Positions 1 to 64,000 of a stretch of DNA of 64,000 bases are shown here, one piece after another. Origin of the DNA: Gracilariopsis chorda (Eukaryota; Rhodophyta; Florideophyceae; Gracilariales; Gracilariaceae). The stretch is from assembly GCA_003194525.1 (NCBI GenBank), contig NBIV01000028.1, positions 372,001 through 436,000 on the forward strand. Direction: 5' to 3'. The notes under the pieces were generated by a model, which was not told the DNA's origin, searched no databases, and worked only from the letters and a program-made list of their open reading frames with translations. Every line of letters begins with the position of its first letter. Positions within the stretch are counted from its first letter, which is position 1. A program made the translations under genes and the position numbers.

Positions 1-325
1 ATAGCGGCGGTTACTGCGCGGGAGGAAAGGGGGTGGAGATGAAGTTGACGCTGATAGAGACGAAGAGTTCGACGAGAGAAACGACGAACATGATGGGGGG
101 AAAAGGCGGAGATGTGTGTAGAGTCGATGAAGGTTGGGGCGATATCGTAGAGCACTACGATGGCGCCAAGGATTAGAAGCAGGACTCCGAGAGAGCGACG
201 GGGAAAGTGGCAGCGACGACGCTTGGATGGGTGGATGGCGGGTCGGGGGAGACGACCCTTCTGCGCGGCGTGCATGATGGAGACTGGGACGGTCATTGTC
301 GGGGGGCGTCGCTCATGCTTGGAGG

Positions 326-347
326 TGGGGGGGGAGGGGGGGGGGGT
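326..347 (+). other. Long interrupted G-tract
   Basis: A run of guanines broken by a single A inside a G-rich stretch. It could form a G-quadruplex on the + strand. Nothing else nearby suggests a function. Confidence 0.5.
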
Positions 348-574
348 GCGGTGCCGCTGGGGCGGGTGCAGGCGGAGGCGGGTGGGGTAGCAGGCTGCCG
401 ACTGGATAGCACTTTGGACGGGGACCGGGGACGAAGAGCGTGCACGCGGTGCCGGGGGGAGGCGCGGTCGGTCGCGCGACGGGAGGGCTGCTGGCGCGAT
501 GGGCGCGCGATGGGTGTCGGGCGGCGCACCTTACACCGTTGCCGCATTGCGCTTCGATAAGCGATCGTAGAGTA

Positions 575-594
575 TACACGTAATGTTACGTGTA
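575..594. repeat. Inverted repeat with ACGT cores
   Basis: Nine-base arms (TACACGTAA / TTACGTGTA) separated by two bases. Each arm contains ACGT, the core of many bZIP sites. A regulatory role is only a guess. Confidence 0.4.
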
Positions 595-616
595 CTACAT
601 GCTGCTTGCTACTACA

Positions 617-632
617 ACGTACTGTAGTACGT
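617..632. repeat. Second inverted repeat with ACGT cores
   Basis: Six-base arms (ACGTAC / GTACGT) around a four-base spacer, 23 bases after the previous inverted repeat. Both carry the same ACGT core. Confidence 0.35.
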
Positions 633-1402
633 AATGAAGCTCTTCGAGCGCAGTTGTACCGTCGGCACGTTGTATGCCTTGTCTATGCTTTTGCTTCCCG
701 GTTCTTTCGACGCCAACGCAGGTCGCCGTGCTTACCAAGCGTAGGATATAATCTGTGCGCGCGGCCAGGTCTGTGTTGCACAACTCTCTGCCATTGTTAT
801 AGGGATACCCCGCGCACCCAAGGGTAGAACGGATTTGCGAAAGGTACGAAGGGTATCTCTCTATCCCAATCTCCACCGCGCACAGCCAAAGCGGTGCAGC
901 TAAATGGCCGGTTCTGTCTCGCCCCGTTGGGCCAATCGCATTCGCTGCCACCTCCTTTACACGCACACTTCCACGCACAGCGTCCACCAGCCCGTCGCTA
1001 CAGTAAACTCTACAAATCAATGATCGTTCCGCACTCTGAACGGTTCCAGAAACAGTGTGCTCTCAGAGCACTGCCCTCACTGCTGGAACGCAAAGCCGCA
1101 CGCCTCGCCCCTCCACACTGTGCAGCCCACAGACGTGCACACACGTTCAACCGCCGCCTTTTCGCACCCTCATAACCGTTCCCGCACCAACTTGGCGTTC
1201 TCCTCAACCTGTTCACATCTTCCTTACTGCTTCCTCCGAGCTACTATCGCCCCTACACAGCACCTTTGCATACATTGCTTGTTGCCAGAGTCCATTCCCC
1301 CCCCCTCCCCCACTGTCCCACGCCGTCTGTATGCCTTGCCTTCATCGCTCTGTCCCCACTGCCTAAAACGTCAACCCCTTCCTCTGCACCCGATTTGGCG
1401 AA

Positions 1403-4400
1403 ATGCCACGACCCATCGTCGAGAACGATCAAGCCATGGCTGACGTCCATGACACCCTCAATCCAGAAGACGATATCGACGATGATCAGGTCTTGCAGCG
1501 ATACAACTCTCAACTTCCCCCCAGCTACCGCTCCGCTCTTCACAATGAGCGCAACCTTCTCAATCGCGCTTTGCACACTATTGCAACCGCCATCCTTTCA
1601 GCCCCAGAAGCATGCCCCCCGTCCACGTCCCCGCAAACTCAGTCCGACTCCCCTGATCCACTTCAACCCTCCTCCCCTCCGCTAGTTGCAGAGGGTTACC
1701 AGTCAGCGCTTGAACGCGACCTCGCAGCTTTGGAGAAGGGCATCGCCCGCTACATGGATCTCAAGCATGCTTTCGAGCCCCATGAGTTTCCGTTCTTTGT
1801 CAACCTCATGATCAGGGGTGCCTTGTCTCCGTCGGTTGATATGGGCTTGCGCTCTAAGCTGGCCCGATGTGCCTCTCGCATAATGGGCAAAAGACTCTGC
1901 ACTTTGCCTGATGGTATTCCTTGGCGCGTTATCATGAAGCGAGTCATCGAAGTGCATATCGATTGCGTCGATGGCAGTCCCTATGTTGGTAGAGATGTAC
2001 GCGACTCTCATTGCCGTAATTTGGTCTCCCTGCTCACCAAAAGCAGAAACTTTCTAACCCCCGATGATAGCGCAGAGAGAATATGGAACCATTTTGCCCC
2101 CAATCTCACCACCAAGAACGTGGATGACAATTTCAAGCAACTGCTCCTCTTGTCGCACGTTCTTCCTACAAGGGGTCAGTCCTGGAGTGCATGGGTTCCT
2201 CAGGGCATGGCCATATGGCAGTCCATGTCTTGCTCCAGTGATTGGGACTCCATCTGGATGGGCATGTTTGCTAGACTGGCACGTCAGCAGCCGTGCATGC
2301 ACGATTTCAGCCCGTACTTGTCCTGGGTCTACACTCGTATGACATCAGCCTTCCCTCTGCCTTTGGGGCCCTATGCTTCTCATGGCCAGATTGATCGCCA
2401 CTGTCCATCTTATCTTGACTTTTTGCTTGATGGCAAGACTATTTCCTCCTTTGCAACATTTGCCGTCTATTCCCTTTCACCACAATATCCTGATGCGTTG
2501 TCGTACTTGGAGCGTTTCTTCACTCTGATTGCCAATTATTTCCATCCCAGTAATAGTGGTTCCTGGTCTAACAGCATTGGAACGTTCTTGTCGAATGTTG
2601 CTTCCCATCTTGCTTCCCGTGTCAATGAGGAACGTAATGCCACCAAGGCTGATGTCAACGAAAGAGTGTTTAGCGCTCGAAATCAAAAGGGAGTTGCACC
2701 CTCTGAACATCGTCTCACCCCAGAAATCATCGACAAGCTCGTCGACATTCTTAGACCTTTGATCCACCATGGCCTTCACTCCAAAGTTACGTCTCTCTCC
2801 CTACATGCTGCCAACGCCGGTAAAGAAATGGCGCTTGTCAACCCCGAGAAAGTGGTCGAACCTTTACTTGTCGAAGCTGCGGACGGCCTCTTGTCGGTTT
2901 CTTCTCCACACCGTAACTTTGCCGCTCTCAAATTGCTTGCCGCTCTAACCCCGGTTTTCCTTGACCCCGACATTTGTCCCACAGGAGGCAACTACCTCAC
3001 TCAGGCACTCGAACTAACTTTACCTGGTATAGATCCTAATGACCTCGGTAAGACGGAGTACGCGCTGAAATTCATTGCTGGTGCTGCTGCAAGGTTGCAA
3101 AGCAGTTTGGCCGAGGAGCATCCCCTTGAGCTCGACGAGTTTTTGGATGATTACATCCGACAAGTTCTTGATCGCATCTTTTCGCTCTTGGAGTCACTAG
3201 AAGCCCCTCCGAAGAAGAATCGAAACGGATATTACGTTTCTGGTGATTCTCAGTTGTCGTTCTATATGTTCTCCGTGGCTATCGAGAACTTGTTTGCTGC
3301 GCTCCCAGGCAAAGCTGCTGAATCAGCGGCCTATCGCATTGCCCAGAAGCTGACAGGCTCTGCATGTACCAATGGCATGAAGTACTACGGTGCACTCGTT
3401 AGAACAGCGGCTGCCGCTGCAGCTCTATTTCGGGGTGGGTCGTCAGTTTCAATTTTTGTCCCAAGTCTGATCCAAAGTATCCTTGATGACGATGACTCCG
3501 CAGCTGAGACATCAAAGAAGTGTCTGGCAACTGTGGCCGAATCGGAGCTAGTTTGGAGAATTCGAATGCTGGCGCAAGCTTGCCGTTCCGTTGGTTCCGG
3601 CATTGGTGAGCACCTTGATGAAATAGTCTTGATTATTCGGCTTGCAATGGATAAATCGTCTCGTCCTATTTACAAGGCTGGCGGCCGACTCTTAAGAGGA
3701 GTTCTAGAAGGACTGACGTCAGTTCAAATGGAGTTTGGACCCGGCAATAGGGAAGAAACGGAGCCGAGAAAAGATGGGGGTATTTATGATTTTGACTGGC
3801 GAGTCCCGACTGGTGAAGAATGGAAACATGGAGAGCGCTTGATTGAGATATTCATCAAACGAGCTGAAGAACTTTGCGCGTACGATGCGAATGATAAAGA
3901 AATGAAATCATTCACAACCGATCGGGACGTTTTGTTCAGAGTCTTGCGTCTGCTGCATGCTATACAGCGAGGTGGTCGCTGGCTTTTTGGCGGAGCAATG
4001 CCAGATCGCTTTAGGAAGCTTGACAAGTACTGTTCAAGTGACGAGACAATGACTAAAGCTGATGCACTCTTGGTTCTCAAGCGACCAGTACGAGCTGGTC
4101 TTGGGGGTGAGAGGTCGGAGAGCAATGGTCACGAGTTTGCTACTGCTATGTGGACTCGCGTATACACTCTCATTTCACGCATTATGGACAAAGTGAAGCG
4201 GTCCCGTCCCGATGACGGCGCTTTGCTGTATCGCTGTCTTGAACCGCTTGAACTTGCTCATGAGCCGTTCAGGAAAGGCGACCGGAGTCGGCAAACCATG
4301 TACGCCTCGAGAAGCTACAAGTCATACTATAGGTCTGTCACCTCAGCAAAGCGACCGTTTGGGTCCGAAGGTGGAGTTGGACGCGCCATGCCGCGATTCA

Positions 4401-7291
4401 TCATCAAGCTCAGGATTGAAGCTCATCACGATATGCGTCTCAGTCTCGGTGCTAGGGGTGGTGCAGGAGCTTTGAGTACTGTGGAAGGTCTCGTTAGCCA
4501 GCTGTCCGAAATGGCGCTCAACGATTTCCCTCGTGTGCGATCTGAAGCTAGAGGGGTTCTGACCAGAGCGTTGAGAATTGTACGTCCTCATGTCCGTAAG
4601 CGTAAGATCCATTACATACTGGACAGCCTACGTCGTGCGGCATCTGGTTCAAAGCAAGGGAACGGCTCTGTATCCAAGAATGGATCCAAAGATACAGATG
4701 TTGTTATGGGGACCAAGAATGATGTCTTGGAAAGTTCAACAGGAGACCAAGGTGATGCGCTTGACAAGAACGCCGCTTCGTCTAAGAAGGGTGATGTCTC
4801 TTACGAGCAAATCATTGGAACGGCATCTGTTCTCCGCAGCGCAGCTATATCGCCCATAATCATGCGTGATTGGTCCTTATTCACGCTCATGATGAAGACA
4901 ATTCTGTTCGCAATGTCAAAGGCGGAACGAATTGATGGTGCAAACGCGTTGATTGTCCTCTTTGCAAAGCTTTCCGCGCTCGTGCGTCCTCTTAGGCTCG
5001 ACGCCCTCAGACTTGTTGGCGAAGATTTTCAGTCCATTCCGGATCACCCGTGCAATGAAGCTGAAGAGAAGGATTTGCTAGAGCGACAAAAGCATGCTGA
5101 AGATCTGAGTGAGCATCTCATTAATCTTTTGCACCAAACAAATTCCAAGCCGACACAGCCCTCTCCGGGATCGACATCAAACGGCGAAGTTCAGCCTCTG
5201 AAACCGAAGAATGCTCATTGGAAATCACAGCTTCAAGTGGCGGCTGTTATGTATTTCTTGCTTCGGGATGATAGACATCCATTACCAGCTGTTGCGGACT
5301 TCTTCGTCCGCAGCATGGTTTCAGACATTGTTGGGTTACGACAGTTATCGTTCAGAGCTGTCGCTCTCATGCTTGCGCTTGGCGAGAGAATGACCGCGAA
5401 CTCGAACAAGGATATCCAGCAGAAAACTATCTCGGGCGTGAACGTAGGAACAACAGGAAACAGTGCCGTAGCGACAGTTTCATCACTTTTCTCTTCCAAG
5501 GAGTACGTGAGGAAACTGATTCAGACGCTCGCTCTGGATTTCGACGACGGATCAGATGGAGGCACTCGTCGACGCTTTAATTTAATGGCACTCGGTGGAC
5601 TTTCATTTACATTCATGGCACGCACAAACGATGGTGAGCAATGTTGGATGCTCTACGGAGGACGCCAATGGCCAACCTCCTGGTATCCTCGATCCAAAGA
5701 TTCTCTCAACCTCGTCCGTGTTAGGTACTACGAGGCATTTGCCAGAGTTTTTGGAAAGAGCTTCTACGAAGCTGCAATCCCTACACTAACCGACTTGGTT
5801 GAGACAATCCGGATCAAGCAAGAGCGCATAATAGACGGCGTCAAGGACGAAGACGTAAAGGTTGTCGTGGGTGAACTTCTGGCTGGTCTATGTCGCGGTC
5901 TTAGCGCATCTGAATGCGAAGAAGGGATTCAAGCAGCTTTGGAACAACAAGCCGTGAATCTCCTTAGCGAGTTCTCTGGTCCAACCGGAAAGGTCAATGG
6001 GGGAACCGTGATTAGACTGATCAGCACCTCTGACGAGAACACTATCGGCCATGTGGTCAAAACCGGATTATTGAACTGGCTGTTTGAAAGCAAGCCATTA
6101 ATCGTTGGTATGGGTGAGAGCCCTGTTGCACACTTGCAATCACGGAGACTGCGGTATCTTCATTCATGTGTTTGTGACATTACAGATCCTAACGATCCAC
6201 GTATGATTCGGTTTACGAAGGATCTCACGCAACCTCTGGTGGAGAAGGTTGGTTTTGATCATGAATTGAAGACTGTGCGTGAGGAATTAGCTAAGTGTTT
6301 GGCGCTTATAGCCGTTAATCCACCTCAGGATTACCGTTCAATCTTCGACAAGAACTTTGAGAGTCTTCTAAATCGTCTAAGGATGATGGAAGATGAGAGC
6401 GTCGAAGAGGAAGGAGACAACGGGAAAAAGAGGGAAGCAGATGAGAAAGAGGGAGGAGAAGGGGAAGTCGAGGAAGCCAAGAAGAGTCGTTCTCGACAAC
6501 GGGAAACTCTGTGTAGGTTTGTTTCTACGTCTCAATGGAATGGCCAGGCACAAGGCTTCGAGGCATGGGTCGCACGAGTAATCCCAGCGCTCTTCTCTTG
6601 CTACAATGACAGCAATCCAGAGCGTGTTTCACATGCTCGAATGTCACTTTCGTTCATTGCCCAGGGTTCGTATTCTCTCGACGTGATTCATGAGATTGTT
6701 TCAGCCACTGAATCAACAGCGAAGGACCTGCGTTGGAAAGTAAGGTCAGGTATCCCTGGCTTCCTCCAAGTGTTTGCTTTTACGAATTTGTTTAGAGCAC
6801 GTGCGGAGACAATGAAGAAACTTCGCGATATTGGCATTGGGCTTCTTTCAGATCCTAGTCTTGAAGTGCGCCAGGGGGCAGCTATGACATTCGTTACAAT
6901 CATTCGGGATGCAACGAGTGAAATGGTTGAAGAGGTTCGCGCGAAGTGCACAAAGGTTCTACAAGAAACGCGTCAGAAACGGCGAAGACGTGGTGCGAAA
7001 CGCGAGCCGATAGATCCCGATACTATCCGCAAGCGACATGGTGCGGTTCTCGGGCTGTTCAGCATGGTGATTTCATGTCCGTACACGGTCCCAACATGGA
7101 TGCCGCAGGTTCTAGTCGATTTGTCTGGCAGTGTTAATGATCCGCCTCCGATCTCAACTGATGTGCGCAAATTGTTTGCTGATTTCATGAGGACACACAG
7201 GGATGAGTGGCAAACTCACAAGGAGAAGTTCACTGCAGACCAACTCGAAATTGTGTCTGAACTCACAGTATCGCCTTCCTACTACGCTTAA
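1403..7291 (+). CDS. BLM10: Proteasome activator BLM10/PA200 family protein
   Basis: A single intronless frame of 1,962 residues, between human PA200 (about 1,840) and yeast Blm10 (about 2,140) in length. In this family a large HEAT-repeat solenoid caps the 20S proteasome and stimulates peptide and protein degradation, largely in the nucleus. The last 85 or so residues match the conserved C-terminal domain (DUF3437): R-H-x-x-x-L-G-L, then C-P-Y-x-V-P, W-M-P, and F-x-x-x-x-R-T-H near the end. The protein ends in Tyr-Tyr-Ala, the HbYX tail that docks into the 20S alpha-ring pocket and opens the gate. A Lys/Glu-rich insert lies at about residues 1,661-1,699 and a basic patch KRRRRGAKR at 1,859-1,867, which could be a nuclear localisation signal. 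A Ser/Asn/Lys-rich low-complexity insert sits near residues 1,080-1,130. The ATG chosen is the first in the frame, in a pyrimidine-rich context; a second Met 12 codons on is an alternative. It converges on the tRNA synthetase gene. Confidence 0.93.
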   Translation: MPRPIVENDQAMADVHDTLNPEDDIDDDQVLQRYNSQLPPSYRSALHNERNLLNRALHTIATAILSAPEACPPSTSPQTQSDSPDPLQPSSPPLVAEGYQSALERDLAALEKGIARYMDLKHAFEPHEFPFFVNLMIRGALSPSVDMGLRSKLARCASRIMGKRLCTLPDGIPWRVIMKRVIEVHIDCVDGSPYVGRDVRDSHCRNLVSLLTKSRNFLTPDDSAERIWNHFAPNLTTKNVDDNFKQLLLLSHVLPTRGQSWSAWVPQGMAIWQSMSCSSDWDSIWMGMFARLARQQPCMHDFSPYLSWVYTRMTSAFPLPLGPYASHGQIDRHCPSYLDFLLDGKTISSFATFAVYSLSPQYPDALSYLERFFTLIANYFHPSNSGSWSNSIGTFLSNVASHLASRVNEERNATKADVNERVFSARNQKGVAPSEHRLTPEIIDKLVDILRPLIHHGLHSKVTSLSLHAANAGKEMALVNPEKVVEPLLVEAADGLLSVSSPHRNFAALKLLAALTPVFLDPDICPTGGNYLTQALELTLPGIDPNDLGKTEYALKFIAGAAARLQSSLAEEHPLELDEFLDDYIRQVLDRIFSLLESLEAPPKKNRNGYYVSGDSQLSFYMFSVAIENLFAALPGKAAESAAYRIAQKLTGSACTNGMKYYGALVRTAAAAAALFRGGSSVSIFVPSLIQSILDDDDSAAETSKKCLATVAESELVWRIRMLAQACRSVGSGIGEHLDEIVLIIRLAMDKSSRPIYKAGGRLLRGVLEGLTSVQMEFGPGNREETEPRKDGGIYDFDWRVPTGEEWKHGERLIEIFIKRAEELCAYDANDKEMKSFTTDRDVLFRVLRLLHAIQRGGRWLFGGAMPDRFRKLDKYCSSDETMTKADALLVLKRPVRAGLGGERSESNGHEFATAMWTRVYTLISRIMDKVKRSRPDDGALLYRCLEPLELAHEPFRKGDRSRQTMYASRSYKSYYRSVTSAKRPFGSEGGVGRAMPRFIIKLRIEAHHDMRLSLGARGGAGALSTVEGLVSQLSEMALNDFPRVRSEARGVLTRALRIVRPHVRKRKIHYILDSLRRAASGSKQGNGSVSKNGSKDTDVVMGTKNDVLESSTGDQGDALDKNAASSKKGDVSYEQIIGTASVLRSAAISPIIMRDWSLFTLMMKTILFAMSKAERIDGANALIVLFAKLSALVRPLRLDALRLVGEDFQSIPDHPCNEAEEKDLLERQKHAEDLSEHLINLLHQTNSKPTQPSPGSTSNGEVQPLKPKNAHWKSQLQVAAVMYFLLRDDRHPLPAVADFFVRSMVSDIVGLRQLSFRAVALMLALGERMTANSNKDIQQKTISGVNVGTTGNSAVATVSSLFSSKEYVRKLIQTLALDFDDGSDGGTRRRFNLMALGGLSFTFMARTNDGEQCWMLYGGRQWPTSWYPRSKDSLNLVRVRYYEAFARVFGKSFYEAAIPTLTDLVETIRIKQERIIDGVKDEDVKVVVGELLAGLCRGLSASECEEGIQAALEQQAVNLLSEFSGPTGKVNGGTVIRLISTSDENTIGHVVKTGLLNWLFESKPLIVGMGESPVAHLQSRRLRYLHSCVCDITDPNDPRMIRFTKDLTQPLVEKVGFDHELKTVREELAKCLALIAVNPPQDYRSIFDKNFESLLNRLRMMEDESVEEEGDNGKKREADEKEGGEGEVEEAKKSRSRQRETLCRFVSTSQWNGQAQGFEAWVARVIPALFSCYNDSNPERVSHARMSLSFIAQGSYSLDVIHEIVSATESTAKDLRWKVRSGIPGFLQVFAFTNLFRARAETMKKLRDIGIGLLSDPSLEVRQGAAMTFVTIIRDATSEMVEEVRAKCTKVLQETRQKRRRRGAKREPIDPDTIRKRHGAVLGLFSMVISCPYTVPTWMPQVLVDLSGSVNDPPPISTDVRKLFADFMRTHRDEWQTHKEKFTADQLEIVSELTVSPSYYA

Positions 7292-7565
7292 AGCGTTGAG
7301 GCACAATGCAGTCAGTGTCTGGACCTTGTGCACCGTACGCTATTTCATGCAACCACTGCTTCACGTACTGAGTGCCACTAGTTGCTCCATAGCGAAGCTT
7401 ACAACAGAGTTGTGACGGCGAAACTTGTTTTAATGCGCGACGTATTAGTCCATCCTGGATAACCGCGTAATTTGCTAACTGGATATGCGGGTTTCTTGCG
7501 CACACGTATGTGTGTGTGTTGTGTTGACGCAAGGAAAGGAAGATTTTGTTAGAAGAATGCGTTTG
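7292..7565. other. Convergent intergenic spacer
   Basis: 274 bases between the stop codons of two convergent genes. It must hold both 3' ends, but no canonical AATAAA is obvious. A short TG-rich run lies near 7,505-7,525. Confidence 0.5.
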
Positions 7566-8777
7566 CTAGAACTTTAGAGGTCTAATTTCAAAGAACTTAT
7601 CAAGCACTTCATCGGTCACCAATTGGCGCTTTCTTTGATGCTCTTCAACAAGAGGCTGAAGGATTTGTATCAGTTCTTTCTTGATTTCGCCAGAAAGCAT
7701 CTGACCACTTGCGTACTGTTGCCTTATTTGTTCAAGTCTCTCATCGTCTTCCAAGAAGAAGGTTAGGTAGCGATACGATACATCTACATCGACGTTGGCG
7801 CCAAGTCTGCGGTGTTCCTCTATGGTCTGACGGCCACCCGAAAAGGCGTACTTGTTTATCTTTGTCTTGATCTTTTTCGGTGTGTCATCCAAAAAGATGG
7901 CGCTTTCTGCGATGGAGGAAGACATCTTTGAGTTTTCTCCTTGCAAAGCCGGGAAGAACTTTGAGTGAATTAAAGAGGGTTTGGAATATGTTAGCCGTGG
8001 GGCAACGTCCCTCGTCATTCTGAAGTAAGGATCCTGATCAATTGCGCACGGAATTAGACATCGCATGTTGGGCTCCCCTTTGAGGACTATGGGGAAACTG
8101 GTGGAGAATGAGGGTGCAGCCTGCACAGCGGGGAAACCATGTTTCCCGATGTTGTCGGAATCAGTAAAGCCGAAAATACCTTTCGCTTGATTGTAGGTAG
8201 TGGCGCGTTGAATCTTCAAGACGTTTGAGTATAAATATCCGATGTAGTCCGTGTCGGTAAACAAAAAAGTTTTTTCAGGGTCGAATCCGACGGCTATGAT
8301 ATCCTTTGCGTTTTCGCGAGCCAGTTGTTGAAAGTGTTCTAACGGCTTGGGGGCTTCGCTGCCTTTTGGCTGCTTGGCAAACAGAAACTTCTCATCATCT
8401 GTGAGCTGAATGACGCAGGGTACGTTGAACACGCGTTGCAAGTAGGCGGTGAAGATGAAGGGAACAAGATGTCCGAGGTGCAGGGCGGTGGAAGAAGGTC
8501 CGCGACCCGTGTACAAGAAGAACTTGTCGCCTTGTTCGTAGCGCGTGAGCAGCTCATTGAGATCGCGGTGCGAGAAGAATATGCCGCGACGCAGAAATAC
8601 GTGCGGACGTTCCCCTGTGAGCGCTTGAAACTTTTGTAAAAGCTGTTCGGAAATCGGAGTGGACCCGAACTGCTTTATTAACTTGTCGTAGTCGATCACG
8701 CCGGATACGGTCCAGGGCGTTACGACAGCTTCCTGCTGGGGTGTCGGTGGATGAGTTTCAGTTGAGTCTCCTCCCAT
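7566..8777 (-). CDS. WARS1: Cytosolic-type tryptophanyl-tRNA synthetase
   Basis: A 403-residue intronless class I aminoacyl-tRNA synthetase that charges tRNA-Trp using ATP. The class I signatures are in place: HLGH at residues 100-103 (the HIGH box, after Y-T-G-R-G-P-S-S) and KMSSS at 284-288 (the KMSKS box). The block [12 protein letters not shown] at 246-257 is typical of the eukaryotic and archaeal TrpRS branch rather than the bacterial or organelle branch. It lacks the N-terminal WHEP domain of the animal enzyme, which accounts for it being shorter than human WARS1 (471). No targeting peptide is evident, so a cytosolic location is expected. The start is the first ATG of the frame. The gene stands alone on the minus strand, convergent with the PA200 gene and divergent from the one-helix gene at 9,527. 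Confidence 0.96.
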
Positions 8778-9526
8778 TTTAACTGTTGACGAACTGAGTC
8801 TGAGGATATCGGTCAGGGAAAACTGGGGTCTGCAAGGCGTCTTCTAAAGTGTTGCCCGATGGGCAGGGTCGATGAGCAATACTTCCCACGACGCCAAGAC
8901 AGTGCGTCCTCTCCAAGTCCCCGAAGGTATGATTGCTAGCTTACGGCGGACCGCGTTGTCAACGTTGTCAAGACAGCAGTTGACAACAAAGGTGAACTGT
9001 TACAGGCGTGCAAACCGCTTACAGCTGTACTCAAACTTACAGCGTGTGTTCAGCAAGCTGCCAGGAACACGTGTACAGCTCAAACCAGCGCGCCGGTTCG
9101 AAGACGAAACGGCACCTGATGTTTTCAAGCGGCGTTGCAACGTGCAAGCTGCGCGCACCGGTTGGTGCTCTCTGATTCTTGTCACCGTTGAACTGGGCAG
9201 GCGCGGTGGAGGGACTGCGCAGGTTGCGTGTCTCGTTCTTTCTTGCGGAAATCTGCAGTCGGAGATATCAGCAACCATCGCGTTGTGGCCGTGAACGGAA
9301 CTGCTAGAGGATGCCGATTTCTGTTTGAGGTTGCACTTCCACGTTCTCCATTGTATTTGGTCTGCTTATTCAATGTTCTTTTGCATTTACCCAGCCTCCC
9401 ACGCACTATTTAAATGCTAGTTCCGCCGCTCCTTCTCCCTGGCTTTCTTCTTCCTCACCACCCTTCCTCACACCTCGCACTCCACTTTTCCTGCTTCTTT
9501 CATCTTCTACACCTCCAACTTCAACA
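8778..9526. promoter_or_regulatory. Divergent promoter region (TrpRS / one-helix protein)
   Basis: 749 bases between divergent start codons. The right part carries a TATA-like TATTTAAA at 9,407-9,414 followed by a pyrimidine-rich leader running to the ATG at 9,527. The stretch 9,075-9,151 recurs at 37,161-37,237 (8 differences in 77 bases) and 9,152 onward recurs at 54,305, so the left edge of the duplicated unit lies inside this promoter region. No open frame here is convincing. Confidence 0.6.
9407..9414 (+). promoter_or_regulatory. TATA-like box of one-helix gene 1
   Basis: TATTTAAA, 113 bases before the ATG at 9,527 and followed by a C/T-rich leader. It is preserved in the second unit at 54,561-54,568. 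Confidence 0.55.
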
Positions 9527-9838
9527 ATGGCCTTCGTTTCCCCCACCCCGATCATCTCCCGCACCAACACCGCCGTTGGCGCAGCTTCCATTACTTCCCG
9601 CCGCTCCGTCGCGGTCACTCCGGTCCGTCGTGCCGCCCTCCGGATGGCTGGCGAGGGGCCCGAAATGGAGAAAATTCCCCAGGGCTTTACATCCTTCTCG
9701 GAACTGCTCAACGGTAGAGCAGCCATGCTCGGATTCACCCTGGCCGTCGTCACTGAGCTTATCACCGGCAAGGGCATTCTTGGACAAGTCGGTTCCGTCT
9801 TCGAGATCGTCAACCTCGCCTCAGCCCTAGGAAACTAA
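9527..9838 (+). CDS. One-helix light-stress protein (HLIP/OHP type), gene 1, unit 1
   Basis: A 103-residue precursor. Residues 1 to about 40 are rich in Ser, Thr, Ala and Arg without acidic residues, and end in A-A-L-R-M-A, a typical plastid transit peptide cleavage context. The mature part has one membrane helix with the chlorophyll-binding signature of the light-harvesting superfamily: E59-x-x-N62-x-R64-A-A-M-L-G, followed by a hydrophobic stretch to about residue 80. Known one-helix (high-light-inducible) proteins sit in thylakoids, bind chlorophyll and carotenoid, and help photosystem assembly and photoprotection. It pairs with a second one-helix gene 1.8 kb downstream in the same direction. 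The copy in unit 2 (54,681) differs by nine bases, six of which change residues (T13S, N14S, V33L, E48Q, L60M, T71S). No intron is present. Confidence 0.88.
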   Translation: MAFVSPTPIISRTNTAVGAASITSRRSVAVTPVRRAALRMAGEGPEMEKIPQGFTSFSELLNGRAAMLGFTLAVVTELITGKGILGQVGSVFEIVNLASALGN

Positions 9839-11653
9839 AACGTCACCGGCGACGGTTCGATAGCATTTTTGTGTAGCAACATACTCGATGTAAACCTACA
9901 GTCTTATTCTTGAACAAATACTTTTTGGCCTACCCTCCTCACAGCTGCTCTTCTTAGTTACTTTACATCTTGAAAACTGCATTGACAAGCAGCTTTCCAA
10001 CAGTTGTCGTCCTGAGCAACACTAGCCCACAATATTTGGTGAAATAACCAGTGGCGCGTTGTGCGACGCAGATCAGACGTTTGTAACTATTTCGGCACGT
10101 ATGCTGCTGAAACGACAAGGGTACCCCTCCCTTGCTTGCGTGGTCTGCTACCGACGCCGAAAGCCAGAAGAAGGACGCGAAAGAGGTATGTTCCGTTCGT
10201 TTGCTGTGCTGCTTGAGCAACCGCGACATTCACCTCCGTATCTTTTTGTGTTACTATCAATCACAAACACCACAAAAAGTAAACACGTAAAAGTTATCAA
10301 CTCAAGTATGAGTTATCGACCGGTCCAAGCTCCCAGACACCGGTCCGAGATGCAATATCGAGCCGAAACAAAGCCAAGGCCCGATTATTGCACCTAGGAT
10401 TTGGGGTCTGGAGCGAGGACAGAGGTTGATAACACGTTTGTTGGGCAGAACCGGAGATCACACCCCCAACAAGCTTGATACACGATCCCGGAGATACACA
10501 ACATTACCATAAAACGTGAACTACAGTGGTAGTCCACATTGATGATGAGGTCCAGAAACTTGAGGACCCGAGAAGCGAGCGGAGCTGGTGGTGTCTTCGC
10601 TGTCTCTGTTGTTGTGAAAGGCAGCAACAACAACTTGCGTCGTGAATAAAAAAAAAAGGGGTTGTGTCTTCGTATTGTTTCCGCCCCGACGGCCTGATAT
10701 CCTGTATCAAGCTTGGTCCTGCCCGACAAACTCAAGGCTGTGCACAAGCCTGCGATGATCCTCACCTCCGCTATGAGTTGTAATTTCGGTTTCACCATTA
10801 ACAAGAGCATGTGCGATGCGTAGCGACTGGCACACGAATGCGAGTACAGGTGTCTGAAGCAGTTCAATACCAATGCTACAGCTGCCGTAACGCAGCAATT
10901 GAAGTGTACGGTTTCCGAGAAACAGAGGTCCGTCGAGCGGCGGGCATCACATCCCATGCAAGTCTGTGTTGTAACGGTATGAACAAGATAAGCATTGTGG
11001 CCTTGATTTGTGGGGAAGCAAAATCGGAACCATCCTGGATCAATGGATGTGCAGTATATGGACAGATATCAAAGCCGCTCCCCTGAACGCTGTGCGGAAT
11101 GGTGTAACAATGATGACCCAAGAGTAAACCTTTTTCTGACCACAAGATCTCCTCAACAGACACCAGAATATCCACCTAAAATCTACACGTGTCACGTCGC
11201 ATGCCGTTTCGCCCCTGGTGTTAAGATTATGTGGCTCTCGTCATCTGTCGGCATCATGTGTGACGCGGCGCGCAGAGCTTCCAGACGCTTCTTGAATGAA
11301 TCCAGAGGAATGAGTTAATTACCGTCGGGACCGGTTCATGTCATCTCCGCCTTTCACAGAACGGTTCGCGGAGAGATAGTATCTTGTAGAACAGTGCTGG
11401 CGCTGCAAACTGAAGTCTGTGATCCTTGCGCAGTGTGACAATCACTACGATTTCAGATTGTGATGAGATTACATGCAACAACTAAAGTCTTCTGCCCGGG
11501 TACCTGTCGGCAGGGACAACAGACCGTATAAATACTCGTTCCCTCTGAATTCACTATCACCCTGTTCCTTCGCTCTATCACCATCCCTCCGCAACCCACT
11601 CTCTTGCAGTTACCCACAGTCAACCTATCTCACTTTCACAGCTTTATCACAAA
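9839..11653. other. Spacer between the two one-helix genes (unit 1)
   Basis: 1.8 kb with the 3' end of gene 1 and the promoter of gene 2. A 187-codon minus-strand frame at 10,394-10,957 has no recognisable domain, and its persistence in unit 2 is uninformative because the copies are nearly identical. An A-run lies at about 10,646-10,658. Nothing else is supported. Confidence 0.5.
11527..11534 (+). promoter_or_regulatory. TATA box of one-helix gene 2 (unit 1)
   Basis: TATAAATA, 120 bases before the ATG at 11,654, followed by a C/T-rich leader like that of gene 1. Confidence 0.65.
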
Positions 11654-11962
11654 ATGGTCAGCACCGCGTTCGTCGCCGCTACTCCCGTGCTAGCACGTAC
11701 TATCCCTTCCGTTTCAAATACTTCCTTCACCTCCCGCAGTATCGTCGCACTCCCAGCTCGTCGTTCTGCAACCATCATGATGGCTGATAAGGAACGTATC
11801 CCACAAGGTTTCACTGCCTTCTCGGAGGTGTTGAACGGTCGTGCCGCTATGCTCGGCATTGTTCTTGCCATTGTAACTGAGGCCATCACTGGAAAGGGAA
11901 TCGTCGGACAAGTCGCTGCTCTGGGTGACATCGCTTCCATCACCCATGCCCTTGGTTTGTAA
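11654..11962 (+). CDS. One-helix light-stress protein, gene 2, unit 1
   Basis: A 102-residue precursor, paralogous to the gene at 9,527. The Ser/Thr/Arg-rich transit peptide runs to about residue 43 (ending near T-I-M-M-A), followed by a short mature protein with the chlorophyll-binding motif E58-x-x-N61-x-R63-A-A-M-L-G and one hydrophobic helix. The core I-P-Q-G-F-T-x-F-S-E-x-L-N-G-R is nearly the same as in gene 1, while the transit peptides and C-termini have diverged, so the pair arose from an old tandem duplication. Thylakoid location and photoprotective role are inferred from the family. Gene and leader are identical in unit 2 by eye. Confidence 0.88.
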   Translation: MVSTAFVAATPVLARTIPSVSNTSFTSRSIVALPARRSATIMMADKERIPQGFTAFSEVLNGRAAMLGIVLAIVTEAITGKGIVGQVAALGDIASITHALGL

Positions 11963-12850
11963 TGATACTGTCCGGTTCAAGTCCCTTTGATTGCGTGGAG
12001 AAGGACAGCCTCCGTGACACCAGAGTTTGCTGGACAGAAGTTGGCCGCATCACCAGGACGCATCGACTTCCTCTTCAGACTGAAGCGAAACGGGCAGATC
12101 GGATCCTTTCGGAAGCCTGCAACCACTCCGGTAAACGCAACCACAAACACAGAAACATCGACTGCTTACTCGACTATTCTTTATTCTTCCGCGTTCCTGA
12201 ATTGACGGAGCGAGCTGTACATCAACAATAAAAATGAGGTCCTTCTGTTTGCTTCCCATATTCTTCTTGAGCTCTTGTCCATTGATGTTCTCTACGAGCA
12301 GACGAAGTGGCACCGCTACTGTGCCGCAGCGCTAGCCTTCCTCTGTGACTTCGACTCACCATCGAAGCGAATTCACGAAAGCGCACTTAGTTTCAAAATC
12401 GGCGCTTCCCTCAATTTCTGTCACCGGAAGGTACATGGAACGAGACAAAGAGAGCATTGTTATTGTTGTTGGGTTTGAACAGACGAAGCTGAATTCCGAC
12501 GGCGACGTACTAACTCCACAAGAAGCTAGCCTCTGCCGCGAAAGCCAAGTCCTCGAGGCAGACCCAGTTACGGATCCATTCTGCTTCCTCCAGATTCGCA
12601 CCAGCAGGAAGGTCGGCACACCACGACGGGCGGGATAATGCACATTGTGATAAAAGCGGGGCCACTAGCTGTTCGCAGAAACAGACTCGGTACCGCAGCT
12701 CTGAACATGACCTGACAGCTTCAACTTCAACCCATTTCCTCTGGACGATTTTAATTACGTGCGAGGTCGAGAGCATTTTATTGTGCGAAGCAGAGATAAG
12801 CATACCTCAGGTTTCCTGCTTACTTCAATTCTCTTAGTAGATGCTGGTGC
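11963..12850. other. 3' flank of one-helix gene 2
   Basis: No gene is supported. An AATAAA lies at 12,227-12,232, about 265 bases after the stop codon, and is the best candidate polyadenylation signal. A short stretch near 12,322-12,370 has several differences between units 1 and 2 inside otherwise near-identical sequence. Confidence 0.4.
12227..12232 (+). terminator. Candidate polyadenylation signal of one-helix gene 2
   Basis: AATAAA followed by A residues, about 265 bases after the stop at 11,962. Use of this signal is inferred only. Confidence 0.3.
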
Positions 12851-12897
12851 CTGGGATGATTTCTGCCCTGAAAGCTGCTTTCTGACACGGATTCGAT

Positions 12898-13131
12898 GAG
12901 TGTCAAAGTTGTTGAAGCCGATCTCGAACCACGCCAACCTTTGCGTGGGATGGTATTGTGGTGAGCAATCTTCCAGGAGCTGTCGGCGAGCCCCTCTCAG
13001 GGCACACGCATTTCCACGCACCCAGATATGCCGACCTTCAGAAAAGGCTCAAGGCAGTCTTGAAACTAACACCGTTGCCTCGAACTAGGGGCACTACCCA
13101 TAAATGCACACACACACGCCCACACAGACAT
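12898..13131 (+). repeat. Interspersed repeat R, copy 1
   Basis: Shares its blocks in order with copies 2 and 3: a GTCAAAGTTGT segment, a C-T-C-A-G-G-G-C-A-C-A block, GAAAAGGCT, then TTGCCTCG followed by a CACACACA-rich tail. The middle part that copies 2 and 3 have after GAAAAGGCTATA is missing here. No coding capacity. Confidence 0.6.
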
Positions 13132-13411
13132 GTATTCGATTGCTAATCCCACCCACTGTTTTCTCCAATATGCCGTTTTACGAGATCCATTTCATTGCTG
13201 AGTTCGAAAACGATTCTGCCCCGATGGCAAGGAAACGGGCTTCGCGTCTGATCCCTCTCGGTAAAATTAATCCTTCACCAGTGACTCCGCTTCAGTTCAC
13301 AAGATTATCTTTATTATCAGCTGTGTCAGAAGGAATGATCATACTTTTCGGTTGCATAGCTCATCATTGTGACATACAAGCCCCAGCTGTCCGCACGTAT
13401 GGACACATATA

Positions 13412-13697
13412 TGAACGGGCGTCAAAGTTGTCGTAGCCCATCTGGAATATCGATGTTAAATCGCTTGCGCTGGATACCGTTGTATATGGTGAGGGACCGC
13501 TGCAAGGTAGTACCGAGTCCCGCTCAGGGCACATGCAGTTCCGCCCGTTGAGGTGTGCCGACCTTCCGAAAAGGCTATAAAACACTATAAAGTTACGCCG
13601 GATGAGGAAGCCAAATGGAGACGCGATTGGGTCTATTAGGGAAATTGAGCTGTCGAATAGATAATTAGCTTTCTGCTTGTAGAAGGTGGATACCGTT
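13412..13697 (+). repeat. Interspersed repeat R, copy 2, left part
   Basis: Matches copy 3 (36,705-36,926) from GAAAAGGCTATA through GTTACGCCGGATGAG to the hAT insertion point. The remainder of this copy resumes at 36,421 on the other side of the hAT. Confidence 0.7.
13690..13697 (+). repeat. hAT target site duplication, left
   Basis: ATACCGTT directly before the transposon end. The partner at 36,421-36,428 is ATACCATT, seven of eight bases alike. Eight bases is the standard hAT duplication length. Confidence 0.85.
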
Positions 13698-13901
13698 CAG
13701 GGATGGAAGCAATCCGAGGGGGAGGGGATTGCAAATCTGATGGGCAGTCCAATTCGCGGTTGCAATCGCATCGCTTTACTGCCCATCAAATTGCAATCCT
13801 CTTAGCTACATTCGCATCAGATTGCAATCTTCCGGAGTAAAGCAATCGGATTGCAATCTGTCACGGTAAAACCAACCATCATAGAACCCATACTGTTTTT
13901 C

Positions 13902-15713
13902 TTAGCTGTCGTCTAAGGTAACCATTTCCATTGCCTCCTTAACCAGTCCAACATCCCAGAAGCGGCAATTTACGCGAAGAAACAAAATAGCTTCAAACAC
14001 TTGCGGACAAGTTCTCATACGATTGTCGGTGAAAATTTTGTCTGCAATAGACCACAAACGTTCCACCTCGGCCACTGACCCCAATACAAAATCCCAATTC
14101 ATGTTAAGAGACTTTGACACTTCTCTTCGACGACTATAGTGATTTAATTGCTCTTTGTAAGACTGCATTGATGTTGCAGTGTTGAAATCATCTTCATCAT
14201 TCGTACCATTGACAGACTGTAACAAACGAACACAAGCATTCTTTTCAGCTGCCGACATAGCTGCTACGTGGTTTTATTGTATCTTTCATACACCCATTTC
14301 AAACATACAGTCCTGTAAATTTTCAGATTCACATCCAATGCATTTGGTCTTCAAAAAAAATAGATGGCAGGGAGAACTGGAATTTCGAAACCCAGAGCGA
14401 ACATCAGCAACCAACCAGTCCAAAACATTTTTACAGTAGAAGAGGGAAATTTTTCTCGTTTGTAACTCTCTTGTAGCAAAGTCATTTTGTTGCAATTGTG
14501 TGCAATATCGTTCCACTTTCCTCTTAAAATTAACACTAGAGTTAACGTGAAAATCCGATCTTCTATCATTGCTTACTTCTATAAGCTCATCTCGGCTTCG
14601 GAGAAATCGTTGCAGCATGTGTAGTTTTCCAGACCACCTAGTTTTGTTGTGCAAAACAGGACGGAGATCTATAATGTTCCGCAAAATATCAGCGTTACAG
14701 AGTCTCGTTTTGCAGTTTCCCATAATTTCATGAGCAAGCGCTAACGTTTGCGCGAGATCAGCAGTCATTTATACCATGTACTTAACCTCCAGATTTAGCA
14801 AATGACTTTTACATCCAACAAAGGGAATTTACAGCAACCGAGCAGCCTTTTTGTTAACAGCACAGTTGTCTGCCATGTGACAGATCACCCTGGATGATGG
14901 TTCTACATAGTAGAGGCGAAAACATAATCTTGATATGTTCGGAATGCGTTGCAGCTAAGAAGTCGACACTTTCCAGGAACTCATCGTTCAGAACATCAGA
15001 GAAGTGGTCCTCCGACTCAACATGTGCCAGTGGGCTGCACAAAAGCAGTTTAAGCTCCACAGAGCTGCCATCGTCTGTAATAGACTGCAAATAGGTTGTT
15101 TGTTTCGTCAGAACATACGATGCAAAGAGAACAATGTATTACACGCCACCGCATGTCCATCTATATTGCAGTATAGCCCCAAGCTTAGCACAATGCAACT
15201 GAACCGAAATTTTCTTTTTCACCAAATCTGTCAACTTAATATATCTTTTGAACTATAGAAACCGCGAGGTGTTCACTGCTTCGAAAATTTTCAAACTTTG
15301 GCATCCTCGACAATTGTGAACGGTTAATTGTTCATATCAATAAACTCAAGGTAGTCATTTATTGCCTTTGTTCTTGGATTTATCTTAGCAACAAATTGTG
15401 TAAGAGTGCCTTGGTCTGAACCCTGATTCTTTTGCTTCATAAAATCTCTATACATGTCTAACAGAGTCGTTTCGTCGCCATCCGCAATTCAAGTGCAAAG
15501 ATGGCGGTACGAATTGTAAAAACTTTTGCCCTTCTGAAAGCTTATTTTACCGCAAGGTTCACGGAATTGAACATTGGGGTATTGAAAGACTAAATGGGCT
15601 TTGTTCTTTGTGGTAGACCTCTTCGATTTAGTGGTTTTCTTTTCGGTGCGTTTGAATTTTGCCAAAGTTTGAACGACTTGCTTAGGTACTGGTATTGATT
15701 TGGAAGGGGCCAT
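13902..15713 (-). pseudogene. hAT transposase relic
   Basis: Conserved hAT segments appear in order along the minus strand. Near 15,490-15,560 there is a Cys/His segment like a BED zinc finger (C-G-K, then H-L-C). Around 15,000-15,200 there is a W-T and H-type stretch of the catalytic core. At about 14,830-14,880 lies D-N-C-A-V-N-K, the hAT D-N-C-x-x-N-K block. At 14,600-14,680 lies L-H-N-K-T-R-W-S. The C-terminal dimerisation block V-E-R-L-W-S, then N-C-R-F-W-D, falls in 13,902-14,258. Full-length relatives are about 600-700 residues. Here the frame is interrupted repeatedly, including TGA at 15,489-15,491 within the BED-like region and TAA at 15,324-15,326, so no functional transposase is made. 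Confidence 0.85.
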
Positions 15714-16000
15714 TGTTGCTCACTACAAATCAGAAAGGAGTGTGATGGTTTGAAGGGAGTGTGATGTTTTGATAACGCTTCTCCTCGCGTAATATTGTGC
15801 CACAGAGAAAATCATAAGGAATCAGTGTATTGATCTAGCAATCGTCAGCTTATCTTCGACATTTGCTTCTAGTTGCTTATGCGAACGTAACGGTCTGTAT
15901 TAAAGAGGTTTGCGAAAACTGTAACGACACTTATGTCGATTAGTGATGGTTATGTTTAAAAGTGACGTTATTACAGATTCTAAACTCCAAGACTTGTAGA

Positions 16001-16005
16001 CTACT
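16001..16005 (+). repeat. Target site duplication of element A, left
   Basis: CTACT directly before the LTR. The right partner at 36,217-36,221 is CTGCT, four of five bases alike. Confidence 0.7.
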
Positions 16006-16773
16006 TGTGCCGAAATACGCCGAGGCGAGAGCTGGCACACAATGGTGTTCGACGTTCTCCTCTGTAGGGTAGCGCAGCCATAAAAGCACTTGTGGTGAGC
16101 GCACGAAGCCGGTTGTAAAGGAGGGACTCACCGTCACGACGGGCGTACAGGTGTAAGAACTAAAAATACCTAGAAGTCGGAGCCGGGAAATTTAGCGACA
16201 CACGAGTGCGGGGTGACGCGCAAGGGCATCACGATTTCCACACAAGTGAGGCGGTGATGAAAGAGGCAACGGTAATCACTAGTAGTCGCCATACAGCGAC
16301 ACCTGTATACGGGGGAAAGCAGCAATAGCCGCGGTAAAAGCACGTACAGAAACAAACACAATAGTGGTAAGAATGTGCTGAAAACTGCACGAGGTGGGTA
16401 ACTAGGCCTGCACTAGGTGGCATCTCTCCGGACGGAAAAAACACTCAATATGAGTCCTGAGTCAGAGCCGACACTCGCTTGCTGCGGTTACTTCGACCCG
16501 GGCGACCGGAGCTCACACACATAAGTAGTGGTGGTCGGCGCCCTGACATTAGAGTGAAAGTAAATAGTAATATATCTAAGGGGGCGTCTAATACCACACA
16601 CGTGTGGCACATGCCAGCAATGCTGTGCACTATACCTGCAACCCACATTGGGGCCCTTCCAACAGAAACTGAATACCGGTGCATTACTCATACTTCACAG
16701 TCGGGAGGTGAGCATCGCCAAAGCGGACTATGAAACCAAGAAGTGCTGATACCGCTGGAAGCGTTGCATTTCA
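16006..16773 (-). repeat. Element A, 3' LTR (unit 1)
   Basis: 768 bases, TG at the left and CA at the right, matching 35,446-36,216. A pyrimidine run just inside it (16,774-16,786) is the polypurine tract of the minus strand, which confirms the orientation. Confidence 0.85.
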
Positions 16774-16847
16774 TCTCCCCCTCCTTAAGGAGAAAGAATC
16801 ACCCTCCCTTGGGGGACGTTCGTCGTGACATAGCATCGTGCGAAAAT

Positions 16848-17603
16848 ATGTCCGAGTCGAGCGGTGGCACCGTATCCGACTCGGGTTTTCTCATCACACA
16901 AGTGAACATCCACCGAGAGCAACTCCACGTCTGTGATTCGCCGCCTATTCCGCGACGAATTCCTCCGCTTTCGGGCTTCCCAGCGATGAATGCTCGCAAC
17001 AACAATCGGCATAGCGGGAACAAGCCTCCGCCATCGGGTTTCTTTTCCGGCTTTCCCACTGCACCGCTCCTCTCTTCCGCTGGTCACCCAACCAACTCCT
17101 CGGGCGGTACGCCTGCAACTCCGACGATGTCGGTTCCAACGCTTGCGGCGAGCGCGCTACCATCGTATGATGACTAGATATCGGTCGATCCAGCTCAAAA
17201 ACCATCTCGATACAGCGGTGCGCTCTGCTTTTACCCAACCTTGGTGCAAGACGAGGACCTTAGTGAGCAGTACTCCGATGGTAGTGGGCTGCTGCCGGGC
17301 GATCTCCATGTGTAGATGACTCTCAGCTTCGAATGGCGCAACCGGGTTGCCGTGCCGGCGCATTTCCTGGTCCACCGTCAGGGTGAGAATGGGGCGCAAG
17401 AGCGTATCGCAATGATCCAACTCGCATATCAGCGGCTCTACCGAACTCCATCGGAATTCCCGGTCCCAGAAGAATATCACTTCGATATTGCATTTTATCG
17501 CACCCAAGGTGAAATTGTTTATGGCGACAGCTCAGCAGATTTGGCTCCGTCTATCCCAGAGTGGGGTCCTGCCGCAGCTGTTCACCAGAATTACCTGTGT
17601 TGA
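16848..17603 (+). other. Element A: antisense-oriented open region (fossil)
   Basis: Two plus-strand open stretches lie between the 3' LTR and the element B insertion, opposite in direction to the gypsy genes. The first starts M-S-E-S-S-G-G and is Pro/Ser/Gly-rich. The position matches the antisense frames of elements B and C, but I could not see clear residue similarity. It may be the counterpart of their Pro-rich N-terminal part, or a chance frame. Confidence 0.35.
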
Positions 17604-17712
17604 GCGAGACCGATTCTTCGTGCTGAATTCCGCTATCTTTGCCATCATCCGTGGTCCAACTTCCTCCTGATAATCCGTTTCGAACGTCGTTCGCGAACCA
17701 GTTTTGGGTACA

Positions 17713-18242
17713 TGTAGTATAATACTAGTCAAAAGGCCAAGTGGGGAAGTAGTACCTACTAGAGGTAGCGGTGGCAGAGCACCAGCCACTAGGGTGACAG
17801 TCCACTGGGGTCTAGTTGTGTCGTGGGCACCTTCTGACGTGCAAGCGCAATGGGCGGGCGTTATCTGACGTCCCTACAGGTCAGGAACACTCGTAACGAT
17901 GGCTTGCAAGCCTTTTTCTGCTGGAAGCTTGGGGGCGACTAGAGGACGGAGGTGGTGCTTGCCTTTACTCCTCAGTGGCCGGCTGCACTCAAGCCAACAA
18001 ATATAGTCGGCCAGGCGCTCTAGAATACCGGTAACTACTACTAATATATTAAATAAAATACCAAACTAATATACCGTGCACTGTGCTGCAGTGCTCGGTC
18101 CATCGGAGGTCACACTTCAGATCACAATTATCTCCGACCCACGTGGCTAATATCGACACGAGCCAGTAGTGCTCTGGTTTTTCGCCCACCTCTTCGGCAC
18201 TCCATCTTGCCAGTCGTCTGACCTTAAAGCTATTGTACTACA
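17713..18242 (-). repeat. Element B, 3' LTR (unit 1)
   Basis: 530 bases with matching ends (TGTAGTA at the left, TACTACA at the right). A run of eight or more C just inside it at about 18,246-18,254 is the minus-strand polypurine tract. Confidence 0.85.
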
Positions 18243-18820
18243 TACTCCCCCCCCTTAGTTTCTGCCGCGTCGGCAGAATTCACCGTCGGTCACCTCTTCT
18301 TTGGCGCTCATTTCCGTGTACTCCTGGTTAAAGGTCCGCACGGATAGCTGCACTAGCGCTGATCGCGATCCCAATGGTCAATTGACTCATTTTGTACCCC
18401 CCTATTGAGCCTCAGTAAGGCCTGTGAGAGGACATGGATCGCCCATTGGTCGTGCCCGCGTTCCTGTTTCGTATCAAATGCAAGTGGCCACGGGGATGGG
18501 CGCATCACTTGTAGGTCCATTGGGCGCCCACGTCCCCGACCGGGGTGTTGCTACTGCGTGTTTGCATCCACTTCGTTCGCTCCGCTTCTTTTGGGACGTC
18601 CCTTCGACCACCACAGTGATTGCGCGCGGAGACCGTCGGTCTCTACGTTATAGTGCACCTGGAAACCTTTCAGTACGACCCTTGGCCATTCTACTCGGCT
18701 ATTACTCCACCTGGTATATCCTTTGGAACCGATTCGTATTTAACACCTTGGGGCCCTCAACCGCTGTCTGATGACGGTGAACGCATCCCGCAGTCGTTCG
18801 TCACTGCTGAATCCTCTCCA

Positions 18821-20538
18821 ATGGCTTTAGTCCCCGCCAGCAGCGCGTACGCCCATGCTGGGGAGCGGTATGACCATACCTTGGGGCGCAATCCGTTGGC
18901 CGTAAGGATTACACATTTGCCCAGTTCGGTCGAGGAATTCATCCGCTACCAGGACCAATATTTGGACGCCGGTAGATTCGTGGCAATTCCGAATTATGTG
19001 CGTGAAAAGAAAAACGGGCGAGAGACCTTTGGTACAACCGTTGGCTACATCTCCCCGCGGAAGTCCAAGCGGTGGCTCGTTTCCGTACCTTGGTCCGTCC
19101 GGACATGCTGTACGTCCGCTGTGACGAAGAAGAAGATTACCAATAGAGGGTTAACCAGGTCCTCGCGGACCTATATCTCTTACACGGTGACGCCTGGTCT
19201 TCGTTCCTGCCTGGCGACCACAACCTCCTGGGGCTGATGTGCCACAAGCCGACTTCTGATCAGCTGTACTGGATTACTCACAGGTTCTTTTGGAATAACA
19301 TGATCGAATCCGACTGCCGTATCCGGACGAATTTGAAGTACTTCTTCTGCTGGCATCAGGTCAAATTCCACGAGATGCCGCCATCCCGTAAAGCCAACGT
19401 CTATCTTCCAAGGCCCCCAGTCGCTGGAAGCCGTGAGGCGTCCATTTCGCATATATCTAATCTCCTCATGGTCCCTACTCCGTCCATTGTGGCTTACCAC
19501 ACTACCCAACTCCAGGGTGATTTCCGTCAGCGGCTCCCTTGGCTTACCTGGCAGGTCTTCTTTGTAGAATGGGCGGTATTCTGCCTCATGGCCTTTTTGG
19601 ATACTGCTCGTGACGGCGTGCATGCAAATGTCCGTGGGGGCGACCACCTTATTTGGAATGAGGAAATCATTCTGAGTCCTGAGGGCCAATTGGTGCCCCT
19701 GCCTCCTCACCTCATCGCGTTCATTCGCGAGCTAGGGGTGCAGAACATATTCCAGGGGATCACGTATAGCGCGGAGCACACGTAGGAGCTTTCAGATTAT
19801 GTCCTGCAGGTCGATTGGGCGAAACCACCTGGATGCTTGTGGTAAAACTACGACAAAGACGAGTTCTGGCCGATTCCGGAGCATCCTTTGGGTCACGACG
19901 ATGGCAAGGCCTACGAGGCAAAGTTCTTATTTCATACCCCCGTCAACATACCACCTCGGACCATCCCGTACTATTATCTGCAGGCCATTCGGTTTGATGC
20001 CGCTTGTCTGCGACCTCCTTCCGATGGTCCGCCAACCGTGCCTGTGCCAGCTTCTTCTTGGGTGCCACCTTCAGGGCATCCCATGGTCGAGCATCCTGAG
20101 ACTTCCATTGGTCCAACAGCCACCGTTACTAGTCCACTCGGTTCTTTGGCAGTCACTGCGCCAGTGCCGTTTCCGCCGCCTGCGATTCCTGTGGCCGTAA
20201 CTCGAGCCTATAAGAAGCTCGTCGGGGTTTGCCGTTCGGCAGGCTTAACCGAGCCCATTGGGGTCGTCGAGGCGTTGCGTGCTGCGCACTCGTGGGTCCG
20301 TAGGGCGTTGCAGTACGGGTCCTTGGTGGGGAGGAACCAAGAGGTCAAGGAGGCATTGGCAACCATTCTGGAGGAGAGCGCTGTAGTTCTTTCAACTTCC
20401 GTGGCGGCCGACTGGGATAAACGATTCCGTCTGAACGTGACGGACACCGAAAATTCTCCGGCTAACTCGTCCGCGTCGGCCCATAGCCCAGCTTGCAAGC
20501 GTGCGCGTGTCGGTTCTTCCACTGTTCCCTCGGCCTAA
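18821..20538 (+). other. Element B: antisense-oriented accessory frame (fossil)
   Basis: Plus-strand coding-like region between the 3' LTR and pol, opposite in direction to the gypsy genes. Shared blocks show it is related to the frame in element C: S-V-x-E-x with Q-Y-L-D-A-x-R-F, F-F-C-W-H-Q-V-K-F-H-E, Y-H-T-T-Q, and G-V-Q-N-I-F-Q-G. The function is unknown and I recognise no domain. It is broken, with a few breaks. Confidence 0.65.
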
Positions 20539-21289
20539 CTGGTCCCTGGCGTATTAAGTAAAGCATTTGGTCTTCAATACTGTCCACATTGGTGCTAGTT
20601 CGAGATGTCTGCGCTGATATTCGTCGTTCAGGCCCCGCTTTTTTATTGTAGATCCACGGTTCTCCGTTTGTAAGGTCAGCTGTTAGGCCTTCAGGCATTA
20701 TTTGCGCGCTTCACACTCTCTGGGACTCTATTTCTCGTGGCCGTAGGGTGGATTCCTTTAGGCCATTCTAGTTACGTGTAACCTTCAGGCTCTGTGCCCT
20801 TATTCAAGTCCAAGGGTCCGTGTTTTGTGAGCTCAAACCTTATATCTTTGCCCATCATTTGCACCTTTCAGAAACCTTCGGACCCGTTTTTGAAGTTCAA
20901 TTACGGGGGTCTGAAGTGGCTGCAGTTCCCGCTCGACCATAGTTTGGCGTGAGAAAGGCATCAAAGGCGGTGCCGTGGGAGCCCCTTCAATAGCGCGCCG
21001 TGGCACGGGCGCAGTACTATGGGACGGAGGTGGTTTGTGGTGACGTCAGAATAAGTGTGGCCATAATTCCTCCGAACCTTAAGGGCACGCTGTGTGTGGC
21101 CTGTTCTCCATGCGGGCGTGTCAAGGAAGACCTAGCGAGCGGCGCAGCCAGGAGGTGGACTGCCGATGCACCCTGGCACGCGCTCGTGCCTATTCGCCAG
21201 CGGCGTCTCGGGGCACCTTAGCAGTGAAACTGTGATCAGGGATACGCCCTTCTCAGAGATCGCGCGCGCTCCGTGTAGCCCATTTTGGT

Positions 21290-21430
21290 CCAATAGCGAT
21301 TAATAAAATTCGCCGGGATATTTTCAGGCGGTATCCACTGGTCATCCTCAGGGCCATAGCCATACCAGCGGACTTTGTAGAGCACCTCACCATTTTCGTC
21401 AAGGCCATCGGGGACGATGCGGTCTACGAC
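21290..21430 (-). other. Element B: chromodomain-like remnant
   Basis: The minus strand reads D-R-I-V, K-V-R-W-Y-G-Y and W-x-P-x-E-N-I-P, the pattern of the chromodomain at the end of chromovirus integrases. It places element B in or near the chromovirus branch of Ty3/gypsy. Confidence 0.65.
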
Positions 21431-22039
21431 ATATTAGGGGCGGTCCTCTTCTGGTAAATACATGTCCTCGAAGCCTCCATAGCCGTCGTCTGACGAGACA
21501 GTTTTGCCGCCGCGTTTTCCATGGTCTTTTCCTAGGAACGCGGCATGTTGGGCCGGATCTTCGGCAACGGCATCCTACGGATCCACGTTATTGACCTGGT
21601 GACCAAGAAGGTTGGCAGTAGCGGCGCCTATACCCGGCGGTGCCACTAGGTCGTCAGTCCAGATGGTAATGGAAGCCTTAAGGGGGGCGCATCGATCAGT
21701 GGAGTGCGTGATGAGCATGTGTTGGGAGGTGGCGGCGTCAGAACGGATGGGGATGTGCGCGCAATGGCCTGCGGTACGCTCGCACTTCCGGTAGGGTGGT
21801 GCATTGGTCTGACCAATGGCCGAGGCGCCATGAATACGCGGTGCGTTGACACAATATCCTGAAGCCCGTCTTGGTCTATCGCAACCGTATGCCCAGTGGA
21901 CTTGATTACCCCATATAGTCCGATGGAACGAGGTACCAACTTCGCCACAATGTCCTCGCCCTCGCGGTTTTCCTTGGGTGGCCTGTCGAAATGGACGTAG
22001 TCTCCTGGGGAAAACTGTGGCACGAACCAGATGGCCCTA

Positions 22040-23194
22040 TCAAAGTCGGCTTTGTAGCACTTCTGTGCTTTGTCCAAACGGGGTCTGGGCGGCCTTCAGG
22101 ATAGAATCGATTTGCTTACGAGAATATCTTTTGGCCTGAGCTGGCGTCATTTCGCCATTAAATTCTTGAGGGATGCCTGTATTCTGTAGGTCGACCATGT
22201 AGGGCGGAGGTGCCCAGACAAGGGTAAGGTCAAAGGGTGTCTTACCCGTGGACCGATGGACCGGATTATTGTAGGCATACACCAAAGTTTGGACGTAATC
22301 ATCCCAGTCCAACTGGTGCTCAGCCACATAGTGGCTCAACCTAGAGGCCAGCGACCTATTAAAACGCTCCGCTTGTCCATTGGTCTGCTGTTTGTAGGCA
22401 GTGGTCAGGAGGTGTTTTAGACTTAAGGCCGAGCACACATTTTCAAAGACCTTGGAGACAAACTGTGATCCATTGTCGGTCAACAGATATAAAGGCAGAC
22501 CATGGGGGTATATCCGATGGGCCAGAAACGCCATGGCAACATCAGCTGCCCTGATGGACCATAGGGGAATAGCACGGGTCATCTTGGAAAACTTGTCGGT
22601 AATAACCAAGATGAAGGAGTGCTCATGGGTCGATTTCGAGAAGGACCATGGGATGTTCATTGCAACGAGTTTCAAAGGTCCTGCCACGGGGAATAACTTA
22701 GGCTTCCACTGGTGCAGCGCTCGTGTCCCCCGAATTCTAGCGCAAGCTGCGCATCTCCGTGCGGTCTCCATTATATCATTGGCCATGAGGGGCCAATAGA
22801 AGAATCTCTTTAAGGTTTGATACATTCTCATCTCGCGTGGGTGGCCATACAACCGAGGGTAATGAGCCAGGTATAGAAGCATTGCCTGAAGGGCCTTTAG
22901 AACAACGCGCTGCAGCGCCCCATGAGGTGGAGAGCGGCGGCACAATACTCCGTGACGGTCGTAATCAAACAAAGATCCAGAGGTCCCGACTTCATTAGCC
23001 CACTGTACACACTGTTCATCACCCTTCTGGTCGGCGAGGAATTTATAGAAATTTATGGGGGTGAGGTCTCTTATTTCCGCTTCGGCCACGTGGAATTCCA
23101 AGCATGGGTCCTCCCAGTCAATTTTGCATACCATGACTTTAGGTTCTTCTTCATTCCCTTGGCTAGTGCTAGCTTCTCCTACCAGGTCACCCAC
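22040..23194 (-). other. Element B: integrase region (fossil)
   Basis: Shows the gypsy integrase order: an HHCC zinc-binding segment (H-Y-P-R ... C-A-A-C), then core segments with T-D-N-G-S-Q-F and N-G-Q-A-E-R-F-N. Part of a multiply broken element. Confidence 0.8.
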
Positions 23195-23269
23195 TTCCAG
23201 ATCATCGTCTGCATCCTGTGAACCTTCTCATAGGGTGCGAATCTCATCGTTCAATGGGGTTTGATCCGT

Positions 23270-25015
23270 TTCATAGGTCCGGGTACCAGAGAACGCATGG
23301 GCGGCTTTGTGCTTTAAGCCAGGCCTATAGGTAACCTCGTAATCAAATTTGGCCAACTGATCTCCAGCGGGCCAAACGGGAAGACGCATCAGTCATAGGC
23401 AAAAGCCATAGGAGGGCATTGTAGTCTGTCCTAATGTTAAACCAAGTACCCTCCAGGTAAGGCCGCAGGTGTAAAACTGACCAGACAATGGCCAAGCATT
23501 CGCGTTCGGACGTGCTGTAGTACCTTTCAGCCTTCGTTAGCGAACGGCTTCAGTATCCAATCGGTCGATAGTCCTTCAAAGAATCCTGCTCTTGGAGCAG
23601 TTTGCATCCAACCTGGGTTGCCGAGACATCCTTATAGAGGATGTATGGTTAATGTACCCTGGTTAAGGCCAAGATTGGGGGGTTTACCAAATGCCCTTGA
23701 GGCTCTAGTAGGCTTCGAACTGCTCGTTCGTTAGGTCATCAAATTCCGAAGGGGTCTCCTTCTTGAGCATCGCGTTCAGCGGAGAAGCAATCTTCGCGAA
23801 CCCAGGGACAAACCTTCGGTATACATTGCATAGACCTAAAACGGATCGCAGTTCCGTGTTGGTCCTCGGCTGTATCGCATCCCTAATGGCTTTCGTAGTA
23901 CTTTGTGCCACTCGGAGCTTACCAGGGAAGACCACATGGCGAAGATAGTTCACAGAGGGCTGTAAGAAAAAACATTTCCTCTGCTCTAGAGTGACACCGG
24001 CCTACTGGAGTAACCTTGGGACAGCCTTCACATGAGTGAAGTGTTCACCAACTGACCCCAAAAAAATAATTATGTCATCCAAGTAGACCAGGGCAAACTT
24101 CCATTTGACCCTGGATAGTATTATAGCTCGCTGAAAGTTCGCCGGTGCTTTCATCAGTCCAAAGGGCATCCGCGTGTATCGGAACGTTCCCTCGTGGGTC
24201 GTAAAGGTAGTCAAGCCCTTAGCCTTGTCGTCCATTGGTACTTGCCAGTAGTTGCAATTTGCGTCCAACGTGGTAAAAACTTGTGCTTCTCCCAGGGAAT
24301 CATGACAGTCATCCATCCTCGGAATAGGATAGGTGTCCCCTTTGGCCAAATCATTGACCTTATGGTAATCAATTCAAAACCGTACGGTACCATCTTTCTT
24401 GGCCACAAGAACAAAAGAGCTTGCCCATTCGGCCTCATTGGGTGGGGCACGTTCAACTACTCCGGCGGTCCGCATCCTCCCCATCTCTTTTGCTACTATT
24501 TCTCTTTCTTTCAGGCCTGTCCTATAAGGGTGCTGGTACTGCGGCGTGGCTCCATCCTTGAGTTCGATGCGGTGTTTCGTCGCATCTATCTATGCCAGCT
24601 TGCCACTCCACATTCCGGCAAAGTCCTTCAGAAGGTCAATGACCTGTTTCCTATATGGCTCTAAATCCTCACCGAGGTGAATTTCGTTCTCCCAAGTGGC
24701 CACTGGTTCGCTGCTTGACGGCAGGTTTCCGAGCTGAACCTCCATGATGACCACTGGGGCAGGTAGTCTAATGCCAACTACCGTACCTTTGGGCAGCCTG
24801 GTGGGTTTATCGCAGAAATTACTCATCCTAACCGCAAATGGCCTATTGTGTACAACATTCATCACTCCATTGGCCATCAACGATAAATGCTTCGTGACCA
24901 ACTTGGGATAAATCTGCAAAGACACAAGACCTGAGGATTTCCACACTGCAGTGGCCGCCACTTGGGTCATCGATGGTATTACTATCGCCTTGTCCAAGCG
25001 TACTTTATTGGACAC
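23270..25015 (-). other. Element B: reverse transcriptase / RNase H region (fossil)
   Basis: Minus-strand pieces with reverse transcriptase hallmarks, including R-M-P-F-G-L and the Y-L-D-D catalytic box near 24,080, followed by RNase H-like sequence towards 23,300. Broken, several breaks. Confidence 0.8.
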
Positions 25016-25305
25016 CGTCCGCTTGGAGAACCTCAGTGTTGAGGTGGTGGCTTCGGGTCCAGGGCGTGCTCCAACAATGGCCAGTGAAGATCCTCGATAG
25101 AATGCAATTTTTTTTGGCCAGGACAGATAGATTTTACATATCTATCAATAAACCTCGCCCCTAGGATACCCTCTGCCCCCAGGTTCGGACATTAAAGAAA
25201 CCAAGTCCTGACCCTCAGGTGACCAAATTGGATATAAAGCGGGATGACCCCACGGATATCCATTGGTCGGCGCGACGCGTCCGTCACCCTTGGCGACTCC
25301 TTTTC

Positions 25306-27089
25306 CTACAGCATCTTCTCCCAGCCCAACTTTAAGACCTTAGGATGTACCAGGTTTGGGCCTGCACCCGTGTCAAACATGTCAGTGAAAGTCCGCTTGC
25401 TGTTCGTTTTCAGACCAAGGATCCCGTGTACTTTATAATTATCCTTCCGTAGGACACATACTGCGTCCTCAAGGTCTTTCCACTGGTCTACGGCGTACGC
25501 GTGACTGGAGAAATGATAATTTCCGTCTTTCGGTTCCAACTTCTTCTTCTCCTCTCGGTTCTTCCGGTCCGGCGTACTAAGGCAGTTGATATTAGAGGAA
25601 TTGCCCGCCTCTATGCGTCCTTCGGGTCGTTTTCCTGTGGCCCCAGTGTCACGGGATGGTTCTGATGGTCAGGGTGCTCGACCTCATCGACAGGCTCCTC
25701 CAGCATATTGACCTGAGGTTGCTGCACGGGGGTCGTAAGGGGTGTTACGTACCTTGAACTCCCTGAAGTCCCTGTGGACGTCTGGCTAAATGGCCTTCGG
25801 TAATAGCCTTCCGCGCGGCGCACCCAATATTTCTCATCTCTACGGGTCATAACGGCCTTACGGATGTCCTCAGGCAGACATTTGACATAGTCACATGGAC
25901 GAGCCATGGACAGGCAAATGAAGCACGGCTGATTGAACTGCGTATAAATATCCTTCTGCGGGGACACTGGAGACAATTTGGGAGTAGCTGGCGCTGATGG
26001 TGTGGTCGCGAGGTTAGAATCGATGGTGCACCAGATGGGGCTGAAGAGAAGCTCACTGCGAGTGCGTCTGCAGTTTCAGAGTGTTCATAGGCTGAGTCTG
26101 TATTGGTCTGCAACTCGACCACATGGACACTTCCTCCCCTCGCCAGGGGTCTGGCGTGTCCCCAGGTATCCACATCATCCGCACTGCGGGAGGTCCTATA
26201 GGTCTTCTGGTAACCTTCGGCGAACGTCACCAGCTGACGTAACGAAAGGTCCGGATGGGCGGTGTAGTGGTTATGGACGTGGGTCCGTATGGCTGGTAAC
26301 AGACCTGCGATAAAGTATCGCTTAAGCGGACCTTTCGGAAAAAACGTTTCCACAACGGCGGGCACATGTCTAAAGTTGATGAGCAGAGTCCGTTTCGGTC
26401 ACATTAGAACCCTGATGGTATTCAATGACGTCCTGATAGGCATCCACTATGTGTTCATCGGAGGCATAGGTCTCCAATAAGTAATGAACGAACTCAGGGT
26501 AGGTTGCTAAGAGGTCCCTGTCGTGGGCATCCAGAGGATTGGCGGAGTCAGATATCTTGGCAACCACATGGTCTTTCGCTTGACCACTAAAAAAGAACTG
26601 AAATAGATAAATTGCACGTACTTCATGGATACCCTTCTGGTCACAGGCCACTTGGAACGAACTCACGAACCTGAGAACTGTAATGGGATCCTTCCCCGGA
26701 AACTTGTCCTGGATCGTGACTTGCATCCTCTTGGCCCATCTAGCAATATTCTTGGCGACCGATGGGGTGTACTGCTTGGACTGATCCAACAGACGGTACG
26801 GGTCCAAGTCCAAGACCTTCTGGAAAAGCTTATTAGTCGTGGCCAATGGTCTGAGGTGCCTGACGTCTGCCTCATCCGCATCGGTATCGGAGGTGCTGGA
26901 GGAGTCCGAATGGTCGTCATCACTGGAGTTCGAGTGGTCTCTCTTCCGACGGCTCGACCTCTGTGACCTTCGGTTTCTCTTCTTTTTAATGTGGTCTTCG
27001 GCAACTTCCATAGTCCCTCGGGACAGGCACTTCACTGACCCGATGGTCTTCCGCGGCATGCTGACTACCGTATTGACCAATGGGCTCAT
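25306..27089 (-). other. Element B: gag and protease region (fossil)
   Basis: A charged, Ser/Asp-rich gag-like region (26,370-27,089) is followed by a variant cysteine cluster C-x2-C-L-S-x4-C near 25,870-25,930 and a D-T-G-A-G protease box near 25,370. Broken, several breaks. Confidence 0.7.
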
Positions 27090-27897
27090 CTCCCGTGCGG
27101 CCTCTCTGGCTCTGATGTCTCTCTACCCCAGGCGGTGGATGGTCCAATGGACGTTCCTTTTGGTTTCCAAGACTAAGGGCTAATTACGTAGCTGCTCCCT
27201 GAGGTCAGGTCTAGTCTGACCAAAGGAAAACCGATGGTCTACTTTGAGAAACCACTTGAGAGCTGTCGATTTGGGCTACCTGGCGTGTGATTTCCCCCTT
27301 GATGGCCGTGGCGATTGAATACACTAGGAAAACCGAGTGAATGACCTGAGGAATTAGTCAGTCATCCAACACGGAGAGGTGATTGCGAAGTGCCCTATAC
27401 AACTGGTCCCTTAGGAATTGATCCACTTGCACTTCACACCAAGAATGGAGTTTCGGCCATAGGAGGGCGGTGACCTCGTCCACGACTTGGGCATTAAGGG
27501 CGAGTGCGGCTGGGTCCTGAGGCTGTAGTGCAATATTCATTTGGTGACCTGCCGGTTCAACTGTTTGACCCTTTCACGAAAGCGAACAACCAATGGCAAC
27601 TCCCGAATGAGTCGTTTGGGGTTGTCCAATGGTTCAATCGTACGTCCACCGGGACGGCTGCGCGTACTCCAGTGGCCACTTCCACCGTCCTCTCGGGCGG
27701 GTATCGGTGCAGGAGTGTCCGAAGCGGCCACAGTGGCTGCTGGGGTTCCTTTTTGGGTGTCTTTTGTGGGTTGGGTTGTTGGTTATCTATGAGGTCAAGG
27801 TTGCTTTCTGGTCAGAAACGACGACAATTAGTCCAATGGTAGAATTATTATTCGATTTCCTTCGGTTTTAAGATTCTAATCGGCTGTTCTTGTAGCC

Positions 27898-27914
27898 TTC
27901 TAGGTCGGGAGACC
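27898..27914 (-). other. Element B primer binding site
   Basis: GGTCTCCCGACCTAGAA on the minus strand, a few bases inside the 5' LTR. The same 17 bases occur in elements A and C. Confidence 0.7.
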
Positions 27915-27917
27915 GGA

Positions 27918-28440
27918 TGTAATAGAATAGTAGTCCAAAGGCCAATTGGGGATAGTACCTACTAGGGGTAGCGGCTATAGAGTACCAGCCACTAGGGTGA
28001 CAGTTCACTGGGGTCTAGTTGTGTCGTGGGCACCTTTTGAAGTGCAGGCGCAATGAGAGGGCGTTATCTGAGGTTCCTACAGGCCGGGCTCACTCGTAAC
28101 GATGGTTTGCAAGCCTGTGTTCTCTGGGAACTTGGGGGCGACTAGAGGACGGAGATGGTGCTTGCCTTTACTCCTCAGTGGCCGGCTGCACTCACGTCAA
28201 CTAATATAGTCGGCGAGGCGCTCTAGACCACCGATAACTACTACCAATATATTAAATAAAATACGAAACTATTCTACCGTGCACTGTGCTGCAGTGCCAG
28301 GTTCATCGGAGGTCACACTTCAGATCACAATTATCTCCTACCCACGTGACTAATATCGACAAGAGCCAGTAGTGCTCTGGTTCTTCGTCCACCTCTTTGG
28401 CACTTCAGCTTGCCAGTCTGACTCTTTTGCATAGTGTGGG
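27918..28440 (-). repeat. Element B, 5' LTR
   Basis: Aligns along its length with 17,713-18,242 with many substitutions and small gaps. The last 20-25 bases at the outer edge are poorly conserved. Confidence 0.8.
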
Positions 28441-28966
28441 CCATCCCTGCCGGGGCTGGCGCGACCGTTCTTTCACGAATTTGAGCTGAATCCAGGTAAC
28501 TTGAGCTGCTCAGTATAGTGCCGCAGAGGTTTCTTCTAACGGATGACGGTTGAGGTTCAGCTACCTCATTCGTATAATCTGAAGCATCCACTTGTGAGGG
28601 TGTCAAAACGCCCTGTGCATCGGGGTTCTACAAACTGGGATCTGCCGTAACTTCTTTACTCTGCGCTGTGACGGCGGTACTGTTCACAGCTTTCTAGACA
28701 GTAGTCGGTGCGGGGGAGGTTGACGGAGCTTCCGGGTCCTGCACCAGGTTTCCTGTGCTCATTTCTCCTTTGGGAGATGATACATCGCTCCGCTGACGGA
28801 GATGACAGCGTGGCTTTTTTTTGAGGCCACCCATCGGTAGGGCCGGTCGTTTCAGCGTGCTGAGGTAGGTCCACGCGCGCCGTGGTTGCAGGCGATGTCC
28901 CCACATCGGGTTGCCGTGTCACAAGAGTATTTACAAACGGTCGCGACGGCGGAACGAACTTCGCTG

Positions 28967-30358
28967 TTAAGCTGTATTTGCTGGGCTCATCCCCTCTTTA
29001 GCCGGGGCAGCGACAGGGCTTGAAACAAAGTCTGAAGGTGGTTCCACACGCGCTGTGAAGCGCGAGTGGGCTTTTACTGGAGATTCCGAATATTGAAGCA
29101 AAAGAATCGGTAAGTCCGAGAGTCCCCTTGAAGGACGCGCAACGCTGATTGCGTGGGGCAAGGATCCTGCTGCGGTATTGTGAACCGATTGAGCGTCCGA
29201 GGTTTTGGGAGCCAATACGACATCCGAACTCGATTTAGGGGCCTGTAAAATGTGATCGCGGCTGTACCGTTCTTGAGAAGCACCAACTTCCATTACAACT
29301 GTGTCTCGGCTCACTGAGATGACTTTGTAGGGGCCATCCACTATGGGTGAGAGTGTGTGGCGTTTCTCCCTCTCAGGTTTACAATATTCCTTCCTGACGA
29401 AAACAAACTGTTTTGCCTCCAATGACGGGATGTGCGGACGGACTCGGGCATCAAAATTCCTTTGATACGTGCGTTGCGCTCGCCTCATCGAATATTTCGC
29501 GACCGAAACCATCCATGTGAACCAGTCTTTCCATCTGAGGTAATGATTAACAGTTGACGGGTACTTTTCCTGCGTTGGATACGACTCTATCGCCACAGGC
29601 GGTGGGGAACGTGAGAGAACCAGCTCGAAGGGTGATAAGCCAGTAACTCTGTGCACCTGCGCATTGTACGCGTATGTCACGGCATCGGTGTACAAATCCC
29701 ATTTATGGGAGTGCTCAACTGTGTATGCACGCAATGAGGACAACAACGTTCTGTTGAACTGTTTCACGTGCCCATTTGCTTGGAGATGGTATGTCGTTCT
29801 AAACAGATTCCTGACGTCAAGTATTCTACAAACGTCTTGGAAGAAGCGCCTGGTGAACTGCTGTCCGTTATCGGATAAGAGCCTGACCGGTGGACCGTAG
29901 ACGAGAACCCAGTGACGGACGAAAGCTTTGGCCACTGATCGTGCGGTAATCTTCTTTAACGCTACAGTCCGGACGAGCTTCGAGAACCTATCCGTAATTA
30001 CGAGTAGAAACTCATTTCCACGTGCTGTGTGAAGGATCTCACCGAGTATATCGATAGTGACAAATTCCAATGGGGCCCGTGCCAGGAACAGCGTCAATTT
30101 CTTCGCATAGCAGCGCAGTTTGACCAGTTCACCAGCAAAGTGGGTACAAGACCGTAAAATTGCGTAGCAATACAACGCAAGTGCGGGCCAGTAGAAATGT
30201 CGACGTAGAGTGGTGTAGAGCCTCCTTCCACCAGGGTGAGCAGCTATCTTCGAGAAATGCGAGAGATGTAACACTCTTGATTGGAGGGAATGAGGAACCA
30301 CGATTTTAAATTGTAACAAAGAATGAACAGTCCGTACCAAGTATCCTTGAGAGTGCAC
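28967..30358 (-). other. Element A: integrase region (fossil)
   Basis: A gypsy integrase with a zinc-binding segment (H-P-G-G-R-R-L-Y) and core segments V-T-I-D-I-L, L-S-D-N-G-Q-Q-F and A-N-G-H. This is the longest open part of element A. Part of a broken element. Confidence 0.8.
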
Positions 30359-30466
30359 TCAGAAAGAAATGTTAGCGCCTCCATTGAGTTGGGCACGAGT
30401 CTTCGTACAAAACGGGTCACCATATTGTTTGCGGATCACCTCCTCGGGGGTGATCGGTGCGAATGA

Positions 30467-32259
30467 TCAGGTATCCAGTTCGTCACCGTCAGCGACGAGC
30501 AGATTATCAACAATATCATTTGAAACCAGATCAGAGTTTGAATTTTCTTCGATAATAAAACAAGGGATATCATCGTCATCGACGGGTACGGTTTCCGTTT
30601 CTATTCCTAGACGGGATCGGGCATCAGCCTGGATATTTAGGGAACACGTCTTATAGGCGACTTCGTAATCGAACTCAGGGAGGTGCAGTCTCCAACGCAT
30701 CAGGCTGCCCGAAGGTTCTGTGACGGTCATTAACCAACGCAAAGCGGAATGGTCCGTATTAACGGTGGAGTGCGTACCCATTAAGTATGGTCTGAGTGTT
30801 TAGAGAGCCCATACCATGGCAAGGCAATCCTTTTCCGACACTGAATAATTCCGTTCGTGGATGTTGAGTGTTCTACACCAAAACTGACTGGTTTCTGTTT
30901 CTCATCGAGTGTCGTCTGGAATAACGCACAACCAATTTGGTAATCAATCGCATCTGTATCCACGGTATAAGGTAGCTCAACCTTAGGCAACGATAATATC
31001 GGTGAAGAGGTGACAGCCTCCTTAAGAGAGGAACGCTTCCACCTGTGTAGGATTAAGGGGGCCCAGTTTTAACGGCTGTGCTTTTCTGAGGAGATCATTG
31101 AGCGGTCCCGCAATCTTTGCAAAGCTTGGAATGAACCGTCTATACACGTTACATAACCTTGAAAAGAAGCGGAATTCCGTTGGAGTTGTCAGTTGTTTGG
31201 CCCCTTTGAGAGATTTGACCCGAGCTTCCTGAATCGGTAAGCGCCCATGGCAAATGACGTGGGCCAGGTACTTAACCGATTAGGTAAAGAATTCGCACTT
31301 CCTCAGCTTGAGGGTTACTCCACCATCACGCAACGTGGTCATGATTCTACGAAATGATCATCCAAGTTGTTGGAGAAGACTATGATATCGTCAACGTAGA
31401 CGAGATATGATCGCCATTTGAAACGGGCTAGGAGAATATCCAACGCACGCTGGAAAGTAGCGGCAGCGTTCGTTAACCCAAACGGTATACGCTTGAAGCA
31501 GTACAAACTTGAATGGCAGACGACGGGAGTCTTATCACGGTCTTCCGGCCGTACTGGTACTTTTCAGTATCCCCAGTTTGCGTTCAATGTGAAAAAAACC
31601 GTTGCCTCACCGAAAGAGTCGATGTAATCGTCCATTCGTGGTATGGGGTACACGTCTTTCACGGTGGCTGTGTGAAGGCGACGGTAGGCGATGAAAAAAC
31701 CCCAAGTCCCATCGGGTTTCGGAGTCAGTACTACTGAAGATGCCCATGGTGATTGAGCTGGCTCTATCACGCCTTCACGGAGCATTTTATCCAAATGAAA
31801 TTGTTCCTCCTCCTTTGCCTTGGGGCCTGCCCTGTAGGGGTGTTGAGCAATTGGCTTTGTGTCCGGTAACACGTCCATCTGGTTTTCCATGGCCGAAACC
31901 TCTCCGAGGGATCCATTCCACATTGAAGTGAACTCCCGCAACATATTTCGCAACTTCTCGCGGTGTGAATCCGGGACATGTCCGAGATCCAGATCTTCTA
32001 ATTCCTTTACAGGGTTCAACTTGCCGTAAATAGTAGAAACGGCCTTCTTTTCTGAATCTTTCGTGCTTAGCGACTCCACAGAAGAGTGGGAACCCTCCCT
32101 CTCCTTAGCATGAGTCGTATCGTTTGGTTCCTGAATTAATCCGAGTACATTTTCCGCGCACACCCTTGTAGGTATTAAAGCCGTTGGATGCGAAATTACA
32201 GTACCTACTACTTGATTCTTCGTCAGATACTGAGGCTCCTTGCGAAAGTTTGCTATCAA
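30467..32259 (-). other. Element A: reverse transcriptase / RNase H region (fossil)
   Basis: Separate minus-strand pieces match gypsy reverse transcriptase (31,400-32,259, including D-K-M-L-R-E-G-V-I-E-P and Y-P-I-P-R-M-D-D) and RNase H (30,467-30,990, including T-V-N-T-D-H-S-A-L-R-W). Broken, several breaks. Confidence 0.8.
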
Positions 32260-34780
32260 GATCTGAAAAGGGTGTCATTTGAGATTTGAACGACACCGCT
32301 AGCCAGGGCCAATTGATACTTCTCGTACAACGAGATGAGCGGTTGGACAACACGCGATCCTCCTAGGGCGGCAGCTACTGATACCCACGACTGTGATTCG
32401 AGCCGTATGGAGATTGGCCGTGCAACACATAGCTTGATCGACTCTTTTGGAGATGAAAAATCCTGCAAGGGGGCCGGAAGCTGAACCAGCTTGGATAAGG
32501 CACGCCGTAGCGAACGACGAACTATCAGGATGATGGAACCATCTTCTCGTTCAATTTCTCGCGCACGCAGACGAATTGATTCTACGGGGCAGTCACAGAA
32601 GTCACATCCCAAGCTAAAGGCGGCTGCAAGCGTCTTACAGACGATGAAATCAAGCTGCATCGAACATTTTCCAATCCTGATCATCAGAGTAACCGTACCA
32701 GCCGTCCTTATCAGGTTGTTTTTGGCATCAGAAACGTCCATGACGGGTCCTTGTCGGACACGAGAACGCTGTTCAGGCGGTAAGAGAGATTCGACAACGA
32801 AATTGGAGCCGGCACCTGTATCCAGAATAGACAGATGACGCACCATACTCTGGGCGGAAAGGCCAAAGTCAGCGAAAACCTTGTAGTTTCGCTTGGCCAT
32901 TACAATGAGTCTATCCGCGGACCGATGATTATTACACCGTATCCACGGGCGACTTAACTCACCCAGGTGGGCCGGGTCCACGTCTGTGGTGGTCAACAAA
33001 TTCCTTGAAAGGATCTTGACCGGTGAGCGAGGCTTTGACGCCTCGCGCGCCGCTGGCCCCGATTCAAGCGCCTCTCTAAAAGAGACTCTCCCACTCAATT
33101 TTTTCTGAGAGGCATCCGTTTTCACGGGAACAACGTTCTGCGGCATTGGAAAAGCCTGGGGAGCCGGTTGGAAAGAAATTGAACCATCCGCTGGAGCGGC
33201 ATGGTTCGCAGAAGCGGTGGCCAGGGAAGAACCAGGGCTGGGTACCGCAAAAGATTGGACTGGCGTAAACTTACGAGGAAACTCGGTCTTCGCACGCAAG
33301 TATGCAGTGACAGGTACTGATACCTGTTCTTCCGGGGTCAGGGCTTCATAGTTAACAACTACTTGGGCATCTCCCTCATATTCATGATACACTGTGGGGC
33401 CGTGTGTTCATGGTTGTAACAAAAGTAACAGATCAATGTCTGGGGTTTCCCGATTTTTCGGTTGTCATGAAAATTCTACGCCAACGCGCGCGTATTCACT
33501 GAACCAGGTCTCTGGTAGCGACTCCCGGTAGCATACGAGGCTTGTGGGCCGCGAATACGGTGGCGATCTGCATACAGAAATGGACTATCTGGTTCCTCCG
33601 AGGGCTCAGTCGTAGACGGGAGCTCCATTGTGAGTATGGAAATCAGATCATGCTGAGTGAGGTATGAGGTATCAACCTCCCGTCGAGAGTAGTACTTGGG
33701 CAGTAATGAAATTGACGACGGTGCGGCCTCCATTTGTAGGGACTAGGACCTGACTCGGCTTCCAGAGCGGCCACATAGGGCATCTCCTTCCGCCTTTGCG
33801 TACGGCACCAACTGTAAGTAGGTAACCTTCCTCCTGTCTTCTTGACGTTGGGTCACAAGAGTGCAAATAGCCGGATCCAATCCGTCGATGAACATCGTAC
33901 AACGCCCACTAGCGGGATAAACATTGCCACATCGGTGGAAGGCCTTGTTCAGTCTAACTGATTATTCGGTCTCCGTTTCTTTCGGGCATTGCTTAGTATT
34001 ACGCAAGGACAGGATGCCTTCCTGAATTGCGGTTCCTGTCGCGTACGAGCGTAGCAAATACTGAACAGCTTCGGACCAACAGGTGACCCCTCCTTCAGAG
34101 GCGCGAGGTGATCCTCTTACAGAGTTGAATTGAGCTTCTGCAATTCCACGTAGAAAGAACAGCAGAGCTATGTAATCCTGTACTTCACTCATTCCGAGGA
34201 TGTCTACCTCCGCTACCAAGCGTGAAAGAAATTCCAAAACGAGAATCACATCCTCTCTAGTGAAGTTCTGGTGGCCAAACGACAAAGCCACCCGCTTGAT
34301 GCAGTCTTTTACATTCCCGGTTCCACGGGGTGTACGATTCAATAAGGAGGTTTCCAAACAGTAACACCCGTATGGTAAGGACTTCCTGTACAATGTGTTA
34401 GTACACTTTAGTTCCTTCAAACTGGAGTGCTTTTTTCCCTTCTGACGGGCTCGAATATCACTATGAGTGGCTGCTGAACGACGCAAGTGCGATGAACGAG
34501 CGCGACGGTGACCGTTAGCAGACGATTCAGACAAAGCGGATTCCGCAGAGCGGTGAGACTTCACCGATGACCGGGATGAGTGCAAGTCATAGTCGTTGTC
34601 ATTCCGTTTTTGAGGGCGGTTTTTCTTGCGAGCACGGTCACCATGACCATGCGAAACCACGACTGATGGGTCTGCGTCGTTTTTATCACCTCTGGTGGTA
34701 TTTCCTAACGTCTCAAAACGGAACAGAACCCATTGAAGCTTTGATTCAACATCTTTCACCATATCTGGGTAACCTATCAA
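32256..34780 (-). other. Element A: gag and protease region (fossil)
   Basis: The gag-like part (33,962-34,780) is rich in Arg, Ser and Asp. A canonical zinc knuckle C-x2-C-x4-H-x4-C lies at 33,389-33,430. A protease box D-T-G-A-G-S-N-F-V lies near 32,800 in the frame 32,256-33,392. Broken, several breaks. Confidence 0.75.
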
Positions 34781-35424
34781 AACCTACAAAAGTGAATTAA
34801 GATCACTCCTTAAAGTACGTAGATCTTCAGATACACCTCCGACAAGATCGGCATAGATCCTCATACGGAGTGCATCAACCTCATTGACGAGAGCAGAGTG
34901 GGAACTGGCACCGAGGTCTGGGCTTGAAGGTTCTGCACTTGTGCCTCCAACACGACAGGGAGTGCTTCTTTCTCCGCGCCGGCGCGTACGGACCTCCTAA
35001 ACGCGGCATCCGACGATCCAGCAGCTGGGGTTGGGAGGACTTAGTCGATGGCTCTTTACTTCCAGGTCTGCGGTTATCACCATCCGATCGTCCAGGAACT
35101 GACTGCGAGTGCGGGGGCAAATCAACACCGATTTGTCAGGACTTGGGCTGTCCCGAACCACGGGATCCATTTCCAGAACCCATTGGCGGACACTGGAACT
35201 GAGATGGAACGGCAAACAATCAGACAAAACCAAAGAAGATAATCTTGAGTGAGTGACCTTCACTCATAAGAGGTACCATGCAACCAGTTGCGGGAGAAGA
35301 CATCCGAACAATCGACGATCCTCAACGACACAATGGTCACAACACAATTCCAAATTTCAACATGTTATTCGGAAACCACGTAGCTAATCAAGTAAACCGA
35401 GAACAAAATTACACTTCGCTGGTC

Positions 35425-35442
35425 TTCTAGGTCGGGAGACCA
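35425..35442 (-). other. Element A primer binding site
   Basis: TGGTCTCCCGACCTAGAA on the minus strand, three bases inside the 5' LTR. It begins with TGG, as expected for pairing with the CCA end of a tRNA. The same 18 bases occur in element C. Confidence 0.75.
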
Positions 35443-35445
35443 GAT

Positions 35446-36216
35446 TGTGGTGCAATGCCCCGAGGCGAGACCTGGGACACAAGGGTATTCGACGTCTTCC
35501 TCTCTAGGGTTGCGCAGCGATAAAACCACCTGTGGTGAGCGCACGATGCCGAGTGTAAAGCCGGGAATCACCATCACGACGGGAGTACAGGTGTAAGAAA
35601 TTAAAAAAACCGAGAAGCCGAAAGCCGGGAAATGTGGCAACAAACGGGTTGTGGGTGACGGGCAAAGGCGGCACAGTATCCACACGACTAGATCTGTGGC
35701 GAGCGAGGCAACGGTATTCACCAGTAGTCACCGTACATCGACATCTGTATACGGGGGAAAGCAACAATAACCGCGGTAAGAGCACGTAAAGAAACAAACA
35801 CAATGGTGGTAAGAATGTGCTGAAAACTCGACGGCGTGGGTAACTAGGCCTGCACTAGGTGGCATCTCTGCGGACGGAATAAAACAACCAATAAGAGTCT
35901 TGAGTCAGAGCCGACACTCGCTTGCTGCGGTTATTTCGACCCGGGCGACCGGAGCTCACACACATAAGTAGTGGTGATCGGCGCCCTGACAGTACAGTGA
36001 AATTAACTAGTAATATCTCTAAGGGGGCGTCTAATACTACACAAGTGTGGCACATGCCAGCAATGCTGTGCAATATACCTGCAACCCATATTGGGGCCCT
36101 TCCAACGGGAACTGAATACAGGTGCATTACTCATACTTCACAGTCGTGAGGTGAGCATCGCCAAAGCGGAATAGGAAACCAAATAGTGCTGATACCGCTG
36201 GAAGCGTTGCATTTCA
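35446..36216 (-). repeat. Element A, 5' LTR
   Basis: 771 bases, TG at the left and CA at the right, partner of 16,006-16,773. It is flanked on the outside by CTGCT, the target duplication. Confidence 0.85.
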
Positions 36217-36420
36217 CTGCTTCCTGCCAGATCAATTGCAAATGAGGGGCAACCCAGAAAGTTTCTGTGTTGGCTCTTAGTTGCATTCGATTGCAATCTG
36301 ATGGGCCCGATTGCTGAAATACCACTCATCAGATTGTAATCGTCCACGACTCCTGCAATCGGGAATTGCAATCTTTGGATTGCAATTGATTGCAATCCAA
36401 TCGCTTGAATTCCATTTCTG

Positions 36421-36480
36421 ATACCATTGCCTCGGAATTAAAGGCAAGTCCTCATACGCACACACACAGACATAAATATA
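36421..36480 (+). repeat. Interspersed repeat R, copy 2, right part
   Basis: Starts with the hAT target duplication ATACCATT and continues TGCCTCGGAATTAAAGGCA and a CACACACA tail, parallel to copies 1 and 3. Confidence 0.65.
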
Positions 36481-36520
36481 CGTATATGCGTGTATATATG
36501 TATGTACGTATGTTCATGGA
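36458..36520. repeat. Microsatellite-like CA/TA tract
   Basis: A CACACACA run passes into alternating TA, TG and GTATGTA sequence. Simple sequence, probably the slipped tail of repeat R. Confidence 0.6.
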
Positions 36521-36704
36521 TACACGCTGCTGACAGCGGAAGTGTTAGGAATCCTTAACAGTGTGTGTTTTTCTCCACACGTAACTTTACCCCAACATCT
36601 TATGCATCAATTTCCGGACTATTGTTGTTACTCTCTAAGCCCTTGTCTTTCCTTTGTAAACAGAACAACTTCTCGCCGAGACTTCAGCGTTTTCTGAACC
36701 CCAT

Positions 36705-36926
36705 GAAAGAGGGCACATGTAGCTCCGCTCGTCGAGATATGGCAACCTTTCGAAAAGGCTATAGAACACTATATAGTTACGCCGGATGAGTAAGCCAAAT
36801 GGAAATGCGATTGGGTCTATTAGGGGAATTTAGTCGTCAAATAGATAATTATCATTCTACTTGTAGAAAGTGAATACGGTTGCCTTGGAATTAGAGGCAC
36901 GTGCCCACAAACACGCACACACATGA
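36705..36926 (+). repeat. Interspersed repeat R, copy 3 (empty hAT site)
   Basis: The uninterrupted paralogue of copy 2. Around 36,860-36,890 it reads straight through the position where copy 2 carries the hAT, with ATACGGTT once in place of the two flanking copies. Confidence 0.7.
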
Positions 36927-36959
36927 CAAAGAAATTATCAGCGTTTTCAACTCTGTGGC

Positions 36960-36986
36960 CTATCTCTCTCTATCTCTCTCTTTATA
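36960..36986 (+). repeat. Short CT-rich simple repeat
   Basis: TATCTCTCTC repeated about twice. The surrounding 36,930-37,160 shows no gene. Confidence 0.5.
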
Positions 36987-37160
36987 AGCGCCTATGTATA
37001 ATTCCTACATAGCGCAGCTCGTTTCCGTTCAAAAAAACGTTCTCTCACCAGGTAGACCAAAACTTTCACAGGCCATCGTCTAATAATCTCTGCAATTGAT
37101 AAATCACCACGTTCAAGCAAAGGAGGTACGCACAGAAATGGAAACAATCTGATGTGTGAT

Positions 37161-37245
37161 ACAGCTCAAACTAACGCGCCGGTTCGAAGAGGAAAGGGTA
37201 CGTGATGTTTTCAAGCGGCATTGCAACGTGCAAGGTGCGCGCACC
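37161..37245 (+). repeat. Left edge of duplicated unit 2
   Basis: Matches 9,075-9,159 without gaps, with 8 differences in the first 77 bases. It continues in register at 54,305 on the far side of the Mutator-like element. It marks the tandem junction. Confidence 0.85.
37238..37245 (+). repeat. Mutator-like target site duplication, left
   Basis: CGCGCACC, repeated at 54,305-54,312 directly after the element. The unoccupied version is at 9,152-9,159. Confidence 0.85.
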
Positions 37246-37510
37246 GGCACGAGCTGAATCTACACGGTGTATTTTGAGTAAAGACATACCCGATCACAGT
37301 GCAGAGTACGGATTGGCGCAGAGAGTGCCGCATCGGAGAGTACGGTATTCTAAGGTCATATATGAGCATATGCATCGAACCAGTCACAGGGCGGAGCTCA
37401 GATTCATGTCCTGTGGATGCCACCAGTACCCAACAATGACGTGCCAAATCATTCTTTTCATAGTCCCAACCAATCAAGCCACAGTCCAAAAAGAGCGCGT
37501 TTTCTCGTCG
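37246..37510 (+). repeat. MULE terminal inverted repeat, left
   Basis: About 265 bases whose reverse complement is 54,041-54,304, at about 92% identity by eye. Confidence 0.88.
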
Positions 37511-37548
37511 TTTCAAACTCAAAACTTGCCTTCGGCTTGGCAGTACAA

Positions 37549-37831
37549 CCTTCCGTCTGGTACAAATCTTCTGCCGCCACAACCGTAAGTATTGCGTCGG
37601 GCATAACCATCTTTTACGCAGCACAGCCTTCCGTCTGCTACAAATCTGTACAAATCTGCTGCTGCCACAACCGTAACTATTGCGCAGGGATAACCATCTT
37701 TTTCGCGTCAGAACCTTTCGTCTGCTACAAATCTGTACAAATCTTCTGCAGCCACAACCGTAACTATCGCGCTGGCATAACAATCTTCTACGCAGCACAA
37801 CCTTCCGTCTGCTACAAATATTCTGCTGCCA
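37549..37831 (+). repeat. Tandem repeat of about 87 bp inside the MULE
   Basis: Units begin with CCTTCCGTCTGCTACAAAT near 37,549, 37,627, 37,714 and 37,801 (spacings 78, 87, 87), each containing a CCACAACCGTAA block. It lies just inside the left TIR. Subterminal tandem repeats may be transposase-binding sites or slippage products. Confidence 0.75.
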
Positions 37832-37842
37832 TGATTGTCGGT

Positions 37843-38790
37843 TTACTGACTATTTATGATAGCAAGACCCTTGTAAATTGCTTCGTTAACCATCTCCCCC
37901 CGCTGCGACGTCGTTAGATTTTCAAATTCCATAGATGATTGAATCGAAAGCAAAGTTTGCGATCGTATGGTGTTTGGCTGATTAATTTTTGCCGATCGTG
38001 TTTTCTTCTTTTTCTCTGATTTTATACACCCTCGCTTCCCCTTTTGGCTACGATTATATCCCCGGTTTGGGTTTTCCACTAGTGGTAAACTGGATGCAGT
38101 ATTTTCTCCATGTTCTGGGATAAGATTTCGCACTGAAATGTATGTTTCGAGAGTGTTCTCGCATGGGGGTAACGGGAAATGGCCTTTAGACAGTGAATTG
38201 ATGGCGTGCTCGAAGATGTTTTTTAAGCTGCGAACTGCTGCAGGTCCTATGCCGGCAGCCAATCGATGCATTCTGTCGAACATTGCCTTTCCGTCCGACC
38301 ATGAAAGGTATGATTCAACCTCTTCGTGTACTTCCCTACTTATATCTAACTCTCGATCTTTGTTGGGCTCTATAGCGTCCTGAAGAATGTTCTTTTGCAG
38401 GCTGGCCTTACTTTTCTGATGGTGGTCTCCACTTGTGCGCCTTAGGTCAGAGAGATAGATCGTTGTACTCTCGTCTGCATTGTGCTTCCAATTATTATCA
38501 AAGAGAAGCTCAATTTGGACTCGCGATCCCAATACTCTGCTTAAACCGTTGTTCTGAAGCTGTATCTCGGGATACGTTACAGCAAACCGGACAATATGAC
38601 GACAGAGAAAGCCTGCCACTGCGTGCTGACGGCAAGTGCATGCTGCAAGTAGATGTTGCAGTGGAGACCTGGAGGATGAATGGGCATGAAGAGCCATATA
38701 AACCTCATAGACCTGTCTCGGCTGTTCTGTATCGTTGGAAATCTTGGATTCCCCAAGCCATTGCAACTTTAAGACTACAACTTCTTCCAA
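37843..38790 (-). pseudogene. MULE transposase, C-terminal part with SWIM zinc finger
   Basis: A 315-residue open segment. The SWIM zinc finger pattern C-x-C-x9-C-x-H is at residues 51-65 (C-T-C-R-Q-H ... F-L-C-R-H), standard near the C-terminus of Mutator-type transposases. A Lys-rich stretch near residues 245-265 could be a nuclear localisation signal. Its N-terminal partner is beyond element C at 49,868-52,221. Upstream frames between 38,790 and 38,926 are not continuous with this one, so at least one frameshift is present. Confidence 0.8.
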
Positions 38791-38921
38791 AAGTTCTTCA
38801 TCTCTAACCCTTACATCCGGCCACCTTCTCGGGAGACGGATTCGACTTTTGCATCGAGGACGACGTACTGCTTACTGAGCGTTACACTCAGATCCACAAA
38901 CTTCTGCAGACAGTAAGACGT

Positions 38922-38926
38922 ATAAT
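38922..38926 (+). repeat. Target site duplication of element C, left
   Basis: ATAAT, exactly repeated at 49,820-49,824. Confidence 0.9.
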
Positions 38927-39534
38927 TGTGGGGAAGCGTAGTGCTTAAATGAAAGGTGCCAACCGGTCGGCCGAGGCTTCAGCGGTTGGTGGGTGTAGTT
39001 TCCTAGGAAGCCCGGACGGAGAATGGGCTCAAGGATCCGAAGCGGTCGGTCAGGAGACGTCGGGCGAGGGCGGTGGAACCGGACGGACAACTGCGCCAGG
39101 CGTGGTCAGTGTGCACGCGTTGGGTGTTGGCGGTCGTGTACCACTAGTGGTGACCGGTCGGACTAGCTGCGCTACCTAGTGCGCCGTCTGTATCGCGAAC
39201 TAGAAGTAGGTGCTCGTAGACTTGGTCAAGAAACTTCTGGCTTTACTCGAAAAGGGGTAGTGACCGTAGTGGTACCTATATACTAGCCCAGGCCCTAGTG
39301 GCTCACCTCGAGGGCACTGTAATGGGCCTCGAGGTGCAGGCCCGTCGGCCGCACATGGGTCACTAATACTACCCTAGCTAGAAATAATAAAAATTAGTGT
39401 ACCGCATGGAAAATCTCGGTACGCGTTCTGATCATGTGCATAAGCACGCACGTGTACAACCTGTCCGATTCCCGGTCCGTCATCCGCTCGGTTACTCGCA
39501 TTCCCCACCTTACCCGCACGTCCGCTATTCCACA
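38927..39534 (-). repeat. Element C, 3' LTR
   Basis: 608 bases, TGTGGGG at the left and TTCCACA at the right. Confidence 0.93.
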
Positions 39535-40200
39535 TACCTCCCTTCTTAGGTCGCGCCACGTCCTCGTGGCGCGCCCATGTCCGGTCGGTCGCGATGGCGG
39601 AGGTAAGTGCAATTCGGTCAGATGGTACGCCTTCGTCGACCGTTCGGTTGAATGCCGAAATCCATTGGCGAGTGGAGCGCCATCAGACCGAATAGCGGGA
39701 CGCCCCTCCCTTTCCATCAAGCGGTTCGCGCCGCCTTCTCCCAATAGCGGAATGCACCGCACACTTCAGGGGGTAGCATCGCCGTGTAGGAATAGCACAG
39801 CATGCCCAGGCGCCGAGCCACGCGCGATAGGCGCGGGCGTACCGAAGTGGCCTGCCCAGGTCGGGGGGAGAATATGTCAGTTTCTCCCGAACGGTCTTGG
39901 TCTTGAGGCCTTTGGCCGGTTGCGAGGTGGGCGAAGATCGGAGAGCGGTCGGGTTCCAGGGCGGGCGTCGTGTTCCCGTCGGTATGAGCCATTACCTTCC
40001 AAGCGGTTGCGACGGCGCAGTGTTCCGACAGTCCCAACGTCCACTTACTGCCCGGCGTGGACAGAGGTACCGGGGGTACGTGGCGGCTGGAGGGGGACGG
40101 TGTATACCGTAGCCAAGGGGGCGTCCTGGTACACGTCCTATGAGGGTCGCGAGGTGGCATGGGCGGGGCTGCATTAACCCGGTTATTGTCCGTACGGGCG

Positions 40201-40208
40201 TTTATAAC
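40201..40208 (+). promoter_or_regulatory. TATA-like sequence ahead of the antisense frame of element C
   Basis: TTTATAAC about 125 bases before the ATG at 40,333, a spacing similar to the TATA boxes of the one-helix genes in this window (113-120). Confidence 0.4.
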
Positions 40209-40332
40209 CGCGCCGTGGCGGTCGTTGCCTGGGTATGCATTCGCTCGCCGTCCGTTCGGGTATCCTTCTTCCTTCCTTTTGGTGAGTTCCTCCCTAGCGC
40301 CTCGCCAGCTTCTCCCGCTACTTATACCCGCC

Positions 40333-42468
40333 ATGGTTCCTTCCCCAGTCACCACCAACTCCGAACCAACAGCGTGCGCACCTCCCCTTGCCCTGCCATC
40401 AGCCATGCCTCCCCCTACTGATCCTTATGCCCGTGCGGCTGGTCCGTCTTCGGGTAATATGCCCGTTGTTGCGCGCACGCTTCCTCTTCCCGGTCAGCAT
40501 CTCGACCATCGGGCTCAGCGCGATTACCGTCCAAATCGTCAGGACCGCGAGCCTCCGCTGTCCGTGCTGGAGTATCAGCGCCTCGCGACGCAATATCTCG
40601 ACGCTGTTCGGTTTGGTCGGATTCCATCCGTCCGGACCGATGCGGAGCTAAGCGTTCGTAATCCGAAGCGGACTGACGAAGAAGCTTGGAGGGCTCGTTG
40701 GGCCCATCTGCCAATCCCGCGCGGTGTTTACCCTGCTCGGACTTTCGGGCGATGCGATATGCCGTTTGTCGGTTGCCCGGAGGAAGTGGACTATCAGTCG
40801 CGTCTTTAGCGTCTGTTGAAGCGGATGCAGGATGACCCCTACTTTCCGGCGTCCGGGTGCCCCAACCTGTTGGAGCTCATTATGTTTGAGTCCCCTTTTG
40901 ACGAACTGTACTGGCTGCGTCGCTCCCTCTGGGGTGACAACGCTGCGACGGAAGCCCGTATTCGGTCATCGCTGGGGTACTTCTACTGCTGGCACAATGT
41001 CGAGTTCCATGACCTGGCACCTAGCGACCGAATCGGTGTGTACATGCCTATCCCGCCGGGCTGGAAGGACTACGATGTAAGTCGCAACCTGTCGGTCCCG
41101 ACTCCTCCGATATTGGTGTATCACACCACCGAGGTGTTGAATTCTGGACCGTTTTCGGATCGCGTCTTCCAGATAGTATACGCGGAGTGGGCGCTGTTCT
41201 CTTTCATGGCCTTCCTTCAGACTGCGATTAACGGCGTGTCCGTATACACCCGTGACCGGGATGCTCGGTTATACGAGATGGATGAAGGCCCACATTATGG
41301 CCGTCTGCTACCACTGCCGCTCGGCCTTGTGGACTTGATCCGCAGCATGGGGTTACAGAACATCCTGCGTGGCTCTCGGATCCCTACGGCCGGTGCGGAG
41401 CGTGCGTTGCGTCTGTCGGTGGAAACCGACTGGTCCAGTACCCCGGGCTTACTGTGGTATGACTTCTTCACTGAGGAGTTCCCCACCATGCCCGCGAGCG
41501 GGAACAGTGGGCCCATTTCCCGGCAGGAGCTTCCGGCCGGTCGTCGCCCCGAGTGGAAGGAGGTTACCGTCAGCAACTACTTCCCGAGCGGTTATCTGGA
41601 GTCGGACTTCCGTGCTGCCCCCAAGCCGATTTCACGCGGCCCGGTGGCCATTGGCCAGGCACCTCCTCCGACATCGGTTCCTGTTGCTCCGCTGGGTTCC
41701 ACCGGCTTCCGTTCGGTTCCTTATCCGACGACACCGTCCGTGCCCGCTCCAATCCGTCAGCGGGTGGAGAGGAGCTCGCAGACCGATGAGCCGTGGCTCA
41801 TGCCCGCCATTGAAGAGGCTTTCGATGCCCTATGCACTGTGTGCGAGAGCTTCGGGGAGAGTAAGCCCAAATCGGTTGAAGCTGCTCTCCTGTCTGCCCG
41901 TACTTGGATTCGTCGCGTTCACACCGGCGGTCAGATGATGAGGCGGACTGCTGAGGAGCAGATGCGTCTCCTGGAGAGTATCCGCGTCCACTCGGTTCGG
42001 TCGTTGGAACTGTATGGTCACCTCCTTATGGAAGCTGAAGCCTACGATCCCGAAATGGCCTCGAACAATCCGGCCACGTTGGCCGTTGCTGTTGCCCTTG
42101 CCCGTCCGGAGGGTACTGCGGGTCCTCCTACGGGAGAGGCTCCCACGTTGGACGATTTGACCTTGCGGATGGAGGGTGAGCGTATCGCTTCCCAGGCCAT
42201 CACGGACCTATATAAGGAGTCCCATGGCGGTCGGGGGGCTCTATCCGCTGTCGCGCCCGCGGTGGTGAACGAAGTGGTTGACCTTTATGAGGATGAGCCG
42301 ATGCCTCAGGCGCCAGCGTCTGGTCCTCCCAGCGGTCCGCCGAGCGTCGTCGTTTCCGAGCCCGCCACGGTTTGGTCTGCCTCGTCGAGGGAGGGGAGCT
42401 TGCCTCCGATCCCGAAGCGGTCTGCCCGTGCCCAGACTCCTGGTCGTGGCCGTGGTCGCGGTCGTTAG
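40333..42468 (+). other. Element C: antisense-oriented accessory frame
   Basis: Plus-strand coding-like region of about 2.1 kb opposite to gag-pol, between pol and the 3' LTR. The ATG lies in a strong context (CCGCCATGG). The N-terminal 80 residues are Pro/Ser/Ala-rich. The middle shares blocks with element B (Q-Y-L-D-A-V-R-F, G-Y-F-Y-C-W-H-N-V-E-F-H-D, Y-H-T-T-E, G-L-Q-N-I-L-R-G). The C-terminus is a G-R-G-R-G-R-G-R tail that could bind nucleic acid. AATAAA follows 27 bases after the stop. It has about one break. No known domain is recognised; antisense frames at this place occur in some plant gypsy elements (Retand, Ogre), but relatedness cannot be judged here. Confidence 0.7.
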
Positions 42469-42494
42469 GGTTCCTTGCGGTCTTACTTCATCTC

Positions 42495-42500
42495 AATAAA
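42495..42500 (+). terminator. Polyadenylation-like signal after the antisense frame
   Basis: AATAAA followed by GTGTGTG, a canonical signal plus GT-rich element, 27 bases after the stop of the plus-strand frame. Confidence 0.5.
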
Positions 42501-42792
42501 GTGTGTGCTTGGTTGTGTGTTCTTCTTTCTAGGCTTCTCCTTATCTGTTATTACCCCCCCCTCCCCTCGTAGGTTGAGATACTCCGTATCGGGTGATGAG
42601 GTTTGGGAGGCGGATGAGGAGGTCGCCGTGTTGAGGTCATTCGCTGGTGGCGGAAAGACCGGCCAATCATATTACGAAAATTTTGGCTGGCGGCGGAATG
42701 CCAGCCTTGGTTGTCCGCAAATAACGGTGCACGGTTGGCATCGAAAATATTAGCCAATAGCGTGCAGGGGTTGTGACGGTTCGCGTGATCAG

Positions 42793-45700
42793 TCACGGGG
42801 TTGGTGTGCGAGGTGCAGGTTGTCGGCGTGAACGGCGGCGACGACGCCAGTAACGTGCAACGAAGTGTTGTGGGATATTACCGGCGGGCTCGAGCGTATC
42901 ATCCTCGGGTGGGTACTCGAACCACCGAACTCGGTACCTCATCCCGTTTGTGGTTTCCTCATGTCCGACTATTCGGTCTACGACCGCTTCACGTGGTCGT
43001 TCGTCGGACGGGGTCGAAGGGGAGACCGTTTGGTGGGCGTAGGGGCCCGTTGGGTCTGTGTCCGGCGCGGCTGTCGTCTGGGGTAGCGCCGATCGGGAGG
43101 AATCCGTGCGGGTGGTGCGCCGTGGCGCCCGAGTGATACGGTCGATGCTGACGCGGTTTTCAACGCCGTCTTCGTCGATGACGACGGTATCCTCCGTGGC
43201 GGTTACGACGCGGAACGGTACCGTCGTTTTCGGAAGCAATTTCCGGTAGTTGCGGTTGTATTCGTCGACGTCGGCCTGTGGGGCTGTCGGCATCCATTCC
43301 GGTCGGTCCACGTAAACCTCGTCGCCTGGCTTGAACCGGGGGAGAGTCCGTACGGATCTGTCAAAGTCCAGCTTATACTGGCGCTGGGCCTGAGTCGTCC
43401 GTATCCGTGCGGATGCTAAAGCGTCCCGAAGGCGGGCCAGGATGTATCGCTTCACCTGCGCGGGTGATGCAGTGTCCGGACCGTCATCGGGGACCGTCGT
43501 GGGTGACGTCTCGACCTGTACGCCGGGCGGATGCCGCGTTAGCACGAGATCAAACGGGGTGGTACCCGTAGTGCGGTGGACCTGCATATTGTATGCATAG
43601 GTCAGCGGCTGCACGTACTCGTGCCATGCGGTCTGGTGCTCGGCCACGTAGTGGCGGAGGCGCTCCACGAGGGTCTTGTTAAACCGTTCGGCCTGCCCAT
43701 TAGTTTGGGGGTGATAGGCCGTAGCGGTTATATGTTTGACGCCAAGCATACTGCACACCGCTTCGAAGAACTTCGAGACGAATTGGGTTCCGTTATTGGT
43801 TAGTACATATAGCGGGATCCCGTACGGGTAGACCCAGTTCTCCAGGAAAGCCTGGGCTACGGCAGACGCCGTAGTTGACTTCAATGGGATCGCGCGGCAG
43901 AACTTAGTGAACCGATCGGTTATTACCAAGACATATTGGTGACCCTTGGCGTACTTCGTAAATGGGCCGAGAATGTCCATCGCGACGAATTCCAGTGGAC
44001 CTGCAGCTGGGGAAAGCTTCAGGAGCTTATGATGTCGCTCGCGACTCCCTCGAGTGGAGACGCATGTGCGACAATCCCGTACGGTTTGGAAAATGTCGTT
44101 GGCCATCCCGGGCCAATAGTAGTGCCGCCGGAGGGTGTTATACATCTTTGTAGCACCCGGATGACCGGCATACCTGGGGTAATGGGACAAGTACAGAAGT
44201 CTCGCTTGCAGATTCTCCGGTACGTACCATTGGAGGGCCCCATCGAGCGGTGCCTTCCTTACCAATATCCCGTTTCGGTTCACGTCAAAGAGACTTTTCC
44301 CGTCTCCTACTTTCTCCCGTGCCGACAGGCAGAGGGGGTCCTTCGCCTGCTCCTGCAGGAACTCTTCCACCGATATCGGACTGACGTCCTCCATTTCGGT
44401 GTTCACCTCGAGCACCGTGGGTAGCCCCAGTCCAACTGGTCCTTCCCACGGCCAATCAACCATGACGGTCTCTTCTATACCGTCATAACAAACCGTGGTC
44501 ACTGTTGGCGTTTCTTCCGCTTCGGGCTCGCTTCCGAGTAACAGACACGGGACCTCGTCCTCCAGTGCTTCTGTATCCTCACCGTCCGTACGGATCCTGG
44601 AAAGGGCGTCGGCTGCTTGGTGTTTTACTCCCGGGCGGTGTACGAAGTCAAAGTCGTACTCCATGAGGCGGAGTCTCCACCTCGCTAACCGTCCGGACGC
44701 ATCGGCTAAATTGAGGATCCACCTCAATGAGTGATGGTCCGTTCGGAGAGTGAAACGCGTGCCTTCCAGGTACGGTCGCAGATGCAAGATGGCCCAGACT
44801 ACGGCCAAGCATTCCCGTTCGGTTGTTGAGTATTTCCGTTCGGTTTTGCTTAATGACCGACTCCAGTAACCGATCGGTCGCAGATCACCTTCAGGTTGCT
44901 CCTGGAGGAGACAGCATCCGACCTGGATGTTACAAGCGTCTGTGTCCAGGACGTACTTGTATCCATTTCGGGGGAGGGCCAGGATTGGCGGGCGTATGAG
45001 ACGTTGGCGCAGATCGTCAAACGCCTCATATTCCGCATCGGTCAGTGTCTCAAACTCGAAGGGCTGGTCTTTCTCCAGTTTCCGGTTGAGCGGGCTGGCG
45101 ATGCGAGCAAATCCCTCTACAAAGCGACGGAACACGTTGCATAGGCCAAGGAACGAGCGGAGTTCCGTCTGGTTGGTAGGGGGTTTCGCCTGCTGCAAAG
45201 TGTCGCAAGCTTTGCCAGACACTTGTAGCCTGCCTGGACGGATCACATGGCCGAGATAGTCGACCGCCTGATGGAAGAAGAAGCACTTCTCCAGGCGTAG
45301 AGTGATGCCAGCCGAACGAAGGAGTTCCAGTACGGTCTGTACATGCCCAAAATGCTCTTGGACCGATCGGGAGTATATTATGACATCGTCTAGATATACT
45401 AGCGCGAATTGCCACTTGACCCGTGAGAGGATGATGTCCAGCGCCCTCTGGAACGTAGCAGGTGCGTTTTTGAGACCGAACGGCATTCGAACATAACGGA
45501 ACAATCCCATGTGGGAGGTGAATGTCGTTTTATCCCGATCGGACTCATCTACCTCGCACTGCCAATATCCGCTATTGGCATCTAGCGTGGTAAACACCAC
45601 TGCATCGCCCAGTGAGTCAATGCACTCATCCATTCTGGGTATCGGATAAGTATCCCGTACGGTCATTGCGTTGAGGCGACGGTAGTCTACGCAAAAGCGT

Positions 45701-46020
45701 AGAGTGCCGTCCTTCTTTGGTGCAAATACGACCGGACTGGCCCATTCTGCGGACGACGGTTCTATCACACCCGCACGGAGTTGCTTCGTGACCTCTTCCC
45801 TTTCCAGGTCACGTCTCTTCTGTCCCGCTCGGTAAAGCATCTGGAAGATTGGCTTAGAGTCATCTTCCAGATGGATGCGGTGTTTGGCAATTGAGATTGC
45901 TCCCAAGTGTCCATCCCACATATCCGAGAATGGTTGCAGAAAGTCGGTGATTCGTTCCCGTTCGGACTCATATTCATCGCCGATGCGGACTTTCTGCTTC
46001 CATCCGTCCTGGTCCACCAC
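42793..46020 (-). other. Element C: pol region (RT, RNase H, integrase, chromodomain)
   Basis: A long open frame of 1,075 codons. In order it has a reverse transcriptase with R-M-P-F-G-L-K-N-A and Y-L-D-D, an RNase H with R-T-D-H-H-S-L-R-W, an integrase HHCC segment (H-Y-P-R-Y-A-G-H ... C-R-T-C), an integrase core with L-T-N-N-G-T-Q-F and T-N-G-Q-A-E-R-F-N, and a C-terminal chromodomain (D-R-I-V-G-H ... Y-R-V-R-W-F-E-Y ... N-I-P). Chromodomains on integrase define chromoviruses and are thought to steer insertion to heterochromatin. Confidence 0.92.
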
Positions 46021-46374
46021 TTCGGTCTGTAGTTCCTGTCCGTTCTGGTTGTCGTTTTGGGGTGTTGGGGCCCCCTCCTTAGATTCGTCGTCCCCACGAA
46101 TGGAGACGGTGAAATTAAGGCAACCGGTGCGGGCATGGCAAGACCGACTATGGTGTTCTTGGCCAGATGTATCGGGCTGTTCCCAAAGTTGGAAACTAGG
46201 ACCCGGAAGGACCGTTTCGGGATAAGTTCCATGACGCCGTTGGCCATGAGCATGAGGCGCTTCTTTACCGTCTTTGGGTTCAGTTGGAGGAACGAAAGTC
46301 CTCCAACGTCAGCGGTAACCTGCACCTCCGCTTGGGTCATTGGCGGTATATTAACCGCTCGGGCGACACGAATC

Positions 46375-46947
46375 TTATTCGATGTCGAGTTGTCCGTCGT
46401 GGGAAGCGATTCCTGTACGATCATACTTTGGGTGCGCATAGACGCGCTCAGGAGTGCGGACCGGTCGGGAGTGGTGAAAAGCAACCTGTTTCCGTTGTGG
46501 ATAGATAGCCGTCACGTGCTTGTCGATAAAAGTAGTACCGAGCAAGCACGGGGTGGCCAGGTTTGTTGAGACTAAGAAGTGGTCCCACACACCAAGGTTA
46601 CCGATTCGGATAAAAAGGCGGATGACACCCAAAGTCCGCATACGGTTACGAGACGCATCCGTAATGTTCGGGTGGTCTCGAGTAAGCAGTTTCGATTGCC
46701 ATCCGGGCGGAAGCGAATTCACATGGACCAAGTTGGGCCCGGCGCCGGTGTCAAGGACACCAGTGACGGGTATCTGGACTTGGGAATCCAGACCGACCGA
46801 GAAACGGACTTTGTAATGCGCTCGATTAAAGAGCATTACCGGGTCGGTTTGCATGTTCCCAGGGTTGAGATCTTCGTCCGTATGGGTTGCTTCCGTGGGA
46901 TCGTGCGGTTCCGAATCGGGTTCTTCATAAGACCGCGCGGTTTCCAT
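46375..46947 (-). other. Element C: protease region
   Basis: An open segment containing V-L-D-T-G-A-G-P-N-L-V, the aspartic protease box of gypsy elements. It sits between gag and pol. Confidence 0.75.
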
Positions 46948-46982
46948 GGTGAGGCTTTGTTGCCTCGGGGGGTGGCTCGCCT

Positions 46983-49175
46983 CTATGCACCCTCCGGGTA
47001 GTTTTCCAGAGCGGGTGGTGAATCGGCGTCCACCAGGTGGACCGGTGGGTTTGTCTGTTCCGAGCGGTGAGGGGGGTCCGTTTGGGCTTGCGGAAAGCCC
47101 TGGCGGGGCCCTTGGTATCTCCGCCCGGGTCCGTTGTTGGTTGCAGTGCCGTGCGAGTTCCGAGGGAAATTATAGAACCCCTCCTCCTTACGGCGGTTGA
47201 AGTTCACTTCCCGTGCGGCCAGTAAAGCCGCACGAACGCCCGGCGGTAGCATCCGGCAACAGTCCAGATCCCGGGACAGACAGATCCGGCACGGCTTGTC
47301 CATTAATCGTGCGGATGTGGGGGCCGCTCCTCGTGGAGGGGCGGTGAACTGGACCGCTCGGGACGAGTGCGACGTGGTGGTGGTGGGTGTCGTCGGAGGG
47401 GATGGCAAGGTGTTGCCATTCCCAACTGCGAACACTTGTCCATCACCAAGCGCGGACTCGTATTCGTCCGAGTCGGTGTCCAAACTCATCACCTTCGAGC
47501 GTGTGCCCTTCCGATGAGTTGGCAGAGAATCCGTGCGGGTCGCCTGCCGTCTGGCGGCACGGTGCGTGTCGCCATACGATTCCGCATATCGGGCGAGGGC
47601 ATTCAGGCCGATGTGCGGGTGACTTGTCAGATGATTTCTGACCTTGGACCGTATAGCGGGCAGCAAGTTCTCCACAAAGACGGACTTCAAACGTCTGTCC
47701 GAGAACACGTTTCCGCAACGGAGGGCTTTGTCCCAGAGCTTCTGAGCGAATTCCGTTTCGGACATGCCCGACGACTGGCGGTAGTTTGTCACATCCGCGT
47801 ATGCGTCTGCGATAACCTCGTCGGTCGCATACGTGGTCAACAGGAAGTTGACCACTTCGGAGTATGTCCGTAAGGTTTCCCGGCTTCGGACGTCCACAGC
47901 GTTCGTCTCCCCCGTGATGCGGGAGTGTACCAGCGAGTGGGCCGATCCGTTCAGATAGAACTGGAAGCACCAGAGAGCTGCGCCCTCTGTGATCCCGTTG
48001 TGGTCACATGCGGTCTTGAACCGCTGTAAGAAGCCCAGTACGGCGATAGGGTCCGATCCGGAGAACGGGTTACCCTTAAGCTGAATATCCAGCTTCTTGT
48101 GGTAGCGGCCAATATATCTGGCCACTTTGGAGTCGTACCGAGCGGACTTCTTCAATAGGCGGTAGGATCTGTAGTCTACCGCCTTTTTGAACAGGTCATT
48201 CAACGGCCTGAGTCGCTTGAGCGACCTCTTGCCCGAACGGTACCGCAAATCACGCGAGTCATCACTCGCCTCTGAGTTCGACTGGTTGAACTCTTCTTCT
48301 GACTCTGTAAAGTCCGAGCGGTCCGTGTCTGAGTCCGAACGGTCTCTACGTTTCCCACGGCGGGACCTTTTCTTCCCGCCGCGTTTCTTGTGGCCCGAGT
48401 TGGGAGACTTCCCCCGACGGTCGCGCTTGTCGCGAACTGAGCTCCCATCCTCGGAGCTACTGTCGTCGGGATCTGCACCCGGTCCTGGTTGACTGGGGAT
48501 GGCCGGCAGGTATACCATTCGGGGAGCATCTCGATCGCTCCCGTCCGGTATTCCTGTACCGGTCTGTGGGTCTGGTGCGAAGCCCGTACGGTTTGAAACG
48601 TACTTTGGGAGTGCCTGGGGATCTTGTGGGTCCCCGGGAAGCGGCGGTTGTGCCCGACCAGATGGAACGCCCACGAGGTTGACGCTTGGCTTCAAGCGTG
48701 TCACGACCTCCCTAGTAACCGTGCGGACGATGTCAGACTCCTGCTGCTCCATAATCTGAGGTATCCGATCAGCCAGATATTCTTCGACCGCCACGGGTAC
48801 TCGAATCTCGAGTTCCGTGCGGACGAATACAGAAATGTGTGTCCGTATACGGTCCCACAAGTCATCGGATCCATCATTTCCGATCGTTCTTGATCGCGAA
48901 GGAACGCCCGTTCCTGGTGGTTGGGCTGGTGCCTGAGGTGCCGGCTGTCCGTGCGGTACCGAGGGAGCTGACGCGCCTCGGCTGGCGCGCAGCAAGGCCT
49001 CGGGGTTTTCCGTGGCGGGTTGTAGGAGTGCTGACGCACTCCGGGTGCTTCGGTTTGTAACCGAAGCGGTGTCTGAAGCCGCCGCCGATGCGGCTTGAGA
49101 CTCCGTAGCGGGCTTGGCTGGTTTGTGGCCCTCAGAGCCCTTCTGACTGGGAGGCTTCGGTAGCCTGGATTCCAT
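46983..49175 (-). other. Element C: gag region
   Basis: About 730 residues from the first ATG of the frame. An N-terminal low-complexity part is followed by a strongly charged R/K/D/S tract, a capsid-like helical region, and a cysteine cluster P-C-R-I-C-L-S-x4-C-C near 47,250-47,300 in place of the usual CCHC knuckle. Confidence 0.75.
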
Positions 49176-49192
49176 TTCGGCCCGTATTGGTT

Positions 49193-49210
49193 TTCTAGGT
49201 CGGGAGACCA
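49193..49210 (-). other. Element C primer binding site
   Basis: TGGTCTCCCGACCTAGAA on the minus strand, one base inside the 5' LTR. Confidence 0.75.
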
Positions 49211-49211
49211 A

Positions 49212-49819
49212 TGTGGGGAAGCGTAGTGCTTAAATGAAAGGTGCCAACCGGTCGGCCGAGGCTTCAGCGGTTGGTGGGTGTAGTTTCCTAGGAAGCCCGG
49301 ACGGAGAATGGGCTCAAGGATCCGAAGCGGTTGGTCAGGAGACGTCGGGCGAGGGCGGTGGAACCGGACGGACAACTGCGCCAGGCGTGGTCAGTGTGCA
49401 CGCGTTGGGTGTTGGCGGTCGTGTACCACTAGTGGTGACCGGTCGGACTAGCTGCGCTACCTAGTGCGCCGTCTGTATCGCGAACTAGAAGTAGGTGCTC
49501 GTAGACTTGGTCAAGAAACGTCTGGCTTTACTCGAAAAGGGGTAGTGACCGTAGTGGTACCTATATACTAGCCCAGGCCCTAGTGGCTCACCTCGAGGGC
49601 ACTGTAATGGGCCTCGAGGTGCAGGCCCGTCGGCCGCACCTGGGTCACTAATACTACCCTAGCTAGAAATACTAAAAATTAGTGTACCGCACGGAAAATC
49701 TCGGTACGCGTTCTGATCATGTGCACAAGCACGCACGTGTACAACCTGTCCGATTCCCGGTCCGTCATCCGCTCGGTTACTCGCATTCCCCACCTTACCC
49801 GCACGTCCGCTATTCCACA
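49212..49819 (-). repeat. Element C, 5' LTR
   Basis: 608 bases, same length as 38,927-39,534 with about 6 base differences. Followed by the target duplication ATAAT. Confidence 0.93.
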
Positions 49820-49867
49820 ATAATCTAGGATAAGCTTCTCTAGTATGTACTTTGGTACCGGGAGCTG

Positions 49868-51475
49868 TCAGGTTGCGATTCTACGATGAGTCCAGCTCTG
49901 GGACTTCAAGGATTTGACCCTCGCCAGAAAGCGGTCTTCTTTCTTCTTCGCGGTTAGATTGGCCATAGTCCATGGAATGTTCCAAAGTGGGACTTTCTTT
50001 TGAACAATGTGCCTACGATAAAAGGCGTTTGAGCTCTCGGTGTAAGCAGTACCCTGGAACAAGAAACGAAACGCCACGAATTGATTGCGATAGAAAGCAT
50101 TGACCATCTCGTGATGTTTCCAGTAGCGAAATGTGAACCGCAGAGGAGGTTCTACTCGAAAAGAGTAAAAGTATGTTCTTTCTAATTCTTTTCGACGAGA
50201 TATGAAACCGTCTTCCGTCTTCGACTGCCTAATTTTAAACAGTTCCTTCGACATCTGTTAAATCATCTGCTTTCTCCCTATCTTGGAACACCAGTTAACA
50301 CAGTTTTTTAACTGATTCTGGTTGAGATGCCACTCGTCAAGCGATATGTAAGAAAGCGGAAATACCTTTTTGGTTGCATTAATACAAGCTATGATCTGAT
50401 CCATAGCTATCATTGCGGGCGAAACGCCTATTGTGGAGCTGAAATCTTTCAGTATTGGCAAGAAGCATTCTTCGGTTTCGCTTGAAATGAACCCCATAAA
50501 GAATGTTAGTACAAAGCCGTCGTTGGAGCGGCAATTCATAGTAAGAAGTGGTAACCCAAAGTGGTTGGAAAGGGCCTTGCATTCAATGCTGACATCGGGT
50601 ACAAGACTGCACGGAGCGTAGTCATCAAGCCAATCCTTGTAGGTCCAAGAGGCCAACTCTAACCTCCCATCCTCCGTAATAGAAAGAAAGACCTTGTTTT
50701 CATTGTTTTAATCGCGAATACGTAGCAGCTCCTTGCACAATCGCATGCAATCTTCACCACTTGGTGTTTCTGTGTCTTGGACATACGAAAGATTTCGCAG
50801 AGACTTTCGATCGATTAAGACTCTATATTTACGTTACAATAGCTGCATAATATTGCCGAATGGAATATGGAGCGCATGTTTCAGTTCTGAAGCTTCATTT
50901 TGGAGATCTGGTGGTAGTTGGTTCCTCACTGATGCGCGATCAGGAGCGTGGCTATGCATCGTAGCTTTCATGCGGCATGAGTACAACTTAACATTTCTTT
51001 CATCTCTCTCCTTGCTCGACATCGCATTTCAAGTCCTTATAACACACTCAAATGGACAGGATTCTCCCTTGCACCTAGTGAGTGTCCTTTCAAGCACAGA
51101 ATTATTCCTCGTAGTACCTTTGCTACCAGAGAGAGCGGTTAGATGCTTGTGATACGTTGATGTGCGAGTGAAAAAATTGTACCCGAAGCAAGACGCAATG
51201 TGGTGTACTTGTTCCAGAACATATGACCCCGAGGCCTTCTCCTGTATCTATGATATAAAGAAGAGTACAGATTCTGCAAACAGCGCCCCACTTTTTCCTG
51301 CTGCGTCCGCTGCGGTATTCGGTTTCTCTGAGCTCTCGTCCGATGATTCTTTCAAACAGCTATCCTGAAAATATTGCAAAGAGTATTCCGCTGAGTTATT
51401 GCCAAAGAGATGATAGAGAAGAACAGAATCGTAGTCCAAGAAACTATCTATGGCAAGGCTTTTGTCCTGTACCAC
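49868..51475 (-). pseudogene. MULE transposase, DNA-binding and DDE core part
   Basis: Minus-strand pieces of a Mutator-type transposase. Near 50,950-51,100 lies a Cys/His segment (C-K-G-E-S-C-P-F, then S-C-R-M-K-A-T-M-H-S-H) like the WRKY/FLYWCH-type N-terminal zinc fingers of this family. The piece 50,258-50,656 has the catalytic core: P-D-V-S with the first Asp, F-G-L-P-L-L-T-M, F-I-S-S-E-T-E, the second Asp in A-M-D-Q-I-I-A-C-I-N-A-T-K-K-V-F-P, then E-W-H-L. The piece 49,868-50,254 follows after a TAA. Continuation is beyond element C at 37,843-38,790. Frames change between pieces, so the gene is dead or contains introns. Confidence 0.8.
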
Positions 51476-52221
51476 AATGTGGTCTGATACTCCATTTGGA
51501 GCGGAGATATCTTCGGATCTGTCCCAGCTGTTTTTATACTACCTTCGGCGACCGCGAGTTCAATATTTGGTTTCCTCTGGACACATCCCTTTTCATGCGC
51601 TTCGGGAATTTCATTGCCTGACTCCATGCATTCTACGTCTTCAAAACAACTCTGCACAGAGTCCAGCCCCTCTGCACAGCGAGGTTCATCCTCACTCCGT
51701 AGCATTTCTTCTCCAGCAATACGAGGCGCAAGTCGAGGGAAACGTATTCTTTCCTGAATTGCATTCCTTTGTGGTTGTGTAGCTGTTACGACCCCAGGAA
51801 CAGGACCTTGTCTAACCCCCACCGAAGTCCTCGGTAACAAGTGGCGTTTCCGGTCATAAAAGAGATTCAGAGTGTCTTCAAAACACTTCCAACTACCAGC
51901 TGCATCCATGAAAGCCTTGTCCTTCCTCCATTCTCCGGTTCTATTACAAATTGATTTGATAAAAGCATCATATCGTTCGATTGATTTGGTATCAGAAGCC
52001 ACCAATGGTTCTTGATTATGAGTGGACGTTCTAGAGAGCGACCAAGCCATTTTAGAACTCTGCAACTTCGCACGTATTGCTGCACGACAGGAATCGGGAC
52101 GTTTGTAGCGCACACAACGTAATCGTGCGTTGATGAGGTGATGGTCTTGTACGAACTTCCTGGATATCTTCTGAAAGCGTTGCAATCTAAACGTCTCCCC
52201 TGCTCTACACATTTGAAACAC
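51448..52221 (-). pseudogene. MULE-borne FLYWCH-like segment
   Basis: A 257-residue open segment with L-R-C-V-R-Y-K-R-P-D-S-C-R-A and S-T-H-N-Q-E-P about 20 residues on, close to the FLYWCH zinc finger pattern (W-R-C ... C-x-A ... T-H-N-H). It may be the N-terminus of the transposase or a separate accessory protein. A preceding frame at 52,225-52,635 is acidic and shows no domain. Confidence 0.55.
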
Positions 52222-52703
52222 GAATTATGGCAGATCAGATACTTCCCATTTCTTATTCGCTTCATTCGCGACGACCAAAATGGATGCGATATACCGGCCT
52301 CTCCCCCTCCTCGTTCTTCCCTTATCGTTTGCATCACTGTTCCCAGTACTGTTACCATCTCTCTTCAATATAGATTGCAGCATATCTTCGATAAGACAAG
52401 AAAGGAAACATGCTGAGTCAGCAAATCTGATTCGACTTTGTTGGTGGTAGTGCAGTACACATTCGTCGTACTCCTTTCCATACCACATACCCTCTTTTCT
52501 CCGAACTACCTCTAGATACCCTTCGCGCGACTCTTTCCTATCTACTTCAGCCTTTCCATCTTCAATTGGAAAGCCATTCTCAAGGGATGAGAACGGTGTT
52601 CGAATTAAGTCGCTAGTTGTTTCACTTTCTATCACGCAAGTGGATTATTTTTCAAGGCCTCCATCAGTTTTAGTGTCCATCGCATCCCCATTCTGCTGCT
52701 CGT

Positions 52704-53561
52704 CTACCTTGCACTTCTTTTTCGTTCTTTGAGCAGTTCTATCTTGTTATTGTGCTGAAAAGCAGACACATCTCCCTCCCCTATTTCTTCGGAGCCACTC
52801 TCTTCTGCTGCAAGAATTATATTCAAAACCCTCACTTTGGCTGAACTCCATCGGAAACGATCTGTTAGAGAGTTATCGTTCCCTGAAGCAAACATCTTGT
52901 CAGGCAGGATCTTGGGGATTTCAGCAAACTTGCAGAACCCTGCGAGGGCGTATGCGTCACAGCTATAACCATTGGGCTGCCTTTGGAACTTCAGTGTATC
53001 CAAAAGGTAGTTATCCGGTGAGATGTGCCATCGTACTGAAGATTGCGGAAAAGCTATATCAAACACCGCTTTGAAGAAGTTAAGAATATAAATAGGAAAC
53101 TTCCATCTCAAGCTATCCCCAAAAAACACTGCTCTAAGCTCTTGTTTTCTCAAGGCACTAATATCGCGAGTTCCTACAATAAGTCTCCATTTTTCACCGC
53201 TGAAGGTCAGAAGGCATAAGACAGTTGTAACGTCCGATTCTTCTACAAAATGCTTCTCTCGAAATGTTGCAACAAACACATCGAGATGTTAGATTCTGTA
53301 CTGAGTAGAACACGTCGTAGAATAAAAAGACTTTGCTAAACCCACGAGATATGCATCATTCAGAAAACTACAGAAAACAACTTCTTTCTTCGGTTCAAGA
53401 CTGGATATTACGGCACTTATGAGTACATTACATAAGTACTTCCCGTTGTAGCAAGTTTTGATAAAGACATTATGGACTGCTTGGTTTCGGTCATTAATGA
53501 TCAATTGCGATAGGTGATTGCGCAATGCGCAATAAGCCGAACTATTGAGTCTTGCGACCAC
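52704..53561 (-). pseudogene. Ulp1-like (C48) cysteine protease relic in the MULE
   Basis: Two pieces of one frame separated by a TAA at 53,289-53,291. The first has S-F-L-N-D-A-Y-L, the W-L-N-D substrate-binding box of Ulp1/SENP proteases. In the second, residue numbering from its first codon gives D55-S-L (catalytic Asp), Q101-P-N-G-Y-S-C107 (oxyanion Gln and catalytic Cys with the correct spacing of six). The catalytic His-Trp is replaced by K30-W31, so even an intact protein would probably be inactive. Ulp1-like proteases remove SUMO-type modifiers in hosts and are known passengers in some MULEs. This could be a captured host gene or part of the element's own set. Confidence 0.7.
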
Positions 53562-54040
53562 TATTCCATAATGTGCTCTTAAGTCTTTGAAAAATCTTTC
53601 TACTTCTTCGAGTTTAACACGATTAAGCTCAAAATAGCTTGACTAATTTTTTGATGAGGTGTTTTTTATCATTCCATGGCCTCATCATATAAAATGCTCA
53701 CATGGGATCTCAAATATACCGGTATTTCAATATGTCTTTAGATTTAATCAACGCCAAGACGATGGAACAGTCTGCTTGATTTTACAATTTTGTGTCCCTG
53801 ATGTGTGAATAAAAACCCCTTTTTGATGCTCTAATCGAACCTGAACAACAATTTCAAACAACGATCTTTACAGACAGCAGCACGTCAAATCATCGTATGT
53901 GTTTCAGTCCAAAGGGGATTAATCTAACATCTTAAGGATGTCGGATAAACAAGTGACGTTTTTGCACGTTCAGATTGGAGATTGATGCAGCATCGGAGTT
54001 TTTTGACACGATGTGCGCGACTCTAGTGGTTTGCGGTAAA
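53562..54040. other. MULE non-coding right part
   Basis: AT-rich sequence between the protease relic and the right TIR. No gene seen; probably the promoter side of the minus-strand genes. Confidence 0.45.
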
Positions 54041-54304
54041 GAAGAGAAAACGCCCTCTTTTTGGACTGTGGGTTGATTGGTTGGGACTATGAAAAGAGTG
54101 ATTTGGTACATCGTGTTTTGGTACAGATGGCATCCACGGGACATGAACCTGAACTCCGGCCTGTGACTGGTTCGATGCATATGCTCATATATGACCTTAG
54201 AAGACCGTACTCTCCGATGCTGCACTCTCTGCGCCAGTCCGTACTCTGCACTGTGATTGGGTATGTCTTTACTCAAAATACACCGTGTAGATTCAGCTCG
54301 TGCC
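54041..54304 (-). repeat. MULE terminal inverted repeat, right
   Basis: Reverse complement of 37,246-37,510. Ends ...CAGCTCGTGCC at 54,304 and is followed by the target duplication CGCGCACC. Confidence 0.88.
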
Positions 54305-54560
54305 CGCGCACCGGTTGGTGCTCTCTGATTCTTGTCACCGTTGAACTGGGCAGGCGCGGTGGAGGGACTGCCCAGGTTGCGTGTCTCGTTCTTTCTTGCG
54401 GAAATCTGCAGTCGGAGATAGCAGCAACCATCGCGTTGTGGCCGTGAACAGAACTGCTAGAGGATGCCGATTTCTGTTTGAGGTTGCATTTCCACGTTCT
54501 CCATTGTATATTGGTATGCTTATTCAATGTTCTTTTGCATTTACCCAGCCTCTCACGCAC

Positions 54561-54568
54561 TATTTAAA
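54561..54568 (+). promoter_or_regulatory. TATA-like box of one-helix gene 1 (unit 2)
   Basis: TATTTAAA, 113 bases or more before the ATG at 54,681, as in unit 1. The leader after it differs markedly from unit 1 over about 40 bases. Confidence 0.55.
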
Positions 54569-54680
54569 TGCTACTTCCGCCGCTCCATCTCGCCAATGTA
54601 TATCCTTCCCACCATCCTTCCTCACACCTCGCACTCCACTTTTCCTGCTTCTTTCATCTCCTACACCTACAACTTCAACA

Positions 54681-54992
54681 ATGGCCTTCGTTTCCCCCAC
54701 CCCGATCATCTCCCGCAGCAGCACCGCCGTTGGCGCAGCTTCCATTACTTCCCGCCGCTCCGTCGCGGTGACTCCGCTCCGTCGTGCCGCCCTCCGGATG
54801 GCCGGCGAGGGGCCCGAAATGCAGAAAATTCCCCAGGGCTTTACATCCTTCTCGGAAATGCTCAACGGTAGAGCAGCCATGCTAGGATTCTCCCTGGCCG
54901 TCGTCACTGAGCTTATCACCGGCAAGGGCATTCTTGGACAAGTCGGTTCCGTCTTCGAGATCGTCAACCTCGCCTCAGCCCTAGGAAACTAA
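54681..54992 (+). CDS. One-helix light-stress protein, gene 1, unit 2
   Basis: A 103-residue plastid-targeted one-helix protein, the duplicate of 9,527-9,838. The ATG at 54,681 is preferred over longer upstream frames because it matches unit 1 and begins the transit peptide. The chlorophyll-binding motif E59-x-x-N62-x-R64 is intact. Nine base changes separate the copies, six of them amino-acid changing and all conservative. Four alter the mature part or its edge (E48Q, L60M, T71S, V33L near the cleavage site). Both copies look functional. Confidence 0.88.
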   Translation: MAFVSPTPIISRSSTAVGAASITSRRSVAVTPLRRAALRMAGEGPEMQKIPQGFTSFSEMLNGRAAMLGFSLAVVTELITGKGILGQVGSVFEIVNLASALGN

Positions 54993-56807
54993 AACGTCAC
55001 CGGCGACGGTTCGATAGCATTTTTGTGTAGCAACATACTCGATGTAAACCTACAGTCTTATTCTTGAACAAATACTTTTTGGCCTACCCTCCTCACAGCT
55101 GCTCTTCTTAGTTACTTTACATCTTGGAAACTGCATTGACAAGCAGCTTTCCAACAGTTGTCGTCCTGAGCAACACTAGCCCACAATATTTGGTGAAATA
55201 ACCAGTGGCGCGTTGTGCGACGCAAATCAGACGTTTGTAATTATTTCGACAAGTATGCTGCTGAAACGACAAGGGTGCCCCTCCCTTGCTTGCGTGGTCT
55301 GCTACCGACGCCGAAAGCCAGAAGAAGGACGCGAGAGAGGTGTGTTCCGTTCGTTTGCTGTGCTGCTTGAGCAACCGCGACATTCACCTCCGTATCTTTT
55401 TGTGTTACTATCAATCGCAAACACCACAAAAAGTAAACACGTAAAAGTTATCAACTTAAGTATAAGTTATCGACCGGTCCAAGCTCCAAGACACCAGTCC
55501 GAGGTGCAATATCGAGCCGAGACAAAGCCGAGGCCTGATTATTGCACCTAGGATTTGGGGTCTGGAGCGAGGACAGAGGTTGATAACACGTTTGTCGGGC
55601 AGGACCGGAGATCACACCCCCAACATGCTTGATACACGATCCCGGAGATACACAACATTACCATAAAACATGAACTACAGTGGTAGTCCACATTGATGAT
55701 GAGGTCCAGAAACTTGAGGACCCGAGAAGCGAGCGGAGCTGGTGGTGTCTTCGCTGTCTCTGTTGTTGTGAAAGGCAGCAACAACAACTTGCGTCGTGAA
55801 TAAAAAAAAAAGGGGTTGTGTCTTCGTATTGTTTCCGCCCCGACGGCCTGATATCCTGTATCAAGCTTGGTCCTGCCCGACAAACTCAAGGCTGTGCACA
55901 AGCCTGCGATGATCCTCACCTCCGCTATGAGTTGTAATTTCGGTTTCACCATTAACAAGAGCATGTGCGATGCGTAGCGACTGGCACACGAATGCGAGTA
56001 CAGGTGTCTGAAGCAGTTCAATACCAATGCTACAGCTGCCGTAACGCAGCAATTGAAGTGTACGGTTTCCGAGAAACAGAGGTCCGTCGAGCGGCGGGCA
56101 TCACATCCCATGCAAGTCTGTGTTGTAACGGTATGAACAAGATAAGCATTGTGGCCTTGATTTGTGGGGAAGCAAAATCGGAACCATCCTGGATCAATGG
56201 ATGTGCAGTATATGGACAGATATCAAAGCCGCTCCCCTGAACGCTGTGCGGAATGGTGTAACAATGATGACCCAAGAGTAAACCTTTTTCTGACCACAAG
56301 ATCTCCTCAACAGACACCAGAATATCCACCTAAAATCTACACGTGTCACGTCGCATGCCGTTTCGCCCCTGGTGTTAAGATTATGTGGCTCTCGTCATCT
56401 GTCGGCATCATGTGTGACGCGGCGCGCAGAGCTTCCAGACGCTTCTTGAATGAATCCAGAGGAATGAGTTAATTACCGTCGGGACCGGTTCATGTCATCT
56501 CCGCCTTTCACAGAACGGTTCGCGGAGAGATAGTATCTTGTAGAACAGTGCTGGCGCTGCAAACTGAAGTCTGTGATCCTTGCGCAGTGTGACAATCACT
56601 ACGATTTCAGATTGTGATGAGATTACATGCAACAACTAAAGTCTTCTGCCCGGGTACCTGTCGGCAGGGACAACAGACCGTATAAATACTCGTTCCCTCT
56701 GAATTCACTATCACCCTGTTCCTTCGCTCTATCACCATCCCTCCGCAACCCACTCTCTTGCAGTTACCCACAGTCAACCTATCTCACTTTCACAGCTTTA
56801 TCACAAA
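54993..56807. other. Spacer between the one-helix genes (unit 2)
   Basis: Counterpart of 9,839-11,653; no supported gene. A TATAAATA box for gene 2 lies at 56,681-56,688. Confidence 0.5.
56681..56688 (+). promoter_or_regulatory. TATA box of one-helix gene 2 (unit 2)
   Basis: TATAAATA, 120 bases before the ATG at 56,808, identical to unit 1. Confidence 0.65.
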
Positions 56808-57116
56808 ATGGTCAGCACCGCGTTCGTCGCCGCTACTCCCGTGCTAGCACGTACTATCCCTTCCGTTTCAAATACTTCCTTCACCTCCCGCAGTATCGTC
56901 GCACTCCCAGCTCGTCGTTCTGCAACCATCATGATGGCTGATAAGGAACGTATCCCACAAGGTTTCACTGCCTTCTCGGAGGTGTTGAACGGTCGTGCCG
57001 CTATGCTCGGCATTGTTCTTGCCATTGTAACTGAGGCCATCACTGGAAAGGGAATCGTCGGACAAGTCGCTGCTCTGGGTGACATCGCTTCCATCACCCA
57101 TGCCCTTGGTTTGTAA
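56808..57116 (+). CDS. One-helix light-stress protein, gene 2, unit 2
   Basis: A 102-residue plastid-targeted one-helix protein, identical in residues to 11,654-11,962. Transit peptide to about residue 43, chlorophyll-binding motif E58-x-x-N61-x-R63, one helix. Same leader and TATA box as unit 1, so the same regulation is expected. Confidence 0.88.
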   Translation: MVSTAFVAATPVLARTIPSVSNTSFTSRSIVALPARRSATIMMADKERIPQGFTAFSEVLNGRAAMLGIVLAIVTEAITGKGIVGQVAALGDIASITHALGL

Positions 57117-58850
57117 TGATACTGTCCGGTTCAAGTCCCTTTGATTGCGTGGAGAAGGACAGCCTCCGTGACACCAGAGTTTGCTGGACAGAAGTTGGCC
57201 GCATCACCAGGACGCATCGACTTCCTCTTCAGACTGAAGCGAAACGGGCAGATCGGATCCTTTCGGAAGCCTGCAACCACTCCGGTAAACGCAACCACAA
57301 ACACAGAAACATCGACTGCTTACTCGACTATTCTTTATCCTTCCGCGTTCCTGAATTGACGGAGCGAGCTGTACATCAACAATAAAAATGAGGTCCTTCT
57401 GTTTGCTTCCCATATTCTTCTTGAGCTCTTGTCCATTGATGTTCTCTACGAGCAGACGAAGTGGCACCGCTACTGTTCTGTAGCGCTAGTCTTCTTCTGT
57501 GACTTCGACTCACCATCGAAGCGAGTTCCCGAAAGCGCACTTAGTTTCAAAATCGGCGCTTCCCTCAATTTCTGTCACCGGAAGGTACATGGAACGAGAC
57601 AAAGAGAGCATTGTTATTGTTGTTGGGTTTGAACAGACGAAGCTGAATTCCGACGGCGACGTACTAACTCCATAAGAAGCTAGCCTCTGCCGCGAAAGCC
57701 AAGTCCTCGAGGCAGACCCAGTTACGGATCCATTCTGCTTCCTCCAGATTCGCACCAGCAGGAAGGTCGGCACACCACGACGGGCGGGATAATGCACATT
57801 GTGATAAAAGCGGGGCCACTAGCTGTTCGCAGAAACAGACTCGGTACCGCAGCTCTGAACATGACCTGACAGCTTCAACTTCAACCCATTTCCTCTGGAC
57901 GATTTTAATTACGTGCGAGGTCGAGAGCATTTTATTGTGCGAAGCAGAGATAAGCATACCTCAGGTTTCCTGCTTACTTCAATTCTCTTAGTAGATGCTG
58001 GTGCCTGGGATGATTTCTGCCCTGAAAGCTGCTTTCTGACACGGATTCGATGAGTGTCAAAGTTGTTGAAGCCGATCTCGAACCACGCCAACCTTTGCGT
58101 GGGATGGTATTGTGGTGAGCAATCTTCCAGGAGCTGTCGGCGAGCCCCTCTCAGGGCACACGCATTTCCACGCACCCAGATATGCCGACCTTCAGAAAAG
58201 GCTCAAGGCAGTCTTGAAACTAACACCGTTGCCTCGAACTAGGGGCACTACCCATAAATGCACACACACACGCCCACACAGACATGTATTCGATTGCTAA
58301 TCCCACCCACTGTTTTCTCCAATATGCCGTTTTACGAGATCCATTTCATTGCTGAGTTCGAAAACGATTCTGCCCCGATGGCAAGGAAACGGGCTTCGCG
58401 TCTGATCCCTCTCGGTAAAATTAATCCTTCACCAGTGACTCCGCTTCAGTTCACAAGATTATCTTTATTATCAGCTGTGTCAGAAGGAATGATCATACTT
58501 TTCGGTTGCATAGCTCATCATTGTGACATACAAGCCCCAGCTGTCCGCACGTATGGACACATATATGAACGGGCGTCAAAGTTGTCGTAGCCCATCTGGA
58601 ATATCGATGTTAAATCGCTTGCGCTGGATACCGTTGTATATGGTGAGGGACCGCTGCAAGGTAGTACCGAGTCCCGCTCAGGGCACATGCAGTTCCGCCC
58701 GTTGAGGTGTGCCGACCTTCCGAAAAGGCTATAAAACACTATAAAGTTACGCCGGATGAGGAAGCCAAATGGAGACGCGATTGGGTCTATTAGGGAAATT
58801 GAGCTGTCGAATAGATAATTGGCTTTCTGCTTGTAGAAGGTGGATACCGT
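57117..58850. other. Flank of gene 2 with repeat R copies (unit 2)
   Basis: Counterpart of 11,963-13,697. Repeat R copies lie at about 58,052-58,285 and 58,566-58,851. AATAAA lies at 57,381-57,386. No gene seen. Confidence 0.5.
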
Positions 58851-58851
58851 T
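58844..58851 (+). repeat. hAT target site duplication, left (unit 2)
   Basis: ATACCGTT before the hAT end at 58,852, as in unit 1. Confidence 0.8.
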
Positions 58852-59055
58852 CAGGGATGGAAGCAATCCGAGGGGGAGGGGATTGCAAATCTGATGGGCA
58901 GTCCAATTCGCGGTTGCAATCGCATCGCTTTACTGCCCATCAAATTGCAATCCTCTTAGCTACATTCGCATCAGATTGCAATCTTCCGGAGTAAAGCAAT
59001 CGGATTGCAATCTGTCACGGTAAAACCAACCATCATAGAACCCATACTGTTTTTC

Positions 59056-60867
59056 TTAGCTGTCGTCTAAGGTAACCATTTCCATTGCCTCCTTAACCAG
59101 TCCAACATCCCAGAAGCGGCAATTTACGCGAAGAAACAAAATAGCTTCAAACACTTGCGGACAAGTTCTCATACGATTGTCGGTGAAAATTTTGTCTGCA
59201 ATAGACCACAAACGTTCCACCTCGGCCACTGACCCCAATACAAAATCCCAATTCATGTTAAGAGACTTTGACACTTCTCTTCGACGACTATAGTGATTTA
59301 ATTGCTCTTTGTAAGACTGCATTGATGTTGCAGTGTTGAAATCATCTTCATCATTCGTACCATTGACAGACTGTAACAAACGAACACAAGCATTCTTTTC
59401 AGCTGCCGACATAGCTGCTACGTGGTTTTATTGTATCTTTCATACACCCATTTCAAACATACAGTCCTGTAAATTTTCAGATTCACATCCAATGCATTTG
59501 GTCTTCAAAAAAAATAGATGGCAGGGAGAACTGGAATTTCGAAACCCAGAGCGAACATCAGCAACCAACCAGTCCAAAACATTTTTACAGTAGAAGAGGG
59601 AAATTTTTCTCGTTTGTAACTCTCTTGTAGCAAAGTCATTTTGTTGCAATTGTGTGCAATATCGTTCCACTTTCCTCTTAAAATTAACACTAGAGTTAAC
59701 GTGAAAATCCGATCTTCTATCATTGCTTACTTCTATAAGCTCATCTCGGCTTCGGAGAAATCGTTGCAGCATGTGTAGTTTTCCAGACCACCTAGTTTTG
59801 TTGTGCAAAACAGGACGGAGATCTATAATGTTCCGCAAAATATCAGCGTTACAGAGTCTCGTTTTGCAGTTTCCCATAATTTCATGAGCAAGCGCTAACG
59901 TTTGCGCGAGATCAGCAGTCATTTATACCATGTACTTAACCTCCAGATTTAGCAAATGACTTTTACATCCAACAAAGGGAATTTACAGCAACCGAGCAGC
60001 CTTTTTGTTAACAGCACAGTTGTCTGCCATGTGACAGATCACCCTGGATGATGGTTCTACATAGTAGAGGCGAAAACATAATCTTGATATGTTCGGAATG
60101 CGTTGCAGCTAAGAAGTCGACACTTTCCAGGAACTCATCGTTCAGAACATCAGAGAAGTGGTCCTCCGACTCAACATGTGCCAGTGGGCTGCACAAAAGC
60201 AGTTTAAGCTCCACAGAGCTGCCATCGTCTGTAATAGACTGCAAATAGGTTGTTTGTTTCGTCAGAACATACGATGCAAAGAGAACAATGTATTACACGC
60301 CACCGCATGTCCATCTATATTGCAGTATAGCCCCAAGCTTAGCACAATGCAACTGAACCGAAATTTTCTTTTTCACCAAATCTGTCAACTTAATATATCT
60401 TTTGAACTATAGAAACCGCGAGGTGTTCACTGCTTCGAAAATTTTCAAACTTTGGCATCCTCGACAATTGTGAACGGTTAATTGTTCATATCAATAAACT
60501 CAAGGTAGTCATTTATTGCCTTTGTTCTTGGATTTATCTTAGCAACAAATTGTGTAAGAGTGCCTTGGTCTGAACCCTGATTCTTTTGCTTCATAAAATC
60601 TCTATACATGTCTAACAGAGTCGTTTCGTCGCCATCCGCAATTCAAGTGCAAAGATGGCGGTACGAATTGTAAAAACTTTTGCCCTTCTGAAAGCTTATT
60701 TTACCGCAAGGTTCACGGAATTGAACATTGGGGTATTGAAAGACTAAATGGGCTTTGTTCTTTGTGGTAGACCTCTTCGATTTAGTGGTTTTCTTTTCGG
60801 TGCGTTTGAATTTTGCCAAAGTTTGAACGACTTGCTTAGGTACTGGTATTGATTTGGAAGGGGCCAT
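59056..60867 (-). pseudogene. hAT transposase relic (unit 2)
   Basis: Copy of 13,902-15,713 with the same segments and the same interruptions; the breaks therefore predate the copying event. Confidence 0.83.
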
Positions 60868-61154
60868 TGTTGCTCACTACAAATCAGAAAGGAGTGTGAT
60901 GGTTTGAAGGGAGTGTGATGTTTTGATAACGCTTCTCCTCGCGTAATATTGTGCCACAGACAAAATCATAAGGAATCAGTGTATTGATCTAGCAATCGTC
61001 AGCTTATCTTCGACATTTGCTTCTAGTTGCTTATGCGAACGTAACGGTCTGTATTAAAGAGGTTTGCGAAAACTGTAACGACACTTATGTCGATTAGTGA
61101 TGGTTATGTTTAAAAGTGACGTTATTACAGATTCTAAACTCCAAGACTTGTAGA

Positions 61155-61159
61155 CTACT
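61155..61159 (+). repeat. Target site duplication of element A, left (unit 2)
   Basis: CTACT before the LTR, as at 16,001-16,005. Confidence 0.65.
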
Positions 61160-64000
61160 TGTGCCGAAATACGCCGAGGCGAGAGCTGGCACACAATGGT
61201 GTTCGACGTTCTCCTCTGTAGGGTAGCGCAGCCATAAAAGCACTTGTGGTGAGCGCACGAAGCCGGTTGTAAAGGAGGGACTCACCGTCACGACGGGCGT
61301 ACAGGTGTAAGAACTAAAAATACCTAGAAGTCGGAGCCGGGAAATTTAGCGACACACGAGTGCGGGGTGACGCGCAAGGGCATCACGATTTCCACACAAG
61401 TGAGGCGGTGATGAAAGAGGCAACGGTAATCACTAGTAGTCGCCATACAGCGACACCTGTATACGGGGGAAAGCAGCAATAGCCGCGGTAAAAGCACGTA
61501 CAGAAACAAACACAATAGTGGTAAGAATGTGCTGAAAACTGCACGAGGTGGGTAACTAGGCCTGCACTAGGTGGCATCTCTCCGGACGGAAAAAACACTC
61601 AATATGAGTCCTGAGTCAGAGCCGACACTCGCTTGCTGCGGTTACTTCGACCCGGGCGACCGGAGCTCACACACATAAGTAGTGGTGGTCGGCGCCCTGA
61701 CATTAGAGTGAAAGTAAATAGTAATATATCTAAGGGGGCGTCTAATACCACACGTGTGGCACATGCCAGCAATGCTGTGCACTATACCTGCAACCCACAT
61801 TGGGGCCCTTCCAACAGAAACTGAATACCGGTGCATTACTCATACTTCACAGTCGGGAGGTGAGCATCGCCAAAGCGGACTATGAAACCAAGAAGTGCTG
61901 ATACCGCTGGAAGCGTTGCATTTCATCTCCCCCTCCTTAAGGAGAAAGAATCACCCTCCCTTGGGGGACGTTCGTCGTGACATAGCATCGTGCGAAAATA
62001 TGTCCGAGTCGAGCGGTGGCACCGTATCCGACTCGGGTTTTCTCATCACACAAGTGAACATCCACCGAGAGCAACTCCACGTCTGTGATTCGCCGCCTAT
62101 TCCGCGACGAATTCCTCCGCTTTCGGGCTTCCCAGCGATGAATGCTCGCAACAACAATCGGCATAGCGGGAACAAGCCTCCGCCATCGGGTTTCTTTTCC
62201 GGCTTTCCCACTGCACCGCTCCTCTCTTCCGCTGGTCACCCAACCAACTCCTCGGGCGGTACGCCTGCAACTCCGACGATGTCGGTTCCAACGCTTGCGG
62301 CGAGCGCGCTACCATCGTATGATGACTAGATATCGGTCGATCCAGCTCAAAAACCATCTCGATACAGCGGTGCGCTCTGCTTTTACCCAACCTTGGTGCA
62401 AGACGAGGACCTTAGTGAGCAGTACTCCGATGGTAGTGGGCTGCTGCCGGGCGATCTCCATGTGTAGATGACTCTCAGCTTCGAATGGCGCAACCGGGTT
62501 GCCGTGCCGGCGCATTTCCTGGTCCACCGTCAGGGTGAGAATGGGGCGCAAGAGCGTATCGCAATGATCCAACTCGCATATCAGCGGCTCTACCGAACTC
62601 CATCGGAATTCCCGGTCCCAGAAGAATATCACTTCGATATTGCATTTTATTGCACCCAAGGTGAAATTGTTTATGGCGACAGCTCAGCAGATTTGGCTCC
62701 GTCTATCCCAGAGTGGGGTCCTGCCGCAGCTGTTCACCAGAATTACCTGTGTTGAGCGAGACCGATTCTTCGTGCTGAATTCCGCTATCTTTGCCATCAT
62801 CCGTGGTCCAACTTCCTCCTGATAATCCGTTTCGAACGTCGTTCGCGAACCAGTTTTGGGTACATGTAGTATAATACTAGTCAAAAGGCCAAGTGGGGAA
62901 GTAGTACCTACTAGAGGTAGCGGTGGCAGAGCACCAGCCACTAGGGTGACAGTCCACTGGGGTCTAGTTGTGTCGTGGGCACCTTCTGACGTGCAAGCGC
63001 AATGGGCGGGCGTTATCTGACGTCCCTACAGGTCAGGAACACTCGTAACGATGGCTTGCAAGCCTTTGTCTGCTGGAAGCTTGGGGGCGACTAGAGGACG
63101 GAGGTGGTGCTTGCCTTTACTCCTCAGTGGCCGGCTGCACTCAAGCCAACAAATATAGTCGGCCAGGCGCTCTAGAATACCGGTAACTACTACTAATATA
63201 TTAAATAAAATACCAAACTAATATACCGTGCACTGTGCTGCAGTGCTCGGTCCATCGGAGGTCACACTTCAGATCACAATTATCTCCGACCCACGTGGCT
63301 AATATCGACACGAGCCAGTAGTGCTCTGGTTTTTCGCCCACCTCTTCGGCACTCCATCTTGCCAGTCGTCTGACCTTAAAGCTATTGTACTACATACTCC
63401 CCCCCCTTAGTTTCTGCCGCGTCGGCAGAATTCACCGTCGGTCACCTCTTCTTTGGCGCTCATTTCCGTGTACTCCTGGTTAAAGGTCCGCACGGATAGC
63501 TGCACTAGCGCTGATCGCGATCCCAATGGTCAATTGACTCATTTTGTACCCCCTATTGAGCCTCAGTAAGGCCTGTGAGAGGACATGGATCGCCCATTGG
63601 TCGTGCCCGCGTTCCTGTTTCGTATCAAATGCAAGTGGCCACGGGGATGGGCGCATCACTTGTAGGTCCATTGGGCGCCCACGTCCCCGACCGGGGTGTT
63701 GCTACTGCGTGTTTGCATCCACTTCGTTCGCTCCGCTTCTTTTGGGACGTCCCTTCGACCACCACAGTGATTGCGCGCGGAGACCGTCGGTCTCTACGTT
63801 ATAGTGCACCTGGAAACCTTTCAGTACGACCCTTGGCCATTCTACTCGGCTATTACTCCACCTGGTATATCCTTTGGAACCGATTCGTATTTAACACCTT
63901 GGGGCCCTCAACCGCTGTCTGATGACGGTGAACGCATCCCGCAGTCGTTCGTCACTGCTGAATCCTCTCCAATGGCTTTAGTCCCCGCCAGCAGCGCGTA
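61160..64000 (-). mobile_element. Gypsy element A, unit 2, left end (fossil, partial)
   Basis: 3' LTR at 61,160-61,925, then the 3' part, then element B from 62,865. Same structure as unit 1. Broken. Confidence 0.88.
62865..64000 (-). mobile_element. Gypsy element B, unit 2, left end (fossil, partial)
   Basis: 3' LTR at 62,865-63,394 followed by the first part of the antisense-oriented region, cut by the window end. Confidence 0.88.

What the first reader, a model, noticed from the sequence alone, without database searches (positions are those of the whole stretch)
40333..42468. Conserved antisense gene-like frame in two distinct gypsy families
Element C carries about 2.1 kb of plus-strand coding-like sequence opposite to gag-pol, with its own TATA-like sequence, a strong start context, and AATAAA 27 bases after the stop. 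Element B, whose LTRs and flanking sequence are different, carries a related frame in the same place (18,821-20,538). The shared blocks (F-C-W-H-x-V-x-F-H, Y-H-T-T, G-x-Q-N-I) imply protein-level conservation across an old split. I recognise no domain. The RG-rich tail suggests nucleic-acid binding. It may be an undescribed accessory protein of red-algal chromoviruses.
Basis: partly seen in the sequence, partly recalled or inferred. Interest (0 to 1): 0.75.

Follow-up and report, generated by a model that had tools for sequence, protein, structure and literature searches.

The report
Antisense accessory gene in algal retrotransposons
Several families of jumping genes in what is probably a red seaweed carry an extra, backward-facing gene that natural selection has preserved, and its protein resembles nothing in the family and structure libraries searched.

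Summary
Element C is a young chromodomain Ty3/gypsy element on the minus strand: 608-bp LTRs with 6 mismatches, ATAAT at both ends. Between pol and the 3' LTR it carries a plus-strand frame, 40333-42468, with one in-frame stop in this copy. The frame is a real gene. It has 87 matches in the same genome in about five element groups, and is convergent to pol in 18 of 20 loci examined. Between subgroups its codon-position differences are like pol's and dN/dS is far below 1. A poly(A)-type hexamer follows the antisense stop in 9 of 9 copies, and aORF and pol distances correlate at r 0.94. Relatives occur elsewhere, one in Agarophyton chilense. No Pfam, PHROGs or PDB sequence family matches; AlphaFold gave no usable model. 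Group E also has a multiplied deletion form that lost the core but keeps the helical part with its KRxR tail. Antisense genes in this position are known in plant and fungal gypsy elements; this protein family was not seen in my paper searches. Best reading: a trans-acting, probably nuclear, accessory protein. Gene: about 0.95; nuclear regulatory role: about 0.45.

The parts
40333..42468 (+). antisense accessory ORF (aORF) of element C; one in-frame stop in this copy
40807..40809 (+). in-frame TAG in this copy; open copies exist elsewhere in the genome
40201..40207 (+). TATA-like TTTATAA upstream of the aORF start
   Evidence: consensus match only
42495..42500 (+). AATAAA after the aORF stop
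   Evidence: AATAAA/AGTAAA in 9 of 9 copies, 19-57 nt after the stop
38922..38926 (.). target-site duplication ATAAT, left
38927..39534 (-). 3' LTR of element C (608 bp)
   Evidence: 99.0% to the other LTR, 6 mismatches
42793..46020 (-). pol of element C: RT, RNase H, integrase, chromodomain
46375..46947 (-). probable aspartic protease of element C (below Pfam cut-off)
   Evidence: E 0.0072
46983..49211 (-). probable gag of element C (weak Pfam gag match, below cut-off)
   Evidence: E 0.023
49212..49819 (-). 5' LTR of element C (608 bp)
49820..49824 (.). target-site duplication ATAAT, right
17712..18215 (-). LTR of element B at the aORF end
   Evidence: 89% to the other LTR
27917..28418 (-). 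other LTR of element B
21239..24694 (-). pol remnant of element B, in pieces

Best explanation
The frame is a genuine protein-coding accessory gene of a group of chromodomain Ty3/gypsy elements. It sits between pol and the 3' LTR in antisense and has its own promoter-like and poly(A)-like signals. Its product has a proline-rich N-terminus, a conserved core of about 330 residues, a proline-rich linker, a probably helical segment of about 80 residues, and a short basic tail (KRxR or RG-rich). Shown: coding status, purifying selection between subfamilies, convergence to pol, co-evolution with pol, and a multiplied deletion form lacking the core. Inferred: that the protein goes to the nucleus (the tail looks like a nuclear localisation signal) and acts in trans on expression, silencing or nuclear delivery of the element, as is suspected for the antisense genes of plant elements. 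Likelihoods: real selected gene 0.95; trans-acting accessory 0.7; nuclear regulatory role as the main role 0.45.
For: 87 matches in the genome at E <= 0.001, a lower bound because 79 of 1096 candidates were scored. Pol convergent to the aORF in 18 of 20 fetched loci (the loci were picked among the group B and D matches), and a convergent aORF match in 48 of 68 pol places, a lower bound. Codon ML: 45 of 45 between-subfamily pairs have omega 0.012-0.171 with LR against omega=1 of 26.6-299.7; 16 of them have dS of 2.6-5.3, and the nine between sister subgroups have omega 0.045-0.096. Differences per codon position (0.29/0.18/0.61 for C vs C') are like pol's (0.27/0.20/0.59 for C vs D). Group E core vs B and C: omega 0.009-0.200 in 4 comparisons. 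AATAAA/AGTAAA 19-57 nt after the stop in 9 of 9 copies; chance per 70-mer 0.001-0.019. aORF and pol distances correlate: r 0.94 over 18 loci and 0.93 within group B (14 loci), permutation P 0.0002. Relatives elsewhere: P0002, P0009, and P0006 from Agarophyton chilense. KRxR tails in P0002, P0009, B and E. Group E: 17 near-identical copies without the core beside 10 long ones; 12 of the 17 have a pol row, eight of them in a 1500-aa open frame.
Against: No transcript or protein evidence. dS is high (2.6-5.3 in 16 pairs) or saturated (29 pairs) between subfamilies, so omega values are rough. The stretches compared were chosen as open in this frame, so their lack of stops is not independent proof. 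One opposite-strand frame also gives low omega (0.17-0.27), as it does in pol (0.22-0.30), because its third positions mirror the coding ones. Within subfamilies omega is 0.55-1.12 in 8 pairs, median 0.61 in 45 family-C pairs, as expected for copies drifting after insertion. The aORF evolves faster than pol (C vs D distance 0.53 vs 0.27). The multiplied deletion form shows that the core is not needed in cis and may be dispensable. No fold: AlphaFold mean pLDDT 40.6 and 45.6. No TATA-like box was seen by eye in the 200 nt shown for groups B and C'. Nuclear localisation rests on a short basic motif seen by eye.
Confidence: 0.6

Rival explanations
1. A structural or delivery accessory: the protein binds Gag, the particle or the pre-integration complex and helps nuclear import or integration, rather than regulating expression.
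For: Basic or RG-rich tails and a probably helical C-terminal segment; co-evolution with pol.
Against: No match to the element's own gag as a single sequence (hhalign probability 0.5%), to Pfam gag or to PDB chains. It is transcribed apart from gag-pol if at all, which suits a regulator better than a stoichiometric structural part.
Confidence: 0.25
2. The antisense RNA matters, not the protein: convergent transcription makes double-stranded RNA that restrains or tunes the element.
For: The aORF transcript would be antisense to the 3' part of the genomic RNA; this is discussed for plant elements (PMC7264820, part 2 read).
Against: Codon-position pattern and omega far below 1 between subfamilies need protein-level selection. 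A double RNA role remains possible.
Confidence: 0.05
3. An envelope-like or membrane protein.
For: Position between pol and the 3' LTR, as env; one conserved hydrophobic stretch (best 19-residue Kyte-Doolittle mean 1.21-1.58 there in five proteins); L035 reaches 1.71 at another place.
Against: Antisense orientation. The conserved stretch stays under the usual 1.6 and holds a conserved charged residue in most members. Signal peptides were not tested.
Confidence: 0.03
4. A host gene captured recently and carried as cargo, or a chance long antisense frame.
For: No relative in Pfam; long frames occur by chance in GC-rich DNA; the flanks of many of the 87 matches were not examined, so a host copy among them is not excluded.
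Against: About five element groups with roughly 33-62% identity between them, co-evolution with pol and purifying selection.
Confidence: 0.02

Closest known systems
brtn, the antisense gene of Boty-like elements of Botrytis cinerea
   Same: An added antisense gene in a gypsy element whose gag-pol bears a CHROMO domain (PMC4227169, passages). A review lists Boty among elements with antisense ORFs between pol and the 3' LTR (PMC7264820, part 1).
   Different: Fungal.
gene23 of maize Grande and relatives (RIRE2, Wallabi, Gran3)
   Same: Antisense ORF between pol and 3' LTR, own promoter, nuclear protein (PMC7264820, parts 1-2 of 3 read).
   Different: Flowering plants. The protein was not compared; transcription and location of the algal protein are untested.
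Transposase_28 (PF04195) antisense ORFs of Retand elements
   Same: Position and orientation; present in 97% of clusters of recent elements (PMC11963269, passages).
   Different: PF04195 does not match the algal proteins. Retand is a non-chromovirus lineage.
HTLV-1 HBZ
   Same: Antisense gene of a retroelement; nuclear (as told in PMC11963269, passages).
   Different: No homology claimed. HBZ is a bZIP protein (recalled); the algal C-terminal segment shows no basic-zipper pattern conserved across groups (by eye).

Membership tests
Chromodomain Ty3/gypsy element (host element C) | RT, RNase H, integrase, then chromodomain, in that order, between LTRs | tested here: met
   Pfam above cut-off for RVT_1, RT_RNaseH, Integrase_H2C2, rve and Chromo; LTRs and 5-bp repeats
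Antisense accessory ORF between pol and 3' LTR (aORF-3R) | ORF downstream of pol and convergent to it, inside the LTRs | tested here: met
   window; convergent in 18 of 20 fetched loci
Antisense accessory ORF between pol and 3' LTR (aORF-3R) | present in most copies and conserved like the other genes | tested here: met
   48 of 68 pol places as a lower bound; purifying selection, though faster change than pol
Antisense accessory ORF between pol and 3' LTR (aORF-3R) | own antisense transcript | not testable with these tools
   only signals in the sequence: TATA-like motifs in C and D and a poly(A)-like hexamer
Transposase_28 (PF04195) antisense ORF of Retand | match to PF04195 | tested here: not met
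   no hit in 16 members nor in 4 proteins; no match in the genome, but that search's control rang nowhere
Grande gene23 family | sequence homology to gene23 | not tested
   gene23 sequence not held
brtn of Boty-like elements | sequence homology to brtn | not tested
   brtn sequence not held
Retroviral or gypsy Gag | profile match to gag | tested here: not met
   Pfam none; hhalign to the element's own single gag sequence 0.5%
Env-like protein | sense orientation and a transmembrane segment | tested here: not met
   antisense; hydropathy under 1.6 in 5 of 6 proteins, 1.71 in L035, so the membrane part alone is weak evidence

The most novel reading that the evidence does not exclude
The aORF is a self-encoded trans-acting nuclear factor of an undescribed fold (for example an anti-silencing factor). 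The multiplied group-E deletion form, in which the aORF's own upstream region is fused to the C-terminal part plus basic tail, makes a short version that antagonises or parasitises the full protein: copy-number control, or cheating, by an antisense gene, like the deletion repressors of P elements or the truncated p22 of Ty1 (both recalled).
Probability: 0.12. Interest if true: 0.75.

Novelty: new variant of a known kind. Interest (0 to 1): 0.5.

Why it matters
Antisense accessory genes of LTR elements have been reported in flowering plants and a fungus, with unknown function and unclear origin. Here such a gene, of a protein family not met in the libraries or papers searched, is kept by selection in about five element groups of a probable red alga and has relatives elsewhere. 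That would fit repeated, independent gain of such genes and a recurring need served by this slot. The coexisting long and core-deleted forms in one young group give a natural experiment on what the protein is for.

Tried and rejected
Chance ORF: rejected. Pfam, PHROGs and PDB sequence search for a domain: nothing convincing. Weak one-member hits (Oxidored_nitro, Nup192, IKKbetaNEMObind, four PHROGs of unknown function at E 0.22-0.42) were taken as noise.

Structure: two AlphaFold jobs on alignments of 17 and 15 rows gave mean pLDDT 40.6 and 45.6. No fold search was run, because matches to such models would be meaningless.

bZIP idea: group E shows RRASRY followed by a leucine-spaced stretch, but the basic part is not kept in P0002 or P0009 (by eye, and a simple heptad scan). 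Dropped.

Derivation from the element's own gag: no support (single gag sequence). Loci L034 and L046, where no pol faces the aORF, match their sister copies only up to a point close to the pol/aORF junction, so they look like broken copies. The chromodomain search (150 of 1784 candidates scored) was not compared systematically with the aORF places.

Papers: the listings of searches (titles and starts of abstracts) showed no report of this gene in red algae. The library lacks most subscription journals, so Steinbauerova 2011, Gomez-Orte 2013 and Zhao 2011 were seen only as cited in other papers.

Full report
What is there. The window lies in a 91.3-Mb genome in 1081 contigs, at G000:C28:372001-436000. 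Element C runs on the minus strand between LTRs at 38927-39534 and 49212-49819 (608 bp, 6 mismatches), with ATAAT on both sides. Its pol (42793-46020, -) has RT, RNase H, integrase and a chromodomain above Pfam cut-offs; gag and protease matches are weak. Between the chromodomain end and the 3' LTR lies the plus-strand frame 40333-42468, interrupted once in this copy by TAG at 40807-40809.

How widespread. A six-frame search of the same genome with the 550-aa part gave 87 matches at E <= 0.001 (79 of 1096 candidates scored, so a lower bound). By identity they fall roughly into groups: C (92-97%, one piece 88%), C' (about 48-62%), D (about 47%) and B (about 34-41%); some rows near 46-50% could be either C' or D. 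A fifth group, E, was met through pol; its core is 47-52% identical to B. Several copies are open over more than 700 codons. Of the 20 loci fetched, picked among the B and D matches, 18 have pol convergent to the aORF; the other two (L034, L046) look broken close to the pol/aORF junction. Of 68 pol places (69 rows, one being a second piece of the same element), 48 have a convergent aORF match within 6.5 kb downstream and 20 do not. The one same-strand match (contig C12) lies downstream of, and convergent to, another pol place on that contig. The 48 is a lower bound, since only 50 of the 151 matches were entered.

Is it coding? Eleven stretches, chosen as open in this frame, were compared by a codon model written for the purpose. 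Of 55 possible pairs 53 gave at least 100 codons. All 45 pairs between subfamilies have omega 0.012-0.171 with LR against omega = 1 of 26.6 to 299.7. In 16 of them dS is 2.6-5.3 (omega 0.045-0.171); nine of these 16 join sister subgroups (C with C', or the two B subgroups) and have omega 0.045-0.096. In the other 29 dS is above 5.3, so the ratio there is only qualitative. Group E's core against B and C gives omega 0.009-0.200 in 4 comparisons, the highest being against C. The 8 pairs within a subfamily have omega 0.55-1.12, and 45 pairs within family C have a median of 0.61, as expected when copies drift after insertion. In the six-frame control (six comparisons) the other five frames hold 11-41 stop-containing codon pairs each and the aORF frame none; this is partly by choice of open stretches. 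Independent of that choice, differences per codon position are 0.29/0.18/0.61 for C vs C' and 0.27/0.20/0.59 for pol of C vs D. Four of the five other frames give omega above 1; one opposite-strand frame gives 0.17-0.27, and the same frame in pol gives 0.22-0.30, a mirror effect of aligned third positions.

Signals. AATAAA or AGTAAA follows the antisense stop by 19-57 nt in 9 of 9 copies (4 of B, 2 of C, 1 each of C', D and E); the chance per 70-mer is 0.001-0.019 by shuffling. Group D has TATAAAAAG 30 nt before its ATG, and C has TTTATAA about 130 nt before; none was seen by eye in the 200 nt shown for B and C'. No promoter was tested.

Co-evolution. Distances of aORF and pol over 18 loci (element C, three of D, 14 of B; L031, L034 and L046 not entered) correlate at r 0.94, and at 0.93 within group B alone; permutation P 0.0002 in both. 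The aORF evolves faster: C vs D differ by 0.53 in the aORF and 0.27 in pol. The simplest reading is that the gene was passed on with pol for a long time and not swapped freely.

Relatives elsewhere. Protein searches gave one near copy (P0001, 97%), then P0002-P0008 and P0009-P0022; each search scored 7994 candidates. P0002 (674 aa) and P0009 (652 aa) cover most of the length and are about 50% identical to each other; P0006 is named as Agarophyton chilense. P0010 joins a bacterial DnaA start to the aORF and is most likely an assembly chimera. No convincing match was found in Pfam, PHROGs or PDB sequences. AlphaFold models were poor.

Anatomy of the protein. From the alignments: a proline-rich N-terminus; a core with FCWHxVEFHDM, VPTPxVxAYH, EWAVxxLMAFL, GRLxPLP, GVQNIxRGT and DWxxTPGFLWYD; a proline-rich linker; a probably helical segment; and a tail of KRxR type (B, E, P0002, P0009) or RG-rich (C, C', D). 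Hydropathy shows no clear transmembrane segment in 5 of 6 proteins; L035 reaches 1.71 outside the conserved stretch.

Group E's natural deletion. L051, next to a group-E pol with a 1500-aa open frame, has only a 192-codon antisense frame. It matches the C-terminal segment and tail of B at about 42% over 120 aa, E 1.6e-15, and lacks the core. In the genome 17 places match it at 97-100% over the whole length (one with a stop), while 10 places match residues 22-192 at 90-92% inside 738-aa open frames (one with a stop in the match), and all 10 also have residues 1-44 matching about 2 kb upstream. One long copy, read in part, has most of the core (L052). Most simply, one founder lost the core by deletion, kept the upstream region, the C-terminal part and the poly(A)-like signal, and multiplied; 12 of the 17 have a pol row, eight in a 1500-aa open frame. 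The core is thus not needed in cis: either it acts in trans or it can be spared. From its first Met the short frame would give 142 aa; whether it is made is unknown.

Best explanation and rivals. Shown: a selected gene, antisense to pol, tied to these chromodomain elements. Inferred: a nuclear trans-acting accessory. The tail resembles a nuclear localisation signal, a studied plant analogue (Grande gene23) is nuclear with its own promoter (PMC7264820, parts 1-2 read), and the deletion form fits a trans-acting product. A delivery or structural role remains open. An RNA-only role, an envelope role and chance are disfavoured, as set out in the rivals.

Known versus new. [quoted passage not shown] In Retand 97% of clusters carry Transposase_28 (PMC11963269, passages). 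Boty-like elements have a CHROMO domain and the antisense gene brtn (PMC4227169 and PMC8365987, passages), so even an antisense gene in a chromodomain element is not new as such. New here, as far as the listings reach, are the protein family, the probable red-algal setting, the codon-level evidence with frame controls, and the multiplied core-deleted form. Homology to brtn and gene23 could not be tested.

Noticed in passing
window 9152-16000 and 54305-61154; shorter repeats reach 18697 and 63848: A large direct duplication at 99% identity that takes in the start of element B; its twin aORF lies just beyond the window (L050, C28:436363-437508).
   Followed up: partly
L051; C28:333512-334087 and 16 like places: Core-deleted antisense gene in a young element group, multiplied to at least 17 near-identical copies.
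   Followed up: partly
window 29129-34459 (-): A third gypsy element between B and C (pol 29129-31998, gag 33782-34459) without a significant match to the aORF.
   Followed up: partly
P0010 (590 aa): A public protein joining a bacterial DnaA N-terminus to this aORF, most likely an assembly chimera.
   Followed up: no
window 1403-7291 (+) and 7566-8777 (-): Ordinary host genes by Pfam: proteasome activator PSME4-like (1962 aa) and a class I tRNA synthetase of the W/Y type.
   Followed up: yes
window 37241-37512 and 54038-54309: Inverted repeat of 272 nt, 92% complementary, arms 16.5 kb apart.
   Followed up: no
L034, L046: Element copies that look broken close to the pol/aORF junction, keeping the aORF end.
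   Followed up: partly
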